Shown here in pieces: positions 1 to 64,000 of a DNA stretch of 64,000 nucleotides. Each line of letters opens with the position of its first letter. Position 1 is the stretch's first letter. The stretch comes from a bacterium (lineage in GTDB: Bacteria > Electryoneota > RPQS01 > DYHQ01), in assembly GCA_030622545.1 (NCBI GenBank), contig JAUXGA010000008.1, positions 66,321-130,320 of the forward strand. The letters are read 5' to 3'. The translations under genes were made by a program, and so were the position numbers. Under the pieces are notes generated by a model. The model saw only the letters and a list, made by a program, of their open reading frames with translations. It was not told the origin of the DNA and did no database searches.

Positions 1-425
1 GCCCGGCGGAAATGTTTGGCGGCGCTGCGAAAAGCGGTTTCCGAACGAACCTGTTCCTCTGTCGCGGGCGACATCACCGTCGTGTCTCCGAACAACGTGC
101 GCACCTTTCCTAACAAACCGCGAGGTCTTGTCCTTGACACGTCAACGCTCTCGATTTGCGCGAGTGAATCAGCGGCGCTTCGAAGTTCCTCGCCCGTTTC
201 GAAATCCTGTCGGCCTCGTTCCATTTCGCGCTCGGCCATACGTTCTGCTTCCGGTGAACCATACAGCGCATCCGCGAGCGTATCCGCTTCCACCGCCGTC
301 GTCGTATCGACTCCCTGCGGCACAGCCGTCTGCCCTCGACGACCTGCCGCGCAGCCGCTCAGCAACAAAAGCCCAAACAGCAGCGCAACCGCACCACAGA
401 GAACAGCTTCAAATCTATATCGCAT
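1..425 (-). CDS. Lipoprotein, partial (C-terminus beyond left window edge)
   Basis: Manual minus-strand translation from ATG at 425 gives MRYRFEAVLCGAVALLFGLLLLSGCAAGRRGQTAVPQGVDTTTAVEADTLADALYGSPEAERMAEREMERGRQDFETGEELRSAADSLAQIESVDVSRTRPRGLLGKVRTLFGDTTVMSPATEEQVRSETAFRSAAKHFRR..., open to base 1. Lipobox LSGC. Missing from the ORF track because it has no stop inside the window. Confidence 0.75.
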   Translation of the reverse strand, partial: MRYRFEAVLCGAVALLFGLLLLSGCAAGRRGQTAVPQGVDTTTAVEADTLADALYGSPEAERMAEREMERGRQDFETGEELRSAADSLAQIESVDVSRTRPRGLLGKVRTLFGDTTVMSPATEEQVRSETAFRSAAKHFRR

Positions 426-521
426 ATTTTCCCCAATCAATCGTCATCTTCTTCTTTCCCCGCCGAGGTAATGCTACTCCTACTCTCCCCCCGCGTGCGG
501 GGGGAATAAAAGGGGATTTCC

Positions 522-1985
522 TTATTTCAACAGCATCATCTTCTTTGTCGTCATGAAATTCCCTGCCTGCAAACGGCAAAGATAAATCCCCGATGCCAAA
601 CCCGAACCGTCAAAAATAACCGCGTGACTTCCTACAGACTGAATATTATCCATGAGGGTAGCGACTTCCCGACCAAGCAAGTCGAAAACTTTCAATGACA
701 CATGTCCCGCTTTTGTCAGGTCGAAGCTGATTTGCGTCGATGGATTAAACGGATTCGGATAGTTCTGGTGCAGTACGTATTTGTCCGGAAGAGGACTTAA
801 CATTGGATCAGCCGCCAATTCCGGCCCCGTCTTCACCAGCCAGAAATCACTATCGCCCGCCCCGTAGGACCTAGTTTCCCCCCCAAGAATATAGCCGCCA
901 TCCGATGTTTGTTGAACAGAATTGCATCCATCCAAGTCGCTCCCCCCGAAGGTGCAGCTCCACTCTTCTGTACCACTGGCATCCGTCTTCACCAGCCAGA
1001 AATCTGCATCGCCCGCCCCGTACGACATGGTATACCCCCCAAGGATATAGCCGCCGCCTAACGTCTGCTGAACCGATGAGCAAACATCTTCATCGCTTCC
1101 CCCGAAGGTTGTATCCCAAAGCTGTGTGCCACTAACATCCGTCTTCACCAGCCAGAAATCATTAGAGCCCGCCCCGTAGGACATTGTTCCTCCCCCCAAG
1201 ATATAGCCACCGTCGGTGGTCTGCTGAATCGAAGTGCAAACATCATCATAGCTTCCTCCGAAGGTGCGGCTCCACTCCTCGGTGCCACTAACGTCCGTCT
1301 TCACCAGCCAGAAATCAAAATAACCCGCCCCGTAGGAGTCGGTATACCCCGCAAGGATATAGCCGCCGTCGGTGGTCTGCTGAACCGACCAGCAAATATC
1401 ATTGCTGCTTCCCCCGAAGGTGCGGCTCCACTCCTCTGTGCCACTAACATCCGTCTTCACCAGCCAGAAATCACATTCGCCCGCCCCGTAGGACCTGGCA
1501 TACCCCCCAAGGATATAGCCGCCGTCGGTGGTCTGCTGAACCGACAAACAAACATCAGAGTTGCTTCCCCCGAAGGTGCGGCTCCACTCCTCGGTGCCAC
1601 TAACGTCCGTCTTCACCAGCCAGAAATGAAGAGAGCCCGCCCCGTAGGACCTGGTCATCCCCCCAAGAATATAGCCGCCGTCGGTGGTCTGCTGAACGGA
1701 AAAGCAAACATCATCATCGCTTCCCCCGAAGGTACGACTCCAGAGGCTGTCTCCGTTCGCATCCGCCCGAACCAGCCAGAAATCACTACCGCCCACCCCG
1801 TAGGAATAGGTCTCCCCTCCAAGGATATAGCCGCCGTCGGTGGTCTGCTGAACCGAAGTGCATTCATCCCTATCGCTTCCCCCAAAGGTGTGACTCCACA
1901 AGCTGTCCGGCTGGGCAAACGCCCCCGAAACCAAGACAAGCAGAGCCATCCCCCACGCAACAAGACTAAAAATGCGCATGTTCAT
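522..1985 (-). CDS. Secreted seven-repeat (beta-propeller-like) protein with T9SS C-terminal sorting domain
   Basis: Signal peptide ending AFA|Q; seven ~52-aa repeats (FGGSxxDxCxSVQQTTDGGYILGGxTxSYGAGxxDFWLVKTDxSG); C-terminal QNYPNPFNPSTQISFDL...GLASGIYLCRLQAGNFMTTKKMMLLK. Confidence 0.9.
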   Translation of the reverse strand: MNMRIFSLVAWGMALLVLVSGAFAQPDSLWSHTFGGSDRDECTSVQQTTDGGYILGGETYSYGVGGSDFWLVRADANGDSLWSRTFGGSDDDVCFSVQQTTDGGYILGGMTRSYGAGSLHFWLVKTDVSGTEEWSRTFGGSNSDVCLSVQQTTDGGYILGGYARSYGAGECDFWLVKTDVSGTEEWSRTFGGSSNDICWSVQQTTDGGYILAGYTDSYGAGYFDFWLVKTDVSGTEEWSRTFGGSYDDVCTSIQQTTDGGYILGGGTMSYGAGSNDFWLVKTDVSGTQLWDTTFGGSDEDVCSSVQQTLGGGYILGGYTMSYGAGDADFWLVKTDASGTEEWSCTFGGSDLDGCNSVQQTSDGGYILGGETRSYGAGDSDFWLVKTGPELAADPMLSPLPDKYVLHQNYPNPFNPSTQISFDLTKAGHVSLKVFDLLGREVATLMDNIQSVGSHAVIFDGSGLASGIYLCRLQAGNFMTTKKMMLLK

Positions 1986-1999
1986 TTTCTCTCCAAATA

Positions 2000-3511
2000 T
2001 TAAGTTATCGCCAGTGACAATCTTTGTTGGGTTGGGCCAGTGTATTCCTTTAGAGTATCTTCTAGCTTGAGCTCTTTCGCAAGAGCGAGAAGATCCAAAC
2101 GACGTAGGATATCCACTTTGATTGGTCGCTTTTCATCCCAAAAAATAAACGAAGAAAAAAATTCCTTCGCGACATCGGAATTAAAAAGCTGTGCAATAAA
2201 GAGTGCCTCTTCTCTCGTTTGACAAGGAACGAAGTAGCACGTATCATCAAAAACGACGGGCTTGCCTCTATAGGGTCCAATTGCCCTGAAGCTTAATTCT
2301 TTGTAGAAACCGGATATGGCTACTTTCCACGGAGCAAATGAATAATCTCCGACACCAAAAACAGAGAACCGAGGGCGTTTCTGATAAACAGAGCTGGAAC
2401 GTCGATCCAAAAAACTGGCGTTCTTGTTCAGATATTCCCATGTATTCGGAGACCGTTTTTCAATCGTGTTGGTATCTTCGCCTATACTGCGTTGAGTAAC
2501 AAGCATCCAGCGAGATGGCTGTATATCTGACTTCTTGGCAATCTCTGAGCTCTTGAGCATCGGAAAGATATAATCACTATCGAGTTCTGTAATTTCTCCA
2601 AGACCGTTTCGATATCGACCGTTTTCCTCGCGAAGTTCCATGATATTAGAACAGTCATGCTTAATTCCGGATCTCCATCGGTAGAGTTCTTCTCCCATGA
2701 GGTGTTTCCAGCGCTCAAAGGCTGTAACGCTCGCCACAAGGCATCCCTCTCTGTATCCGTAAGCCGTCGTGTGCGGGCTGTCTTTGAGCACGTTGTGGAC
2801 CAGACAGTCGAAGTTCCGAGTGGTAGGAGACGCAACAATAACGAGAAGGCATGCTTCGACGGCTGCTCCAAAATACTTCGTTGCATCAATGTGGTAAATA
2901 TCTGAGCGCTTGAGAGACTTTCCACTCTTCCAACCGTGAAACAAAACCTTTCTGGCAACAGAAGTCTTGCAAAGCATTGCCAATGTCGCCTCACGCCCGT
3001 CAATCCATTCAAGCGCGCGGGTTAGCATCCATTCCGAAATATCGAAATTGCTTTTTCCTGTGATTGCCTCAATTCCGCGATGGTTCTGGGAATTGACCTT
3101 TTTAGGTAGATTAGAACTCCCAAGACTTCCGAGTTCTGCGTTCGTAATCCACGGGGGATTACCTATCACAAGAAGGGGGTCAGCGAGAGATTCGAGGATA
3201 CGTTTCCAATCGACGTTGAAGAAGTCATCGTGCAAGACGGATACATCACCTACACCATTGGTCTTTGAAAGTGCGTCGCGAGCTGTTCTGACATAATCCC
3301 CGTTAACTTCAAGTCCGATTACTTTCTGGGCATTCTTAAAGTGTTCTCGGGCCGACACGAGAAAGCTGCCCGTGCCGCAGGTTGGTTCAAGTATGGAAGC
3401 AGGTTTAAGCCCGCGTTTGACCAGCAAAGCGCAGACTTTCTTAGTAAGCTCGACAGGCGTCTGGAAATCTCCAAACTCTCTCTTCTTCTTATTCCTTTTT
3501 GTAATTGCCAT
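2000..3511 (-). CDS. DNA N6-adenine methyltransferase of a type II R-M system
   Basis: SAM motif LEPTCGTGSFLVSA and catalytic NPPW (VIGNPPWITN). Start taken at MAITKRNKKK, 4 nt after the REase stop. Confidence 0.85.
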   Translation of the reverse strand: MAITKRNKKKREFGDFQTPVELTKKVCALLVKRGLKPASILEPTCGTGSFLVSAREHFKNAQKVIGLEVNGDYVRTARDALSKTNGVGDVSVLHDDFFNVDWKRILESLADPLLVIGNPPWITNAELGSLGSSNLPKKVNSQNHRGIEAITGKSNFDISEWMLTRALEWIDGREATLAMLCKTSVARKVLFHGWKSGKSLKRSDIYHIDATKYFGAAVEACLLVIVASPTTRNFDCLVHNVLKDSPHTTAYGYREGCLVASVTAFERWKHLMGEELYRWRSGIKHDCSNIMELREENGRYRNGLGEITELDSDYIFPMLKSSEIAKKSDIQPSRWMLVTQRSIGEDTNTIEKRSPNTWEYLNKNASFLDRRSSSVYQKRPRFSVFGVGDYSFAPWKVAISGFYKELSFRAIGPYRGKPVVFDDTCYFVPCQTREEALFIAQLFNSDVAKEFFSSFIFWDEKRPIKVDILRRLDLLALAKELKLEDTLKEYTGPTQQRLSLAIT

Positions 3512-3515
3512 GATG

Positions 3516-4169
3516 CTATCGGAGCCGATGGATTCCACTCACGGTTCCTGCTTTCTCTATTACCCGTGAATATTGCAGTCTCCACTGCAGCGCATTGGAA
3601 ATTGTCAGATATCCAACCTTTGGCGGATTTGCTACTATTTCATCAGCGATTTGAGAAGCTTCAATGTCACTCGTTGGGAGCATGTGGTCTTGCATAAACG
3701 CTATAAGGTCGTCCTTGTTGCCCTGGTTTTCGAGAATTCTTAGGATACCAGTTGTCGTTTGGAAATCGGCCGTTCTTTCCGCCTCAACGAATATTGTGTG
3801 GAGTATGTTCAGTTTTCCTGTGCGCGTTTTCGAGTCGTCAGTTTTCTCATAGACAAAGACCAAAACGGAGTAGCCCAGGCCAAAAATCTTTTGTCGTGCA
3901 GACTTGAACGGGCATGAGGATTGTGGCTGCTTGACACTGGTCACCTTTATATCCACACCGAATTCAGGGAAGTCTATTCCCTTAGCGGAGCTTCCAACCT
4001 CATAAGTGTATCTCTCGCTAAGATATGCTCGGAACTTGTGCTCAAAGTAGGTTCCAACAGCTTTTCCATCTGTGACACCAAAAAGTGTAGGTTCAGCGAA
4101 AGCTGACTCTCTTTCGGAGAAATGGCTCGCTTCTTCGCGGAGGAGCTTAATCGTCAACTTTGGTTTCAT
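3516..4169 (-). CDS. Type II restriction endonuclease (PD-(D/E)XK-like)
   Basis: ORF trimmed to MKPKLTIKLLREE (ATG at 4169). GTYFEHKFRAYL...SSAKGIDFPEFGVDIKVTSVKQPQSSCPF fits a PD-(D/E)XK core; directly upstream of a DNA methyltransferase on the same strand. Confidence 0.75.
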   Translation of the reverse strand: MKPKLTIKLLREEASHFSERESAFAEPTLFGVTDGKAVGTYFEHKFRAYLSERYTYEVGSSAKGIDFPEFGVDIKVTSVKQPQSSCPFKSARQKIFGLGYSVLVFVYEKTDDSKTRTGKLNILHTIFVEAERTADFQTTTGILRILENQGNKDDLIAFMQDHMLPTSDIEASQIADEIVANPPKVGYLTISNALQWRLQYSRVIEKAGTVSGIHRLR

Positions 4170-4186
4170 AACTTCCCTGAATGTGA

Positions 4187-5287
4187 CTACCTCGACGCAT
4201 TCGCTCCGAAAGTAATTCCCTCCGACTCCATCCAACTGTGGAAAACAGCGTAGAAATCGCGCGTTCGTTCCAACGTCGGTCGGTCGCGGACAGCGACAAT
4301 AGCCGATGGTCCGGCAGGGCTTTGAGTCACACGGCCTAATCCCAGGAACTGACTTCTCGAACGAAAATCCGAGTCCACAAGCAGAATCGCTGTTTCGCCC
4401 CTCACAAGGAAGAGTTTGAGCTGATGTTCGATTTCGGAAAACTGCACATGGATGTCCCATCCCTGATAGCGCGCCCGGCCTTTCAAGTAGTCCTGCTTGG
4501 TCTCCATATAGTTCATCACAACCGGAGCGAAGCTCGCCCCGCCCTGACCCTGCAGCCAGCGCAGCAATCCCCCCAGAACCGCTTCATCTACGATATCATC
4601 GCCGATGCTCAAATCGTCGGACGGTTTTTTTGAATCGCTGAGGCCGGCGGGACTCTGGTATGTCTCGCCCTTGGCTAATTCCGGAAGGTTATACTCCGGC
4701 GCTTTTTCATCATGGGAAATACCAACCTGAGGCATTGCTGCAGTCGGCGCATCCGTCGAAGGACCTGTATAAGATGGTTTGGATGCATCCGGCAAATCGC
4801 GGCCTCCGCGTCCCTGATAGACCTCTCCTCGCGTCGGCAATTGCCCCGGAAGCGCCATCGGCAGATGACGTTCGCCTTCCTCGGCTTTGCGGGTAACGAT
4901 TTCCGGCAATGGCGCGGCTTCGGGTTCCATGCGTGGTTCCCAAGTTACCGGCTGGTCAAGCGCACGGTCAAGTAACCCGAATTCGGCGGGTTCGGCGGGC
5001 GTTCCGGCGACTTCGATATTCGCAGGCGCAGGCTGAGTTTCGGCGGGTTTTACCGAAATCGAGGGTGCCGGTTTCCCGGCTTTCGCGCGGCGATGGCGCG
5101 GCGGCGGGGGAGGCGGCGGAGGGGGAGGTTCGCGCCACTCGATTATCCGTTCAATGGGGATAATCAGGATCGGTATATCGGACGTAAGATTGGGCAAATC
5201 CGTCCAATCAGGAACGATAGAAAGCACCCCAAAACTCAGCACGAACGCCATCCCTCGAATCCCGATGAGAATCTGGCGTTCTTTCAT
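4187..5287 (-). CDS. TonB-like energy-transducer protein (N-terminal TM, polyproline linker, unrecognised C-terminal domain)
   Basis: N-terminal hydrophobic segment, PPPPPPPPPP linker, Pro/Ala/Glu-rich spacer; ATGA overlap with the upstream exbD-like gene. No recognisable TonB C-terminal domain. Confidence 0.6.
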   Translation of the reverse strand: MKERQILIGIRGMAFVLSFGVLSIVPDWTDLPNLTSDIPILIIPIERIIEWREPPPPPPPPPPRHRRAKAGKPAPSISVKPAETQPAPANIEVAGTPAEPAEFGLLDRALDQPVTWEPRMEPEAAPLPEIVTRKAEEGERHLPMALPGQLPTRGEVYQGRGGRDLPDASKPSYTGPSTDAPTAAMPQVGISHDEKAPEYNLPELAKGETYQSPAGLSDSKKPSDDLSIGDDIVDEAVLGGLLRWLQGQGGASFAPVVMNYMETKQDYLKGRARYQGWDIHVQFSEIEHQLKLFLVRGETAILLVDSDFRSRSQFLGLGRVTQSPAGPSAIVAVRDRPTLERTRDFYAVFHSWMESEGITFGANASR

Positions 5288-5757
5288 GGCGTTGTCCCCG
5301 CTATGTTACGCGGATTCAAGGCGATACTGACGCCGATACCGTTGCGACCGACGGCCTGCATCACCTGAATCGGCCGGTCCCAAACAGCGCCGCTGTCAGC
5401 CCGCAACAGCACACGCGCCTCCGGCTTTTGAATCTTCAGGTCAGCGAAGAGCCTGTCGCATAGCTCGAACAAGAGCGAATCTGACGCCTCGGCAGGCGCT
5501 AAAAGCTCGCCTCCCACAAAGACAGCGCCTTCACGTTCAATCTGAACCAGAAGCTCATCACCGACTTCAATCACCTTGTCTCCACCGGTGAAATCATTCG
5601 GCAGTACCAATGGTATCGTGGTCTCAGGCGTAAAAATGAGAGAAATCGCAAAGAAGAGAATCAGAATGAACGCGATGTCAATCAGGGAGGTCGTCGCTTC
5701 CGCAAATGGATTCCGAACTCGCATCCTATTTCTCCCCCGGCCCTGCCAGAAGCTCAC
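5284..5757 (-). CDS. ExbD/TolR-family biopolymer transport protein
   Basis: Single N-terminal TM (SLIDIAFILILFFAISLIF) with Asp, followed by a periplasmic domain; next to the ExbB-like gene. True start probably the internal MRVRNPF. Confidence 0.8.
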   Translation of the reverse strand: MSFWQGRGRNRMRVRNPFAEATTSLIDIAFILILFFAISLIFTPETTIPLVLPNDFTGGDKVIEVGDELLVQIEREGAVFVGGELLAPAEASDSLLFELCDRLFADLKIQKPEARVLLRADSGAVWDRPIQVMQAVGRNGIGVSIALNPRNIAGTTP

Positions 5758-6349
5758 GCATCGCGGCGACGCGAGAGATCAGGAAGTGCCGTCCGATAAT
5801 ACCGATGAGACCGACGACCAAGCCGCAGACGGTTGTCACCATCGCGACATACATGCCTCCCGCCAGACTTTGCATCGTGACATGCTCGACCAGCGTTTGC
5901 TCCCGGAAAACCTGAACCAATCCCACGACGGTTCCGAGCAATCCCGATACCGGCGCGGCGGCAATCATCATGTCAAGGAAGAGGAAGCGATTCTGAAGGC
6001 TTTCCATTTCAAAATCGACAGCGTGGCGAGGGTCGAGACCACCGCCCGTTGCGAGTTTTCGAATCGTCTGGCGAATTCCCTCTAAAAAGCCTTTCTGATG
6101 AAAGCGGATCAGGTAGTAGGCGGTGAAACCTAATCCCAAGAACAGCAGAATTGCTTGAAAGAAGTAGATCCAGACATCAAAAGCCCGAAACAGCACCACA
6201 AAAACCCCGATGCGCTCCGACATAGTCACATGACGGCCGACATCTCCGGTCTGGGCGAAGGACACACCCACATAAAACAAAGCCAAACCTGCAGCGACTA
6301 AAGCCACCTTAAGAAGTGCGCGCGAACGTTTTTCATTCCATCGAAACAT
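5726..6349 (-). CDS. MotA/TolQ/ExbB proton channel family protein
   Basis: Three TM segments; LFLDMMIAAAPVSGLLGTVVGLVQVF and GGMYVAMVTTVCGLVVGLIGIIG are typical of TolQ/ExbB. Confidence 0.88.
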   Translation of the reverse strand: MFRWNEKRSRALLKVALVAAGLALFYVGVSFAQTGDVGRHVTMSERIGVFVVLFRAFDVWIYFFQAILLFLGLGFTAYYLIRFHQKGFLEGIRQTIRKLATGGGLDPRHAVDFEMESLQNRFLFLDMMIAAAPVSGLLGTVVGLVQVFREQTLVEHVTMQSLAGGMYVAMVTTVCGLVVGLIGIIGRHFLISRVAAMRELLAGPGEK

Positions 6350-6791
6350 AGTTTATCTCCTTCTGCCTACGGTAATCTGAATTACTAAATAGTATGAATT
6401 AGAATATAATAAGTCTCTAAGACAGATGCAAGATGAATATTGACAATCTTCTGAAAAATCAACCTGCTTGATTTCGAAACGCACAACCCAGAATACCGGA
6501 AAATCCTTCTTGATGCAACGAAAAACGCCTTTCTCTCGTTACATACAAGGCAGGCTTCTTGGTAACCTTCACGAAAATAATCGATTTAAGATGTTATATA
6601 TCAATAGGTAACATCTTTTATCATTCGAGCAGGGGTGGCTCAAAGGTTTTCGGGGCCAGATTTTTGCCTTGCAATTCATTAAGAAAAATGGTAGATTTAC
6701 ATTCCCAAAAATCTTGCAGGCATTCGCTCAGGAGGACATGGTAGCTCTGGCTATGGATCTTCATTGTTAAACCCTATCGGCTCGATACCGA

Positions 6792-9700
6792 TTGGAGTCA
6801 TTGCGCACAAGAATGCCTGCACCCACGATGCTTTCGAATAAAAGCCGTTTTTCCCTTCGTTTTTTCCCACTGGCCTTTCTTCTTTTGGTCGGAAATCCAA
6901 CCATTGCGCCCGCGAAGGTTGGTTTTTACTACTCCTGTGCGGATTCGCTGACAACAAACTTCCTCGTCCGGCGACTCCCTCAAGGTCTTTCCCTCACACC
7001 CCACGCTCTACTGGAACGCCCCACTTCCAATTTCTATGTCATCGAAACCGTTATCGACAGCAGTCTGCAATATGTCATACTGCGCGAACGAATTAAAACA
7101 GACGACATGCGTCCTCCGACGGTTTTAACCTATGAGGAATACCGCGACCTGCGTTTGGCGGCGGATATCCGTCAACTGTTCCATGAAAAAACGCGCGCCG
7201 CGTTCAAATTCCAAAAAGTTGCCGCCTCAGGAGAAGGCATCGCGATTGACGTTCCCTTCCGTATTAAAAGCCGCACATTCCGCCGGATTTTCGGCGGCGA
7301 GCGCGTGGGATTGCGCGTGAGCGGCGATATCAGCATCAATGGTCATATCCGGCGGCAAAAATTTTCTCAGATTCAAACCGCCAATAATCAGAACGCTTCC
7401 ACGTCGTTCCTGATTGACCAGACTCAACGCTTTACCATCGAAGGGAAAGTCGGGGAGAAAGTCAGAGTGCGTGTGGATCAAGATTCCGAACGTCTCTTTG
7501 ATTTTCAGAACTCTATCGCTCTGACCTATACCGGCGACGAAGATGAAATTGTCCAGTCTATCCAAGCCGGGAATATTGACATGCGTCTGGGCACCAAACT
7601 CGCGACATTTTCCGGTCGCAATCAGGGTCTTTTTGGTCTAAAAACAGAAGCGAAAATCGGCGCTCTCACTCTGACCGGCATCGCCTCTCTCGAAAAAGGA
7701 CAGAAGAACAAGCAGCGTCCGAACGCCAGCGGCTCTCAGGCTCGTCCTCCGTTTTCAGAAAAAGACTACCTGCGCGGTGTCTATTTCTTTCTGAGCGATG
7801 CAGAGTATATGTTTACGGATACCGATGGCAGGGAAAAGACCTTCTGGGATTATCGCGAGAATTACCGGAACTTCGTCAATCGAACCCATGTGGCGGTGGC
7901 CGAACTCGGGCGCATTTCCTCCATTGAAGTCTATGTCTCAAGTAATACCTATTCGGGCGGGCAAGGTTCGACACCTTTGCCCGGCGTCGCCGTGTCGTGG
8001 CCATACATCGGCCAGCCCCTACTTGACGATTCCCTGATAGGAGACCATGAGCATCGCAGCGGGCAGTTCCGGCGGCTTGATTACGCGTCCGGCGAATACG
8101 ACTTCGATAGGGCTCTTGGGTTTATCCGGCTGCGGTATCCGGTTACTCAGGGAGACATTTTGGCTGTTGCCTATGCGACAGCGGCGGGTGATACATTCGG
8201 TGTCTTGGCCGCTAACCCGGACAGTCTGAGGCTTTTGCTGCTGAAACCTGAGAGTCCCCAACCGACCGATACCACATGGAATCTCATGTTCCGGCATGTC
8301 TATTCACTCGGCTCTTCAGATATAAATCCGGACAATTTCAAAATGGAAATCGTCCGTTCCGCCAGCAGCGCCAATATTCCCGAGACCGGTTTACCGGGGC
8401 TGAACGAAACCTATCTGACCACCTTCCGCTTTGACATGGAACAGGAAACAGGTGGGGGAGATCCCGACGGCAAAGTGGACAACCTGCCCGCTCTTATCCG
8501 ATACGACCGTGGTGAGGTTCATTTCCAAGACCTGACACCTTTCTGCCCGGAAGGATTCTGGGATGGCCCAAGCGGGGGAACTTTCATGACGTATCCTCTA
8601 CCGGATTCCGGCAAATACAAGCATTGCGAACTTTATACGAATACAAGGACTGTCATTCAATCTCGGAGCGCCTATTGGAGCTTCCAAACGGAATTCCGCG
8701 GCTCGCGTACTGTCTATGATTTAGGCCCTCTCGTCCTCGAAGGCTCCGAAGAAGTGATTCTGAATGGCGTCCATTTGCAGCGCGGAATCGACTACACCAT
8801 CGATTATATGTCCGGCCAGCTCCGTATTTTGAGTGAAGCGGCGAAAGCCGAAAACGCCGACCTCGAAATCCTCTACGAAAGCGGCACCGTTTTCCAGCTC
8901 GAACGCAAAAGCCTACTCGGGCTCCGGGCGGAATATGAACTATGGGAAGATTCCTACATTGGAGGGATGTGGCTCTACCTTAATGAAAAACCCCTCGAGA
9001 AGCGTGTCCGTGTGGGTTCGGAACCGGTTCGCAATACTCTCTATGACATAAATACAAAGCTGACGTTCCGTCCCCAATTCCTGACCCGCGCCGTGGATTT
9101 ATTACCCTTAGTCAACACGGAAACACCTTCTCTGGTGACATTTGATGCGGAAGTTGCCCGCGTGTATCCGAATCCGAATTCAATGGAGAATCAAGCCACG
9201 GGTGATGTGGGAGGATTGGCCTATCTGGACGATTTCGAAAGTTCCCGAAGAGCGGTTCCGCTGGGACTTTTGCGGCGACAATGGATGCTGTCTTCAATTC
9301 CTGTGGATACCGATATTGACTCCCTCCGCGGCAGGATGATTTGGTACAACCCAACGGTCAGCGGACAGGTTCCGGTTCAGGAAGTCTTCCCGGATAAAGA
9401 AGTCAATCAAAATGTCGCCAACACGCTCCAGTCTTTGAACATCACATTCCGTCCGGATTCAAGTACGGGCGACGCTACCCGCAGTTGGGGCGGAATTATG
9501 CGCTACCTCGGAGAAGCTTATGCCGACCAGACCCTTTCGAAATTCATCGAAATCTGGGTCAAATGGGACGGAAATAACGACGGGCGGTTGGTCGTTGACC
9601 TCGGACAGGTTTCCGAGGACGCCCTGCCGGATAATCAGATGAGTACCGAGGATCGTCCGGAACCGGGACAGCCGCAACCCGGCGACGCCAGTTTTGACCC

Positions 9701-12700
9701 GCGCTGGGAATATGGAAACGGCATTATTAATGGCCCTGAGGAAGACACCGGGATTGACGGCATCGCGGGACCCGCGGACTCCGCTTACTGGAACGGCTTG
9801 ACCCGACCGAAGGTCCCCTCTATGGACGACTGGAATTATACCGCCGGGACAAGCTACTACGAGAACATCAACGGCACCGAAGGAAACCTGAACGACGAGA
9901 GCGGCAACTATCCTGACACGGAAGACCTCAACAACAACCAAGTCCTCGATCTCCAGAATCACTACTATTCGTATAACTTCTGGCTAAACGATAGCTGCCA
10001 CTATATCGTGGGAGGTCAAACGAATATCTACGGTTGGCGTCTCTTCCGAATCCCTTTAGAAGAATACTCGAATACCGTCGGCAATCCTTCGTTTACGCAG
10101 ATCCGTTTTGTCCGTGCCTACCTGACCGGCTGCAGCGGAGACAGAAACGGGAACAAGAACATTAAAATCGTCCAGTTAGACATCGTTGGCAACGAATGGC
10201 AGCAAGTATTCCCGGTCGATTCCGTCGAGCGTGTCAGCGTTGCGATCATCAACAATCATGAGAATCCCGGTTATGTCAGCCCTCCGGGTGTGCAGGGAGA
10301 AATTGATCCCATCTCGGGCGTGCGTTCCAAAGAGCAGTCCCTCGTTCTCGAGATACACGAAGCGAAATCTTATTTGGATCCCGTGCTGGACGGTGGATGG
10401 ATTGCGAAGAATCTTTACACCTCGATAAACCTCCTCGAATACCGCCGCTTGAAGATGTTCATTCATGGCGGAGGAACGGATTACACCACATTCCCGGAAG
10501 GACGGCTCGAACTCATCTTCCGGCTGGGATACAGTTACGCGGACGTTTTCGATAACTACTACGAGATAAATAAAATTGTCTATCCCGGTTGGGCGGAATC
10601 GAATACGATTGATATTGCCTTAAATGACCTGACACGCCTGAAAACCCTCCGAGACGCTGATACTCTCTATTCCCCAGAATTTCCATTCTACGAGACGCTT
10701 GATTCCGTCACCACCGTCAGTATCCTCGGCAATCCCGCTCTGTCGCGTATAGGATTCTATTCATTAGGTGTCCGGATGGCGACCCGGCCTCCGGTTTATA
10801 ACGAGGAAATCTGGGTGGATGAACTCCGCCTTTCCGAAGTGTATAAAGATCCCGGAACCGCCGCGGATGTAAGTGGTCAGGTGAAACTCGCGGATTTAGC
10901 GACGATAAACGTAGGCTATGAAACTCGCGACGCTGATTTTCACAATGTAAATACGCGTATCGGTGACCAGAATACCCGTGAAACGAAGCGCGCTTCCGCA
11001 AAAATTTCTCTCCACAAGTTCTTTCTCGACCGATGGGGCTTCAATCTTCCTTTATCGCTAAATTATTCTGATTCTAAACAGACTCCAAAATATTTTCCGA
11101 ATTCGGATTTTCGAGTCAATCCTGATCACGCGCCGGACAGCATCAAATCGCTGAAAACGGATTACAGCGCTCAGATTAATTTTTCGAGGGCGGGAAGCGG
11201 GAAATATGCTCTGACGAACTACACCATAGATCGTATCACGGGCGGCTTCTCTTTTTCTCGAAGTGATGGAAGCAGTTTTCAGGAGGTTGAACGCTGGAGC
11301 GAGTCGCGAAGCGCCAACGCCGCCTATAGTTTCCCCACCAGCCGCGGCCGGGGAGTCGCGCCTCTCTTCTTCCTGCGAGGAATCCCGATGATCGGCGTTT
11401 TGGGCGACAAACGGTTCTACTATAAGCCGACCAAAATCACCACCAGCGCGGACGCCAGCGAATCCTCCAGCCATCAGGAGCAGCGCACCGGCGTCGTGCA
11501 GGATACTCGAACCCTGCGGACCAATCGAAACTTCTCGACCGGTTTTAACTTCTTCGAACCGCTGACGATGGATTATGGGCGAACCATCCGTTCGGATTTA
11601 TCCAATGGAGATTGGAAAGATTTGACCCGGCTTGATTTCGGTCGGGATTCCGACATCTCGCAGAACTTTTCATCCAATTATAATCCGACCTTCGCTTCCT
11701 GGCTGCGCTCCGATTTCAGCTATAATGCAGACTACCGCTGGGCACACAGCAATTTCGCGCAGGACAACTCACAGAGTATTTCCAGCAACCGAACCATCCG
11801 GACGGATTTCCAGATTGACCTCTTTCGGGTTTTAGGAGAGGTCAAAGAACCCTCCGCCGCATCTCCGTCAGAAGAACCATCGGAAGAGCCTTCGGAAGAA
11901 TCCTCCGGGTTTTCAGAATTTCCTTCAGGCGAGGGGTCTCCTCCGGACAGTGGAGCCGTACGCGAAGACAGCGTCCAGACTCCGAAACCTCGGGCAAAAT
12001 CGCGGGGAAGTCTTCTTGACATGCTGCTAAATCCTGTGCGAAAAATATCTCGGTCTGTCGATCCCATCAGTTTAACTTACAATCAGGGGCGCTCGCATAC
12101 TCAATCGGCGACGATAGGTCAGGCCGATTGGGGTTATCAATTCGGTTTGACACAGACTCCGAATGTCGATACGGTCGGAGGCTATACGCAGGTGCCTGCG
12201 CTTTCTAAAAACGAAGACTACGACCTGCGTTCAGGCTTCCGTATCGGTCAGAATATTCGTGTTGGACTCAGTCACGCGCTTCGCATCACATCGTCGATTT
12301 CAAATGCAAGCACCGGCTCGCGCGAAAGCACCGTCTTCTTCATGTCAAGCAAAGGAGGAGACGTCACGGCGATACCCTTCTTTGACTGGACCTTCGATTG
12401 GTCAGGCCTGTCTTCGTTTATACTCTTCCGGAAAGTGACCGAGTCAGTCAGTCTCAATAACGCTTTATCGAATCGCGTGCGAGAAAGCTGGACAGGAAGC
12501 GCCAGCCAAATCACTGGCAAGTCCTATACCCAGCAATGGAATCCCCTTATCGGGCTGAATATTCTATGGAAATATGGAATAGATTCACAAATCCGATACA
12601 GCTCCAGCAGCTCGTTTGAAGATCAAGTGCAGACGTCGACAAAGCGACGTTCGAGTGAACAGCAAATCTCGCTGACGATGGGTTATTCAATTCGCACAGG

Positions 12701-12998
12701 CTTCCGCATTCCGGTTCCCTTCCTCAACAGATTTCGACTGACAAACCAGACCAACATCTCCCTGGCCTTTGACAACCGCTCCTCTAAATCGGAATATACG
12801 CCGACCAGCAGCGGAGAATTTACGGTTCAGAGCGAGTCCAGTTCGTGGAATCTGACTCCGCGGCTAACCTATACGTTTTCCAACACCGTCAACGGACAAA
12901 TTTATATGCAGATGAGCACGAATGACGATAAGATTCCTCCGCGAAAATCACGTAGTTTCGAATTCGGAGTTCAGATCAATATTGCGATTCGCGGATAA
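6792..12998 (+). CDS. sprA: Cell-surface protein SprA/Sov, T9SS outer-membrane translocon
   Basis: 2068 aa; SprA-type features including LPLVNTETPSLVTFDAEVARVYPNPNSM...GGLAYLDDFESSRRAVPLGLLRRQWMLSS, DDWNY..YYENINGTEGN and a beta-rich C-terminus. Translation probably starts at the internal MLSNKSRFSLRFF. Confidence 0.88.
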   Translation: MESLRTRMPAPTMLSNKSRFSLRFFPLAFLLLVGNPTIAPAKVGFYYSCADSLTTNFLVRRLPQGLSLTPHALLERPTSNFYVIETVIDSSLQYVILRERIKTDDMRPPTVLTYEEYRDLRLAADIRQLFHEKTRAAFKFQKVAASGEGIAIDVPFRIKSRTFRRIFGGERVGLRVSGDISINGHIRRQKFSQIQTANNQNASTSFLIDQTQRFTIEGKVGEKVRVRVDQDSERLFDFQNSIALTYTGDEDEIVQSIQAGNIDMRLGTKLATFSGRNQGLFGLKTEAKIGALTLTGIASLEKGQKNKQRPNASGSQARPPFSEKDYLRGVYFFLSDAEYMFTDTDGREKTFWDYRENYRNFVNRTHVAVAELGRISSIEVYVSSNTYSGGQGSTPLPGVAVSWPYIGQPLLDDSLIGDHEHRSGQFRRLDYASGEYDFDRALGFIRLRYPVTQGDILAVAYATAAGDTFGVLAANPDSLRLLLLKPESPQPTDTTWNLMFRHVYSLGSSDINPDNFKMEIVRSASSANIPETGLPGLNETYLTTFRFDMEQETGGGDPDGKVDNLPALIRYDRGEVHFQDLTPFCPEGFWDGPSGGTFMTYPLPDSGKYKHCELYTNTRTVIQSRSAYWSFQTEFRGSRTVYDLGPLVLEGSEEVILNGVHLQRGIDYTIDYMSGQLRILSEAAKAENADLEILYESGTVFQLERKSLLGLRAEYELWEDSYIGGMWLYLNEKPLEKRVRVGSEPVRNTLYDINTKLTFRPQFLTRAVDLLPLVNTETPSLVTFDAEVARVYPNPNSMENQATGDVGGLAYLDDFESSRRAVPLGLLRRQWMLSSIPVDTDIDSLRGRMIWYNPTVSGQVPVQEVFPDKEVNQNVANTLQSLNITFRPDSSTGDATRSWGGIMRYLGEAYADQTLSKFIEIWVKWDGNNDGRLVVDLGQVSEDALPDNQMSTEDRPEPGQPQPGDASFDPRWEYGNGIINGPEEDTGIDGIAGPADSAYWNGLTRPKVPSMDDWNYTAGTSYYENINGTEGNLNDESGNYPDTEDLNNNQVLDLQNHYYSYNFWLNDSCHYIVGGQTNIYGWRLFRIPLEEYSNTVGNPSFTQIRFVRAYLTGCSGDRNGNKNIKIVQLDIVGNEWQQVFPVDSVERVSVAIINNHENPGYVSPPGVQGEIDPISGVRSKEQSLVLEIHEAKSYLDPVLDGGWIAKNLYTSINLLEYRRLKMFIHGGGTDYTTFPEGRLELIFRLGYSYADVFDNYYEINKIVYPGWAESNTIDIALNDLTRLKTLRDADTLYSPEFPFYETLDSVTTVSILGNPALSRIGFYSLGVRMATRPPVYNEEIWVDELRLSEVYKDPGTAADVSGQVKLADLATINVGYETRDADFHNVNTRIGDQNTRETKRASAKISLHKFFLDRWGFNLPLSLNYSDSKQTPKYFPNSDFRVNPDHAPDSIKSLKTDYSAQINFSRAGSGKYALTNYTIDRITGGFSFSRSDGSSFQEVERWSESRSANAAYSFPTSRGRGVAPLFFLRGIPMIGVLGDKRFYYKPTKITTSADASESSSHQEQRTGVVQDTRTLRTNRNFSTGFNFFEPLTMDYGRTIRSDLSNGDWKDLTRLDFGRDSDISQNFSSNYNPTFASWLRSDFSYNADYRWAHSNFAQDNSQSISSNRTIRTDFQIDLFRVLGEVKEPSAASPSEEPSEEPSEESSGFSEFPSGEGSPPDSGAVREDSVQTPKPRAKSRGSLLDMLLNPVRKISRSVDPISLTYNQGRSHTQSATIGQADWGYQFGLTQTPNVDTVGGYTQVPALSKNEDYDLRSGFRIGQNIRVGLSHALRITSSISNASTGSRESTVFFMSSKGGDVTAIPFFDWTFDWSGLSSFILFRKVTESVSLNNALSNRVRESWTGSASQITGKSYTQQWNPLIGLNILWKYGIDSQIRYSSSSSFEDQVQTSTKRRSSEQQISLTMGYSIRTGFRIPVPFLNRFRLTNQTNISLAFDNRSSKSEYTPTSSGEFTVQSESSSWNLTPRLTYTFSNTVNGQIYMQMSTNDDKIPPRKSRSFEFGVQINIAIRG

Positions 12999-13899
12999 AT
13001 TTTTCAGCGTCTTTCTCTTCGCTCTTGTCTTCGCTTTCGGGCAGTCATCGGCGTGCGCCGAGGTGCCTGAGTTTGATGACAGACACGCTTTCTTTCTATT
13101 GGAAGCGCAATGCGCCATTGGTCCGCGCAATCCCGGTTCAACGGGACACGCTCAAGGCCTGGAATTCCTGCAGCGTGAACTTAGCTTTTGGGCGGACACC
13201 GTCTTTCTGCAAACCTTCACGTACGACAGCAAAGACCGCGGGACGACACTAAGACTGTCCAACATCATCGGTCGCCTGAAACCCGAAGCACGCTCGCGGA
13301 TTCTGCTGTGCGCTCACTGGGATACCCGGCCTGTCGCTGACCACGACCCGAATCCCGAAAATTGGGATACACCGATTCTCGGAGCAAACGACGGCGCGTC
13401 CGGAGTCGCCGTTCTCTTGGAAATTGCGCGACGCTGCGCTCTCGACCCTCCCGATATCGGTGTGGACATCGTTCTTTTCGATGGCGAAGACTACGGCATT
13501 GACGGCTCGCCCACCGACTGGCTTATCGGCTCGAAATATTTCGCCCGCAATCCTGTTATCCCCCGCGTGCGCTATGGCATTCTGCTCGATTTAATCGGCG
13601 ACAGAGATTTGCATATTCCCATCGAAGATGCGTCGTTTTTCTACGCACGCGAAATCGTCGAGAAGATATGGACGACGGCTCGCGACTTAGGAATTACGAC
13701 GTTCGAGAATAGAATCGGCCAGGCGATTTATGACGATCATATTCCGCTCAACGAAGCCGGCTTACCCACCGTCGATGTTGTTGACTTCGACTATGAATTC
13801 TGGCACACCGTGCGCGATACGCCCGCCGAATGCAGTCCGAAATCCCTCGAAGACGTCGGACGCGTGATAATGCATGTCATCTATAACGAGAAACCATAG
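12922..13899 (+). CDS. Glutaminyl-peptide cyclotransferase (M28-fold), secreted
   Basis: CAHWDTRPVADHDP, GANDGASGVAVLLEIA, LFDGEDYG, and C-terminal DDHIPLNEAGLPTVDVVDFDYEFWHTVRDT match the glutaminyl cyclase pattern (DDHIPF...VWHT). ORF overlaps the 3' end of sprA; exact start uncertain. Confidence 0.85.
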   Translation: MTIRFLRENHVVSNSEFRSILRFADKFFSVFLFALVFAFGQSSACAEVPEFDDRHAFFLLEAQCAIGPRNPGSTGHAQGLEFLQRELSFWADTVFLQTFTYDSKDRGTTLRLSNIIGRLKPEARSRILLCAHWDTRPVADHDPNPENWDTPILGANDGASGVAVLLEIARRCALDPPDIGVDIVLFDGEDYGIDGSPTDWLIGSKYFARNPVIPRVRYGILLDLIGDRDLHIPIEDASFFYAREIVEKIWTTARDLGITTFENRIGQAIYDDHIPLNEAGLPTVDVVDFDYEFWHTVRDTPAECSPKSLEDVGRVIMHVIYNEKP

Positions 13900-13910
13900 A
13901 GGAGGCCGAC

Positions 13911-15107
13911 ATGAAGAAATCAACAAATCGCCGCTCCACTCTAATGTTTGTCTTTCTTCTGAGCGCAATTGGCTTTGGTCTCTTTCTCTCGTGTTCAACA
14001 ATGGACCCTAATGGTATCATCTCTCCCCCAGACTATACCATAATAATAGAAGAAATCCCTGAAGCTCTTCCTGTAGATGTTGCAATCTATTTCCCAATCG
14101 TTATCCAACTGGAACCAAGCAATCCGGACATTGATTCGCTCTATTGTTTAATCTTTAATCCCGAAAACGAGTCTTTCCTGGATTTCTATCTTTATGACGA
14201 CGGCTCAGCTTTCGACCATCCAATGGAAAGCACTCTTTTAAGCGTGCGTTCCGGCGATAATGTACCCGGTGATAGCAGATTCACGCGGCAGATTACCGGA
14301 CAAGATTTCGAAGGTGATTTCGGCACTTACACTTTCGATTTCGTAACACCTGATGGAGATAGCTATTCAGACTCCATCGACATCCAACCTGTCGAAGCGC
14401 CCTCGTTTACAAGTGTCACACCGGTCATCTCAGAATTCCCGTCGGGCTTTGATCCCGTCGAATATGAAGTGCATATTCATAGACCCACTGCGAGTGATCG
14501 CATTGATTCGGTTTATCTTGCGCTTTGGTATTCGGGCATACCGACGAGCGATTTACGACATATTCCTTTCACTGCAAGTTTAGGCGATACTGTATGGACG
14601 TTGACCCTAACACCCGGTCATTTCTGGGGAATTCCTTCGGGTCTCTACGATTTTCAGTTTGTGCTTTGGGACAGGTTTGGTCTCTCAGCAGATACCGAGC
14701 AGCGATTTATCAGCATTGCAAACGGCCAGCCAGTCGTTTCGAATCCGGTTATGCCGGATACTATATGGCGTCCCCGGCAAGGCGAACCCAACGACACCAC
14801 CGTTATCACCGTTCAGGCCGACGACCCTGAAACGCTGCTGGACATCGCCACCGTGCGTTTCGAGGTGCGCAAAGTCTGGGAAACCGAATGGACCGGCCAC
14901 GAGGATTTCTATCTCCTCGATTTGGGAGGCCGATGGGATGATGTGGAGGGCGATGGCGTTTACAGCGTTCCGTTGGTGACAGCGTTTAGCGATTCTCTGA
15001 AAGACGATCTCTTCTATTTCCGTTTCTTTGCGATTGACTTCACGCAGGACACCAGCAACTACGTCATCGACAGCGTCCGCGTCATTGAACCCGTTGTCTT
15101 GCTATAA
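13911..15107 (+). CDS. Lipoprotein with Ig-like/all-beta repeats, unknown function
   Basis: Lipobox FLSC; preceded by gaggagg RBS; beta-rich sequence; follows the glutaminyl cyclase by 11 nt. Confidence 0.7.
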   Translation: MKKSTNRRSTLMFVFLLSAIGFGLFLSCSTMDPNGIISPPDYTIIIEEIPEALPVDVAIYFPIVIQLEPSNPDIDSLYCLIFNPENESFLDFYLYDDGSAFDHPMESTLLSVRSGDNVPGDSRFTRQITGQDFEGDFGTYTFDFVTPDGDSYSDSIDIQPVEAPSFTSVTPVISEFPSGFDPVEYEVHIHRPTASDRIDSVYLALWYSGIPTSDLRHIPFTASLGDTVWTLTLTPGHFWGIPSGLYDFQFVLWDRFGLSADTEQRFISIANGQPVVSNPVMPDTIWRPRQGEPNDTTVITVQADDPETLLDIATVRFEVRKVWETEWTGHEDFYLLDLGGRWDDVEGDGVYSVPLVTAFSDSLKDDLFYFRFFAIDFTQDTSNYVIDSVRVIEPVVLL

Positions 15108-15224
15108 ACTTCGCCGCGGCATGCGTCCCCGCGTGCCCGGAACGGCGATTGGTAAGCCGCAGGCTCTTAAAAATCAACAACATACTCCATTTCCTCTCAA
15201 AACTCAGGAAACTCTAGAATTTAC

Positions 15225-15253
15225 TTGACAATCCAATGTCTTTTCGCTATATT
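15225..15253 (+). promoter_or_regulatory. sigma70-like promoter TTGACA-N17-TATATT
   Basis: TTGACA at 15225-15230, TATATT at 15248-15253, 17-nt spacer; precedes the candidate structured RNA. Confidence 0.6.
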
Positions 15254-15259
15254 TTATGA

Positions 15260-15560
15260 TGTAAAATTGCTATTCTAAAGGGGCCTGCCATTTGGGCATG
15301 GGTCCTCTACAATTCAAGGCACAACTAAACTCCTTTTCAAGGAAGAGAGCGGTTTAGCTGTGCCTTTATATTTGAACGCCCCTGATAAGCGGTGCCGCGA
15401 AAAGTGCCTACTACCCAGCGGCCGACAACCAACCTTTAAGCCATCGCGGCGCCGTGGGGGGCCATTTATTGAAGATGGCGTTGGTGAAATGATTTCGCGA
15501 GGGGCGCAAGGCACTCTCTCACGGCGAGATTTGCGGCTACGTCCGTTCTATATATGCAAG
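15260..15560 (+). ncRNA. Candidate structured non-coding RNA (no recognised family)
   Basis: Behind a strong promoter and before a second one. Long-range stem AGGGGC (15279-15284)/GCCCCT (15378-15383) enclosing hairpin AAGGCACA-aCTAAAC...GTTTAGc-TGTGCCTT (15316-15366); further stems GCCGC/GCGGC (15394/15418) and GCCATC/GATGGC (15440/15474). No credible ORF. Both boundaries estimated. Confidence 0.5.
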
Positions 15561-15566
15561 CATGCC

Positions 15567-15595
15567 TTGACAATATCCGGAGAAGAGTGTATATT
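15567..15595 (+). promoter_or_regulatory. sigma70-like promoter TTGACA-N17-TATATT upstream of the lolA-like gene
   Basis: TTGACA 15567-15572, TATATT 15590-15595, 17-nt spacer. Confidence 0.6.
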
Positions 15596-15692
15596 TGGCG
15601 GCGCAATTTCTCTCTATAGACGACATCATAGCGATATCCGTTCTCTTTAAAATGTGATGATGAATGTTACGGATTGCTAATTCAGTTCACAC

Positions 15693-16337
15693 ATGATGAG
15701 CCCGATATTTCGATACATCCCAGTGCTTTTACTTGCCGCCTTCGTGCCGTGCCTATATGCTGGAACACCGGCAGAGCAGCGTTTCGACAAAATGGAACGC
15801 CATTTGCGCGAGTTGCAGTCGTTAGAAGTTCACTATACGGCTGAGGGAGAAGCGTTTGCCGACAGCGCACTCGGTGGCCGGATGGTCTGGATTCGCCCGG
15901 ACCGATTCTACCATGACACGCCGGAATGGACGCTGGCACAGCATGGCGACGAAAAATGGCGCTATCTTAAAGGCCAAAGCACTCTGATACTGGAAACAGT
16001 TCGCGACGATGACCCGCAATTGCCCGAAGAGGTGCTCTTTGCCCTGAATGAAGAAGTGGCGGCGGAAACTCTGGCAATTGATCCCGCGGAATCCGGGGCG
16101 CATAAGTTGACGCTGAAAACCACCAATGAACAGGCCACAGGTGAGTTCTGGCTCTGGCTGCATGCCGATTCCGACCAGCCTTTAAAAATCGCCTGGCGGC
16201 TCCCCGATGGAACGGTTGCCGCTTATCGCGTCGAAACATGGCGTGAAAATATATCGGTTGATGACGGCCTTTTCACTCGCCCCGATGCGAGTGAAACTAT
16301 TGACTTTCGCTTAAAGAAAGAAACGGACAAGAGGTAG
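15693..16337 (+). CDS. LolA-like outer-membrane lipoprotein carrier family protein
   Basis: Signal peptide, then FDKMERHLRELQSLEVHYTAEGEAF...GGRMVWIRPDRFYHDTPEW...DEKWRYLKGQSTLILE, typical of LolA-like proteins. Confidence 0.75.
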   Translation: MMSPIFRYIPVLLLAAFVPCLYAGTPAEQRFDKMERHLRELQSLEVHYTAEGEAFADSALGGRMVWIRPDRFYHDTPEWTLAQHGDEKWRYLKGQSTLILETVRDDDPQLPEEVLFALNEEVAAETLAIDPAESGAHKLTLKTTNEQATGEFWLWLHADSDQPLKIAWRLPDGTVAAYRVETWRENISVDDGLFTRPDASETIDFRLKKETDKR

Positions 16338-16344
16338 AGGAGGT

Positions 16345-17418
16345 ATGGCAAAAGGTCGTCAGGCGACACGTATCGTCATTAGTATCGTTATATCGCTGTT
16401 CTTTTTATACCTTACGTTCTGGGCGCCGCGTTTTGGAGCCTTATTCCGGGGAGAAGAAGGCATCGGTCGCGCTCTATTCAGCCACGGGCGCTTCAACCTC
16501 GCGGACCTGTGGCAAGCGATGACCACGGCGCATTGGAGCTATATTGCTGCCATTGGCGTTCTTTATATGCTGGGACTTGCGTTGCGCGCCTGGCGCTGGC
16601 ATCTTCTATTGCCGCACGGAACCCTGAATTACGGGCAATCTTTCGCGGCGATGATGGTCGGTTACATGGCCAACAACCTTCTGCCGCTGCGCATGGGTGA
16701 GTTTTATCGCGCACAGGTTGTCTGGCAGATGTGCGGTCTGTCGCGTTCGAGCGCTATGGGAACCATCGTTCTCGAACGGACGCTGGACTTGTTCTTTTTT
16801 CTGCCGTTCGTGGCCGGAGCTATGCTGCTTTATCCTTTGCCTTCGGCTCTGAAAACGGCGGGGATAACCGGCGCTGTCGTTATTTTGCTCTTAGTGGTTT
16901 TTCTTGTTTGGATGGTTTTCCAAAGGCAGCAAGCTATGGCGGCACTTCGATTTATGCTGTCAGTACTGCCATCGCGTTTTCGTGAAAAGGCCATCGCGCT
17001 CTTCGACAAATTTACCACTGGCCTTTCGGCACTGCGAGATATAAAGCTCTGCTTGCGGCTGACGGTTTACTCTCTCGCGCTGTGGGTTTTATATTCTACG
17101 GTTATGTATCTGATGCTTCTGGCGATGAACCTGACAGGGCCTGAGATACCAAGCATCGCGAAGGATCCCTTGGCAGCGTCGCTGGTTCTTCTGGTCATTA
17201 CCACCATCGGCTTTGTCACGCCGAGTGCGCCGGGAGCAGTGGGCACTTATCACGGCGTTACCGTTTTGGGACTCAGTCTTTTCGGCGTGCCGGGAGATCA
17301 AGCCGCCGGATTTGCGATTCTGCTGCATGCGATGAATTTCCTACCGCTGACAGGCATCGGGCTCTTTTTCTTCTGGCAGCAGGGTCTCTCGTTTCGCAAA
17401 CCGGCAGAAACCGAATAG
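16345..17418 (+). CDS. UPF0104 / lysylphosphatidylglycerol synthase-type TM (flippase-like) protein
   Basis: Polytopic membrane protein; MMVGYMANNLLPLRMGEFYRAQVV...SSAMGTIVLERTLDLFFF and TPSAPGAVGTYHGV are family motifs. Confidence 0.85.
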   Translation: MAKGRQATRIVISIVISLFFLYLTFWAPRFGALFRGEEGIGRALFSHGRFNLADLWQAMTTAHWSYIAAIGVLYMLGLALRAWRWHLLLPHGTLNYGQSFAAMMVGYMANNLLPLRMGEFYRAQVVWQMCGLSRSSAMGTIVLERTLDLFFFLPFVAGAMLLYPLPSALKTAGITGAVVILLLVVFLVWMVFQRQQAMAALRFMLSVLPSRFREKAIALFDKFTTGLSALRDIKLCLRLTVYSLALWVLYSTVMYLMLLAMNLTGPEIPSIAKDPLAASLVLLVITTIGFVTPSAPGAVGTYHGVTVLGLSLFGVPGDQAAGFAILLHAMNFLPLTGIGLFFFWQQGLSFRKPAETE

Positions 17419-17448
17419 ATTTTTAACTCCTCATTTCAGAGGCGGGTT

Positions 17449-19713
17449 TTGGAAAATAAGACAACAACTCCTCAGATTGCAGATTATCTGCGCATTCTCT
17501 TTCGCGGGCGTTGGATAATTTTCATGTCCTTCCTAACCGTGGTGGCGACATCGGCATACCTCACCTACAAGATGGAGCCGGAATACAAGGCTTCTGCTAC
17601 CATTCTGATTGAAAACCGGGATATTGTCGAGTCGAAGCTTTTTAATGCGCCTTCGCCCTACATACAGAGAACACATGTAGCGAACCAGACGGAAATCCTC
17701 AAAAGTCGGACACTTGTGGAGGAAGTCCTCCGCCAATATGAGGATTCGCCATACCGCGACGAACTGGAAATGATGAGCGCAACCGTGGATGATAAAAAGC
17801 CTACTTTCAATGATTGCGTCGATAGACTCCGGGAAAACTCCACGATTACCAACATCAAGGATACGGACATCCTCGTCATGACCTTTCGGGCACATTCCGG
17901 GTTCGAAGCTGCTTTTTGGGCGAATGCCCTCGCGGAACAATACTATAAAAGCTCCCTCCAGGCCAGCCGGGGAGAAGTCTCTGAAATCCGTCGCTTTCTG
18001 GAAAAGCAACTCGAAAAAACACGGATAAAACTCGCGGAAAGTGAGGATTTACTCAAACGCTACAAAGAAGCCCAGCGCGTCGTGGCGCTCGAACCGGAGA
18101 CGATGAAACTTGTTGAACAGGCGGCTACTTTCGAGTCCTACTACAATCAGGCTGAAACCGACCTCAATTCCAATCTGCGCCGCTTGGATTATCTGAAGAA
18201 ACAGCTCTCACAGACGAAACTCACTCTGGTTGATGATGTGACGCAGATTACAAGTCCGCTGATTGAACAACTTCAACGCGATATCGCCGAACGCCAGTCG
18301 CGGGTAGCCAGTCTCCTGGCCACTCCCGGTCCCGGCACGGATGTGACCGTCGCCGCCATTGAACGAGAGATTAAACGGATCAAAGAGCGCCTCGTTTCCG
18401 AGACGCGTAAAATCGCCAGTTCGGGGATTGCTTCTATCGATCCCATTGGCACATCTCAAGATATTTTCAACAACATCCTGACGACAGAAATAGAAGTGCG
18501 TTCCATTACGGCCCGTGCCGAGGCACTGCGCGATATTGTGGATGATTTTAACGCACAACTGGAAAGCCTTCCCGAAAAGAGTCTGATTCTGGCGAGGCTG
18601 GAACGGGATACCAAGCTCCATGAAAAGCTCTATCTCATGCTCAATGAGAAATACGAGGAAACCCGAATCGCTGAAGCAGGCAAGATGCCGTCGGTGCGCA
18701 TCATTGACCGCGCAACTCCCCCGCAGCAGCCGTTCCGTCCCGACAAACGAATGAATATTATCATCGGAATTTTTCTAGGACTCGGACTCGGCTTAGTCAT
18801 CTCATTTTCTCTGGAATTCATGGACGATTCCATCAAAACCCCTGAAGATATCGAAAAGCTTTCGTTGCCACTTTTGGGAACGATTCCTGCTGTGAAAATC
18901 GCTGAAGTCGCCCGGCGTTTGAAGCGAGAAGGAAAGGGTTATTCGGTAGCTGATTTGGATCTGCACGAGTCCAAGCTTGTCACACGCTTCTCCCCGACAT
19001 CACACGTTTCGGAAGCCTATCGCTCTCTGCGAACCAACCTTCAGTTCCTCTCGCCGGATCAGCCTCATAAAGTGCTGATGGTGACATCAGCGGTAACCCG
19101 TGAGGGAAAGTCAACGATACTGGCGAACCTGGCGATTGCGACCGCTCAAGCAGGCAGCCGCGTTCTCTTGGTAGACTCGGACCTTCGTCGCCCCGCGCTG
19201 CATGAGTTCTTTCATCTTGAAGATTCAAAAGGCTTGTCTGAAGTCCTTCGCGGCTCGCTGTCCCTTGATAAGGCTGTGCACAAAACGGACATTGAGAATC
19301 TCCATGTTCTGACCGCGGGAGAATCTCTGGATAGTCCTTCAGAAATGCTGGCGACGAATGGTATTGCTCATTTCATTGACGAAGCTCGAAGCAAGTATGA
19401 CTTTGTTCTCATGGACAGCCCGCCGCTCATGGCGGTAACCGATGCTGTCATACTGAGTACTCGTGTCGACGGCTCATTTCTTGTGGTGGCCTCCGGTTTC
19501 GTCGGGTCGCGCGAAGTGAATCACGCTGTTTCACTTATGCGTAATGTCAATGCTCCCTTCCTCGGCATTGTCTTAAACGGCCTCGATATTAAGAAGATCT
19601 ATGGGTCATACTACTACCATTTCCATTATTATCAATACTATCAATACTTCGATAACCAAGACAGAAAAAAACTCGAGCGCGTGAAAAACAACGGCAAGCA
19701 CGCCGTAACTTGA
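17449..19713 (+). CDS. Exopolysaccharide co-polymerase / BY-kinase fusion (Wzz-CpsD type)
   Basis: N-terminal Wzz domain, coiled coil, PxxP-TM2, then Walker A (VTSAVTREGKSTILANLA), Walker A' (LLVDSDLRRP), Walker B (FVLMDSPP), and C-terminal Tyr cluster YGSYYYHFHYYQYYQYF. TTG start. Confidence 0.9.
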   Translation: MENKTTTPQIADYLRILFRGRWIIFMSFLTVVATSAYLTYKMEPEYKASATILIENRDIVESKLFNAPSPYIQRTHVANQTEILKSRTLVEEVLRQYEDSPYRDELEMMSATVDDKKPTFNDCVDRLRENSTITNIKDTDILVMTFRAHSGFEAAFWANALAEQYYKSSLQASRGEVSEIRRFLEKQLEKTRIKLAESEDLLKRYKEAQRVVALEPETMKLVEQAATFESYYNQAETDLNSNLRRLDYLKKQLSQTKLTLVDDVTQITSPLIEQLQRDIAERQSRVASLLATPGPGTDVTVAAIEREIKRIKERLVSETRKIASSGIASIDPIGTSQDIFNNILTTEIEVRSITARAEALRDIVDDFNAQLESLPEKSLILARLERDTKLHEKLYLMLNEKYEETRIAEAGKMPSVRIIDRATPPQQPFRPDKRMNIIIGIFLGLGLGLVISFSLEFMDDSIKTPEDIEKLSLPLLGTIPAVKIAEVARRLKREGKGYSVADLDLHESKLVTRFSPTSHVSEAYRSLRTNLQFLSPDQPHKVLMVTSAVTREGKSTILANLAIATAQAGSRVLLVDSDLRRPALHEFFHLEDSKGLSEVLRGSLSLDKAVHKTDIENLHVLTAGESLDSPSEMLATNGIAHFIDEARSKYDFVLMDSPPLMAVTDAVILSTRVDGSFLVVASGFVGSREVNHAVSLMRNVNAPFLGIVLNGLDIKKIYGSYYYHFHYYQYYQYFDNQDRKKLERVKNNGKHAVT

Positions 19714-19784
19714 TTCTTCCGGATTTGCCAACACCTATCTCATATCCTCTCAGCCGGCCTCTCCCCAAAGAAGCCGGTTTTGTC

Positions 19785-20627
19785 ATGGAATCCCCCGCCA
19801 AAATCAACCTCGGTCTCCGGATTTTGGGACACCGCGATGACGGCTACCATGACATCGAAACCATTTTTCAGGAAATCTCGCTCACGGACAGTATGGAATT
19901 CCGTCCTTCCGGTGATTTCCGGTTGACCTGTACAGATGAAACCCTCGACTGCGGCAAAGGAAATCTTATCACCATTGCCGCAAACAAGTTAGCTCAAACA
20001 ACCGGGCATCTTCTTCAGGGCAAGGTGCATCTTTTTAAGCGGATTCCCATGGGAGCAGGTTTTGGAGGAGGCTCGGGCAATGCCGCTGTCGCCCTGCATG
20101 GCCTTTGCAGGCTCTGGGATATTCGTCCCGCGCCGGGCTTGCTTGAACAACTAACTGGTGAAGTTGGGGCGGATTGTTCCTTTTTCCTGCAAGGAGGACT
20201 CGCCCATGCCACTGGTCGGGGAGAGCGACTCGAGTGGCTTGATGGAGCTGTTTCAGGCACGATTTTGCTGGTGATACCGGCTTTTCCTGTCCAAACGGCT
20301 TGGGCGTATGAAAACGTACAAATCCTCTTGACAAATAGAGAAAAAAATAGTATTTTGAAAGATTGTATAAACTCAAGTAATCCACTGAGGGCACTTGCTA
20401 ACCGGGCGACAAACGACCTCGAACCCGGTGTTTTTCGGCGATTTCCTGAATTAAGGGACATTAAAAGTGAGCTGCAGTCCTCCAAAGCCGATTTGGCCGG
20501 GCTTTCAGGCAGTGGCAGCGCCCTTTTTGGAATTTATCAGGACCGGTCCCTGGCCGAGCTGGCCGCGCAGCGTTTTCACGGCCGATACCGGACTTTCATT
20601 TGCTCCCCGATTGCGAGGCAACGCTAA
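19785..20627 (+). CDS. ispE: 4-diphosphocytidyl-2-C-methyl-D-erythritol kinase
   Basis: SPAKINLGLRILGHRDDGYHDIETIFQEISL, PMGAGFGGGSGNAA, ADLAGLSGSGSALFGI. Start taken at the internal Met (19785). Confidence 0.92.
   Translation: MESPAKINLGLRILGHRDDGYHDIETIFQEISLTDSMEFRPSGDFRLTCTDETLDCGKGNLITIAANKLAQTTGHLLQGKVHLFKRIPMGAGFGGGSGNAAVALHGLCRLWDIRPAPGLLEQLTGEVGADCSFFLQGGLAHATGRGERLEWLDGAVSGTILLVIPAFPVQTAWAYENVQILLTNREKNSILKDCINSSNPLRALANRATNDLEPGVFRRFPELRDIKSELQSSKADLAGLSGSGSALFGIYQDRSLAELAAQRFHGRYRTFICSPIARQR
20328..20356 (+). promoter_or_regulatory. Putative internal promoter TTGACA-N17-TATTTT within ispE
   Basis: TTGACA 20328-20333, TATTTT 20351-20356, 17-nt spacer, upstream of spoVG/tRNA-Gln/prs. 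Confidence 0.45.
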
Positions 20628-20689
20628 AGCTTCCATGCAATCGTGAGAGTGCTTACTTATCTACGGAAGCCACGCCTGCGGAGGAACCT

Positions 20690-21025
20690 ATGGGCACAGA
20701 ACAGGGAATTGACATCACCGAGATTAACATCAGTCTGCGTGATGAAGAAAAGCTGAAAGCATTTGTAAACATTACTTTTAATGACGTTTTTGTGGTCAGG
20801 GGATTGAAAGTCATCTCGGGAAAAAATGGGCTTTTCGTCTGCATGCCGAGCCGGCAATTGGAAAACGGAACCTACAAGGATATCGCCCATCCGATTTCGA
20901 ATGACTTTCGCCAGATTCTTGAAAACAAGATTCTCAGTGAGTATCGCCGATTAGCAGAGGAAGCTGCTGAAGTCCCGAATGCGCCCGGTCATGGGGCGGA
21001 TTCCACGGCCGATTCTGGGGCGTAG
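20690..21025 (+). CDS. spoVG: SpoVG family protein
   Basis: ITEINISLRDEEKLKAFVNITFNDVFVVRGLKVISGKNGLFVCMPSRQLENGTYKDIAHPISNDFRQILENKIL; RBS gaggaacct; start at ATG 20690. Confidence 0.93.
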   Translation: MGTEQGIDITEINISLRDEEKLKAFVNITFNDVFVVRGLKVISGKNGLFVCMPSRQLENGTYKDIAHPISNDFRQILENKILSEYRRLAEEAAEVPNAPGHGADSTADSGA

Positions 21026-21087
21026 CCAAGCGGTAAGGCACGGGGTTTTGGTCCCCGCATGCGGAGGTTCGATTCCTCCCGCCCCAG
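21016..21087 (+). tRNA. tRNA-Gln (anticodon TTG)
   Basis: Acceptor TGGGGCG/CGCCCCA, anticodon arm CGGGG-TTTTGGT-CCCCG, T arm GGAGG-TTCGATT-CCTCC; discriminator G; no encoded CCA. Confidence 0.95.
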
Positions 21088-21168
21088 CTCATTTAAGAGG
21101 GGGCAGGTGATAGAATGAACCGGAAACGGTTTTCGAAGCTGTTTCCGACGTGTAAATATTGAGCCAAC

Positions 21169-22122
21169 GTGGCACAAAATCACCTAAAGATTTTTACGGG
21201 CACCGCCCATCCTGAACTGGCAAAGCAGATTGCCAAGTCGGCCGGTATGTCGCTGGGTTCGGTCGATGTGCAGCGCTTTTCGGACGGGGAAATCGGGGCG
21301 AAATACAATGAGAATATCCGGGGGTGGGATATCTTTCTCATTCAACCCACGCTCCCGCCTGCCGATAATCTGTTGGAACTGCTCATTCTCATTGATGCGG
21401 CGAAACGTGCTTCGGCGCGGCGAATCACAGCCGTGATTCCTTATTTCGCGTATGCGAGGCAGGATCGTAAAGACCAACCCCGCGTTGCAATTACCGCGCG
21501 GCTCATCGCTGACCTACTGGAAGCCGCAGGTGCGGACCGCGTTTTGACAATGGATTTGCATGCTCCGCAGATTCAAGGCTTTTTCAAAATCCCGTTCGAC
21601 CATATCTACGCGTCGAAGCTCTTTATCGAATGGTTCCGAAAACATCCCATCCGCGACCTGGTCATCGTCGCTCCGGATGTCGGTTCGACAAAACTGGCGC
21701 GATTCTACGCCACTCAGCTCAACACGGATTTCGTCGTCGTGGACAAGGAACGTCAGCGCCCCAATCAAGTGCATGCGATGAACCTCATCGGCGAAGTCGA
21801 AGGGCGACGGGCGCTCATCGTCGATGATATGATCGACACAGGGGGAACTTTCGTTGCGACGGTCAAGCTCCTTCTGCAAAGGGGCGCGCACGAAATCATG
21901 GCGGTGATTACCCATCCGGTTTTTTCCGGACAGGCGGTTAAGCGAATCGAAGCCTCACCCGTTAAAGCGATTGGGGTTTGCGATACGCTTCCGACGCCAC
22001 AGCAGCATCTGTTTCACAAGATTCAACTGGTCTCAACGGCGAAAATCTTTGCACAGGCGATTCTATCCATTCATAGTAACCGCTCACTCAGCAAGCTCTT
22101 CATTCAGCAAATGAAAGCTTAA
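21169..22122 (+). CDS. prs: Ribose-phosphate pyrophosphokinase
   Basis: KIFTGTAHPELAKQIA...FSDGEIGAKYNENIRG...FAYARQDRKDQPRVAITARLIADLL...RALIVDDMIDTGGTF. GTG start. Confidence 0.95.
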   Translation: MAQNHLKIFTGTAHPELAKQIAKSAGMSLGSVDVQRFSDGEIGAKYNENIRGWDIFLIQPTLPPADNLLELLILIDAAKRASARRITAVIPYFAYARQDRKDQPRVAITARLIADLLEAAGADRVLTMDLHAPQIQGFFKIPFDHIYASKLFIEWFRKHPIRDLVIVAPDVGSTKLARFYATQLNTDFVVVDKERQRPNQVHAMNLIGEVEGRRALIVDDMIDTGGTFVATVKLLLQRGAHEIMAVITHPVFSGQAVKRIEASPVKAIGVCDTLPTPQQHLFHKIQLVSTAKIFAQAILSIHSNRSLSKLFIQQMKA

Positions 22123-22188
22123 GATAAGAAACGGCAACGTTAGACCACTTACAACGAGAGATTAAGAAGAGAAGATCCGGAAGGAACG

Positions 22189-22842
22189 ATGGAAAAAGTA
22201 GTATTAGAAGCTCAAGCGCGACCGACAGGGAAAAGGGCGCTTAAAGATTTGCGAAAAGAAAACTCGGTTCCCGCCGTCTATTACACGGGACATCGAGAGG
22301 TGCGGCATATCGCCATCGATGCTCATGACCTGTCGCGAAAATTGTCGGAAGATATCGCGATGCTTCACCTGATAGTTGATGGTGAAGAACTCCCCTGTAT
22401 CATCCGTGAACTGCAGCGGGATCCGGTCAGTGAACGGATTCTTCATGTCGATTTCTTCGCCGTGGAGAGCGGACAAAAACTTCGCGTGGCTGTTGCGTTT
22501 CATCTCATCGGCACACCGGAAGGCCTTAAACAAGGCGGCATCCTCGAACACGCTATCCGCGAGGCGCAAATCGAATGCCTGCCGCAGGATTTGCCCTCCC
22601 GTCTGGATGTCGAAATCTCTCATCTGGAAATCGGGGATTCGATTCATATCGAAGATCTTTCTTTTGATAATATCACCATGCTTGATGACCCTCATACCCT
22701 CGTCGCTCATGTGATTCCGCCTCGACTGGAGACAGAGGTCGAAGAAGTTAAGGAAGAAGAAGCAGAGGAAGCGGAAGAACCTGAGGTGATTACAGAACGC
22801 CGCGGTGAGGACGAGGACAAGCAAGAGACCAAAGAAAAGTAA
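22189..22842 (+). CDS. rplY: 50S ribosomal protein L25/general stress protein Ctc
   Basis: L25 N-terminal (RPTGKRALKDLRKENSVPAVYY) plus CTC beta-domain; acidic tail. Confidence 0.92.
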   Translation: MEKVVLEAQARPTGKRALKDLRKENSVPAVYYTGHREVRHIAIDAHDLSRKLSEDIAMLHLIVDGEELPCIIRELQRDPVSERILHVDFFAVESGQKLRVAVAFHLIGTPEGLKQGGILEHAIREAQIECLPQDLPSRLDVEISHLEIGDSIHIEDLSFDNITMLDDPHTLVAHVIPPRLETEVEEVKEEEAEEAEEPEVITERRGEDEDKQETKEK

Positions 22843-22845
22843 ATC

Positions 22846-23487
22846 ATGCCTCTGGTGGTCGGTCTCGGCAATCCCGGCGGCGCCTATCAAAATACGCCAC
22901 ACAATATCGGATTTGCCGTCGTAGAGGAATTAGCCCGGCGAACCGGGACACCTTGGAAGAGAGCGCGAGGGAAATCGCGTGTTGCGAAAGCGCTGAATCA
23001 GGAACCTCCGTTGATCTTTCTCAAACCCTTTGCCTATATGAATCGCTCCGGAAGGCCGGTTCAATCCGCACTGGCGCGTTACCGCATAGCGCAGACGGAG
23101 CTCCTCGTCGTCTGCGATGATGTCAATCTGCCTTTCGGCAGGCTACGGCTGCGTATTTCAGGTTCAGCGGGCGGGCATAAGGGACTTAAATCCATTATGG
23201 ATGTCTTGGGTTCAGACGATTTCGTCCGGCTGCGTATTGGTGTCGGTGGCGGAGAACCCAGCGCAGACCTGACAGATTTTGTTCTTCGAAAATTTCCTTT
23301 AGATTTGCGCGACAGCGTTACCGCGCTTGTCGAACGCGCCGCGGATGCTGTCTTGTGCTGCGTCCAGCAGAGCGTCCAGCAAGCTATGAATCAATATAAT
23401 GCAGAAACGGCTCATTCCGTTTCAAATGATAGCAACCCTCCCGGCGAAAAAACGCCGGGCACAAATGACCGCAGGGAGTCACGATGA
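22846..23487 (+). CDS. pth: Peptidyl-tRNA hydrolase
   Basis: VVGLGNPGGAYQNTPHNIGFAVVEELA...PFAYMNRSGRPV...SGSAGGHKGLKSIM. Confidence 0.95.
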   Translation: MPLVVGLGNPGGAYQNTPHNIGFAVVEELARRTGTPWKRARGKSRVAKALNQEPPLIFLKPFAYMNRSGRPVQSALARYRIAQTELLVVCDDVNLPFGRLRLRISGSAGGHKGLKSIMDVLGSDDFVRLRIGVGGGEPSADLTDFVLRKFPLDLRDSVTALVERAADAVLCCVQQSVQQAMNQYNAETAHSVSNDSNPPGEKTPGTNDRRESR

Positions 23488-23993
23488 AAGCAAGAACTTA
23501 CGAATGCGTTCTCGTCCTGGATCCGGGTCTGGACGCAGACAAAACCACCGAACAACTCAAAAAATTCCAAGAACAAATTCTTGGACTCCGCGGAGAAATC
23601 CGTCGATGGGATCGATGGGGAAAGAAGCGGCTCGCTTATGAAATCCAACGCAAGCAATACGGCTATTACGCTGTCGTCATCTTTGACGGCGAGTCCACAG
23701 TCGTAAAATCTCTGGACCGTTATGTCAGGCTGAATCAATATATCCTGCGGCACCTGATTGTCCTGTTGGAGCCGCAACGTGTTCCTCCGGTTGACCCGTC
23801 CGCACAGCTTGATCCACCGATAGAGGAAAAAGCACCTGAACAGCCTGAAGAGATAAAAACCGATGACGTCGATAAAAAGGAGGATTCGATAGAAGACAAA
23901 TCTTCTGTAAGCGAGCAGGCCGAAGTACCTTCGGAACCGGAGGAGGCTTCAGGGGATGACGCCGCCAGCGAATCGGCTGAAGAGGTGTCGTAG
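23484..23993 (+). CDS. rpsF: 30S ribosomal protein S6 with long acidic C-terminal extension
   Basis: TYECVLVLDPGLDADKTTEQLKKFQEQI...RWDRWGKKRLAYEIQRKQYGYY; ATGA overlap with pth. Confidence 0.93.
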   Translation: MKARTYECVLVLDPGLDADKTTEQLKKFQEQILGLRGEIRRWDRWGKKRLAYEIQRKQYGYYAVVIFDGESTVVKSLDRYVRLNQYILRHLIVLLEPQRVPPVDPSAQLDPPIEEKAPEQPEEIKTDDVDKKEDSIEDKSSVSEQAEVPSEPEEASGDDAASESAEEVS

Positions 23994-24087
23994 TCTGCCC
24001 GTAATGCCTGTTTAAAGGGTATCAGCCCGTTGACCGGAAGCGTGTTCCGGGAGAGAATTCATGTCTGTTGTGCAGGAGGAAAGTAAG

Positions 24088-24636
24088 ATGGCTGATTTGA
24101 GAATGCCCGACATCAACAATGTGATTATCGTCGGCAATTTAATCAAGGACCCGACGTTCCGTTCGACAACTACGGGAACTCCCGTAACTAATTTTACCAT
24201 CGCGTCGAATCGAAAATTCAAAGACAGTTCCGGGCAAATTAAGGAAGATGTCTGCTTCATTGGTGTCGTCGCATGGTACAAGCTCGCGGAAAGCTGCGTT
24301 GAAAATCTGAAAAAGGGCAGCGCGGTTCTCGTGGAGGGAGAACTTCAGTCGCGGAGCTGGAAGACCGAAGACGGTTTCAACCGCAATGTCGTTGAAATTA
24401 AAGCGCGCCGTATCCAATTCTTAAACAAGCGCGAAGTTTCCGCAGGCGTCGAACATGGCGAGCATGTCGAACATGTTAAAACGGAAACGAGTACGGAGCA
24501 CGTGGCCGAGAATTCCGAGACAAAACCCAACCAAAGTGAAAAGGAAAAAGAACCTACTCTGGTGCATGCAGCAAACAATAATCAAACGTCCAAACCACTT
24601 CATAACGATTTCGGCTACCGAGATCTGAAAATATAA
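24088..24636 (+). CDS. ssb: Single-stranded DNA-binding protein
   Basis: NNVIIVGNLIKDPTFRSTTTGTPVTNFTIASNRKFKD...VVAWYKLAESCVENLKKGSAVLVEGELQSRSW; RBS aggagga; ends HNDFGYRDLKI. Confidence 0.92.
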   Translation: MADLRMPDINNVIIVGNLIKDPTFRSTTTGTPVTNFTIASNRKFKDSSGQIKEDVCFIGVVAWYKLAESCVENLKKGSAVLVEGELQSRSWKTEDGFNRNVVEIKARRIQFLNKREVSAGVEHGEHVEHVKTETSTEHVAENSETKPNQSEKEKEPTLVHAANNNQTSKPLHNDFGYRDLKI

Positions 24637-24672
24637 ACCCGTGCAACCGTAGAAATCTAAAAGAGTCATCTC

Positions 24673-25131
24673 ATGCAAATTATACTTCGCAGCGATGTGG
24701 AAAAATTAGGGAAAATGGGGGATGTTGCCCAAGTGAAGGGCGGCTATGCCCGCAACTTTCTAATCCCCCGCGGCCTGGCCTATGCCGCCACAAAATCCAA
24801 TCTGGCAAGACTGACCGAAGAACGGCGGATTTTAGCTCAACGCGCGCTGAAAGAACAGCGCATCGCCGGTGATGTCGCCGCCAAACTCGACGGCATGAGC
24901 TTGACCGCGATGGTTGTCGTCGGTGAAGAAGACCGTATGTTCGGTTCGGTTACCAGTCAGGATATCGCCGAGCTTCTTCGGGAAAAGGGTATCGATGTGG
25001 ACCGCCGCAAAATCCAGCTTGAAGAACCCCTCCGGGCTCTCGGCGAATTTCAGGTTCCCATCAAGCTTCATACCGATGTGACAGCGACGATTACCATTGA
25101 GCTCGCCAAGGAGAAGACGCTGGAGCCGTAA
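24673..25131 (+). CDS. rplI: 50S ribosomal protein L9
   Basis: MQIILRSDVEKLGKMGDVAQVKGGYARNFLIPRGLAYAAT. Confidence 0.95.
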   Translation: MQIILRSDVEKLGKMGDVAQVKGGYARNFLIPRGLAYAATKSNLARLTEERRILAQRALKEQRIAGDVAAKLDGMSLTAMVVVGEEDRMFGSVTSQDIAELLREKGIDVDRRKIQLEEPLRALGEFQVPIKLHTDVTATITIELAKEKTLEP

Positions 25132-25180
25132 CTTCCGGCGGATTGTATGAAGTTTCCTCATGTCACATTGCTCAAATCAC

Positions 25181-25214
25181 GGCGCGGCTATCTCCAAGAG
25201 CTGCGCCTTTTTTT
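25181..25214 (+). terminator. Rho-independent terminator after rplI
   Basis: GGCGCGGCT-loop-AGCTGCGCC followed by TTTTTTT. Confidence 0.75.
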
Positions 25215-25225
25215 AGTAGAGGCTT

Positions 25226-26464
25226 TTGATGACATACGCCTTTGCATTGCTGTTGTTGCTGGTGGCGCAAGTTGCTCTGCCTGCGACAAAATACGTCTCA
25301 CCGAGGTCAGATTCGCTGCCGGGTAGCGGCACGTCCGCAAATCCTTTCGGTGACTTGCAGCAGGCTATCGAGCAAGCGAAGGACGGTGATGTGCTCAAAT
25401 TAGCGCCCGGCGAGTATCTTTCAACGCCCGCTCCATTTATCGAAGAGCTGTGCGGCAACTGCGCGGAACACAAGACCGACGTCCAAGCCACACGCGGATT
25501 TATCATCGAGGGCAAAACTCTGCACATTCAGGGAGCAGGAGCAGATACAACCACCTTGTGCACCGATGCTGGTTATGGCGTCCTCTTCCTGAACTCCCGC
25601 GGCTCGACTCTCGAAGATGTCATGATTACCGGCGGCGTGCGAGACTTTGATGGGAATGCCACGGACGCTGGGATCGTCGTGAAATTTTCCTCGGTGACCA
25701 TCCGCCATTGCCATATCCGTGACAATACCGATTACAACGATTCTGTCATTGTGGGTATCGGCGGCGTTATGGGGCGCGAAAATTCCGAACTCCTTATTCA
25801 GGAATGCCGCATAACGAACAATTCGTGGGACGGCGTCGCACTCTACCGTGGAGCAACAGCCGTCATTGAGGATTGCGTGATTGATTCCGGTCGCGGAGTG
25901 GGCATCGGCGTTACGTGGGACGCGTCAGCAACGTGCCTGCGCAACCGCGTTTCCAACTATTGGAAAGGCATCGGAAGTTTCGGAACATCCACCGTCGTCG
26001 CTCGCAACAACGCCGTCTTCGATAACCTCGGCTGGGGAATTATCGCTACGGGTGAAAGCCATCTTATCGCCGAGAATAATGTCGTCACACGCAACGGGAA
26101 CTGCGGTATGGCGATCTGGTCGGCGAAATGCCGCGGCCGAATCGTCAACAATATCATTACGAAAAACGGCCACCGGAAAGAATGGGTCTGCCCGTGCGTG
26201 GGACTCTGGAGCGTCGGAAAAACGACCCATTGGACGATTGATTATAATGATGTGTGGGCGAATTTCTTAGATGATTTCAAAGGACCGATTCCTGTGATGC
26301 AGATGAACGGAACCCTGTCCGCCAACCCGCAATTTATTGACTCTCCTAATTTTCATCTGGCTCCATCGTCACCCTGCATCGATGCAGGAGATTCCAAATT
26401 GACCGATCCGGACGGCACACCTTCGGATTTAGGAATCCACGGCGGCCCCGCGGCAAGACGTTAG
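25226..26464 (+). CDS. Right-handed parallel beta-helix repeat protein, secreted
   Basis: Signal peptide; TKYVSPRSDSLPGSGTSANPFGDLQQAIEQAKDGDVLKLAPGEY; repeated NNxxxxN rungs; no T9SS sorting domain. Confidence 0.8.
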   Translation: MMTYAFALLLLLVAQVALPATKYVSPRSDSLPGSGTSANPFGDLQQAIEQAKDGDVLKLAPGEYLSTPAPFIEELCGNCAEHKTDVQATRGFIIEGKTLHIQGAGADTTTLCTDAGYGVLFLNSRGSTLEDVMITGGVRDFDGNATDAGIVVKFSSVTIRHCHIRDNTDYNDSVIVGIGGVMGRENSELLIQECRITNNSWDGVALYRGATAVIEDCVIDSGRGVGIGVTWDASATCLRNRVSNYWKGIGSFGTSTVVARNNAVFDNLGWGIIATGESHLIAENNVVTRNGNCGMAIWSAKCRGRIVNNIITKNGHRKEWVCPCVGLWSVGKTTHWTIDYNDVWANFLDDFKGPIPVMQMNGTLSANPQFIDSPNFHLAPSSPCIDAGDSKLTDPDGTPSDLGIHGGPAARR

Positions 26465-26466
26465 CG

Positions 26467-27486
26467 ATGTCCTATTCCCTCCTACGTCCCCTGCTTTTCC
26501 TGAGCGACCCCGAGCGCGCGCACGAGCGCGCGTTAACGTGGCTCGAACGCAGTCAACATAGTGCGTTTCTGTCCCGTTTGATGCGCCGCACTTGTCAGAT
26601 TCAGGATAAAAAATTAGAGCGCAAGCTGGGTAATCTGATATTTCCGAATCCGATTGGATTGGCCGCTGGATTCGACAAAGACGGGCGGGTTGTGCAGGCG
26701 GCGGAAAATCTCGGCTTCGGTTTTATGGAAGTCGGAACGGTAACTCCGAAACCACAGCCGGGCAATATCAAACCCCGGCTTTGGAGATTCCCTAAACAGA
26801 AGGCACTCGTCAATGCGCTTGGTTTTCCGGGCATTGGTGCTGCTGCCGTCGCGCATCACCTGAAGGATGTAACCGTTTCCATTCCTGTGGGCGTGAACCT
26901 CGGTAAGAATTTCGACACTCCACTCGAGCACGCGCACGAGGATTTACTCGCCGTATTGGGAATACTTTATCCGTTCGGCGATTTCTTTATCGTGAATGTT
27001 TCTTCGCCCAACACTCCGGGGTTGCGAGAACTGCAGCAATTCGAAGCGCTAACAAGAATTGCGAGCACGCTGCAGGAGAAATTAGCGGAGTTAGGGCCTA
27101 AACCTTTGCTGGTCAAAATTGCTCCCGATGTGACGGAACAAGACTTGGAAGAAATCGTACAGACCGTTTCCCAAAACAAGCTTGCCGGACTTGTTGTCGC
27201 CAACACAACCACCAACCGCGCTCAAGTGCCGGGTGCGGCTTTCCTCGACCGCGGAGGTTTGTCGGGTAAACCTCTCTTCGAACGAACGCTTTCACTGATA
27301 AAACAAACCCGCAATCTCTTAGGACGCGATACCATCCTCATCGCTTCCGGAGGTATCTTCAGCGGTACTGACGCCGCGAAAATCTTCGAGGCGGGCGCCG
27401 ACCTCGTTCAAATCTATACCGCGCTGATTTACCGCGGCCCCCGCTGTGCAAAGCTCATCAACCGCGAGCTACTGAATTTCCTTTAA
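26467..27486 (+). CDS. pyrD: Dihydroorotate dehydrogenase (quinone), class 2
   Basis: NPIGLAAGFDKDGRVVQAAENLGFGFMEVGTVTPKPQPGNIKPRLWR; VSSPNTPGLRELQ; ASGGIFSGTDA. Confidence 0.95.
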   Translation: MSYSLLRPLLFLSDPERAHERALTWLERSQHSAFLSRLMRRTCQIQDKKLERKLGNLIFPNPIGLAAGFDKDGRVVQAAENLGFGFMEVGTVTPKPQPGNIKPRLWRFPKQKALVNALGFPGIGAAAVAHHLKDVTVSIPVGVNLGKNFDTPLEHAHEDLLAVLGILYPFGDFFIVNVSSPNTPGLRELQQFEALTRIASTLQEKLAELGPKPLLVKIAPDVTEQDLEEIVQTVSQNKLAGLVVANTTTNRAQVPGAAFLDRGGLSGKPLFERTLSLIKQTRNLLGRDTILIASGGIFSGTDAAKIFEAGADLVQIYTALIYRGPRCAKLINRELLNFL

Positions 27487-27497
27487 TTCCATTTCAT

Positions 27498-27516
27498 CCG
27501 CGACCAGAGGTCGCGG
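27498..27516. repeat. Palindromic element family A, copy 1 (CCGCGACC-AGA-GGTCGCGG)
   Basis: Perfect 8-bp inverted repeat, 3-nt loop; same arms as at 54558 and 61065. Confidence 0.75.
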
Positions 27517-27600
27517 CTAGTATCGAGAGGAATTTAATTCGCAAAACACCCATTCCCATGTAATTCTTTTCTAACAAAGCTCACGTAATTCATTTATTCT

Positions 27601-27637
27601 TGCCCCGATTGCTGAAAAAAGCGGTCGGGGCATTTCT
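27601..27637 (+). terminator. Terminator-like hairpin
   Basis: TGCCCCGA...TCGGGGCA followed by TTTCTATT. Confidence 0.5.
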
Positions 27638-27972
27638 ATTATGAATCGTTATTCGGATACGTTTAATTCACCTGTTGAGCAGAAATATTATAGTAACACG
27701 AGCGTCAGGCGCACTGATTTGAGTAAAATAAATTGCGGAAATTGAAATAATGATTGAATTAAAACCGAGTTTCTGATAGATTTATAGCAATCAACTTATA
27801 CATTGTTGCAATCTCCTCTTGGGACGTTCGTAAAGAACTCTTTTAAAGAGACATATGCGGCTCTGTACGTGTGTATACGCGGGTGCATTTCGTCCCTTGA
27901 AGAAGGGGAATGCATTTGTGTAATCTCTATCGTTATTTATGTGTTGTCCTTGCCATAGTAAGGAGACTTCCT

Positions 27973-29835
27973 ATGAGAACGCCCATGATGCGCTGGATTT
28001 TTGTTTTCACTGTTATGCTTTTTACGAGTGCTTTGACCTATGCGGGAATTGATGCGACAACCGCCCCACTAAAACCTGGGCAGGGAGAATTCGAAACTCC
28101 CCTACTTGGCAATCTGGATTGTACCAACGCGATTGCCATTTCATGCCCGGAGACTGTTTCGGGACAGACCATTGAATACCCGAACAATGTTTCTTATTGG
28201 TCGTGTGGATTCACTGATCCAGGCGGAGAAATCATCTATGAATTGACGCTCGAAACCGTCATGGATTTGACCATCACGATTCTCGAACAGAACGAAGGAT
28301 GTATTGACGTTTATTTTCTTGAACAGTGCGACGAACAACCGTGCACCTGGATTGGATCGGAAACAGGAGATGCCCGGATGATTCACGATATCGGCCCCGG
28401 CACCTTCTATGTCGTTGTCGATCGATGGATTGGCTGCAGCCCCGGGTCGTATGATTTCGAGCTTCAATTTGACTGCAATCCTCCGCCGCCTTCCTGCAAT
28501 TATATCGGCCGCAGTACAGAAAATTTAGGTCGGCTTAATTGGTACGCTGATGGAGAATGGAGTTCCGTCGACGGGCTTATCTATCAGGTATTCCGAGGCG
28601 GCTTTCTCCCGGCGGCTCCCGATGTTGTTGTCTTCAATCCGACAACCGGCGATGTCGTGCGCAGCTTTCAACTAAGCTTCACAACCGCTGCTCAGCGCGG
28701 AATCGCTGTGGATGCCCGCAATGGAAATCTATGGATCGCGGGATGGATCAATAGAATGATTTACTATGTTGACGATGCAGGCTCTCTGATCCACAGCTTT
28801 GGTCATGGGCCTCTCTATGCCGGATTAGCGTACGATCCGGACAACCAACGACTCTGGGCGGTCACAAACAACGCCCCTGATAAATATTTTGTCTATGATG
28901 TCAGCAATCCTTTGGAGCCCACTCTCCTTTGGGGACCCACACCGGTCCCTTGGCAATGCGGCGGTACGTTCTTCGGAACTAATTTCAACGGCGCCGGTCT
29001 CGAATACAGTCCTTTTTCCAACAGCGTTATCTTCATCAATCAGGATGGAGCGGCACAGGAGTGTTTCCATGATAACGGAGACGGAACACTGACGCCGATG
29101 GGCTGCTGTCAGTTGTCCCCCCTCCAGTGGCCTTGGGGTTGTGCGCTGATTGATGGTGCTTTCGGCGATCGTGGCGCTCTATTCGTCACCAGTCTCGACG
29201 AATGGCCCTTTGGACCGTGGCTGGTGGATGTGTTCGAAACCGTCTGCGATGCCATGCTTCCCGTCGAACTCTCTTCTTTCACAGCGACCGGCCGCAATGG
29301 ATACATTGACCTCGCCTGGACAACCGCCAGTGAACTTAATACGGCTCATTTCAATGTCTATCGCCGACAGACAACATCGACCTGGCGCGAAATCGCGCAG
29401 ATTCCTTCACAAGGCAACGGGACATTTATGCGCGACTATACCTACAAAGACGAAGGCGTAAGAGTAAATCAGGAGTACGAGTATTTGCTCGCGGATGTTG
29501 ACCTATCAGGACTTGAAACGCGGGCTGACAATATGATATGCCGAGCCACCGCTCTTCCGGAAGCTCAACCTACGGACTTCGCCCTCTATCAAAACTACCC
29601 CAATCCCTTCAATCCGGAAACCACCATTCGCTACGACGTGGGAAAAGCGGGACACGTGCAGTTGCAGGTCTTCGATATTACGGGAAGACTTGTTTCTACT
29701 CTTGAAAGCGGCTACGCCGCTGCAGGGTCTTATTCGGTTGTTTTCGATGGGAGTGAGTTGCCGTCGGGAATTTATCTGGTGGTTTTAGATGCGGAACGCT
29801 TCCGCGCCGTAACGAAAATTGTTTTAGCAAAATAG
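27973..29835 (+). CDS. Secreted protein with T9SS C-terminal sorting domain
   Basis: Signal peptide MRTPMMRWIFVFTVMLFTSALTYAG; beta-propeller-like region; FALYQNYPNPFNPETTIRYDV...LPSGIYLVVLDAERFRAVTKIVLAK. Confidence 0.85.
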   Translation: MRTPMMRWIFVFTVMLFTSALTYAGIDATTAPLKPGQGEFETPLLGNLDCTNAIAISCPETVSGQTIEYPNNVSYWSCGFTDPGGEIIYELTLETVMDLTITILEQNEGCIDVYFLEQCDEQPCTWIGSETGDARMIHDIGPGTFYVVVDRWIGCSPGSYDFELQFDCNPPPPSCNYIGRSTENLGRLNWYADGEWSSVDGLIYQVFRGGFLPAAPDVVVFNPTTGDVVRSFQLSFTTAAQRGIAVDARNGNLWIAGWINRMIYYVDDAGSLIHSFGHGPLYAGLAYDPDNQRLWAVTNNAPDKYFVYDVSNPLEPTLLWGPTPVPWQCGGTFFGTNFNGAGLEYSPFSNSVIFINQDGAAQECFHDNGDGTLTPMGCCQLSPLQWPWGCALIDGAFGDRGALFVTSLDEWPFGPWLVDVFETVCDAMLPVELSSFTATGRNGYIDLAWTTASELNTAHFNVYRRQTTSTWREIAQIPSQGNGTFMRDYTYKDEGVRVNQEYEYLLADVDLSGLETRADNMICRATALPEAQPTDFALYQNYPNPFNPETTIRYDVGKAGHVQLQVFDITGRLVSTLESGYAAAGSYSVVFDGSELPSGIYLVVLDAERFRAVTKIVLAK

Positions 29836-29874
29836 ATGATGTCGCGCATTCCTCCAAGCGACAATCATTGACCG

Positions 29875-29911
29875 AACCGCGCAAACGCCCCTTCCGTTTG
29901 CGCGGTTTTTT
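29875..29911 (+). terminator. Rho-independent terminator
   Basis: 13-bp stem AACCGCGCAAACG...CGTTTGCGCGGTT followed by T-run. Confidence 0.85.
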
Positions 29912-29962
29912 CTATAGACACTTCCCCATACTGGCAAAATCTCATTATCAGAAAGATAGACA

Positions 29963-29994
29963 AAGCCCCGCTTTTTTCAGGTGGGGCTTGTTTC
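29963..29994 (+). terminator. Second terminator-like hairpin
   Basis: AAGCCCCGC...GTGGGGCTT followed by TGTTT. Confidence 0.5.
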
Positions 29995-30294
29995 ATGCCA
30001 TTAAGATATTGAACAGCGAATTAAGGACAAAAAGGGGAGGAGGAAACTTGTTTCCTTTTTAAATATCTGCCGGATCCACGAAATACGAGTTCATAATCAA
30101 TTTTATCGTAATTACATAATAAACAATATGTCATTGTGATTGAAATGCTTTTTACTCAATCTTACAGGAAACTAAAAAAATTCTATAAATCAAAAAACCA
30201 ATAGATTTTCAGGAATCGACTTGCTATATTGATAAAAGGAAAGCACATTGATTTGACACAAACCGTTACATGTTGTTTTTTAAGGAGGTACATC

Positions 30295-31761
30295 ATGACA
30301 CGTCTGGTAAAGGTTATTGGAGTTTGCCTTTTAGTCGGTGCACTCTCGACGGCAGCTTGGGCGATTCCGCAAATGATTAACTATCAAGGGGCGATGGTGG
30401 ACACGAGCGGCGTCCCTGTGGACAGCACCTTATCTATAACTTTCAGAATGTGGAACGATCCTGTTTCTGTTTTACCCGGCGACCTGCTCTGGAACGAAAC
30501 TCAGCCTGTCGTGGTAATTACCGACGGGCTTTTTAATGTCCTGCTGGGAAGCGTGAACAACATACCCCTTTCCGTGTTCGACGACGATAGCGTCTGGCTC
30601 GAGGTGAAAGTAGGTTTGAATCCAGCGATGACTCCACGTCAAAGGATTGCGTCTGTGGCGTATGCGTTTCACGCTTGGTACGCTGATACGGCGGGAGTGG
30701 CGTTGATAGGTCCCGGTGTGAGTTACGCGCGCGTTTACACGGTGGCCGAGGCCGGAGGAGATTTCACTTCCGTGGCGGCCGCTATTGCCGCGATTCCCCT
30801 TCCCGGACCGCCCTATCTGATTCGAGTGATGGCAGGAACCTACAATGAGCCAGCTTTCACAATTCCAGGCAATGTAACCTTGCGCGGCGCGGGAAGGGAC
30901 TGCACGTTTCTGATCGTTAATGGCGGAATCACCATGAACCAACCATCCGCTATGATCACCGGTTTTTATATCCGAACCAGTTCTTCTGCTGTCGGAGGCA
31001 TTGACGTTACCGCTGAAGGCATCACGATCTGCGACAACTACATAACGAATGAGTATAGCGACGGCATCACGATCTCAGGAGACTGGAAAACCATCATCCA
31101 TGATAACAGGATTCGCAACTGTGAAGGCTACGGCGTGTTGGCTCAGGACGGTGCCAGTCCCTTCATCCATGACAACGCCATTTCTGACAATGCGTCCGGC
31201 GGTGTTCAATTCTACGAATCGGGTGGAACTCTCAGTAACAACAAGATTTTCGGTAACAGCATGTATGGAGTCTTCTTGCAAGGAATGACTTCCATTGAAG
31301 CTGTTCTGACCGTTGATGACAATCAGATCGGCAACCACAATACAGGCATCATGCTGATGTTGGAGTATTCTGAGCCCCGAATAATGGGCAATGAAATCCG
31401 CGCAAACAATACATATGGCATTGAGGTTGTTGCGGGGTTCGCGCATATTGTCGCCAATACCATCTCTCGGTGCTCCGGTGCCGGGATTGCTGTGGCTGGT
31501 GATATGGCATCGGCGCACATCGTCGGTAATAACATCTGGGATAACCAAATGTACGGATTGGAATGCAGTGGAGGAGGCGGTGGCGCTACGAATTCCGTTG
31601 TCAGTTCCAATATTATCATCCTTAATGGCCAGGACATCTGGTATCCGGGACCGGCGATACCACCTTTCACCTTCAACAACAACACCTTCGATTCAAGTCC
31701 GGGTTTGCCAGCACCCGGTCGGTACAATGTTGATTCGAATGGAAATCCCATTGCTCCATAA
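30295..31761 (+). CDS. Secreted right-handed beta-helix protein
   Basis: RBS aaggaggt; signal peptide; N-terminal IPQMINYQGAMVDTSGVPVDSTLSITFRMWNDP domain followed by beta-helix repeats. Confidence 0.8.
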   Translation: MTRLVKVIGVCLLVGALSTAAWAIPQMINYQGAMVDTSGVPVDSTLSITFRMWNDPVSVLPGDLLWNETQPVVVITDGLFNVLLGSVNNIPLSVFDDDSVWLEVKVGLNPAMTPRQRIASVAYAFHAWYADTAGVALIGPGVSYARVYTVAEAGGDFTSVAAAIAAIPLPGPPYLIRVMAGTYNEPAFTIPGNVTLRGAGRDCTFLIVNGGITMNQPSAMITGFYIRTSSSAVGGIDVTAEGITICDNYITNEYSDGITISGDWKTIIHDNRIRNCEGYGVLAQDGASPFIHDNAISDNASGGVQFYESGGTLSNNKIFGNSMYGVFLQGMTSIEAVLTVDDNQIGNHNTGIMLMLEYSEPRIMGNEIRANNTYGIEVVAGFAHIVANTISRCSGAGIAVAGDMASAHIVGNNIWDNQMYGLECSGGGGGATNSVVSSNIIILNGQDIWYPGPAIPPFTFNNNTFDSSPGLPAPGRYNVDSNGNPIAP

Positions 31762-31808
31762 GGCTTGAGATCCGAGTAGAAGAAATCATTGTTTTCCACG
31801 AAAGAGAG

Positions 31809-32333
31809 GTGTTGAAAGTGCAAAAAATAAATCGATTCAAAGGCGGCTTGGCAATTCTGGCGTTTCTGATGTTTACAACGGTATGTATCGGTCTCGGTCG
31901 GAGCAGCGATGGCATCTTTACCATCCGACGCTCTGTCTTGGATAATGCGGGCGGCGCAATCTCAGAAGCTCCGTCCGGCGGACTCTATGCGATGAACAAC
32001 AGCTTTGGGCAGCCATCGGCTATCGGCGTTTCGACCGTCATAGGTGTCAATCCGGAAAAGCTCTATGCGGGATATCAGTTGCCGCTTATTTTAACTGAGG
32101 TGGACTCGTTGGTTACCTATCGTGTGCCTGTGACATTGGATATGAGGCTCTGGTGGGAGAAAATCCCTTGGGCAACAGGGTATCGTATCTATACGAACGC
32201 GACGGATCCCTTCGGGCTCTATATTACATTGGGAGCTAGCTCCCAAACGCAATATACTCACTCAGGCGTGGTCGGCATATCGGCAAAGCAGTTCTATCTC
32301 GTCCGAGCAATGCGTCCGTGGGTAACTCCGTAG
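31809..32333 (+). CDS. Secreted hypothetical protein
   Basis: GTG start, N-terminal hydrophobic segment; beta-rich C-terminal region. Confidence 0.6.
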   Translation: MLKVQKINRFKGGLAILAFLMFTTVCIGLGRSSDGIFTIRRSVLDNAGGAISEAPSGGLYAMNNSFGQPSAIGVSTVIGVNPEKLYAGYQLPLILTEVDSLVTYRVPVTLDMRLWWEKIPWATGYRIYTNATDPFGLYITLGASSQTQYTHSGVVGISAKQFYLVRAMRPWVTP

Positions 32334-32357
32334 CACAAGCCTAATCTGATTTGCTCG

Positions 32358-32391
32358 AAGCCCCGCTCTTCTTTTAGGCGGGGCTTTTTTT
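32358..32391 (+). terminator. Rho-independent terminator
   Basis: AAGCCCCGC...GCGGGGCTT followed by TTTTT. Confidence 0.85.
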
Positions 32392-32479
32392 ATACGCGCT
32401 TGATAATGTCGGTCATGAGTCGTAACTTTGTTTAATGTCTCTCTCCAAAAAACACTCCGGGCATGGTTCGGCGAAGAAA

Positions 32480-33607
32480 ATGAGTTTCGGAATTTATCTA
32501 CACATGCCGTTTTGTCGGCGGCGCTGTCCTTATTGCGACTTCTACAAGAAAGTTCCGCGTGCGAACGAATTGGAAACCTTTCCGAGTTTGCTCGAAAAGG
32601 AACTGCAAGCTCGCGCGCAAAATGCTCCGTTTTCCGAGCGCGAAGTTACTTCTATCTATTTCGGTGGCGGCACACCATCTCTCCATCCACCACGAGATAT
32701 CGCCAACCTTCTACACACAATTCGCCGGCTTTGGCCTGTGAAAAGCAATGCCGAAATCACTCTCGAAGCCAATCCCGGAACCATCGGTTTGAATGAAATG
32801 GAAGCGTTGCTTTCCTGCGGAGTCAATCGGCTTTCACTTGGGATTCAGTCTTTCTCGGAACGCAAACTGCAACTTCTTTTTCGAGACCATGATACACAGG
32901 AGAGTCAAGCATCTTTCAAATACGCAAGACAAGCAGGCTTTCAAAATATCTCGGTGGATTTAATCTATGGACTCCCCGGCGAAACGGCAGATGAATGGCG
33001 AAACGATTTAGACGAAGTCCTCGATATCGCACCCGAACATGCTTCCCTCTACAATCTTGAATATCACGAGGGAACTCCATTCTACCGCTGGCGTGAAAAA
33101 GGCAAACTTATTCCTCTAAATGATGAAACGGAATTGGAATTCTACCTCGCGGCATCCGACAAACTTACCCGTGCCGGTTTCGAACACTACGAGATTTCCA
33201 ATTTCGCGCGCCCCTCGCTACGCTCGCACCATAATCTCCTTTACTGGACAGGAAGCCCTTACTTAGGGATAGGGCCATCCGCACATTCCTACGATAGTAA
33301 ACGAACACGACTTGAAAATCCCGCAAATCTCGACGACTGGAAAGCGAATCTCCGTAAAAGCGAAGTCCTCACCGATGAACAATGGCTCTTGGAATGGCTG
33401 TCGTTGCGACTGCGCTTGTCGGATGGCTTGTATTACCAGAAGACTGTCGAGACTGTTGGCGATTCTCGGGCGGAGGCTTTATGGCTCGCTGCCAAAGACA
33501 TTGACCCGAAATTCGCGCACGTTAATCACGAGCATTTGGCGCTTAAACCTCGGGGCTGGTTTTGCCAAAATGATATTATATTATTGTTATATAAGAATAT
33601 AAGCTGA
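32480..33607 (+). CDS. hemW: Radical SAM HemW-like protein (coproporphyrinogen III oxidase-like)
   Basis: IYLHMPFCRRRCPYCDFYK (CxxxCxxC), YFGGGTPSL, LSLGIQSF, DLIYGLPGET. Confidence 0.88.
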   Translation: MSFGIYLHMPFCRRRCPYCDFYKKVPRANELETFPSLLEKELQARAQNAPFSEREVTSIYFGGGTPSLHPPRDIANLLHTIRRLWPVKSNAEITLEANPGTIGLNEMEALLSCGVNRLSLGIQSFSERKLQLLFRDHDTQESQASFKYARQAGFQNISVDLIYGLPGETADEWRNDLDEVLDIAPEHASLYNLEYHEGTPFYRWREKGKLIPLNDETELEFYLAASDKLTRAGFEHYEISNFARPSLRSHHNLLYWTGSPYLGIGPSAHSYDSKRTRLENPANLDDWKANLRKSEVLTDEQWLLEWLSLRLRLSDGLYYQKTVETVGDSRAEALWLAAKDIDPKFAHVNHEHLALKPRGWFCQNDIILLLYKNIS

Positions 33608-33691
33608 GACACGCATGCGGAACACCCTCCTTCAGGAAACCGTATAATGAATGAGGGTTTCTGACCCATCTTGTAATCTATTGTTTTTATT

Positions 33692-34555
33692 ATGAAAATT
33701 ACAATTCTTGACGGAGCTATGGGCACAGAGCTTCAGCGCCGAGGACAGCGTACGCTGTTGCCTCTCTGGTCAGCTCACGCTTTGATTAATACACCGGATT
33801 TAACAAGACAAATTCATTCGGAATATGTACTTGCAGGCGCAGAAGTCCTGACTGCAAATACGTTTAGAACCTCCCGGTACACTTTAGCCAAGACCAACAT
33901 GGAACATCAGGCTGCGGCGTTGACGTATCGCGCCGTCCAGCTTGCCCGTGAAGCTGCCGCTTCAGCTCCTCGCTCCAAGAAAATCCGGATAGCCGGCTCC
34001 ATAGCGCCGTTGGAGGACTGCTATCGTCCTGGTTTAGCTCCAACAGATGATATCCTGCGTCGCGAGCACCATGCACAAGCGGGACTATTGGCGGACGCGG
34101 GCGTGGATCTGATTCTGGTTGAAACCCAGAATAACATCCGGGAAGCGCGCATTGCCGCACAGGCAGCGCTCGCTCAGCGGATGCCCGTTTGGGTGTCACT
34201 TTGCCCCAAAGATGGTCAAACCCTTTTTTCAGGAGAACCTCTCCGAGAAGCCGTCCGCACCATCGCCGGGCTCAAACCGGAGGCGATTTTAGTCAATTGT
34301 TGTCCTCCTCCTATCGCGCGGGATGCTGTGCGGGTTCTTACGGAGGAATGGGATGGCCCATGGGGAGCTTACCCAAACTTTGGGATTCCGGAAGATGAGA
34401 CAGATTCTAACTTTGCGGAATCTCTTTCGCCGGCTAAGTTTGCCGAATGGGGTATGGAAATCGTATCCGATGGGGCTCAAATTATCGGCGGATGCTGCGG
34501 AACGCGTGTTGCTCACATCGCTGAATTCGCGACGGATTTGAGAAAACCCCACTAA
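33692..34555 (+). CDS. Homocysteine S-methyltransferase family protein
   Basis: ILDGAMGTELQRRG, ANTFRTS, VNCCPP, GGCCGT Zn-binding motif. Confidence 0.9.
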   Translation: MKITILDGAMGTELQRRGQRTLLPLWSAHALINTPDLTRQIHSEYVLAGAEVLTANTFRTSRYTLAKTNMEHQAAALTYRAVQLAREAAASAPRSKKIRIAGSIAPLEDCYRPGLAPTDDILRREHHAQAGLLADAGVDLILVETQNNIREARIAAQAALAQRMPVWVSLCPKDGQTLFSGEPLREAVRTIAGLKPEAILVNCCPPPIARDAVRVLTEEWDGPWGAYPNFGIPEDETDSNFAESLSPAKFAEWGMEIVSDGAQIIGGCCGTRVAHIAEFATDLRKPH

Positions 34556-34713
34556 GTATATATTATTCAATAGCAATTTTTAGAGAATTTTTTATCACCT
34601 CCTCTTTTTCTCTTGACATTTCACGAACGTTTCACCAAATTTAATAAAGGAATCTCCTGACGCTTGAGGGAGTTTTCCGTCGCTTTTAAACCGGGTACGC
34701 CACTTTTAACAAC

Positions 34714-35031
34714 ATGGCAAAAGCAGGTAAACATAAAAAGCCGATTCAAATCGAAATCCTTGGACCCGGCAACGCCGTTTCTCAAATGACCGCGCAGGTT
34801 CTGGACGCCGCAATCCGCGATTTAGGCTTACTTCCCGACCGCGATATTCATCTGAATCTTATCCGGGATTCATCGGAAATCGCGGCCAGTGGTGTCTTTT
34901 GGACTCCTGCTGTCCGTGTGAACGGGGATTTGAAATGCACCGGACGCGTCCCGTCTCTCAAAGAGGTTCAAGGCTGGCTGAAGCAGCCGCCGGAGCAACC
35001 TTCCGCCCAGTCTCCTCCTCCTAAAGGATAA
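34714..35031 (+). CDS. Small thioredoxin-fold-like protein lacking the CxxC motif
   Basis: IEILGPGNAVSQ in place of IEILGxGCxxC; GVFWTPAVRVNGDLKCTGRVPSLKEVQGWL resembles redox-active-disulfide/thioredoxin_3 proteins. Confidence 0.55.
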   Translation: MAKAGKHKKPIQIEILGPGNAVSQMTAQVLDAAIRDLGLLPDRDIHLNLIRDSSEIAASGVFWTPAVRVNGDLKCTGRVPSLKEVQGWLKQPPEQPSAQSPPPKG

Positions 35032-35151
35032 TAAAAATTGTTCGTCAGGACGAAGCGCGTCACTGGCGATGTCCTCTATCCTTTCATTTGGCTTTGTCTT
35101 CTTGAATTGAATTAGGTACTTACAATCTTCCCAAAATAGAAAGCTAATTTC

Positions 35152-36144
35152 ATGCGATTCTACATACACAAGCGGCACCTTTCCAATGCGTGCCTTTTTT
35201 TATGCCTGATGAGTTTTATCTGCTTCCTCGGCTCCTGTACGACACCCAAATTTCTGCAGAAGAAAGAGCCTTCCGTCCAGCGTCATGATCCTGTGAAAGC
35301 GAGAGATTTTGCGCTGGAACTTACGCCAACTTCCGCGAAAGTCGGCTGGAACGAAACCGTGGACATCGAAACCTGCATTAGCTGGGAAACCGAGCGGAGC
35401 TATCCGGTACGAATATCTGTGGCGGATTGTCCGTCTTGGCTGACCGTCACTCTTCAACCGGCGATTCTTGAGCCTGACCAAATCGGCAAGCTATCCATTT
35501 CTCCCATGATAGGTGAAGCGCAATTAGGCCCGACGGAAATCCTGCTGCAGGCCAGCGCGTATGGTATGAAGCAGCCGCGCGAGTTTCGCTTCACGGTCGA
35601 TATCACGCGCCAATCGGGTTCGTTTGCTCAAGTACTCTTAGCGCCCGTCAATCAGCAATGCCGCTCGTTTTGCGCGCAGATCTTCACATCAGGAAATCAA
35701 CCTGTCGTCAATTTCTATAATCTGCTCCCCGATTTGGGACAGGAATGCGATGACAAAAAAATCCTTCCCATGAGTCAACGCGTCAACGGCCGCCCTTATC
35801 CCATATCGGATGAAGGTTTTGGTTTTGGGCGAACCTGTCGCGTTGCCTTGGTGGCGTCACCGAGCGGAGAATACAACCTCGTGAATATCGCCCTTCCGGG
35901 GGCAAGCGTTCCTCCCGGAAATGTGCTGCTTCAACTGCGAAATGTTCGGGATTTCTGGCTTTCGCCGGATAATACCATCGCTCTGGTTCTGTCGAGCAAT
36001 TCGCTGAAACCTTATGATGTGCTGACAGGCCAGCTTCTCGGCGAGACATGCCATATCGTTGGACAACTCACTCATATCACATTGGAAGACGGAATAAACC
36101 TGACCGCTCAGGCGGATTACCCCTGTCGCTGGACGATTGAATAA
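35152..36144 (+). CDS. Lipoprotein, unknown function
   Basis: Signal peptide with lipobox FLGSC; Ig-like N-terminal region. Confidence 0.65.
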   Translation: MRFYIHKRHLSNACLFLCLMSFICFLGSCTTPKFLQKKEPSVQRHDPVKARDFALELTPTSAKVGWNETVDIETCISWETERSYPVRISVADCPSWLTVTLQPAILEPDQIGKLSISPMIGEAQLGPTEILLQASAYGMKQPREFRFTVDITRQSGSFAQVLLAPVNQQCRSFCAQIFTSGNQPVVNFYNLLPDLGQECDDKKILPMSQRVNGRPYPISDEGFGFGRTCRVALVASPSGEYNLVNIALPGASVPPGNVLLQLRNVRDFWLSPDNTIALVLSSNSLKPYDVLTGQLLGETCHIVGQLTHITLEDGINLTAQADYPCRWTIE

Positions 36145-36170
36145 CCTCTTTAAAAGAAAGTACCTACCGT

Positions 36171-36206
36171 CAGCCTTCGATATACACTCGGAGGCTGGCT
36201 TTTTTT
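36171..36206 (+). terminator. Rho-independent terminator
   Basis: CAGCCTTCGA...TCGGAGGCTG, then GCTTTTTTT. Confidence 0.75.
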
Positions 36207-36207
36207 C

Positions 36208-36236
36208 TTGACTTCACAGGAAATAATCCGTAATAT
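36208..36236 (+). promoter_or_regulatory. sigma70-like promoter TTGACT-N17-TAATAT
   Basis: 17-nt spacer; immediately after a terminator and upstream of the 36283 gene. Confidence 0.5.
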
Positions 36237-36282
36237 GTTATATCAATAGGCATAAATGCCGTCACCAAAATAGGAGGGACCC

Positions 36283-36864
36283 GTGAGAACATTACTCATT
36301 ATTTGCCTTCTAAGCTTGTTTGCATTGTCGATTCCCTATGCGCAGGCAAAGTCGTATCCGTTGGGCGTGGAGGCCTTCTTCGGCTGGGACGCACCTCTTG
36401 TTCAAGAGGACGTCAACAGTGGGCAGATGTGGGGTGTATCGGTGCGCGGCCACCTGTTGGCCTTTTTGCATGGACAGCTTGTCTTCCGTTCAACGTCGCA
36501 GCTCGATAAGGATATCGATGTGCAGCCGATAGGTACAGCTCCAATCACCGAAACGCTCGAAGGAGGGTCTTTGACTGGCTTCGGAGCGAATCTCATTTTG
36601 GCCGGTCGCGATCCGGCTTCGATTTGGCCGTATGGATTCGTCGGAATCTATTCGAACAACTTCAAACCCGGCAATCGCGACAGTGAAACCCTTTTCGGAC
36701 ATGCCTGGGGAGGGGGACTGGCCATCAACCTTTACCACAATCTTGTCTATGCGGACGTGAGCACCAGCCTCCTTATTATGCCGATTGAGGGCGGCGAAGC
36801 GACGCGCAAGAATTGGCAGGCGACTCTTGGTCTCATGTACATGTTTCAAATTCCCATGAAATAG
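36283..36864 (+). CDS. Outer-membrane beta-barrel-like secreted protein
   Basis: Signal peptide; alternating Gly/aromatic beta-strand pattern, C-terminal LGLMYMFQIPMK. Confidence 0.6.
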   Translation: MRTLLIICLLSLFALSIPYAQAKSYPLGVEAFFGWDAPLVQEDVNSGQMWGVSVRGHLLAFLHGQLVFRSTSQLDKDIDVQPIGTAPITETLEGGSLTGFGANLILAGRDPASIWPYGFVGIYSNNFKPGNRDSETLFGHAWGGGLAINLYHNLVYADVSTSLLIMPIEGGEATRKNWQATLGLMYMFQIPMK

Positions 36865-36876
36865 GAGGTTTCAATC

Positions 36877-37419
36877 ATGAAAAAGTGGCTTATACTATTA
36901 CCGGCTGTCGCCTTGACTTTTCTTGGTTGCGGCCTGATTTCAGGGGTTTTTACTATCGATCAAGAATTCGAGGATATTCATAGCAGCTCGGAGGAAGGCC
37001 ATCTCGATGTCTGGGACAAGGTCTTTATCGATTTGAACGATAGTCAGACTTATGAGGATCACAAGGACAAGCTCAAGGGCATCGAAAGCGCTTGCTTGAG
37101 CGCAACTGTAATAAATCATTTGAACCAGGATGTTTCCGGCGAAATCTGGATTGCTTACACGGAATACTTCGAAAAAGACAGCGTAACTAGCGCTGAAGAT
37201 GCAACGCTCATCTTTTCCGGTATCGCGCTGGGTCCGAATGATACACTTTATGTCACCTGTGCTGATATGGCAGATATCCTGACCGATGAGGGTCTGGACG
37301 CACTCGAGGACGCCGTGGAAGTTGGTCAGTTTTGGGCATACGGCTTCGGCAATGAGGATGAGTATGATGTGACCTTTAAGCACAACGTCCTCATACTGGC
37401 CATCGCCGCCGGTTTATAA
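36877..37419 (+). CDS. Lipoprotein, unknown function
   Basis: Lipobox FLGC; 12 nt after previous gene with aggaggt RBS. Confidence 0.6.
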   Translation: MKKWLILLPAVALTFLGCGLISGVFTIDQEFEDIHSSSEEGHLDVWDKVFIDLNDSQTYEDHKDKLKGIESACLSATVINHLNQDVSGEIWIAYTEYFEKDSVTSAEDATLIFSGIALGPNDTLYVTCADMADILTDEGLDALEDAVEVGQFWAYGFGNEDEYDVTFKHNVLILAIAAGL

Positions 37420-37445
37420 GTCTATCGATATACTCTACAAGCAAA

Positions 37446-37475
37446 AAAGCCGAAGGTTTTTTCCTTCGGCTTTTT
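37446..37475. terminator. Bidirectional terminator between convergent genes
   Basis: AAAGCCGAAGG...CCTTCGGCTTT with A/T flanks. Confidence 0.85.
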
Positions 37476-37518
37476 CTACGATTCCGATTCTGTTCTATCG
37501 AATCGGTTCCCTTATCTA

Positions 37519-38259
37519 TTATCGTCCTTCCACATGCAAAATCTTTGTTTTCCGGTTCAGCGTTCTCAGAATCAGATATATCACGACAGCTAACCCAAGC
37601 AGAATTCTCCAATGGAAATCCAAATCAAATCTGCGTTCATGAAGAAGATTGCTCACGATATCCAGAAATGCGAATGACGCCACGATGCCAAGCATACCCG
37701 AGTATTCCCGCTTCAAGATCGTTCGAAAAGAAAACGCCAAGTCCGCGGACTGCCAGCGCCTGAAATCAGGCAGAAATGCCGGTGTTGTCTCAGCCCATTG
37801 CAAATAGTCGTCGCCGAATTTCTTGCGCAGGAATTCCTCTTCTGCAAACATAATCCGTTCGTAATACAGCCAAAAGATGAAGACGCATAAAAGGCTCACC
37901 CACCAAACTTGCACAAACAAGGATAGTCCCAACCAGATAAAAAAATTGCCCAAATAGAGCGGATGCCTGACAATCGAATAGATTCCTCCGGTATTCAAAA
38001 CATCCGCTTCCTGCTCATTCACATTTCGCCCCGACGTTCCTTTGGGGACTTGACCAATGGTAAAAATGCGAATCCCTAATCCGACAAAGGATACCGCGAG
38101 ACAAAACAATTCCCACAGTTCTTCATACCGGCTGTCTTGTTCGAGGAATTCGGAGCTTTTCAATCCGACGAGAATGATGCCGAGCATGAGCAGCGGCAGA
38201 TAACTTCTCCATCTGAAAAGCCAATTCCCCGTTCTTTCGAATTCTTCCCGTAGAGCCAT
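37519..38259 (-). CDS. Isoprenylcysteine carboxyl methyltransferase (ICMT)/PEMT family membrane protein
   Basis: GGIYSIVRHPLYLGNFFIWLGLSLF...YYERIMFAEEEFLRKKFGDDYLQWAETTPAFLP. Confidence 0.82.
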   Translation of the reverse strand: MALREEFERTGNWLFRWRSYLPLLMLGIILVGLKSSEFLEQDSRYEELWELFCLAVSFVGLGIRIFTIGQVPKGTSGRNVNEQEADVLNTGGIYSIVRHPLYLGNFFIWLGLSLFVQVWWVSLLCVFIFWLYYERIMFAEEEFLRKKFGDDYLQWAETTPAFLPDFRRWQSADLAFSFRTILKREYSGMLGIVASFAFLDIVSNLLHERRFDLDFHWRILLGLAVVIYLILRTLNRKTKILHVEGR

Positions 38260-38294
38260 TTGTATCTCTTAAAAATATCGCGTTCTGTATCAAT

Positions 38295-38335
38295 AAGAGC
38301 CGAGGATTTTTTATCTCTCGGCTCTTCTATTTTTC
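38295..38335. terminator. Terminator-like hairpin downstream of nuoN
   Basis: AAGAGCCGAG...CTCGGCTCTT. Confidence 0.5.
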
Positions 38336-38358
38336 CGCAGCTTTAAACATCTATTTTG

Positions 38359-39798
38359 TTACGGCGCGACTAATTTAAACGCTTCGCCGGCGATGGCGAT
38401 AATTGGTGACCAGTAAACGCCCATCACGACGATAGGGACGACCAGAAACAAGAGGAGAAGTTTTGTCCCGACTCCTTCAGGGATGGGTTCGGATTTCAGC
38501 GGGTCGCGCAGGAACATCTCGCGGACAATCTTGACATAATACCAAAGCGACACGCCGCTGTTTAAAATCCCGATGATTGCCAGAGGAATCATATGCTGCT
38601 GAATCAGCGCGGCAAACAAGTAAAACTTACCGATGAATCCCGCGAGAGGCGGCAGACCCACCAGTGAGAAAAGAAAAATCGCAAAGACGACAGCGGTGAA
38701 CGGCGCGCGGTATCCTAAGCCTCGAAAGTCGCGCAATGTTTCACTGCCTTCCTTGCGCGCGACAATATCCACCGCGAAAAAAGCGCCGAAATTCATGAAG
38801 AGATAGACAACAAGGTAGAAGAGAACCGCCTGAAATCCTAAGAAACACGCCGCCGCGAAACCCATCAGAATATATCCGGCGTGCGCAATCGATGAATACG
38901 CGAGCAGGCGTTTCAGGTTCTGCTGACGAATCGCCGCTAAATTCCCCAGTGTCATCGTCGCGGCGCTGGCGAGCGTGAACATCACCGGCCAGTCCCAGCC
39001 CGCTTCCCAACCTTCGGGAAGCAACGTCACCGTCAGACGAAGCAGTGCAGCGAGTCCGGCCGCTTTCGGTGCGACGGAGAAGAAAGCCGTTATCGGCGTT
39101 GGCGCGCCTTCGTAAACATCCGGGCACCAGAAGTGAAACGGCACCATCGCTATTTTGTAGCCCAGCCCGGCCATGATAAAGAGCATCGCAAGGAAAAGCG
39201 TTATCGGCGATGTGCTTTCCTGCAGGAAATGATTTCGAATCATTTCGAAATCCGTCGAGCCGGTCAATCCATAGAGCAGCGACATTCCGAAAAGCATGAC
39301 GCCAGTGGAAACCGCTCCGTACAGGACATATTTCAGCGCGGCTTCTCCCGACGAGCGTTTGCCTCGATACACCCCCGCCAGAATATAGCTGGGAATCGAG
39401 ACCATTTCAATCGCTAAAAACAGGAGAATTAAATCGTGCGCACCCGAGAGCAGCGACATCCCCAAAGCGGAACCGACTAAAAGTAAGTAGTATTCCGCGT
39501 CGGTTTTGAAGGTGAAGAGGCTGAAAAGCACCGCCACCATCGTCGCCAAACAGAAAAAAACCTTGAAGAACAGCGCGAACGGATCATGCGCGTAAGTCGC
39601 AAAGATGGTCTGTGACGTTCCCGGCCAAGCGGATATGGCGGCGATAGCCGCCGCGCCTAAAATCACAAGCGCAACAATTCCCGCGCCGCGCCGCAAAGGC
39701 CGAATGACGTCGACAATCATCAGCACCACAAAGCCGATAATCAAAATCAGCTCGGGTGAAAAGTAGACAAGATGCGTGAGTGGAAATGGCATAGTCAA
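38359..39798 (-). CDS. nuoN: NADH-quinone oxidoreductase subunit N
   Basis: Proton-pump antiporter-like subunit; YVLYGAVSTGVMLFGMSLLYGLTGST, KIAMVPFHFWCPDVYEGAPTPITAF. Confidence 0.92.
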   Translation of the reverse strand: MTMPFPLTHLVYFSPELILIIGFVVLMIVDVIRPLRRGAGIVALVILGAAAIAAISAWPGTSQTIFATYAHDPFALFFKVFFCLATMVAVLFSLFTFKTDAEYYLLLVGSALGMSLLSGAHDLILLFLAIEMVSIPSYILAGVYRGKRSSGEAALKYVLYGAVSTGVMLFGMSLLYGLTGSTDFEMIRNHFLQESTSPITLFLAMLFIMAGLGYKIAMVPFHFWCPDVYEGAPTPITAFFSVAPKAAGLAALLRLTVTLLPEGWEAGWDWPVMFTLASAATMTLGNLAAIRQQNLKRLLAYSSIAHAGYILMGFAAACFLGFQAVLFYLVVYLFMNFGAFFAVDIVARKEGSETLRDFRGLGYRAPFTAVVFAIFLFSLVGLPPLAGFIGKFYLFAALIQQHMIPLAIIGILNSGVSLWYYVKIVREMFLRDPLKSEPIPEGVGTKLLLLFLVVPIVVMGVYWSPIIAIAGEAFKLVAP

Positions 39799-39809
39799 GT
39801 ATTTAAAAT

Positions 39810-40304
39810 TTACTTCTCGCCGGTTTCACTGTGCGAGAAACGAAACTTTGAAATATCTGGATAAGTAACTTTGACGTTTGTCCGTTCGAAAACCAAGCGC
39901 GAGGCTTCCTCTCCCGGATAGTTACCAAAGACTTTGACACTTTTAATCCCGGAGTTCGCAATCATCCGCGCGCAAATCGTACAGGGAAAGACCGTGACGT
40001 AAATGTCAGCGCCGTCAACAGAAATGCCGTGACGGGCAGCTTGTAGGAGCGCATTCTGTTCGGCATGGAGGCAGTAGCAAAGTTCGAGGCGCTGACCGGA
40101 AGGAATATTGAGTTTGTCGCGCTCGCAGCCACCTAAATCTTCCGGGTGCGGATGACCTGCCGGTGGTCCGTTGTAGCCCGTGCACAGAATCTGATTATTC
40201 TTGACAATGAGCGCGCCGACTTTGCGGCGCAGGCAAACCGAACGCTCTTTGATGAGCTGCGCGATGCCGTAGAAATATTCGTCCCAGGAAATGCGGTCGG
40301 TCAT
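39810..40304 (-). CDS. dCMP deaminase / ComEB-like cytidine deaminase family
   Basis: CHAEQNALLQAA and TVFPCTICARMI zinc-binding motifs; start taken at MTDRISWDEYF. Confidence 0.9.
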   Translation of the reverse strand: MTDRISWDEYFYGIAQLIKERSVCLRRKVGALIVKNNQILCTGYNGPPAGHPHPEDLGGCERDKLNIPSGQRLELCYCLHAEQNALLQAARHGISVDGADIYVTVFPCTICARMIANSGIKSVKVFGNYPGEEASRLVFERTNVKVTYPDISKFRFSHSETGEK

Positions 40305-40365
40305 GTTATTTATCGTCCGTCGGAATCTCGCCATTGCGCGTCTGGAGACACACAACGGCGAATGA

Positions 40366-41937
40366 TTACATCCCCGCTGCACGCGCGCCGAGCATGACGA
40401 CTTCGTTCAAGTAGTTCAAGGTAGCGTCCATCATGTGCAGGACGGGTTGCGGAAAGACGCCGAGGAAAATGATAATCGCGGCCAGTGGAATCAGCGTAAA
40501 CAACTCGCGGCCATTAATATCCGACAACGTTTTCCAACGGTCAGGCAGCGTGCCGAGGAACATGCGTTGAATCGCCCAGAGAATATAGCCTGCTGTAATA
40601 ATAATCCCGAAAACGGAAATAATCGTGAATGTCTGCCACGTGGGGAAGGCACCGACGAACGAAAGCGCTTCGGAAATAAACGCCGATAATCCCGGCAGAC
40701 CCATCGCCGCGAAAAATGCCAGCGCAAAAATACCGCTGTAAACCGGCATCTGATTCGCCAATCCGCCAAAGCCAAGCTTGCCCCGCAGTTCCACTTCCGG
40801 ATAATCTTTGGGATAGACGAGGAAACGGTGATGCGCGCGGTCGTAAATCACTCCGACGAGCAAAAAGAGCATGGCTGTCACGCATCCATGATTGAACATC
40901 TGGAACACCGCGCCGTTGATGCCTGCCGGTGTAAAGCTCGCCATTCCCAGCATGACGATTCCCATGTGCGAAATCGAGCTGTACGCGACCAGCTTCTTTA
41001 AGTCTTTCTGCGCCAGCGCGCAGAATGCTCCATAGATGATATTCACCATCCCCATGAACGCAATGAACCACGCGAATTGCATCGTCGTATCGGGCAGCAT
41101 CGGGTAGCTGATGCGCAGGATGCCGTAGGTTCCCATCTTCAACAAAACTCCGGCCAGAATCACGGAAATCGCCGTCGGAGCTTCGACGTGTGCGTCCGGA
41201 AGCCACGTATGGAAGGGGACCATCGGAATCTTAATCGCGAATCCGATAAAGAGTCCGAAGAACATCAGCGTGCGAACGGTGCCGCCTTTAAGCCAATCTC
41301 CCTGCAGACCCTGATTCATCATGTCCAGCATGTTGAAGGTGTGAGCGCCGGTGACAGGGTCGCGGGTGTTCAAGTAGAACGCGATTATCACCAGCAACAT
41401 CAGCAGCGACCCGAAGAAGGTATAGAGGAAGAACTTTATCGCTGCATATTCCCGCCGCGGGCCGCCCCAGACACCGATGAGGAAATACATCGGCAGAAGC
41501 ATAATCTCCCAGAAGACATAAAAGAGGAAGAAATCGAGAGCGACAAAGGTTCCTATCATGCCCGCTTCCAACAGGAGAAACATGATAAAGTAACCCTTGA
41601 CCGCTTTCGTGATGCCCCACGATGCGAAAATGCACAGGAAACAGAGGAGTGCTGTCAGCCCTATCATCGGCATCGAGAGTCCGTCCGCACCGACGAAATA
41701 CTCGATATTGAACGCGGGAATCCATGATACATGATCAATGAATTGAAAACCGCCTTCCTGATTGATTCCTGTCTTCGATGGATCGAAATTCACCCAGGTG
41801 ACAGCGCCGATAATCAGCACCAATCCCGTGAAAAAAGCCGACGTCCATCGGATCAGATTGTGCCGGTCACGCGGAATAAAGAGAAGAATCACGATGCCAA
41901 CCACCGGCAAAAAAGTCATGTAAGTTAGAGGACTCAT
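40366..41937 (-). CDS. nuoM: NADH-quinone oxidoreductase subunit M
   Basis: GPRREYAAIKFFLYTFFGSLLML, KIPMVPFHTWLPDAHVEAPTAISVILAGVLLKMGTYGI. Confidence 0.95.
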   Translation of the reverse strand: MSPLTYMTFLPVVGIVILLFIPRDRHNLIRWTSAFFTGLVLIIGAVTWVNFDPSKTGINQEGGFQFIDHVSWIPAFNIEYFVGADGLSMPMIGLTALLCFLCIFASWGITKAVKGYFIMFLLLEAGMIGTFVALDFFLFYVFWEIMLLPMYFLIGVWGGPRREYAAIKFFLYTFFGSLLMLLVIIAFYLNTRDPVTGAHTFNMLDMMNQGLQGDWLKGGTVRTLMFFGLFIGFAIKIPMVPFHTWLPDAHVEAPTAISVILAGVLLKMGTYGILRISYPMLPDTTMQFAWFIAFMGMVNIIYGAFCALAQKDLKKLVAYSSISHMGIVMLGMASFTPAGINGAVFQMFNHGCVTAMLFLLVGVIYDRAHHRFLVYPKDYPEVELRGKLGFGGLANQMPVYSGIFALAFFAAMGLPGLSAFISEALSFVGAFPTWQTFTIISVFGIIITAGYILWAIQRMFLGTLPDRWKTLSDINGRELFTLIPLAAIIIFLGVFPQPVLHMMDATLNYLNEVVMLGARAAGM

Positions 41938-41961
41938 TTTCGTCGCAACTATTTTAACGAA

Positions 41962-44130
41962 TTAAAAAATTTGAAAGATGAGAACGAGGACAACCACCGC
42001 AGCGGTAATCCACACATAATTCTGGTAGCGCCCAGTCTGAAAACGGCGTGCAATCGCGCCGAATTGATCGATTATCCACGCCGAAAGATTTACCAGACCG
42101 TCAACCACGTGATCATCGAACCAACCCTGAACCGACGCGTAAATCGCCGTTACCTTCGCGGTGTTATCAAGGAATGCGTCGATAATGTATTTATCAATCC
42201 ACGCGAAGATTCGGGCGATGAGGAGCATCAGCGCAATCACAGTCGCGTGATACAATTCGTCAAACCACCATTTATTGAACATACCGCGATAGAGAATCCC
42301 GAGCCGCCTCTGCCACGCCGCCGCCGAAATTTTCCATTTGTAGTACGTCTGATACGCTACGAAAATTCCGGTCAGGGCAGCGATAATGGAAATCACCATC
42401 GCAATAGAGTGCGCGGTATGGTCGTCTCCATGATGCGCCGCTGCCTCGTGGCCGTGCCCTTGCTCGCTAACGATTTCACGATGCGATGCTTCTGTCGTCT
42501 CGTGATGCAAGACAGCTTCTTCTGCTGGAGCGTCAACGTGCTTCTCCGCGATTTCGTCATGCACGACGGCTCCCTGAGGCGCGGCATGAACGACACTTTC
42601 GGGCGCCGGCAGCAATTTCGCAAACCAACCGGACTCCGGTGAAACAGGATTCGGTGAATAGAAAATGAAGATGGAAAGCGTCGCCAGAACAATCAGTGGT
42701 ATGGTCATCGTCTTCGGCGATTCGGGAGTATGCGCCTCCGCTTCCTGAGGTCCTCGGAATTTCCCAAAGAACGTCAGGAATATCAGGCGAAACATATAGA
42801 ACGCCGTCAAAATCGCCGCGCCGAATCCAAACACAGGAAGGATAAACCATGCCGGATTCTCGATGGCGTACTGCAGCACGCCTCCCAGAATCGCATCTTT
42901 CGAGAGGAAACCGGATGTCAATGGAATCCCGGAAAGCGCCAATGTCGCGATGAGCATCGTCCAAAATGTGATGGGCAGTTTGCTTCTGAGCCCTCCCATG
43001 TTCCGCATATCCTGCGGCTCGGTCTTATGATCACCGATATGATGCAGTCCATGTTGCATCGCGTGAATGACGGAACCGGAACAAAGGAAGAGGCAAGCTT
43101 TGAACATCGCGTGCGTGGTCAGATGGAAAAAGCCTGCTGTGTACGCTCCCACGCCGATGCCCATAACCATATAGCCAAGCTGCGAAATTGTGGAGTAAGC
43201 CAGTACGCGCTTAATGTCATTTTGAGCCACGGCAATCGTCGCTGCAAGCAAAGCGGTAAAGCCTCCGAACAAAGCGATAATCACAGCCGCGTCCGGCGTC
43301 AGCATCGGAAAGATACGCGCCGTCATGTAAACTCCGGCAGCCACCATCGTCGCCGCGTGAATCAGCGCGCTGACAGGCGTAGGACCTTCCATCGCATCCG
43401 GCAGCCAGACGTGGAGAGGGAATTGTGCTGATTTTCCGATGGCTCCGGCGAAAAGGCAAAGGCTGGCGATGGTGAGCATTGAACCAGAGAGTTTCCCTGC
43501 GGCGACGCCTTCAAAGACTCCCGAAAGCGTCGTCGTTCCGGTGTAGGTCAGGATAATCAAAATCCCGATAAAGAAACCGAAGTCGCCAATCCGGTTCGTG
43601 ATGAAGGCTTTTTTGCCCGCATCGGCCGCGGAATCCTTCTCGTACCAGAACCCGATTAAAAGGTAAGAACAAAGCCCGACAAGCTCCCATCCGACATAAA
43701 TAAGGATGAGACTATCAGCCATGACCAGTTCCATCATCGAGAAGCTGAAGAGTGACAGAAAGGCGAAGAAGCGGCTGTAGCGCGGGTCCCCCTTCATGTA
43801 ACCCACGCTGTAGAGGTGAACGAAGGCCGAAACAATCGTCACCACCATCAGCATCACAATACACATATTATCCAGATTGATGCCTGCATCAATATGGAAC
43901 GGCCCGAGTTCGATCCAGCGCGCGCTCCAGTGATAGGATAAATCTGGATCCCCGCTGGCCAGCATGCGGGTGACGAAGAGGTAGGTCGAGATGCCGAGCC
44001 CTGCGAAAATCGCCGAAAGACTCACCCAATCTCCTCCACGGGGCAGGCGTTTCCCGATGAAGATTTGAACGGCGAAAGCCGCCAGCGGGAGAAGAAGAAC
44101 AATTATCGCAAGAAGAATTTCAGTTGGCAT
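41962..44130 (-). CDS. nuoL: NADH-quinone oxidoreductase subunit L
   Basis: GWELVGLCSYLLIGFWYEKDSAADAGKKAFITNRIGDFGFFIGI, SAQFPLHVWLPDAMEGPTPVSALIHAATMVAAGVY. Confidence 0.95.
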   Translation of the reverse strand: MPTEILLAIIVLLLPLAAFAVQIFIGKRLPRGGDWVSLSAIFAGLGISTYLFVTRMLASGDPDLSYHWSARWIELGPFHIDAGINLDNMCIVMLMVVTIVSAFVHLYSVGYMKGDPRYSRFFAFLSLFSFSMMELVMADSLILIYVGWELVGLCSYLLIGFWYEKDSAADAGKKAFITNRIGDFGFFIGILIILTYTGTTTLSGVFEGVAAGKLSGSMLTIASLCLFAGAIGKSAQFPLHVWLPDAMEGPTPVSALIHAATMVAAGVYMTARIFPMLTPDAAVIIALFGGFTALLAATIAVAQNDIKRVLAYSTISQLGYMVMGIGVGAYTAGFFHLTTHAMFKACLFLCSGSVIHAMQHGLHHIGDHKTEPQDMRNMGGLRSKLPITFWTMLIATLALSGIPLTSGFLSKDAILGGVLQYAIENPAWFILPVFGFGAAILTAFYMFRLIFLTFFGKFRGPQEAEAHTPESPKTMTIPLIVLATLSIFIFYSPNPVSPESGWFAKLLPAPESVVHAAPQGAVVHDEIAEKHVDAPAEEAVLHHETTEASHREIVSEQGHGHEAAAHHGDDHTAHSIAMVISIIAALTGIFVAYQTYYKWKISAAAWQRRLGILYRGMFNKWWFDELYHATVIALMLLIARIFAWIDKYIIDAFLDNTAKVTAIYASVQGWFDDHVVDGLVNLSAWIIDQFGAIARRFQTGRYQNYVWITAAVVVLVLIFQIF

Positions 44131-44168
44131 AAGCGCTTATAAGTCAGCTATCAACAATCAAAGAAATA

Positions 44169-44996
44169 TCAAGAAATCAGGGACCTTAGAGGATATCCTC
44201 CGAAAGTCATAAGAAGTTTTTCCAAATGGATCGCCGTGCGCGAAAGACCTAAATAATGCCGCAACCGAGCGATTTGAGAAATCGTCTTAACACGGGGTTG
44301 TTCCGGGTCAAGCTCCCAAGGGTGAAGGTAAAAGACGAACGGCCGACCTTTCTTTAGAATTCGCCGCACTCCCGCCCGAAAAAGACCGCCGGGAAGAATG
44401 CGAAAATAACCTCCGCCTCCCCACGGCAAATGCCGCCCGGCCATCACCAGCGATGATACCAGAATTTCATGTAGGCCGCAGTCCCACTGAAAAACCCATT
44501 TACCTTTCACATCCGCCGGGACCGGCGTATAGCGATCATGAAGCACTGTGGGAAAAAGGCTCGAACTGTAAATAAATCCTTCCTCGGCGAGAATTTCCGG
44601 CACCCACACGGGATAATTAAAACTGGGTGCCCGAAATCCAATCACATCTTTGCCAATAATTCCCGTTAAGATGTCCCGTGAGCGGCGCAAATCATCTCGA
44701 AAATTCGTCGGCCCAAGATGACTAGGCAACTGGTGCCCGTAACCGTGGCAGGCAATTTCATGTCCCGCTGCTGCAATGCGTTTGACAAGATCCGGATGTC
44801 GCTCGGCAATCCATCCTAAAACGAAAAAGGTTGCGCTCGCCTGTGATTTTTCAAGGAAACCCAGGATTTGGTCAATCGGTTTCTCTAAACGAATCTCGAG
44901 TGTATCCCAGACCTCTGGGGCAAAAGCAGGACGTAAATTCTCGACCTGAAACCATGCTTCGACATCAAAACTGATAAAGACCTTGGCATTGCTCAC
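44169..44996 (-). CDS. Polysaccharide deacetylase with DUF3473-type C-terminus
   Basis: SFDVEAWFQVENL, SATFFVLGWIAERHPDLVKRIAAAGHEIACHGYGHQ, FYLHPWELDPEQPR...RLRHYLGLSRTAIHLEKLL. Confidence 0.88.
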   Translation of the reverse strand: MSNAKVFISFDVEAWFQVENLRPAFAPEVWDTLEIRLEKPIDQILGFLEKSQASATFFVLGWIAERHPDLVKRIAAAGHEIACHGYGHQLPSHLGPTNFRDDLRRSRDILTGIIGKDVIGFRAPSFNYPVWVPEILAEEGFIYSSSLFPTVLHDRYTPVPADVKGKWVFQWDCGLHEILVSSLVMAGRHLPWGGGGYFRILPGGLFRAGVRRILKKGRPFVFYLHPWELDPEQPRVKTISQIARLRHYLGLSRTAIHLEKLLMTFGGYPLRSLIS

Positions 44997-45181
44997 AAAA
45001 GTTCTTTCCTCCTGGAACCAAGCCAGGGTTCAGAGCTGAACCCGGAATTCTGCCTGCAAAATGCAGACAGATCGCTTGCCGAGTAGTCGGCCAGTGTCAC
45101 AGAAAGAACTTTATTCACAATTGCTTTTGGATTTCTTTTTGTGTAATTTATCTTATCATTTAAAAAAGGATGCCCAAAACC

Positions 45182-45844
45182 ATGCATGTAACCGGTCAGA
45201 ATTCTGAGAAGCAACGCCATTACTGGGATCGAACCGCTGAAGATTTCGATTCCATCTATACGAAGCAGAAATCCAAGTTTGCCCGCTGGCTCGATCATAC
45301 TTTCCGAGCAGACATGTTTGGGCGACTCGACTATACCCTGCTCCAATCCGCGCCCATCCAAGGCAGAACTTTCCTGGATGTCGGCTGCGGTACAGGACAC
45401 TACGCGTTGGCCATTGCGCGAGAAGGCGCACAGAAAGTCATCGGGATTGATTTCGCGCCTAACATGATTCAAAGAGCCGAACACCTTATCGCCGAAGCGG
45501 GAATGGATCATATTTGTGAATTCCGGGTCCAAACGATCGAAGATATCCCTGAAAACGAGCAATTTGACATCGTTATCGGGATTGGCCTTTTAGACTATTT
45601 CTCTCGCCCCAGCGATTTACTCCGGCGCATACATCAACATGCCCGTGATAAAGTGATTCTTTCTTTCCCCCGATCCAACACGTGGCGAGCACCTGTACGA
45701 AAAGTCCGTTTATCGTTCCGCGGATGCGACGTTTATTTCTACAATGAATCGGATGTCCGCCGATTAATCGAAGAGTCCGGTGGACAGCTTATCGATTTTC
45801 AGATCATCGGAAAACTTTTCTGTACAACCTCTCAGCCCGTATAA
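45182..45844 (+). CDS. Class I SAM-dependent methyltransferase
   Basis: FLDVGCGTGHYALAIAREGAQKVIGIDFAPNMIQRAEHL. Confidence 0.88.
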   Translation: MHVTGQNSEKQRHYWDRTAEDFDSIYTKQKSKFARWLDHTFRADMFGRLDYTLLQSAPIQGRTFLDVGCGTGHYALAIAREGAQKVIGIDFAPNMIQRAEHLIAEAGMDHICEFRVQTIEDIPENEQFDIVIGIGLLDYFSRPSDLLRRIHQHARDKVILSFPRSNTWRAPVRKVRLSFRGCDVYFYNESDVRRLIEESGGQLIDFQIIGKLFCTTSQPV

Positions 45845-45909
45845 GTCTTCCCAAAATCCGAACCTCCCTAAGGACAGACATCCTCCTTTTCGCCCGAGCT
45901 CGGTCAGCT

Positions 45910-47082
45910 CTATATCCCTTTCGCAGAAGGGTTCCGTTCCGTGCGTTCCCAAATTACCTGACGCCTCCCCCGAAACCATGCAAATATCCCTAAGAGAAGC
46001 GCCACATTCATGATGGTGAAGTGATACGCCAAAATGAAACCCGGCAGCCGCAAATGCAACTCGTTTAGAAGCCCTGTCAAGAGCGCGGCTCCATACCCCA
46101 GAATCTGCAGCCAGAAAACGACTCGATAAAAGGGGATTCCGAAAAGCAGCAGACTTCCTAAGAGAATCATCAGGAGAAAGAAGGGAGAGAGCCACCGCAG
46201 AACCTTGTGCGAGAAAAAAGCGTAAGCCGTCGCTCCAAAACGGGGATGAACCATGTGAATCATCTTCACAAGAGTTTGGAAATTTCCCATCCCAAGCCGA
46301 ATACGGCGGCGAAATTCCTCTCTTAGGGAAGCCCCGGTTTCCTCGTAGGAAAGAGCTGTTGGTTCAAAGAGCACACGTTTTCCCTGTTCCACCACGTGCA
46401 ACAGGGTCACAACATCGTCTAAGCTGCCGTCGTGCGAATACGGGCGAAACAACTCGCGGCGAAGCGCATAAAAACCGCCAAACGCGCCGGTGGTTCCTCC
46501 GAAATTGCTTTCAAGCTGCTTAAGAAAAATTTCATATCTGCGATAAAAATCCTCCCCTTGCACCTCAGCGACACCCGCCGGTGGAATCATATCCATGCGA
46601 CTGCACGCAGCTCCGACACTTGGATCCACAAAATGCCTGACCAGTTTGCGTACCGCTGTTTTGTCAATGAACGTATTCGCATCCGTAAAAAAAAGAATGT
46701 CACCACGAGCTTCCGTCACCAGCCTGTTTAAAACCCCTGTTTTCCCCGTTCGCTGTTCCATTTCAGTCAAGCGAACGCGCGGATCGGGATTGGCTTTCAC
46801 AATTTCAACTGTGCGGTCACTGGAACAATCGGAACCGACCATGACTTCCAGTTTATCCGCCGGATAATCAACCGCGAGGCAGTTTTCAATCTTGGCGGCA
46901 ATCGTCAGTTCTTCATTATAAGCGGGCACCAGAATCGAAATCTTCGGCCATTCGGACGGTTCTTCGGGAGGTTTGTGTGCGCGACCGGCAAACAACAGGA
47001 GACTCAGCGGATAGAAGATATAGGTATGGGCAATACCCGCGAATCCAATCCAGAAAATTATCCCGCCGACAATTTCAAGCAC
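45910..47082 (-). CDS. Glycosyltransferase family 2
   Basis: ISILVPAYNEELTIAAKIENCLAVDYPADKLEVMVGSDCSSDRTVEI, FFTDANTF, RRRIRLGMGNFQTL; C-terminal TMs. Confidence 0.9.
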   Translation of the reverse strand: MLEIVGGIIFWIGFAGIAHTYIFYPLSLLLFAGRAHKPPEEPSEWPKISILVPAYNEELTIAAKIENCLAVDYPADKLEVMVGSDCSSDRTVEIVKANPDPRVRLTEMEQRTGKTGVLNRLVTEARGDILFFTDANTFIDKTAVRKLVRHFVDPSVGAACSRMDMIPPAGVAEVQGEDFYRRYEIFLKQLESNFGGTTGAFGGFYALRRELFRPYSHDGSLDDVVTLLHVVEQGKRVLFEPTALSYEETGASLREEFRRRIRLGMGNFQTLVKMIHMVHPRFGATAYAFFSHKVLRWLSPFFLLMILLGSLLLFGIPFYRVVFWLQILGYGAALLTGLLNELHLRLPGFILAYHFTIMNVALLLGIFAWFRGRRQVIWERTERNPSAKGI

Positions 47083-47086
47083 ACTA

Positions 47087-47392
47087 TTACCCTCGCAGAC
47101 TATCCGCGAGATTCACATCTATCGCTCTCCGCTGGCGATAGAAGTTCAGAATAATCGCTAACGCCACCGCAGCTTCAGACGCAGCGACAACAATAATGAA
47201 AAGAGCGGCGATTTGCCCGTCGAGATTTGTCGTGGTAAATCGGGTGAACGCGACAAAATTCAAGCCGGCGGCGTTAAGAATGAGTTCCACACCCATCAGA
47301 ATCTTCACGAGATTCTTGCTGGTCATAACCGCAATGAGGCCGAGCACGAAAAGAATAACCCCAATCGCCAGATAAATCGTTAGATTATTCAT
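47087..47392 (-). CDS. nuoK: NADH-quinone oxidoreductase subunit K
   Basis: LAVMTSKNLVKILMGVELILNAAGLNFVAF; VVAASEAAVALAIILNFYR. Confidence 0.93.
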   Translation of the reverse strand: MNNLTIYLAIGVILFVLGLIAVMTSKNLVKILMGVELILNAAGLNFVAFTRFTTTNLDGQIAALFIIVVAASEAAVALAIILNFYRQRRAIDVNLADSLRG

Positions 47393-47903
47393 GGTGACCT
47401 CTCTTAGTGCGCGCAAGCCAAACCGCCCCGATTAGCGCGACCAGCAAGAGCATCGAGGCCATCTCAAACGGAATGAGATACTGTGTGAGCAGCGACACGC
47501 CGATAATTTCCGTCGTTGGAGTATCCGGGCGCGGCGCTTGCGTCCACGGAGTGGCGAGTACCACTCCAAAAAGCACTCCCGCAAGCACGACCCCCAATAC
47601 CCCCGCCGCGATACGCTGATGCGATTGCTCGAAATATTTCGAATCCATGACTCGCTGCGTGAGCAAGAGACCAAAGATAATCAGAATCAGAATCCCCCCG
47701 ACATAAATCAGCAGCTGCGTCACCGCCAGAAAATCCGCGTAGAGGAACACATAGAGCGCCGCGACTCCGCAGAACGTGAAGAGCAATCCGAAAGCGCTGT
47801 GAATAATGCGTGGCGAAAATACAACGACCGCCGCCGACACCACCGTCAGCAGGGCAAAAACAACGAAAAGTATTTGGGCGAAAAGGGATGATGCTACATT
47901 CAT
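47385..47903 (-). CDS. nuoJ: NADH-quinone oxidoreductase subunit J
   Basis: SAFGLLFTFCGVAALYVFLYADFLAVTQLLIYVGGILILIIFGLLLT. Confidence 0.92.
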   Translation of the reverse strand: MNVASSLFAQILFVVFALLTVVSAAVVVFSPRIIHSAFGLLFTFCGVAALYVFLYADFLAVTQLLIYVGGILILIIFGLLLTQRVMDSKYFEQSHQRIAAGVLGVVLAGVLFGVVLATPWTQAPRPDTPTTEIIGVSLLTQYLIPFEMASMLLLVALIGAVWLARTKRGHHE

Positions 47904-48499
47904 GAGGATGAATCAGATTGGTTTGGTTTCTTCGGAGCAGATTCGGCTGCTTTGGCTTTTTCCGCGGCGGCTTGCGCTTTGGCAGCAGCGGCTTTGGCTT
48001 TCGCCTCGCGGTCAGCTTCCCGCAGCGTCTCCACCTCGTCCGATGTCATAATCGAGAAGTGATAGATGAGTTCTTTGCGCGTCAGCTTCATCGCTTCGTA
48101 ATCCAGATCAAAATGAATCGCGCCCGTCGGACAGGGAGGGATGCACAAACCGCAATAGATACATTTGGCGTTGTCCACATCGAACTTCAAAACGTGCAGG
48201 CGTTTCTTCGTGCCGTTGGATGTTTCCCCCAAATCAACACCGGCCTGCGCCTTGAGCACTTCGATGATAATCGCATCCACCGGACACGCCCGAGCGCACG
48301 CTCCGCAGCCGGTGCATTCATCGAAGTCCATTTGAATGCGAAGCCGGGCTCCCTCAGGCATCGGCCACCGCTCATGAGGATACTGAAGCGTTACAGACGG
48401 TTTGAACAGGTGCCCGATGGTCACACTCATTCCGATGAGCGTCGTCGAGATGCCCTTCCAGATTTGTTTGAAATAATTTTCTTTCAGCGCTGTTCGCAT
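47900..48499 (-). CDS. nuoI: NADH-quinone oxidoreductase subunit I (2x[4Fe-4S] ferredoxin)
   Basis: CTGCGACARACPVDAI and CIYCGLCIPPCPTGAI; Ala/Lys-rich C-terminal extension. Confidence 0.93.
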   Translation of the reverse strand: MRTALKENYFKQIWKGISTTLIGMSVTIGHLFKPSVTLQYPHERWPMPEGARLRIQMDFDECTGCGACARACPVDAIIIEVLKAQAGVDLGETSNGTKKRLHVLKFDVDNAKCIYCGLCIPPCPTGAIHFDLDYEAMKLTRKELIYHFSIMTSDEVETLREADREAKAKAAAAKAQAAAEKAKAAESAPKKPNQSDSSS

Positions 48500-48524
48500 A
48501 AGATGCTCGTTCGTGTGTCGAATC

Positions 48525-49517
48525 CTACTTGACCCAAAGCATCCAGAAGGAAACGACAATAAGGTTCAAAAATGAAAACGGTAAAAAGACTTTCCAACAA
48601 ACTCCCATGAGCTGGTCCACGCGCAACCGGGGCAGTGTCCAGCGCAGCCACATCTGGATGAATACCAGCACCATACTCTTGCCGAGAAACCAAATCGGCC
48701 CTGGGATGAATGTCAAAAACGGCAGCGGCGAACTCCAGCCTCCTAAGAAAAGCGTCGCCCCAATCGCCGATACGACAAACAAGTTGGCATATTCCGACAT
48801 GAAAAACATCGCATAGCGCATCCCGGAATATTCCGTCGCGTAACCGGCCACGAGTTCCGATTCCCCTTCCGGAATATCAAAGGGCGTTCGATTCACTTCC
48901 GCTACACTCGCCCAGAAATAGATGATAAACGCGATAAGACCAAACGGAGGCGCCTGGAGAAAATTCCAGTTCCAAAAACCTCCTCCTTGTGCCGCGACCA
49001 GAGTTTGCATCGAGAGCGAACCGGCCATCACCGCGGGAACCAGCAGCGAAAGCCCGATGGGTATTTCATAACTTATAATCTGAGCCGCCGACCGCATCGC
49101 GCCATAGAGCGACCATTTATTATTCGACGACCATCCCGCCATTAAAATACCAATCGCGATAATGGAAGAAATCGCAATGATATAGTAGAGTCCGATATTC
49201 AAGTCAGAACCGATAAGATGCGCTCCGAAAGGAATAACGGCAAACGCTCCCAGGGTTCCGATGAAAATGATGTACGGCGCCAGACGGAACAGGGGTTTGT
49301 CAGCCTGTTCCGGAATGATATCCTCTTTCAACAAGAGCTTTATTGCATCGGCGATGGTCTGGAGCCATCCCTGAAAGCCTCCCGTTTCCATCGGCCCCAG
49401 GCGATCCTGCATCCAGCCGGAAAGCTTCCGCTCAAACCAGACAGCAAAAAGCACAAAGAGAAAGAGAAAAGAAATAACACCGACAAGATAGGCGATGGTT
49501 AGGATGACGTCCAACAT
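48525..49517 (-). CDS. nuoH: NADH-quinone oxidoreductase subunit H
   Basis: ERKLSGWMQDRLGPMETGGFQGWLQTIADAIKLLLKEDIIP; EVNRTPFDIPEGESELVAGYATEYSGMRYAMFFMSEYAN. Confidence 0.95.
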   Translation of the reverse strand: MLDVILTIAYLVGVISFLFLFVLFAVWFERKLSGWMQDRLGPMETGGFQGWLQTIADAIKLLLKEDIIPEQADKPLFRLAPYIIFIGTLGAFAVIPFGAHLIGSDLNIGLYYIIAISSIIAIGILMAGWSSNNKWSLYGAMRSAAQIISYEIPIGLSLLVPAVMAGSLSMQTLVAAQGGGFWNWNFLQAPPFGLIAFIIYFWASVAEVNRTPFDIPEGESELVAGYATEYSGMRYAMFFMSEYANLFVVSAIGATLFLGGWSSPLPFLTFIPGPIWFLGKSMVLVFIQMWLRWTLPRLRVDQLMGVCWKVFLPFSFLNLIVVSFWMLWVK

Positions 49518-49540
49518 AAATGACTCAAGAATGAACGAAA

Positions 49541-50125
49541 TTATTTGCGTTTCGAAAGGTCGTAGTAGCGCTTCTCTATCGGAGTTTGAGGCGCGAGCTT
49601 TTTCGTGACCTCAAGAACGGAATCTCCTGCCGCCAGACGATTGAAGGCGTGGCGAAAGATTTCCGGCGCGTTGACCGTTCGATCATTATAATCCGTAACA
49701 AGGATAAGTCCCTGTACGACACAAAGGAAGAGCAGCGTGGGCAATCCGGCTGTTCGATACATTGTCATCGGGAGCGCCCAATCCGCATCGCCCCCTTCAC
49801 GAAACTGTTGCGGAAACGAGCGATTCTCAAATACCTGCGCGGGATCAGCTCCGATACAGATTTGTTCGCAGGCCTCTAAAAGCGAGTGCCGCAGCTCAGG
49901 CCGCGCTTTAGTTTTCAGCAAGAGATCCGTGAAAAGGTCGCTGTTGCGCGGCTTCGTTTCCCGGCGATTCCACTGCACCACCAGTTGATAGATATTTTGA
50001 GCGGGGAGGTGAGGATGGCGGCGTCCGGCGTTATCAATGAAAACCGCATCCGGCGCCAAATCATAAATCAGATGCCGCCCTGCCGTCAGCGATTCTGTCT
50101 GAGCTTTTAAATCAGAATAGCGCAT
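49541..50125 (-). CDS. Hypothetical protein between nuoH and nuoD
   Basis: 194-aa ORF, same strand, 4 nt from the nuoD stop; no recognised family. Confidence 0.65.
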   Translation of the reverse strand: MRYSDLKAQTESLTAGRHLIYDLAPDAVFIDNAGRRHPHLPAQNIYQLVVQWNRRETKPRNSDLFTDLLLKTKARPELRHSLLEACEQICIGADPAQVFENRSFPQQFREGGDADWALPMTMYRTAGLPTLLFLCVVQGLILVTDYNDRTVNAPEIFRHAFNRLAAGDSVLEVTKKLAPQTPIEKRYYDLSKRK

Positions 50126-50129
50126 GTTA

Positions 50130-51338
50130 CTACCGATCCACTTCCCCTAAGACAATATCAATCGAACCTAAAATAGAAACGATGTCCGCAATCATCGCTC
50201 CGACACCGATTTCAGGAATAGCCGACAGCGACGTAAAACAATTGGAACGGCATTTCACCCGATACGGAATCTGTTTCCCATCCGAAACAACATAATATCC
50301 GAGTTCGCCGCGCGGCGCTTCCGTGCGCATATACACTTCGCCTTCGGGTATCTTGCGGAAATTCTTCGGAATGGCTTCTTTCACATCTCCTTCAGGCAAA
50401 CGGTCGAGCGCTTGTCGAATGATGCGGGTGCTCTGTTCCATCTCGCGAATCCGCACCATATACCTGTCCCAGCAATCTCCGACAGTGCCTTTTTCTCCGG
50501 TACCGATACAGACATCGAAATCGTAATTTTCATAGCCGCTGTAGGGTTCCGTCTTGCGCAAATCCCAGGCAAGTCCTGAGCCGCGCACGTTCGGCCCTGT
50601 CGCACCGTAAGCGATGGCCTGCTTCGCTGTCATCACTCCGATATCCGCCGAGCGGTCGATAAAAATCTGGTTAAAACTGTACAAGTTGTTGTATTCGTCG
50701 ATATTAGGCAGGAAGTAATCGCAGAAATCGCGGCACTTCTCGACCCAGCCCGGCGGCAAATCGTGAGACAGACCACCTATCCAGATATAATTGTAGAGCA
50801 GACGGGCTCCGCAGACATCTTCAAATAAATCAACAATACGTTCGCGCTCACGAAACGCATAGAGGAACGGCGTGAAAGCTCCGGTATCCAGCGCATAGGT
50901 GCCGAACGATACAAGGTGAGACGCGATGCGATTGAGTTCGGCCATAATGACGCGAATCGTCTGCACGCGCTCATTCACCTCGATGCCCATAATCTTTTCC
51001 ACCGCCAGCGCAAAACCGAGGTTGTTGTTCATCGAGGCGAGATAGTCAAGCCGGTCGGTATAGGGGATGACCTGATTGTAAGGAATGGATTCGGCAATCT
51101 TTTCAAAACAGCGATGCAGATACCCGATATGGGGCGTGATTTTAACAACGACTTCGCCATCGGTCAGCAGTTCGAATCGCAGCACGCCGTGTGTCGAAGG
51201 ATGCTGAGGCCCCATATTGAGGATCATATGATCCCCTTCAATAATGTCCACCTCTGCCGCTCGGGAACCGAGCAGCTTAGACCGGTCAGGGCCCAGCGGA
51301 ATATCCATCTCCCGCATCGTTAAATTTTCTTTTTCCAT
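50130..51338 (-). CDS. nuoD: NADH-quinone oxidoreductase subunit D
   Basis: LNMGPQHPSTHGVLRFELLTDGEVV, HRCFEKIAES, IRIREMEQSTRIIRQAL, RAPRGELGYYVVSDG. Confidence 0.95.
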   Translation of the reverse strand: MEKENLTMREMDIPLGPDRSKLLGSRAAEVDIIEGDHMILNMGPQHPSTHGVLRFELLTDGEVVVKITPHIGYLHRCFEKIAESIPYNQVIPYTDRLDYLASMNNNLGFALAVEKIMGIEVNERVQTIRVIMAELNRIASHLVSFGTYALDTGAFTPFLYAFRERERIVDLFEDVCGARLLYNYIWIGGLSHDLPPGWVEKCRDFCDYFLPNIDEYNNLYSFNQIFIDRSADIGVMTAKQAIAYGATGPNVRGSGLAWDLRKTEPYSGYENYDFDVCIGTGEKGTVGDCWDRYMVRIREMEQSTRIIRQALDRLPEGDVKEAIPKNFRKIPEGEVYMRTEAPRGELGYYVVSDGKQIPYRVKCRSNCFTSLSAIPEIGVGAMIADIVSILGSIDIVLGEVDR

Positions 51339-51377
51339 CGGTTGAATATATCTATTGATTCGTATTAACAGAAACGA

Positions 51378-51887
51378 TTATTCCCAGTCCAAAACCGGGG
51401 AATCTTTCAAGTTGTCGTATGCCACTTTCAGTCCCTGATATTCCTCAGGAGCCTGATAGTCCTTGCGCAGGGGGTGGCCTTCCCAATCGTCCGGCAACAG
51501 GATGCGCCGCGGATCAGGGTGGTTTAAAAATTCGACTCCCACAAGGTCATAGGCTTCGCGCTCATGCCATTCGGCGGTGCGCCAGATATGTGACACGGTC
51601 GGAACCTGCGGCTTTTCACCCGGCAACGACACTTTTAGCACCGTGCGATGGTTGTGCGTCATCGAATGGATATGATACACCACCTCGAAGCTCCCCTGCC
51701 GATCCACCGCCGAAAGACACATCAGGGAATCGAAACTGAGCTCGGAGTTGTCCTTCAGGTATGCGGCGATATCGGTGATGCGTTCCGCCGGAACCCGAAC
51801 CGCCGACTCCGGTTTCGTCTCGACAAGTTCGAAACTCACATCGGGAAATTTCTTCTGTAAGGCTTGTAAAACTTCTTCTGTCGTCAT
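51378..51887 (-). CDS. nuoC: NADH-quinone oxidoreductase subunit C
   Basis: VPTVSHIWRTAEWHEREAYDLVGVEFLNHPDPRRILLPDDWEGHPLRKDY. Confidence 0.94.
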   Translation of the reverse strand: MTTEEVLQALQKKFPDVSFELVETKPESAVRVPAERITDIAAYLKDNSELSFDSLMCLSAVDRQGSFEVVYHIHSMTHNHRTVLKVSLPGEKPQVPTVSHIWRTAEWHEREAYDLVGVEFLNHPDPRRILLPDDWEGHPLRKDYQAPEEYQGLKVAYDNLKDSPVLDWE

Positions 51888-51938
51888 TGTATTATCGTTA
51901 TATTAACTGCGGTGATGTAGGACGCGGCGAGTCGTAGG

Positions 51939-51957
51939 GACAAGGCCTGCCTTGTCC
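51939..51957. repeat. Small palindrome GGACAAGGC-CT-GCCTTGTCC preceded by GTAGG
   Basis: Near-perfect inverted repeat in the gap between nuoC and the 51976 gene. Confidence 0.55.
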
Positions 51958-51975
51958 GTTTGTTGCCCGTCTGCG

Positions 51976-52626
51976 TTAAGGTTTTTCGGGTAGCAGCGCT
52001 CCCTGACGCTCTAATTGAACCATTGTCAGATTCACCAAATCCGCAAGCGTGGAGACCTGATTGATGTTCAACTCTCTATCGTGGGCTTCCTGCTGCGAAG
52101 TTTCAGGAAAATGAAGCTCGATATGCTGCACCGTGCCCTGTTGCCGAAAGAGGATTTCCCACGCGCTTTTGCCGAGGAAAAAGATTTGCGTATCGGTTCG
52201 ATTCGATGTCCGCATCCCTTCGGCTGTCTTCACAAGGTAGCGAAGCGCTTCCTCGAACGGCGCGAGTTCATCGACGTCAAGTATCGCGAATGCTAAAGGC
52301 TTGTCTTGCCCCTTCAGCACGAGATTCGCACCGAAATAGCGAGTCGTGTCGCCGGGCTCGAACGCCATGTCGGTGTAAAGTTCCACCGCTTCAAGCGTCT
52401 TTGCCTGAGCTTTGCCAAAGGGGAATTTGCGGTGGCTGCGTTCCGAGAGCGGCACACTTCCGACGAAAGTGCAATTGCGAAACATCGTGCGACCCGGCGT
52501 CTGCAGCTCCCATTCATAGTCTGTTGCCGGTTCGATGTCCTGAGCCAGCGACAAAGCGGTCATGAACAGAAGAACTGCAAGTACCACAGCGCTTCCGATA
52601 CCTCCCTTACTTCTTCCGCTTATCAT
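51976..52626 (-). CDS. Secreted hypothetical protein within the nuo cluster
   Basis: Signal peptide ending SLA|QDIEP; overlaps the upstream ORF by 20 nt. Confidence 0.6.
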   Translation of the reverse strand: MISGRSKGGIGSAVVLAVLLFMTALSLAQDIEPATDYEWELQTPGRTMFRNCTFVGSVPLSERSHRKFPFGKAQAKTLEAVELYTDMAFEPGDTTRYFGANLVLKGQDKPLAFAILDVDELAPFEEALRYLVKTAEGMRTSNRTDTQIFFLGKSAWEILFRQQGTVQHIELHFPETSQQEAHDRELNINQVSTLADLVNLTMVQLERQGALLPEKP

Positions 52627-53029
52627 AATTCTGGTGCTGCCAGCAATAACGCGAGCCTTTCTTGGCTCGGCGTGTGCAGCGTGTTCCCTTCAGGGTAATC
52701 GCTTCGCACTGGTGAAATTCCGAAGATTCTTCCTGAACGGCACTCACGTTTGGAGAGACTGTATCAGGCGGAGCATACTTCAGTGCCGTCGATACACGCA
52801 CCCAGCCTTCGACAGAGATTTTCGCCCAGCTCGCGACGGTGTCCAGAATCTGAACGCGCGCTCCGGGAATCATCGTCCCGACCACCGGACCGCAGGGAAT
52901 CGCCCATAACGTATCGGACTGAACGCTGCTTTCCTGCGGCGTTATCAGGCTATCCGGAAGCGCACCGCCTTGCTGAGCCAGAACACTTCCCGCGATGATG
53001 AGAATTAGTAATACGCGATACAGGATCAC
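52607..53029 (-). CDS. Secreted SH3-like protein with C-terminal DUF5763-like Cys/His motif
   Basis: Signal peptide VLA|QQGG; SH3-like region; CEAITLKGTRCTRRAKKGSRYCWQHQ. Confidence 0.65.
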   Translation of the reverse strand: MILYRVLLILIIAGSVLAQQGGALPDSLITPQESSVQSDTLWAIPCGPVVGTMIPGARVQILDTVASWAKISVEGWVRVSTALKYAPPDTVSPNVSAVQEESSEFHQCEAITLKGTRCTRRAKKGSRYCWQHQNYDKRKK

Positions 53030-53035
53030 GGAAAA

Positions 53036-53536
53036 TTACGCTTGCTTGGCCGGTCTTGCAAGCACCTTTTCTTTCATGATAACTTTTTCACGCAGTTCCA
53101 GAAGACCCGCGACGAGAGCTTCCGGCCTCGGCGGACAACCCGGCACATAAACATCCACCGGGACAATCTGATCCACGCCCTTGACCACGCTATAGCCGCG
53201 CTGCCAATAAGGTCCTCCGCAAATCGCGCACGAACCCATCGCGATGACCCATTTCGGTTCCGCCATCTGATGATAAATGCGCTTAAGCCGGGAAGCCATT
53301 TTCAATGTGACTGTTCCCGAAACGATCATCAGGTCCGCCTGACGCGGACTGGGACGGAAGAAGGTGCCGAAGCGATCCAAATCATAGCGCGAAGCCCCCG
53401 TGCACATCATCTCGATAGCGCAACAGGCAAGTCCGAACGTGACCACCCAAAGAGAACGCGAGCGGCCCCAGTCGAAAACCTTATCAACGGATGTAATGAT
53501 AATATTGTCGCCGAAGCGACCTTCAAGGATACCCAT
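53036..53536 (-). CDS. nuoB: NADH-quinone oxidoreductase subunit B
   Basis: [61 protein letters not shown]. Confidence 0.95.
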
Positions 53537-53555
53537 AATCGCTGCTTAGAAAAGT

Positions 53556-53978
53556 TTAATTCCGAAGATTATCAGGAGTTAGCGGCGTTTCTGCCGAGGA
53601 TTCTGTTTCTTTCTCAGGCAAACGAATCCACTCGAGATCCCCCTTCGCCCAGACATACGCCAGACCAGTCAGCAGAATCACAAGAAAAATCGCCATCTCA
53701 AGCCATGCCCAAAAGCCAAGATGCCGATAGACAATCGCCCAAGGGTAAAGAAAAACCACCTCGACATCGAAGATGATGAAAATCAACGCGATGATATAAA
53801 AGCGGCTGTTGAATCGAATCCACGAAGAACCCTCGGCGACTTCGCCACATTCATAGGTCGAGTTTTTGGCAGGATTCGGCCGGTGCGGAGCGATCAGGCT
53901 GGAGAAAAAGAGGATGACTAAAACCAGACCGCCCGCTGCAAGTAAAAATAGAATGACAGGAAAAAAAGAACCGAACAT
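53556..53978 (-). CDS. nuoA: NADH-quinone oxidoreductase subunit A
   Basis: [41 protein letters not shown]. Confidence 0.94.
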
Positions 53979-54121
53979 GTAGGTGCCCTAAGAAAAAGAG
54001 CAAAGGTGAAGGATTGCGATTGATTTATGAGGGACAATGTTTGCAATTAATATAGGAAATTTTTCTCAAAATGCAACTCCAAATTCAGGAACCTGATGAC
54101 TTTATTTTTGTGAAATTTTTC

Positions 54122-54150
54122 TTGACTCTAACTGAAATTTTTTGTATATT
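54122..54150 (+). promoter_or_regulatory. sigma70-like promoter TTGACT-N17-TATATT
   Basis: 17-nt spacer; ~170 nt upstream of an intrinsic terminator with no convincing ORF between. Confidence 0.6.
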
Positions 54151-54156
54151 ACACGT

Positions 54157-54322
54157 GAAACATGGTGCAAACTCGCTCAAGAAGCAGGCAGTTTCGCATC
54201 GTATTTCTTTTTTAACAAATACTTACACTTCGCACTTATTCCTTTTTTCAAGCTTTGCGAAACTGGGGGATTTGTTGCGCCGAGGATTTCCCTCCCTTGT
54301 CCTCGGCGCAGTTTTGTTTTTT
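54157..54322 (+). ncRNA. Candidate small RNA of about 165 nt
   Basis: Bounded by promoter 54122-54150 and terminator 54276-54322; internal perfect 10-bp inverted repeat CAGTTTCGCA (54189-54198)/TGCGAAACTG (54256-54265). Confidence 0.5.
54276..54322 (+). terminator. Rho-independent terminator
   Basis: 11-bp stem TGCGCCGAGGA...TCCTCGGCGCA followed by GTTTTGTTTTTT. Confidence 0.85.
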
Positions 54323-54391
54323 AAGGACTAAAGAGGAATCTTTCCTCATCGGCTCGCCTTAATTTTTTTACTGAATTGATGAACTCTTGAT

Positions 54392-54420
54392 GCCTCCGCA
54401 CTCTTGTGGAGGCTTTTCTT
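54392..54420 (+). terminator. Second intrinsic-terminator-like hairpin
   Basis: GCCTCCGCA-CTCT-TGTGGAGGC followed by TTTTCTTTT. Confidence 0.75.
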
Positions 54421-54557
54421 TTGCTTGGAATCTCCTCCAATCTTTCCTATATTTAAATGATGGTATTTGCAATCACCTCGTAGGGTTGGTGTCTGTGACC
54501 CGACCGCGAGAACGACAGACGGGCCTGTCACAACACCAGCTTCCAAAATAATACTAC

Positions 54558-54576
54558 CCGCGACCTCCGGTCGCGG
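54558..54576. repeat. Palindromic element family A, copy 2 (CCGCGACC-TCC-GGTCGCGG)
   Basis: Same arms as 27498 and 61065; 9 nt before the mutY ATG. Confidence 0.75.
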
Positions 54577-54585
54577 ATATCGATA

Positions 54586-55686
54586 ATGCCAGACAATAAA
54601 CCCATACCACTCGCCGCGCTCCGAAAGCTGCTGAAATGGTATCGCACCAACAAGCGAGAATTGCCGTGGCGAGGCACAACGGAGCCTTATGCCGTCTGGG
54701 TCTCTGAAGTCATGCTTCAGCAAACTCAGGTTAAAACGGTAAAACCGTACTACGAACGCTGGATGCAGCGGTTCCCGAGTGTCGCGGTTCTCGCTGAAGC
54801 ATCACTAAATGACGTGCTGAAACTTTGGGAAGGTTGCGGCTATTACGCGCGAGCTCGCAACCTGCACCGCGCCGCTGTTCAGATTGTCAGCCAAAACAAT
54901 GGACAGTTGCCGAAAAGCGCTGCGTTGCTTCAAAAGCTGCCCGGTATCGGGCCTTATACTTCCGCCGCGATTGCTTCGATAGCTTTCGATCAGGCGGTGC
55001 CTGTTCTTGACGGAAACGTCGAACGAGTGTTATGCCGTTTACTCCTTGAAAGGCGGCTTTTTAAAACCACCGCCGTGCAAAAAAGATTGCGACGAACCGC
55101 CGAAGAAATCATGGATTCGCTCGGCTCCCAAATGGGCACACCAGGAGAGCTGAATCAGGCGATGATGGAACTCGGCGCAAATGTCTGCACCGTGCGAGCG
55201 CCACAATGTAAAATCTGTCCGTTGAAATCCGTTTGTCGCGGGCACCAGAAACTCGCCGACCCGGGAGTGTTGCCGCGCCGAAAAAAATCAAAGCCGCTCC
55301 CGCATTACGATATCACCGCGGCTATTATCAAACGCCGGGGTAAAATTCTGATCACTCAGAGGCCGCACGGTGGGATGCTCGGAGGTTTATGGGAATTTCC
55401 GGGCGGCAAACAAGAAAAGGGCGAGTCACTCGAAACGTGTTTGGCGCGGGAAATCCGTGAAGAATTGGATGTTGATATTGCCGTAGGAAAGCTCTTTCAA
55501 TCGGTGAAACACAGCTACTCTCATTTTCGCATTACACTTCACGCGTTTTCATGCACGCTTCCTCGCGGACGCATCCGAAAACTCGGCGTTACCGCTTTCC
55601 GCTGGACAACGCCGCACGAGTTTTCGAAATTCGCTTTTCCAAAAGCGGACCGTGTTATCATCGAGAAAATCCTTAGAAGAGCATAG
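54586..55686 (+). CDS. mutY: A/G-specific adenine glycosylase
   Basis: LPWRGTTEPYAVWVSEVMLQQTQV, HhH LQKLPGIGPYTSAAIASIAF, [4Fe-4S] C-X6-C-X2-C-X5-C, C-terminal Nudix-like domain. Confidence 0.95.
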   Translation: MPDNKPIPLAALRKLLKWYRTNKRELPWRGTTEPYAVWVSEVMLQQTQVKTVKPYYERWMQRFPSVAVLAEASLNDVLKLWEGCGYYARARNLHRAAVQIVSQNNGQLPKSAALLQKLPGIGPYTSAAIASIAFDQAVPVLDGNVERVLCRLLLERRLFKTTAVQKRLRRTAEEIMDSLGSQMGTPGELNQAMMELGANVCTVRAPQCKICPLKSVCRGHQKLADPGVLPRRKKSKPLPHYDITAAIIKRRGKILITQRPHGGMLGGLWEFPGGKQEKGESLETCLAREIREELDVDIAVGKLFQSVKHSYSHFRITLHAFSCTLPRGRIRKLGVTAFRWTTPHEFSKFAFPKADRVIIEKILRRA

Positions 55687-55731
55687 TCCATAGCTTCGAA
55701 TTAATTTGAAGATTTCTATATAGGTGTTCCC

Positions 55732-56532
55732 ATGTTGAAAAAATCTGTTATCACCCGCAGCTTTCTTGGCGTTGTTTTCCTTGCGCTGGGCATTGCCGCC
55801 TGCTACACGAATCCGGAAACCGGTCGCCGCGCGATGATTCTTTTTTCGACCAAACAAGAAGCGGCGTTAGGATTTTCGGCCTTTGCCGAGCTTAAAAGAG
55901 AAAAGCCTATCTCGACAAATCCCGAGCAGACTGAGTTGGTGCGACGCGTTGGTAATCGAATTTCGTCCGTGGTGGAACTCCCACATGCCGAATGGGAATT
56001 CGTCGCTTTCAAGGATGACGAAATACCTAACGCGTTCTGCCTGCCGGGAGGGAAAGTCGGCATCTACACCGGAATATTGCCCTTCACGCAGGATGAAGCA
56101 GGACTGGCGATGGTGATGGGGCATGAAGTCGCCCACGCGGTTGCGCGGCACGGCGGCGAGCGAATGAGTCAGCAATTGCTGGTAGGATTAGGCGGAATCG
56201 GGCTGGCGGTCGCGATGCGAGAAAAACCCGCTGAAACGCAGGCGCTTGCGTTGGTCGCGTACGGTGTGGCCACCACCGTCGGAGTTATCCTGCCCTACAG
56301 CCGCAAACATGAACTTGAAGCCGATTATATGGGATTGAAATTCATGGCGAAGGCGGGCTACGACCCGCGAGCGGGTGTCGAATTCTGGCGGCGTTTTAAA
56401 GCGTACAGCGACCAACGCGGCGGCAAACCGCCCGAATTCCTGTCAACGCATCCCCTCGACGACCGCCGCATCCGCGAGATGGAAAAACACATGCCCGAAG
56501 CGATGGAAATTTACCGCCGAAGCCAAGGATAA
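55732..56532 (+). CDS. M48-family metallopeptidase lipoprotein
   Basis: Lipobox GIAAC; HEVAHAVARH; HELEADYMGLKFMAKAGYDP. Confidence 0.9.
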   Translation: MLKKSVITRSFLGVVFLALGIAACYTNPETGRRAMILFSTKQEAALGFSAFAELKREKPISTNPEQTELVRRVGNRISSVVELPHAEWEFVAFKDDEIPNAFCLPGGKVGIYTGILPFTQDEAGLAMVMGHEVAHAVARHGGERMSQQLLVGLGGIGLAVAMREKPAETQALALVAYGVATTVGVILPYSRKHELEADYMGLKFMAKAGYDPRAGVEFWRRFKAYSDQRGGKPPEFLSTHPLDDRRIREMEKHMPEAMEIYRRSQG

Positions 56533-56544
56533 AGATAACGCCGA

Positions 56545-56670
56545 GGCAGATCCCCTGATCTGCCCGGAATGTTGACTTGTAGAATGCTGTTGTAGGGGCA
56601 CTCCCGCGTGTGTGCCCGTGAGCACATCCATGTATCCGAGAACGGGCGGACACGTGGGTCCGCCCCTACA
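56545..56670. repeat. Composite palindromic (REP/REPIN-like) intergenic element
   Basis: GGCAGATC-CCCT-GATCTGCC (56545-56564), then an 80-bp unit bounded by TGTAGGGGC/GCCCCTACA (56591-56670) containing hairpins GGGCAC...GTGCCC and GGGCGGAC...GTCCGCCC. Confidence 0.65.
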
Positions 56671-56696
56671 CCTCGTCATAACAAAAGGAGATTGCC

Positions 56697-58454
56697 ATGA
56701 AACAGCTTTGCACGTACGTCCTCCTGCTGACTTTCGCACAAACCAGCCTCGCTCAACTTTCCGGGCCATTAAGCGGCACCCTCGGCCCCGGCGAATTTCA
56801 TGTCGTTGGTACGATTTCAGTCGAATCCGGAGATAGCCTACGCCTCATGCCCGGAACGATTTTTCGATTTGACGGACCTTATCCATTCGAAATCTACGGA
56901 ACATTGCTGGCGGAAGGAGTCGAAGGCGATTCCATCGTCTTCACCACCGATACGCTCGTAAATCCCGACCGCTGGCGAGGTCTGCGATTTTTCAATGATG
57001 GTAGTTCGGGAGGGCGACTGGCCTATTGCGTCATTGAAAACGGCCTTGCGGCTGGCCCTTGGCCCAGTTGCGTGGGGGGTGGCGTGTACTGCCAGGATTC
57101 CTCGCCCGCTTTCACGCATTGCGCTGTCTATGCTAACCAAGCGGTTCCTTGGCAAGGGATTGGCGGTGCGGGCGGCGGCGTGTATTGCGACAATTCTGCA
57201 GCGCTCTTTACGAATTGCAATATTCAGGCGAACTCAGCGGATGGCGGCGGTGGTGGAGCGTTTTGCTATCGATCTTCGGCTAATTTTGTGGACTGTAGCC
57301 TCTGCGGGAATTTTGGCGGCGGCGTGGCGTGCTGGAACGATTCTTCGACAAGCTTTACCAATTGCATAATGAGCAATAACTCGGCAGCATTCGGCGGCGG
57401 TGTGTCCTGTTCCGAATCTTCTCCGAGATTCACGGATTGTACTGTTTCAAACAATTCGGGAATTGGCGGTGGAGTATATTGCTTTGGCTCTTCGCCGAAC
57501 TTCGTGCATTGCCTCATCAGCAATAACCAGTCACCGGGTTTCGATGGCGGCGGTGTATTCTGCGACCACTCTTCGCCGAGCTTCACGAATTGCGCCCTGA
57601 CCGACAACTGGACCTATGGTGTCGGCGGAGGAATAGATTGCGAGTTTTCTTTTCCCGAATTCACAAATTGTACATTCAGCGGTAATTGGGCAGGAATTTT
57701 TGGCGGCGCTCTCTTTTGTTGCTATTCTTTGCCAACTCTGACCAATTGCACGATGATCGGCAATTCAGCTCGCGAAGATTATGGGGGCGGCGTTTACTGC
57801 GACTATTCTTCTCTGACAATCAACAGTACTATTATTGCCTTCTCCCAAGGCGATGGGATCCATTTCGGATCAGCCACAGGAGAATGTCGAGTCGCCTATT
57901 GCAATTTCTTTAACAATAGTAGTGGAGATATTGTGGGCAATGGTCCCCCGGGACTCGCCGAACTCATCACCACAAACGCCAACGGCGATTCGTGCGATAC
58001 TTACTACAATATCTTTCTGGATCCAATGTTCGCTGACACAGCGGCGGGTGACTTTCATTTGATGGAAGGCTCGCCGTGCATTGATGGAGGGGATCCAGAG
58101 TTGCCTTATGACCCGGACAGCACCATCGCTGACATTGGCGCACTCTACTATCATCATGATGCCGCAGAAATGCCCGTCGCGTTAGTGCCGACGAGTCATG
58201 CTCTTCACCCCAACTGGCCGAATCCGTTTAATCCGACGACAACGATTCGCTATGACGTGAAACAAACCGGGCAGGTTCAATTGACGATTTTCAATTTACT
58301 CGGGCAAAGAGTGGCGACGCTAACAGATGGAAAACATCTCGCCGGTTCTTATACGATTTCATGGAATGCGAGTGATTTACCGTCGGGGATTTATCTCTGC
58401 CGAATGGAAACGCCGGGCTTCATGCAAACGCGGAAGCTTGTGCTATTGAAGTAA
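56697..58454 (+). CDS. Cys-rich right-handed beta-helix protein with T9SS C-terminal sorting domain
   Basis: Signal peptide SLA|QLSG; repeated GGGVYCxxSSPxFTNCxxxxN rungs; HPNWPNPFNPTTTIRYDV...LPSGIYLCRMETPGFMQTRKLVLLK. Confidence 0.88.
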   Translation: MKQLCTYVLLLTFAQTSLAQLSGPLSGTLGPGEFHVVGTISVESGDSLRLMPGTIFRFDGPYPFEIYGTLLAEGVEGDSIVFTTDTLVNPDRWRGLRFFNDGSSGGRLAYCVIENGLAAGPWPSCVGGGVYCQDSSPAFTHCAVYANQAVPWQGIGGAGGGVYCDNSAALFTNCNIQANSADGGGGGAFCYRSSANFVDCSLCGNFGGGVACWNDSSTSFTNCIMSNNSAAFGGGVSCSESSPRFTDCTVSNNSGIGGGVYCFGSSPNFVHCLISNNQSPGFDGGGVFCDHSSPSFTNCALTDNWTYGVGGGIDCEFSFPEFTNCTFSGNWAGIFGGALFCCYSLPTLTNCTMIGNSAREDYGGGVYCDYSSLTINSTIIAFSQGDGIHFGSATGECRVAYCNFFNNSSGDIVGNGPPGLAELITTNANGDSCDTYYNIFLDPMFADTAAGDFHLMEGSPCIDGGDPELPYDPDSTIADIGALYYHHDAAEMPVALVPTSHALHPNWPNPFNPTTTIRYDVKQTGQVQLTIFNLLGQRVATLTDGKHLAGSYTISWNASDLPSGIYLCRMETPGFMQTRKLVLLK

Positions 58455-58518
58455 GAAGAAGGGTCGGCTGCAAGCAGCCAACACCGCAAACAACTTTTTA
58501 AATATATCTTGCTTTCAA

Positions 58519-59457
58519 ATGACAAATTCTGACAAAACAAAACTCCTGCTCGTCTTGGATGGCGGCGGTACGCGAACCCGCGCGCTTGTCGCACCAGCAG
58601 CAGACCCAAGCGCACTGCCGTGCGGCACTACCGAAGCCGGGCCGTCGAATTTCAATCAAGTCGGCGCGGACGGATTGAAAGCGGTTGCGTGCGAAATCAT
58701 CGAACGATTAGCTGTTCCTGCACACCGTATCCAAACTGTCGTCGCGGGTCTTGCGGGAGTCGGTCGCGAACAAGAACGGCAGCAGGCAGAGAGTGTTCTC
58801 TGCGAAATCTTCTCCGAAGCACGCGTGCTTGTTCGCACGGACGCTGAGCTCGCTTACGACGGTGCGTTTGGTTCGCAAACCGGCGGCATCCTGATTATCG
58901 CGGGGACGGGAAGTATTGCATGGACACGACTTGCGGACGGACGTTTCTTGCGCGCCGGAGGCTGGGGGCCGCTTTTAGGTGACGACGGCAGCGGCGCATG
59001 GCTGGGGCGTGAAGCGTTGCGGCTTTGCCTTCGTCAAGGAGAGACCGGAACCTTTGGCCCTTTGTCGAAAGCTATTTTAGAATCATTGAACATCACGGAA
59101 GCAAGCCGCATTCTGAACCTCGTTTATCAGCAGAAATACGATTCGCAGCATTGGGCGTCCCTCGCTCCTCTTGTGTTTGAATTCGCAGGAAAAGACATGG
59201 AAGCGGATAAGCTAATTCAGGAAACCGGCACCGCTCTGGCGGAACTTGCCAGACGGCTGCTTGCGCAAATGGATGCAACGACGGAGCAAATCCCATTAGC
59301 TGTCTGCGGCGGTCTTACAGCGCAATGGCCGCTCTTGGAACCTTCGTTCATGGCAGAACTCGAACGAGAAAGCCGTGCAAAGTTTGAAATCATCGAGCCC
59401 TTAGGCGACGCTCTTTTTGGCGGACGTTTCATCGCGCAAAAGCATTCTTCCCTTTAA
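58519..59457 (+). CDS. BadF/BadG-type ATPase, N-acetylglucosamine kinase-like
   Basis: LVLDGGGTRTRALVA, GAFGSQTGGILIIAGTGSIAW, GGWGPLLGDDGSGAWLGREALR. Confidence 0.88.
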   Translation: MTNSDKTKLLLVLDGGGTRTRALVAPAADPSALPCGTTEAGPSNFNQVGADGLKAVACEIIERLAVPAHRIQTVVAGLAGVGREQERQQAESVLCEIFSEARVLVRTDAELAYDGAFGSQTGGILIIAGTGSIAWTRLADGRFLRAGGWGPLLGDDGSGAWLGREALRLCLRQGETGTFGPLSKAILESLNITEASRILNLVYQQKYDSQHWASLAPLVFEFAGKDMEADKLIQETGTALAELARRLLAQMDATTEQIPLAVCGGLTAQWPLLEPSFMAELERESRAKFEIIEPLGDALFGGRFIAQKHSSL

Positions 59458-59490
59458 ATTTCCGGCCGGGAGATACGCTATTGAAAAACA

Positions 59491-59517
59491 AACGGCCTCG
59501 CATTTTGCGAGGCCGTT
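59491..59517. terminator. Bidirectional terminator between convergent genes
   Basis: 12-bp stem AACGGCCTCGCA-TTT-TGCGAGGCCGTT. Confidence 0.85.
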
Positions 59518-59556
59518 ATCATTTCGACGATAATAGAACGGAATGTCGCATCGTGA

Positions 59557-61005
59557 TTACAATGGCCCGTAGAGCCGATATTCGATGAGTTCCTGCTCGG
59601 AAAGGAGTTCGAGACCATCATATACGCGCACTCTCAGGATTCCGACTTGGGGCTTGATGGCAGTCTCAATTGTGGTCCCTCCGTCCGAAAATCGCGTGTA
59701 GATGTAGCACTCCTCGAAGTATCCCATAGGAACTTCGACATCCTCTTCCGTTCCTACAACCAGTACGCAATCGCCCTCTACGAAGAAAAAATCATCTTCC
59801 GAAGCGGGATACTTCCACAGAAGCTCTCCCTCGATAAATCCCTGCTCACGGAAGAGCACCCCTCGGTTTTCATCGCTATCTTCATTGCGCAAATAGGTGC
59901 TGGTATCGATATCGCCGGTATCAGAATGCTCCTTATACATCAAAAACCAAGGGGCGCTGTCAAAAAGATCCACACGAGATACGTGTTCGCGATAGGTGTA
60001 ATCTCCTCCGGAATCGGAGACATCATATATCCAGTAATTCTCCCTCGCCAGGGGAATCGCTCCCTTTGAATAGTAGCCGTAGTAAACATTCACGTCATTC
60101 GATGACTCCGACACACCGACGGTATTCGATGCCACCACATAGTAGACATACCGGTGAGCTTCGAGCACGAACGGATCAAGATAGACCCTGACGTTTGCGT
60201 CCACGGAATCAATCCACCTATAGTCGCCGCCGTCATCAGATCGCCAAATGATGAAGTGGTGTTCGTAGAGCGAGTTGTCCTGCCATGCGAGAGAAACTCC
60301 GACTCCCATCACAACATCCGCCTGCAGATTCGATGGGGCTTCCGGAACCGCATAAGGCCAGGTGCTCGCCGTATCATCTTCTGACCAACCAGTTCCATCC
60401 TGTCCCACAGCTCCAACGCGATAATAATAGAGCGTTTGAGCATCCAATGAATTATCGCTGTAACTGGTATCATTCGAAGCCGTCACGGTAATCGTGACAA
60501 AGCTGGCCGTTTGCAGGCGACGCTGCACCGCAAAACCGGTTTCATCATTTGAATTATCTGTCCAGGATATCAAAATTCGATTATAATCAAGAGTCTGCAG
60601 CGCGAGATTCTCCGGTGCCGATGGAATCAAAATCTGTTTGGTAGTAACAACGGCGCTGTTCGAAAAATCCGATTCACCCATGCTGTTGAACGCTTTGACT
60701 CGGAAACTATATTCCGTCCCAGGCCAGAGTCCAGCAACCGTGTCATGCGTGGTATTTGCTACTTTGGTTCCGATGGATCCCCATTGCACTCCGTCCCAAC
60801 TGTAAACCTGAAAACCCTCTTCATTATTCGAGTTATCTTGCCAGCTAAGTGAGATACTGACGGTATCGATGGCCGTGCCGACGAGATTGGTGGGAGCTTC
60901 GGGGCGTGTGGGTTCGGGATCGGTGGATTTCTTCGTGCAGGAATTGACAAATCCCCATAGAGCAACGAGCGCTAAGCATAGAATTATCAGTCCGAACTTT
61001 GGCAT
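59557..61005 (-). CDS. Fibronectin type III repeat lipoprotein
   Basis: Lipobox-like VNSC; three FN3-like repeats (PxAPTNLxxxxxxxxxISLSWQDNSNNEEGFQVY) and a unique C-terminal domain. Confidence 0.82.
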   Translation of the reverse strand: MPKFGLIILCLALVALWGFVNSCTKKSTDPEPTRPEAPTNLVGTAIDTVSISLSWQDNSNNEEGFQVYSWDGVQWGSIGTKVANTTHDTVAGLWPGTEYSFRVKAFNSMGESDFSNSAVVTTKQILIPSAPENLALQTLDYNRILISWTDNSNDETGFAVQRRLQTASFVTITVTASNDTSYSDNSLDAQTLYYYRVGAVGQDGTGWSEDDTASTWPYAVPEAPSNLQADVVMGVGVSLAWQDNSLYEHHFIIWRSDDGGDYRWIDSVDANVRVYLDPFVLEAHRYVYYVVASNTVGVSESSNDVNVYYGYYSKGAIPLARENYWIYDVSDSGGDYTYREHVSRVDLFDSAPWFLMYKEHSDTGDIDTSTYLRNEDSDENRGVLFREQGFIEGELLWKYPASEDDFFFVEGDCVLVVGTEEDVEVPMGYFEECYIYTRFSDGGTTIETAIKPQVGILRVRVYDGLELLSEQELIEYRLYGPL

Positions 61006-61064
61006 AAAATCCTCAATATTACTACTAAAATGTAACCTCGTAACCGCGCAAAGTCAAGTCAATA

Positions 61065-61083
61065 CCGCGACCGGAGGTCGCGG
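61065..61083. repeat. Palindromic element family A, copy 3 (CCGCGACC-GGA-GGTCGCGG)
   Basis: Same arms as 27498 and 54558; opposite orientation to copy 2; 14 nt 3' of the MscS stop. Confidence 0.75.
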
Positions 61084-61097
61084 ACGAATACACACAT

Positions 61098-62225
61098 CTA
61101 TTTCGGCAATTGGCGGGTCATGGCGGATGGCGCGCCTTCGGGTGGGAGGCCGTTGCCGCGAAGATGCAGGGTTTGTGTCGGGAAAGCGAAATCGAGACCC
61201 AATCCTTGAACGGCATCCATGATTTTCAAGAGCACCTCCTGCCGCACCCGCATATGTTCGGACCAGTTCGTCGTTATGGTGAAGCAATAGACCAGAATGT
61301 CAAGGCTGTAAGCTCCGAAATCGGTGAAGTAAACCATGAAGAAATCTTGATGGATATGTTCGTCGATTTCAAGGATTCCCCGAATCGCCTTGACCGCTTC
61401 TTCAAGCTTCTTGCGCGGTGTATCATAGGTCACGCCGATGGTCAGTTTGATCCGCCGCTTCTTCATCCGCGACCAGTTGTTGACCACGGATGTCGTGAAG
61501 ATGGCGTTCGGAATCGTAATCAGGCTGTTGGGAAACGTGCGAATGCGTGTCACGCGAAGGCTGACTTCTTCCACGGTACCTTCATAGTCTCCCACTTCAA
61601 TCCAGTCGCCGACATGAAAAGGCCGGTCAACGAAAATCACAATCGCGCCGAAAAAGTTAGAGAGCGTGTCCTTCGCCGCAAAAGCAATCGCCGCTCCTCC
61701 TAATCCAAACGCTGCCAAGAGCGAAGCGACCGAATAGCCCATATTCTGAACGACAATCACACCACCGATAATCCATAGAAAAACCTTCGCGCTCTTGGTG
61801 GCAATCGGAACAAGCTGATCATCGAGGCGTGTCTCGGTTTGACCGGCGACTTCTTTCCAATGTCGCCCGAAACCTTCCACGATGCGAACACCGAACCAAA
61901 TCGCTACAATGACGACCGCACTCTCCATAGCGGCATGCACGAGCCGGGCAACGTCGACGGGTTCGGTCGGAAGTTGGAATACGGCCACGGCAATCCAGAT
62001 GCCCACCAGAACCGCTACTACGCCAAGGGGCTGCCTAAGAGATTCCAGGAAGATGTCGTCGAGAGCGGTACGTGTCTTCCCCGCAAGGCGTCTCAGCCTT
62101 TTTATAATGCCGAGAATAATCCGTCGAGCGATAAAACCCGCTAAAATAAAGACAAACGAGATGACATATTTCTCCACAGCGATTCCCAAGATGGAATACT
62201 GAAAGAAATTCTGAAGCATTTCCAT
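61098..62225 (-). CDS. MscS-family mechanosensitive ion channel
   Basis: LLAAFGLGGAAIAFAAKDTLSNFFGAIVIFVDRPFHVGDWIEVGDYEGTVEEVSLRVTRIRTFPNSLITIPNA. Confidence 0.92.
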   Translation of the reverse strand: MEMLQNFFQYSILGIAVEKYVISFVFILAGFIARRIILGIIKRLRRLAGKTRTALDDIFLESLRQPLGVVAVLVGIWIAVAVFQLPTEPVDVARLVHAAMESAVVIVAIWFGVRIVEGFGRHWKEVAGQTETRLDDQLVPIATKSAKVFLWIIGGVIVVQNMGYSVASLLAAFGLGGAAIAFAAKDTLSNFFGAIVIFVDRPFHVGDWIEVGDYEGTVEEVSLRVTRIRTFPNSLITIPNAIFTTSVVNNWSRMKKRRIKLTIGVTYDTPRKKLEEAVKAIRGILEIDEHIHQDFFMVYFTDFGAYSLDILVYCFTITTNWSEHMRVRQEVLLKIMDAVQGLGLDFAFPTQTLHLRGNGLPPEGAPSAMTRQLPK

Positions 62226-62249
62226 AGTTGCCTCAAAAAATGAATTAAT

Positions 62250-64000
62250 TTACGCGCCGATAGTCGTGATGGTCTCTTTATGCTTCCGGAATCGCTCCAT
62301 AAAAGTGTACATCACCGGCACGAGAACAAGTGTCAGCAGCATTGAACTCATAAGACCGAAAATAATCACAACGCCCATGCCTGAACGTCCTTCCGAACCG
62401 GGACTCAGCGAGAACGCCAGCGGCATTGTGCCGAAGACCATCGTGAAGGTCGTCATCAAAATCGGGCGGAGCCTCGTCTGCCCTGCTTCCAATAAAGCTT
62501 CCCGTATCCCCATTCCCCGGCCGCGCAGCGTGTTCGTATAGTCCACGAGGAGAATAGCATTCTTCGCCACAAGCCCCATCAGCAACAGAAGGCCGATCAT
62601 AGTGAACATCGAGAGACTTTTGCCCATGACGACGAGTCCAATCATTGCTCCCACGAGCGCGACAGGAATCGAGAACATCACCGTAAAGGGATGAATATAC
62701 GATTCAAACAGCGACACCATCACCATATAGACGAATATAATCGCGAGCAAAAGAGCAAAACCCATATCGCGGAACATATCCTGCATCATTTCCACGTCAC
62801 CGGCGGCGAAAATGGTCACATTCTCCGGTATGTTTAGTGACGGCAATCCTTCCTGAATATCACGATTGATATCGCCCAACGCACGCGAGGTGATATTGCT
62901 CAAGACGGTAATCAGCCGTTCGCGATCCTTGCGCGAGATGGATGTCGGTCCGCTGCTGCGTTCTATAGATGCAACGGTCTCCAGATGCACCGCTTCGCCT
63001 CGATGATTTCGCAGAAGCAGTTTTCCCAAAGCCGCAGGATTATTTCGTCCATCGGGATTCAGTTGAACGCGCAGGTCATAATCCTTCCCGTCCTCCTCGT
63101 ACTCGGTGGCGATTTCCCCCGCAATGGCGTTGTGCAGTGCTAATCCGACTTCTCCTACTGTAAGTCCTGCAGCCGCCGCTTTGTCGCGGTCCACATGAAC
63201 ACTCAACTCCGGGACTCCCAATTCGTAGGTGGATTTTACATCCACTGCTCCCGGTGTGGCTTTTAAAAGCGCGACCAGCCCATCCGCCACGCGCTGCACC
63301 GAATCGAGATTGGCTCCTCGAACTTCATATTGAATAGGGGATTGCTGGGCACCTCCGAACATACTGATTTCAGCAAACAGCGCCGTCATTCCCGGAAGGC
63401 GCAAACTATAGTTTTCGATATCGTTCATCACCTCTCGCGTGCGCCGATTTCGCTCACGCTTATCAACTAGGCGCACCTGAAGCTGCCCGATGTGTGTTCT
63501 TCGCCTTTGACCCGACCATTCTTGCTCCTGCATACCCGCCGTGGCAAAAACCATCTCAACTTCCGGCAAAGAACGGGTATAATCTTCCAGCCTGCGCACA
63601 GTCTGATCCGTCACTTCAAGTGCTGTCCCTAAGGGCATTTCGATATTGACGGCAAACTCACCGCGATCCGTCACCGGAAAGAATTCCGTCCCAACCCATC
63701 CCATGACAGGCAGGCTCATCGCCGCAAGGAAGATAGCCGTTACAATTAAAATGATTTTACCGCGATGATTGAGCGCCCAGTCCAAAAGCCCCCGATAGGA
63801 GATTTTCAAGCGCTCGAAATGTACATCTGTCCAGCGCCCGAATTTCCCCAGCCAACCCTTGGCCTTCAACGTTTCCAGACGATTCAACCTCGATGCTAAA
63901 AGCGGTGTTAGCGTAAAGCTGATAAAGAGAGAGAGAAGCGTGGCGATAACAATCGTAAACGCGAATTCCCGAAAGATTTTCCCGATGACACCCGTTAAGA
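62250..64000 (-). CDS. RND-family efflux transporter (AcrB-type), partial; N-terminus beyond right edge
   Basis: C-terminal half of an RND pump; the frame stays open past the listed TTG start, with manual translation reading ...LTGVIGKIFREFAFTIVIATLLSLFISFTLTPLLASRLNRLETLKAKG. Confidence 0.92.
   Translation of the reverse strand, partial: LTGVIGKIFREFAFTIVIATLLSLFISFTLTPLLASRLNRLETLKAKGWLGKFGRWTDVHFERLKISYRGLLDWALNHRGKIILIVTAIFLAAMSLPVMGWVGTEFFPVTDRGEFAVNIEMPLGTALEVTDQTVRRLEDYTRSLPEVEMVFATAGMQEQEWSGQRRRTHIGQLQVRLVDKRERNRRTREVMNDIENYSLRLPGMTALFAEISMFGGAQQSPIQYEVRGANLDSVQRVADGLVALLKATPGAVDVKSTYELGVPELSVHVDRDKAAAAGLTVGEVGLALHNAIAGEIATEYEEDGKDYDLRVQLNPDGRNNPAALGKLLLRNHRGEAVHLETVASIERSSGPTSISRKDRERLITVLSNITSRALGDINRDIQEGLPSLNIPENVTIFAAGDVEMMQDMFRDMGFALLLAIIFVYMVMVSLFESYIHPFTVMFSIPVALVGAMIGLVVMGKSLSMFTMIGLLLLMGLVAKNAILLVDYTNTLRGRGMGIREALLEAGQTRLRPILMTTFTMVFGTMPLAFSLSPGSEGRSGMGVVIIFGLMSSMLLTLVLVPVMYTFMERFRKHKETITTIGA

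What the first reader, a model, noticed from the sequence alone, without database searches (positions are those of the whole stretch)
6792..13899. T9SS translocon gene sprA overlaps a glutaminyl cyclase gene
The cyclase ORF begins inside the 3' end of sprA, which suggests translational coupling. In Bacteroidota, glutaminyl cyclase converts N-terminal Gln of exported proteins to pyroglutamate and is linked to the T9SS-bearing envelope. Physical coupling to the translocon itself would be a strong genomic hint that the two act together in this lineage.
Basis: partly seen in the sequence, partly recalled or inferred. Interest (0 to 1): 0.68.

Follow-up and report, generated by a model that had tools for sequence, protein, structure and literature searches.

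The report
Glutaminyl cyclase inside T9SS operon
In several little-known bacterial phyla, the gene for an enzyme that caps the ends of exported proteins sits directly behind the gene for the type IX secretion pore, which suggests, without proving it, that exporting and capping proteins were ancestrally made as one unit.

Summary
sprA (6792-12998, TIGR04189 825 bits) is overlapped by an M28 gene that is a bacteroidal type II glutaminyl cyclase (QC): closest solved relatives are P. gingivalis/T. forsythia QC, the AlphaFold model matches them at TM 0.94-0.96, and the QC-diagnostic residues are present. The true overlap is probably 17 nt (TTG 12982, conserved in four genera), not 77 nt (ATG 12922). 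The pair is found in 13 of about 26 Ca. Electryoneota genomes with both genes, and in KSB1, Calditrichota, Neomarinimicrobiota, Krumholzibacteriota and others, usually within -20..+30 nt. It often heads a cluster sprA-QC-[prmA/ppx]-lipoprotein-propeller with T9SS-like C-terminus-PorV family. Genomes lacking this QC usually carry an unrelated type I QC elsewhere (9 of 12; 0 of 27 with type II). Signal-peptide cleavage exposes Gln about fivefold above background where a QC exists, and not in a QC-less genome (0/21). However, two near-complete genomes have SprA and no QC, QC exists without SprA, and Gln is not confined to T9SS cargo. So QC is most likely a general periplasmic capping enzyme co-expressed with the translocon, not a required T9SS part.

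The parts
6792..12998 (+). sprA/sov, T9SS outer-membrane translocon; likely start ATG 6828 with signal peptide MLSNKSRFSLRFFPLAFLLLVGNPTIAPA|K
   Evidence: TIGR04189 825 bits (cut-off 200), SprA_N 142 bits; signal peptide
12982..13899 (+). type II (M28-fold) glutaminyl cyclase gene, preferred start TTG 12982; the ORF as first listed begins at ATG 12922
   Evidence: M28 Pfam hit, PDB QC relatives, model and fold search, conserved start
12982..12998 (+). 17-nt overlap: the TTG start of QC lies within the codons for the last residues (IAIRG-stop) of SprA
   Evidence: same 17-nt overlap in G003, G008, G010
13390..13392 (+). codon of Zn-ligand Asp (D157 of the 325-aa ORF; PgQC D149), followed by Gly as in PgQC
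13486..13491 (+). codons of catalytic Glu and bacteroidal-specific Zn-ligand Asp (E189, D190; HsQC E201, PgQC D183)
13801..13806 (+). codons of active-site Trp and Zn-ligand His (W294, H295; PgQC W298, H299)
13911..15107 (+). third gene of the cluster: putative lipoprotein with no Pfam family; a homologue follows QC (or follows ppx/prmA) in Electryoneota, KSB1, Calditrichota and Neomarinimicrobiota

Best explanation
The locus is the head of an ancestral T9SS translocon operon of FCB-group bacteria: sprA, then a type II QC, then accessory genes. SprA is the outer-membrane channel. QC is a periplasmic (in many relatives apparently lipid-anchored) single-zinc enzyme that converts the N-terminal Gln exposed by signal peptidase I into pyroglutamate, on SPI substrates in general: translocon parts, T9SS cargo and other periplasmic proteins. 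Placing QC within or a few nucleotides after the sprA stop lets its translation follow sprA's, so capping capacity rises when the cell invests in export. Shown computationally: QC identity, conserved linkage, replacement by the other QC type, and Gln enrichment at +1. Inferred: translational coupling, catalytic activity, and the benefit (protease protection, as shown in P. gingivalis, PMC10653852).
For: QC identity: best PDB matches are bacteroidal QCs (3gux 1.4e-67, 6qro TfQC 1.2e-61); AF2 pLDDT 95.9 and Foldseek TM 0.96 to TfQC, 0.94 to PgQC; D157-G158, E189, D190, D223, D272, W294-H295 match the residues that separate QCs from aminopeptidases. Operon: sprA directly upstream on the same strand in 13 Electryoneota genomes, in all three other-phylum genomes of the first sample that have both genes (G039, G044, G046), and in about 37 of 80 named QC loci; gap median +2 nt, 31 of 41 within -20..+30; the cluster continues to lipoprotein-propeller-PorV in several phyla. 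Function: an unrelated type I QC (PF05096) is present in 9 of 12 Electryoneota lacking type II and 0 of 27 having it (Fisher 1e-6); over 291 genomes 82 have type II, 36 type I, 1 both, about 10 expected. In G004 the QC is cleanly absent between sprA and ppx, and a signal-peptide-bearing type I QC lies 134 kb away. Gln at +1: 42/160 with type II, 8/42 with type I, 0/21 with neither, background about 5%.
Against: G014 and G041 (100% and 98% complete) have SprA and neither QC type; 12 Electryoneota genomes keep QC and sprA apart; QC occurs in genomes without SprA. Gln at +1 is only about a quarter of predicted SPI substrates, well below Bacteroidetes (about 71%, PMC5837995). The signal-peptide caller is home-made and was not validated on a strong positive control; G014 is a single QC-less genome. 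Fisher tests ignore shared ancestry. Coupling and activity are not measured.
Confidence: 0.68

Rival explanations
1. QC is a dedicated T9SS component: it acts at or binds the SprA translocon and modifies T9SS cargo in particular.
For: Deep conservation of the sprA-QC pair and of a larger T9SS cluster with PorV family and a propeller with T9SS-like C-terminus; Gln at +1 slightly commoner in CTD-bearing proteins (28/88 vs 35/157).
Against: The difference is not significant (z about 1.6); T9SS without QC in G014 and G041; QC without T9SS in other genomes; type I QC genomes keep it away from sprA; P. gingivalis data argue against a sorting role (PMC5837995).
Confidence: 0.17
2. The linkage is a passive relic: two envelope genes that happened to be adjacent in an FCB ancestor and were carried along without functional meaning.
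For: Linkage is broken in about half of Electryoneota without loss of either gene; the Bacteroidota/Ignavibacteria-named QC loci mostly show no sprA nearby; P. gingivalis QC is in a hemG operon (PMC10653852); the cluster also holds housekeeping genes prmA and ppx.
Against: The pair persists with tight spacing across several phyla while most flanking genes change.
Confidence: 0.12
3. The protein is an ordinary M28 aminopeptidase.
For: Pfam calls it Peptidase_M28; NCBIfam gives only sub-threshold peptidase hits; active-site residues alone do not strictly separate QCs and aminopeptidases (PMC5837995).
Against: Asp at the third Zn position, Gly after the Zn Asp, Trp before the Zn His, structure and sequence nearest to proven QCs; near-perfect anti-correlation with the unrelated type I QC.
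Confidence: 0.03

Closest known systems
Porphyromonas gingivalis QC (PG_2157) and Tannerella forsythia QC, bacteroidal type II glutaminyl cyclases
   Same: Fold (TM 0.94-0.96), single-zinc site with Asp in place of HsQC Glu202, RPxAD loop, W-H motif at the catalytic site, export signal
   Different: About 37-41% identity; the insertion loop before the W-H motif is missing; PgQC is a lipoprotein in an operon with hemG, whereas here QC follows sprA; lipoprotein status of the window protein is unclear (SSAC lipobox-like sequence)
T9SS translocon SprA/Sov of Flavobacterium johnsoniae and P. gingivalis
   Same: TIGR04189 match far over the cut-off, SprA_N domain, about 2,050 aa, signal peptide
   Different: Host is Ca. 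Electryoneota, outside Bacteroidota; gene neighbours differ (QC, lipoprotein)
Bacteroidetes Q-rule (Bochtler et al. 2018, PMC5837995)
   Same: Gln is the commonest residue after predicted SPI cleavage sites; [quoted passage not shown]
   Different: Only about 25% Gln here, against about 71% in Bacteroidetes; linkage of QC to sprA is not described in the papers found

Membership tests
bacteroidal type II glutaminyl cyclase | Closest relatives are proven QCs by sequence and fold | tested here: met
bacteroidal type II glutaminyl cyclase | Zn triad Asp-Asp-His with Asp replacing HsQC Glu202; catalytic Glu and Asp (HsQC E201, D248); Trp before Zn His; Gly after Zn Asp | tested here: met
   D157-G158, E189-D190, D223, W294-H295; all invariant in the 24-row alignment A1
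bacteroidal type II glutaminyl cyclase | Export to the periplasm | tested here: met
   Signal peptide predicted by own script; lipoprotein or soluble form unresolved
bacteroidal type II glutaminyl cyclase | Cyclization of N-terminal Gln, no aminopeptidase activity | not testable with these tools
   needs assay; indirect support from mutual exclusion with type I QC
T9SS translocon SprA/Sov | TIGR04189 above cut-off, near full length | tested here: met
   825 bits vs 200; SprA_N; N- and C-terminal stretches also matched
T9SS translocon SprA/Sov | Genome has T9SS cargo with type A sorting domains | tested here: met
   104 TIGR04183 matches in G000
M28 aminopeptidase | Two-metal site; Asn/Asp after the bridging Asp; Tyr before the Zn His | tested here: not met
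   Gly158 and Trp294 instead, and Asp190 as in bacteroidal QCs; metal content itself not measured
Q-rule organism | Majority of SPI substrates expose Gln at +1 | tested here: inconclusive
   26% by own caller, fivefold above background; caller probably misplaces some sites
translationally coupled gene pair | Overlap or near-zero gap conserved among relatives | tested here: met
   median +2 nt, 15 of 41 overlapping; coupling itself not measured

The most novel reading that the evidence does not exclude
N-terminal pyroglutamate capping was an original, co-expressed part of the type IX secretion module in the FCB ancestor, and Bacteroidota later moved the QC gene away and extended capping to most exported proteins (the Q-rule).
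Probability: 0.3. Interest if true: 0.75.

Novelty: new variant of a known kind. Interest (0 to 1): 0.57.

Why it matters
Earlier work noted that QC and T9SS co-occur but found no mechanistic link in P. gingivalis. A sprA-QC pair kept in several phyla is new genomic evidence on that question and gives a testable ancestral arrangement. The repeated absence of the linked QC together with an unrelated QC elsewhere in the genome suggests the activity, not the protein, is what these cells need. It also adds T9SS with abundant cargo outside Bacteroidota.

Tried and rejected
Using a named locus as the centre of a genome search was not accepted; the phylum of G039 holds one genome only, so QC exclusion could not be replicated phylum-wide there. 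First reading of G004 as 'QC-less' was wrong: it has a type I QC. First assignment of the host to Zixibacteria was wrong: G032 equals Ca. Hatepunaea meridiana, Ca. Electryoneota. I considered that contig breaks explain the unlinked cases: true for G034 (19-nt contig overlap joins sprA to QC), unresolved for G001, not so for families f3 and f5, where QC lies within contigs beside other genes. No paper describing a sprA-QC operon was found in the held library; bioRxiv and subscription papers were not searched.

Full report
What is there. The window carries a complete sprA (6792-12998 +; TIGR04189 825 bits against a cut-off of 200, SprA_N 142 bits) and, overlapping its 3' end in another frame, an ORF of 325 aa (12922-13899 +) that Pfam assigns to Peptidase_M28. 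The host genome is Ca. Electryoneota of the FCB group: genome G032, in the same phylum as the window's genome G000, is the record of Ca. Hatepunaea meridiana. It has 104 matches to the T9SS type A sorting domain, three of them found in this window (522-1985 -, 27910-29835 +, 56697-58454 +). So this is a cell with a working-looking T9SS outside Bacteroidota.

The start. The 77-nt overlap depends on ATG 12922. Relatives argue against that start: in G003 and G010 the QC frame is open only from 20 nt before the sprA stop, and in G000, G003, G008 and G010 a TTG 17 nt from the end of sprA gives a good signal peptide. I take TTG 12982 as the start. Elsewhere the gap varies but stays small: median +2 nt, 31 of 41 linked loci within -20..+30 nt, 15 overlapping by 1 to 26 nt.

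QC or peptidase. The nearest solved structures are bacteroidal QCs. The AlphaFold model (24-row alignment, pLDDT 95.9) superposes on T. forsythia QC at TM 0.96, B. thetaiotaomicron QC 0.96-0.97 and P. gingivalis QC 0.94. The features that PMC7948796 gives as separating bacteroidal QCs from aminopeptidases are met: Asp190 in place of HsGlu202, Gly158 after the Zn Asp157, Trp294 before the Zn His295, catalytic Glu189 and Asp223. The loop inserted before the Trp-His motif in Bacteroidia enzymes is absent here (alignment). Activity is inferred, not shown.

The linkage. Among Electryoneota genomes with both genes, sprA and QC are adjacent in G000, G002, G003, G005, G008, G010, G016, G017, G022, G025, G028, G031 and G034 (G034 joined through a 19-nt contig overlap), unresolved in G001, and apart in twelve others, mainly families f3 and f5. 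Outside the phylum the three genomes of the sample with both genes (G039, G044, G046) are all linked. Among 80 named QC loci about 37 have sprA immediately upstream on the same strand, in records labelled KSB1, Calditrichota/Calditrichaeota, Neomarinimicrobiota/Marinimicrobia, Krumholzibacteriota and Zixibacteria; those labelled Ignavibacteria, Kryptonia, Poribacteria, Armatimonadetes or Fibrobacteres do not. Two Bacteroidota-labelled records (L093, L110) are linked, but record labels are submitters' names and sometimes wrong. Because that list was the best 80 of at least 586 relatives and contigs are often short, 37/80 is not an unbiased rate.

A cluster, not only a pair. The window's third gene (13911-15107, putative lipoprotein) has homologues at the same place in own-order relatives and in Calditrichota. 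With small models built here, the order sprA - QC - (prmA and/or ppx, variable) - lipoprotein - propeller - PorV/PorQ family recurs in Electryoneota f2, KSB1, Calditrichota and Neomarinimicrobiota. The propeller protein matches Sortilin-Vps10/BNR with a T9SS-type or FlgD-Ig C-terminus, and the last gene matches PorV_fam, below its cut-off. The lipoprotein matches outside Electryoneota and Calditrichota are weak (29-138 bits) and rest on position as much as on score. Other window neighbours, including the ExbB/ExbD-like genes upstream, are not conserved.

Replacement of the QC. Twelve Electryoneota genomes lack the type II QC. Nine of them carry a strong match to the unrelated five-bladed type I QC (PF05096, E < 1e-70); none of the 27 type II genomes does (Fisher 1e-6). 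In G004 the order is sprA-ppx-lipoprotein-propeller-PorV with QC cleanly missing, and the type I QC, with a signal peptide, lies 134 kb away. A SprA tree does not unite the type I genomes: G003 with the linked type II QC is nested among them, and G030/G033 in f5 are separate, so there were at least two and probably more replacements (one node there has no support). Over 291 genomes, 82 have type II, 36 type I and one both, about 10 expected. Complementarity of the two types was already reported within Bacteroidetes (PMC5837995: 574 and 507 species, 63 with both), so this extends a known pattern. The tests treat genomes as independent, which they are not.

Substrates. With a home-made signal-peptide caller that does not reward any +1 residue (it only penalises Pro there), Gln at +1 was found in 42/160 (26%) predicted SPI substrates of five type II samples, 8/42 (19%) in type I genome G004 and 0/21 in G014, which has neither QC (strict threshold; at the looser threshold 61/242, 9/54, 4/44; background about 5%). 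Within type II samples Gln is not clearly commoner in proteins with a T9SS sorting domain (28/88) than in others (35/157). This is weaker than the Q-rule of Bacteroidetes. The caller was not validated on a strong positive control: the Ignavibacteria/Bacteroidota-named loci gave only 22 substrates, 27% with Gln.

Reading. QC is most likely a general periplasmic N-terminal capping enzyme whose gene was placed early behind the translocon gene so that both are made together. SprA without either QC type in G014 and G041 indicates that T9SS does not need it. What selection keeps the pair together is not shown. I found no description of a sprA-QC operon in the held literature.

Noticed in passing
window 38359-51338: A NADH:quinone oxidoreductase (nuo) gene run on the - strand (antiporter-like subunits, NADHdh, 49 kDa subunit) contains glycosyltransferase and polysaccharide deacetylase genes (44169-47082).
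   Followed up: no
window 5284-6349: An ExbB/MotA-like and an ExbD-like gene lie divergently upstream of sprA; no homologues were found beside sprA in the relatives examined.
   Followed up: partly
window 522-1985, 27910-29835, 56697-58454: Three T9SS cargo genes with type A sorting domains; two have Gln directly after the predicted signal peptide (QPDSLW, QLSGPL).
   Followed up: partly
G014 (C38) and G041: Near-complete genomes with SprA but neither type I nor type II QC; useful natural QC-less T9SS cases.
   Followed up: partly
L101, L103, L108, L116, L134, L138, L139, L140: In many Neomarinimicrobiota and Calditrichota loci the linked QC looks like a lipoprotein (Cys shortly before the xVPxFD start of the mature enzyme); the window's SSAC-AEVPEF may be a degenerate lipobox.
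   Followed up: partly
L070: A 3.4-kb contig deposited as Actinomycetota carries sprA-QC; probably a misbinned contig.
   Followed up: no
window 13911-15107: Putative lipoprotein family without any Pfam match at E up to 1 that travels with sprA-QC or sprA-ppx; candidate uncharacterised T9SS accessory protein.
   Followed up: partly
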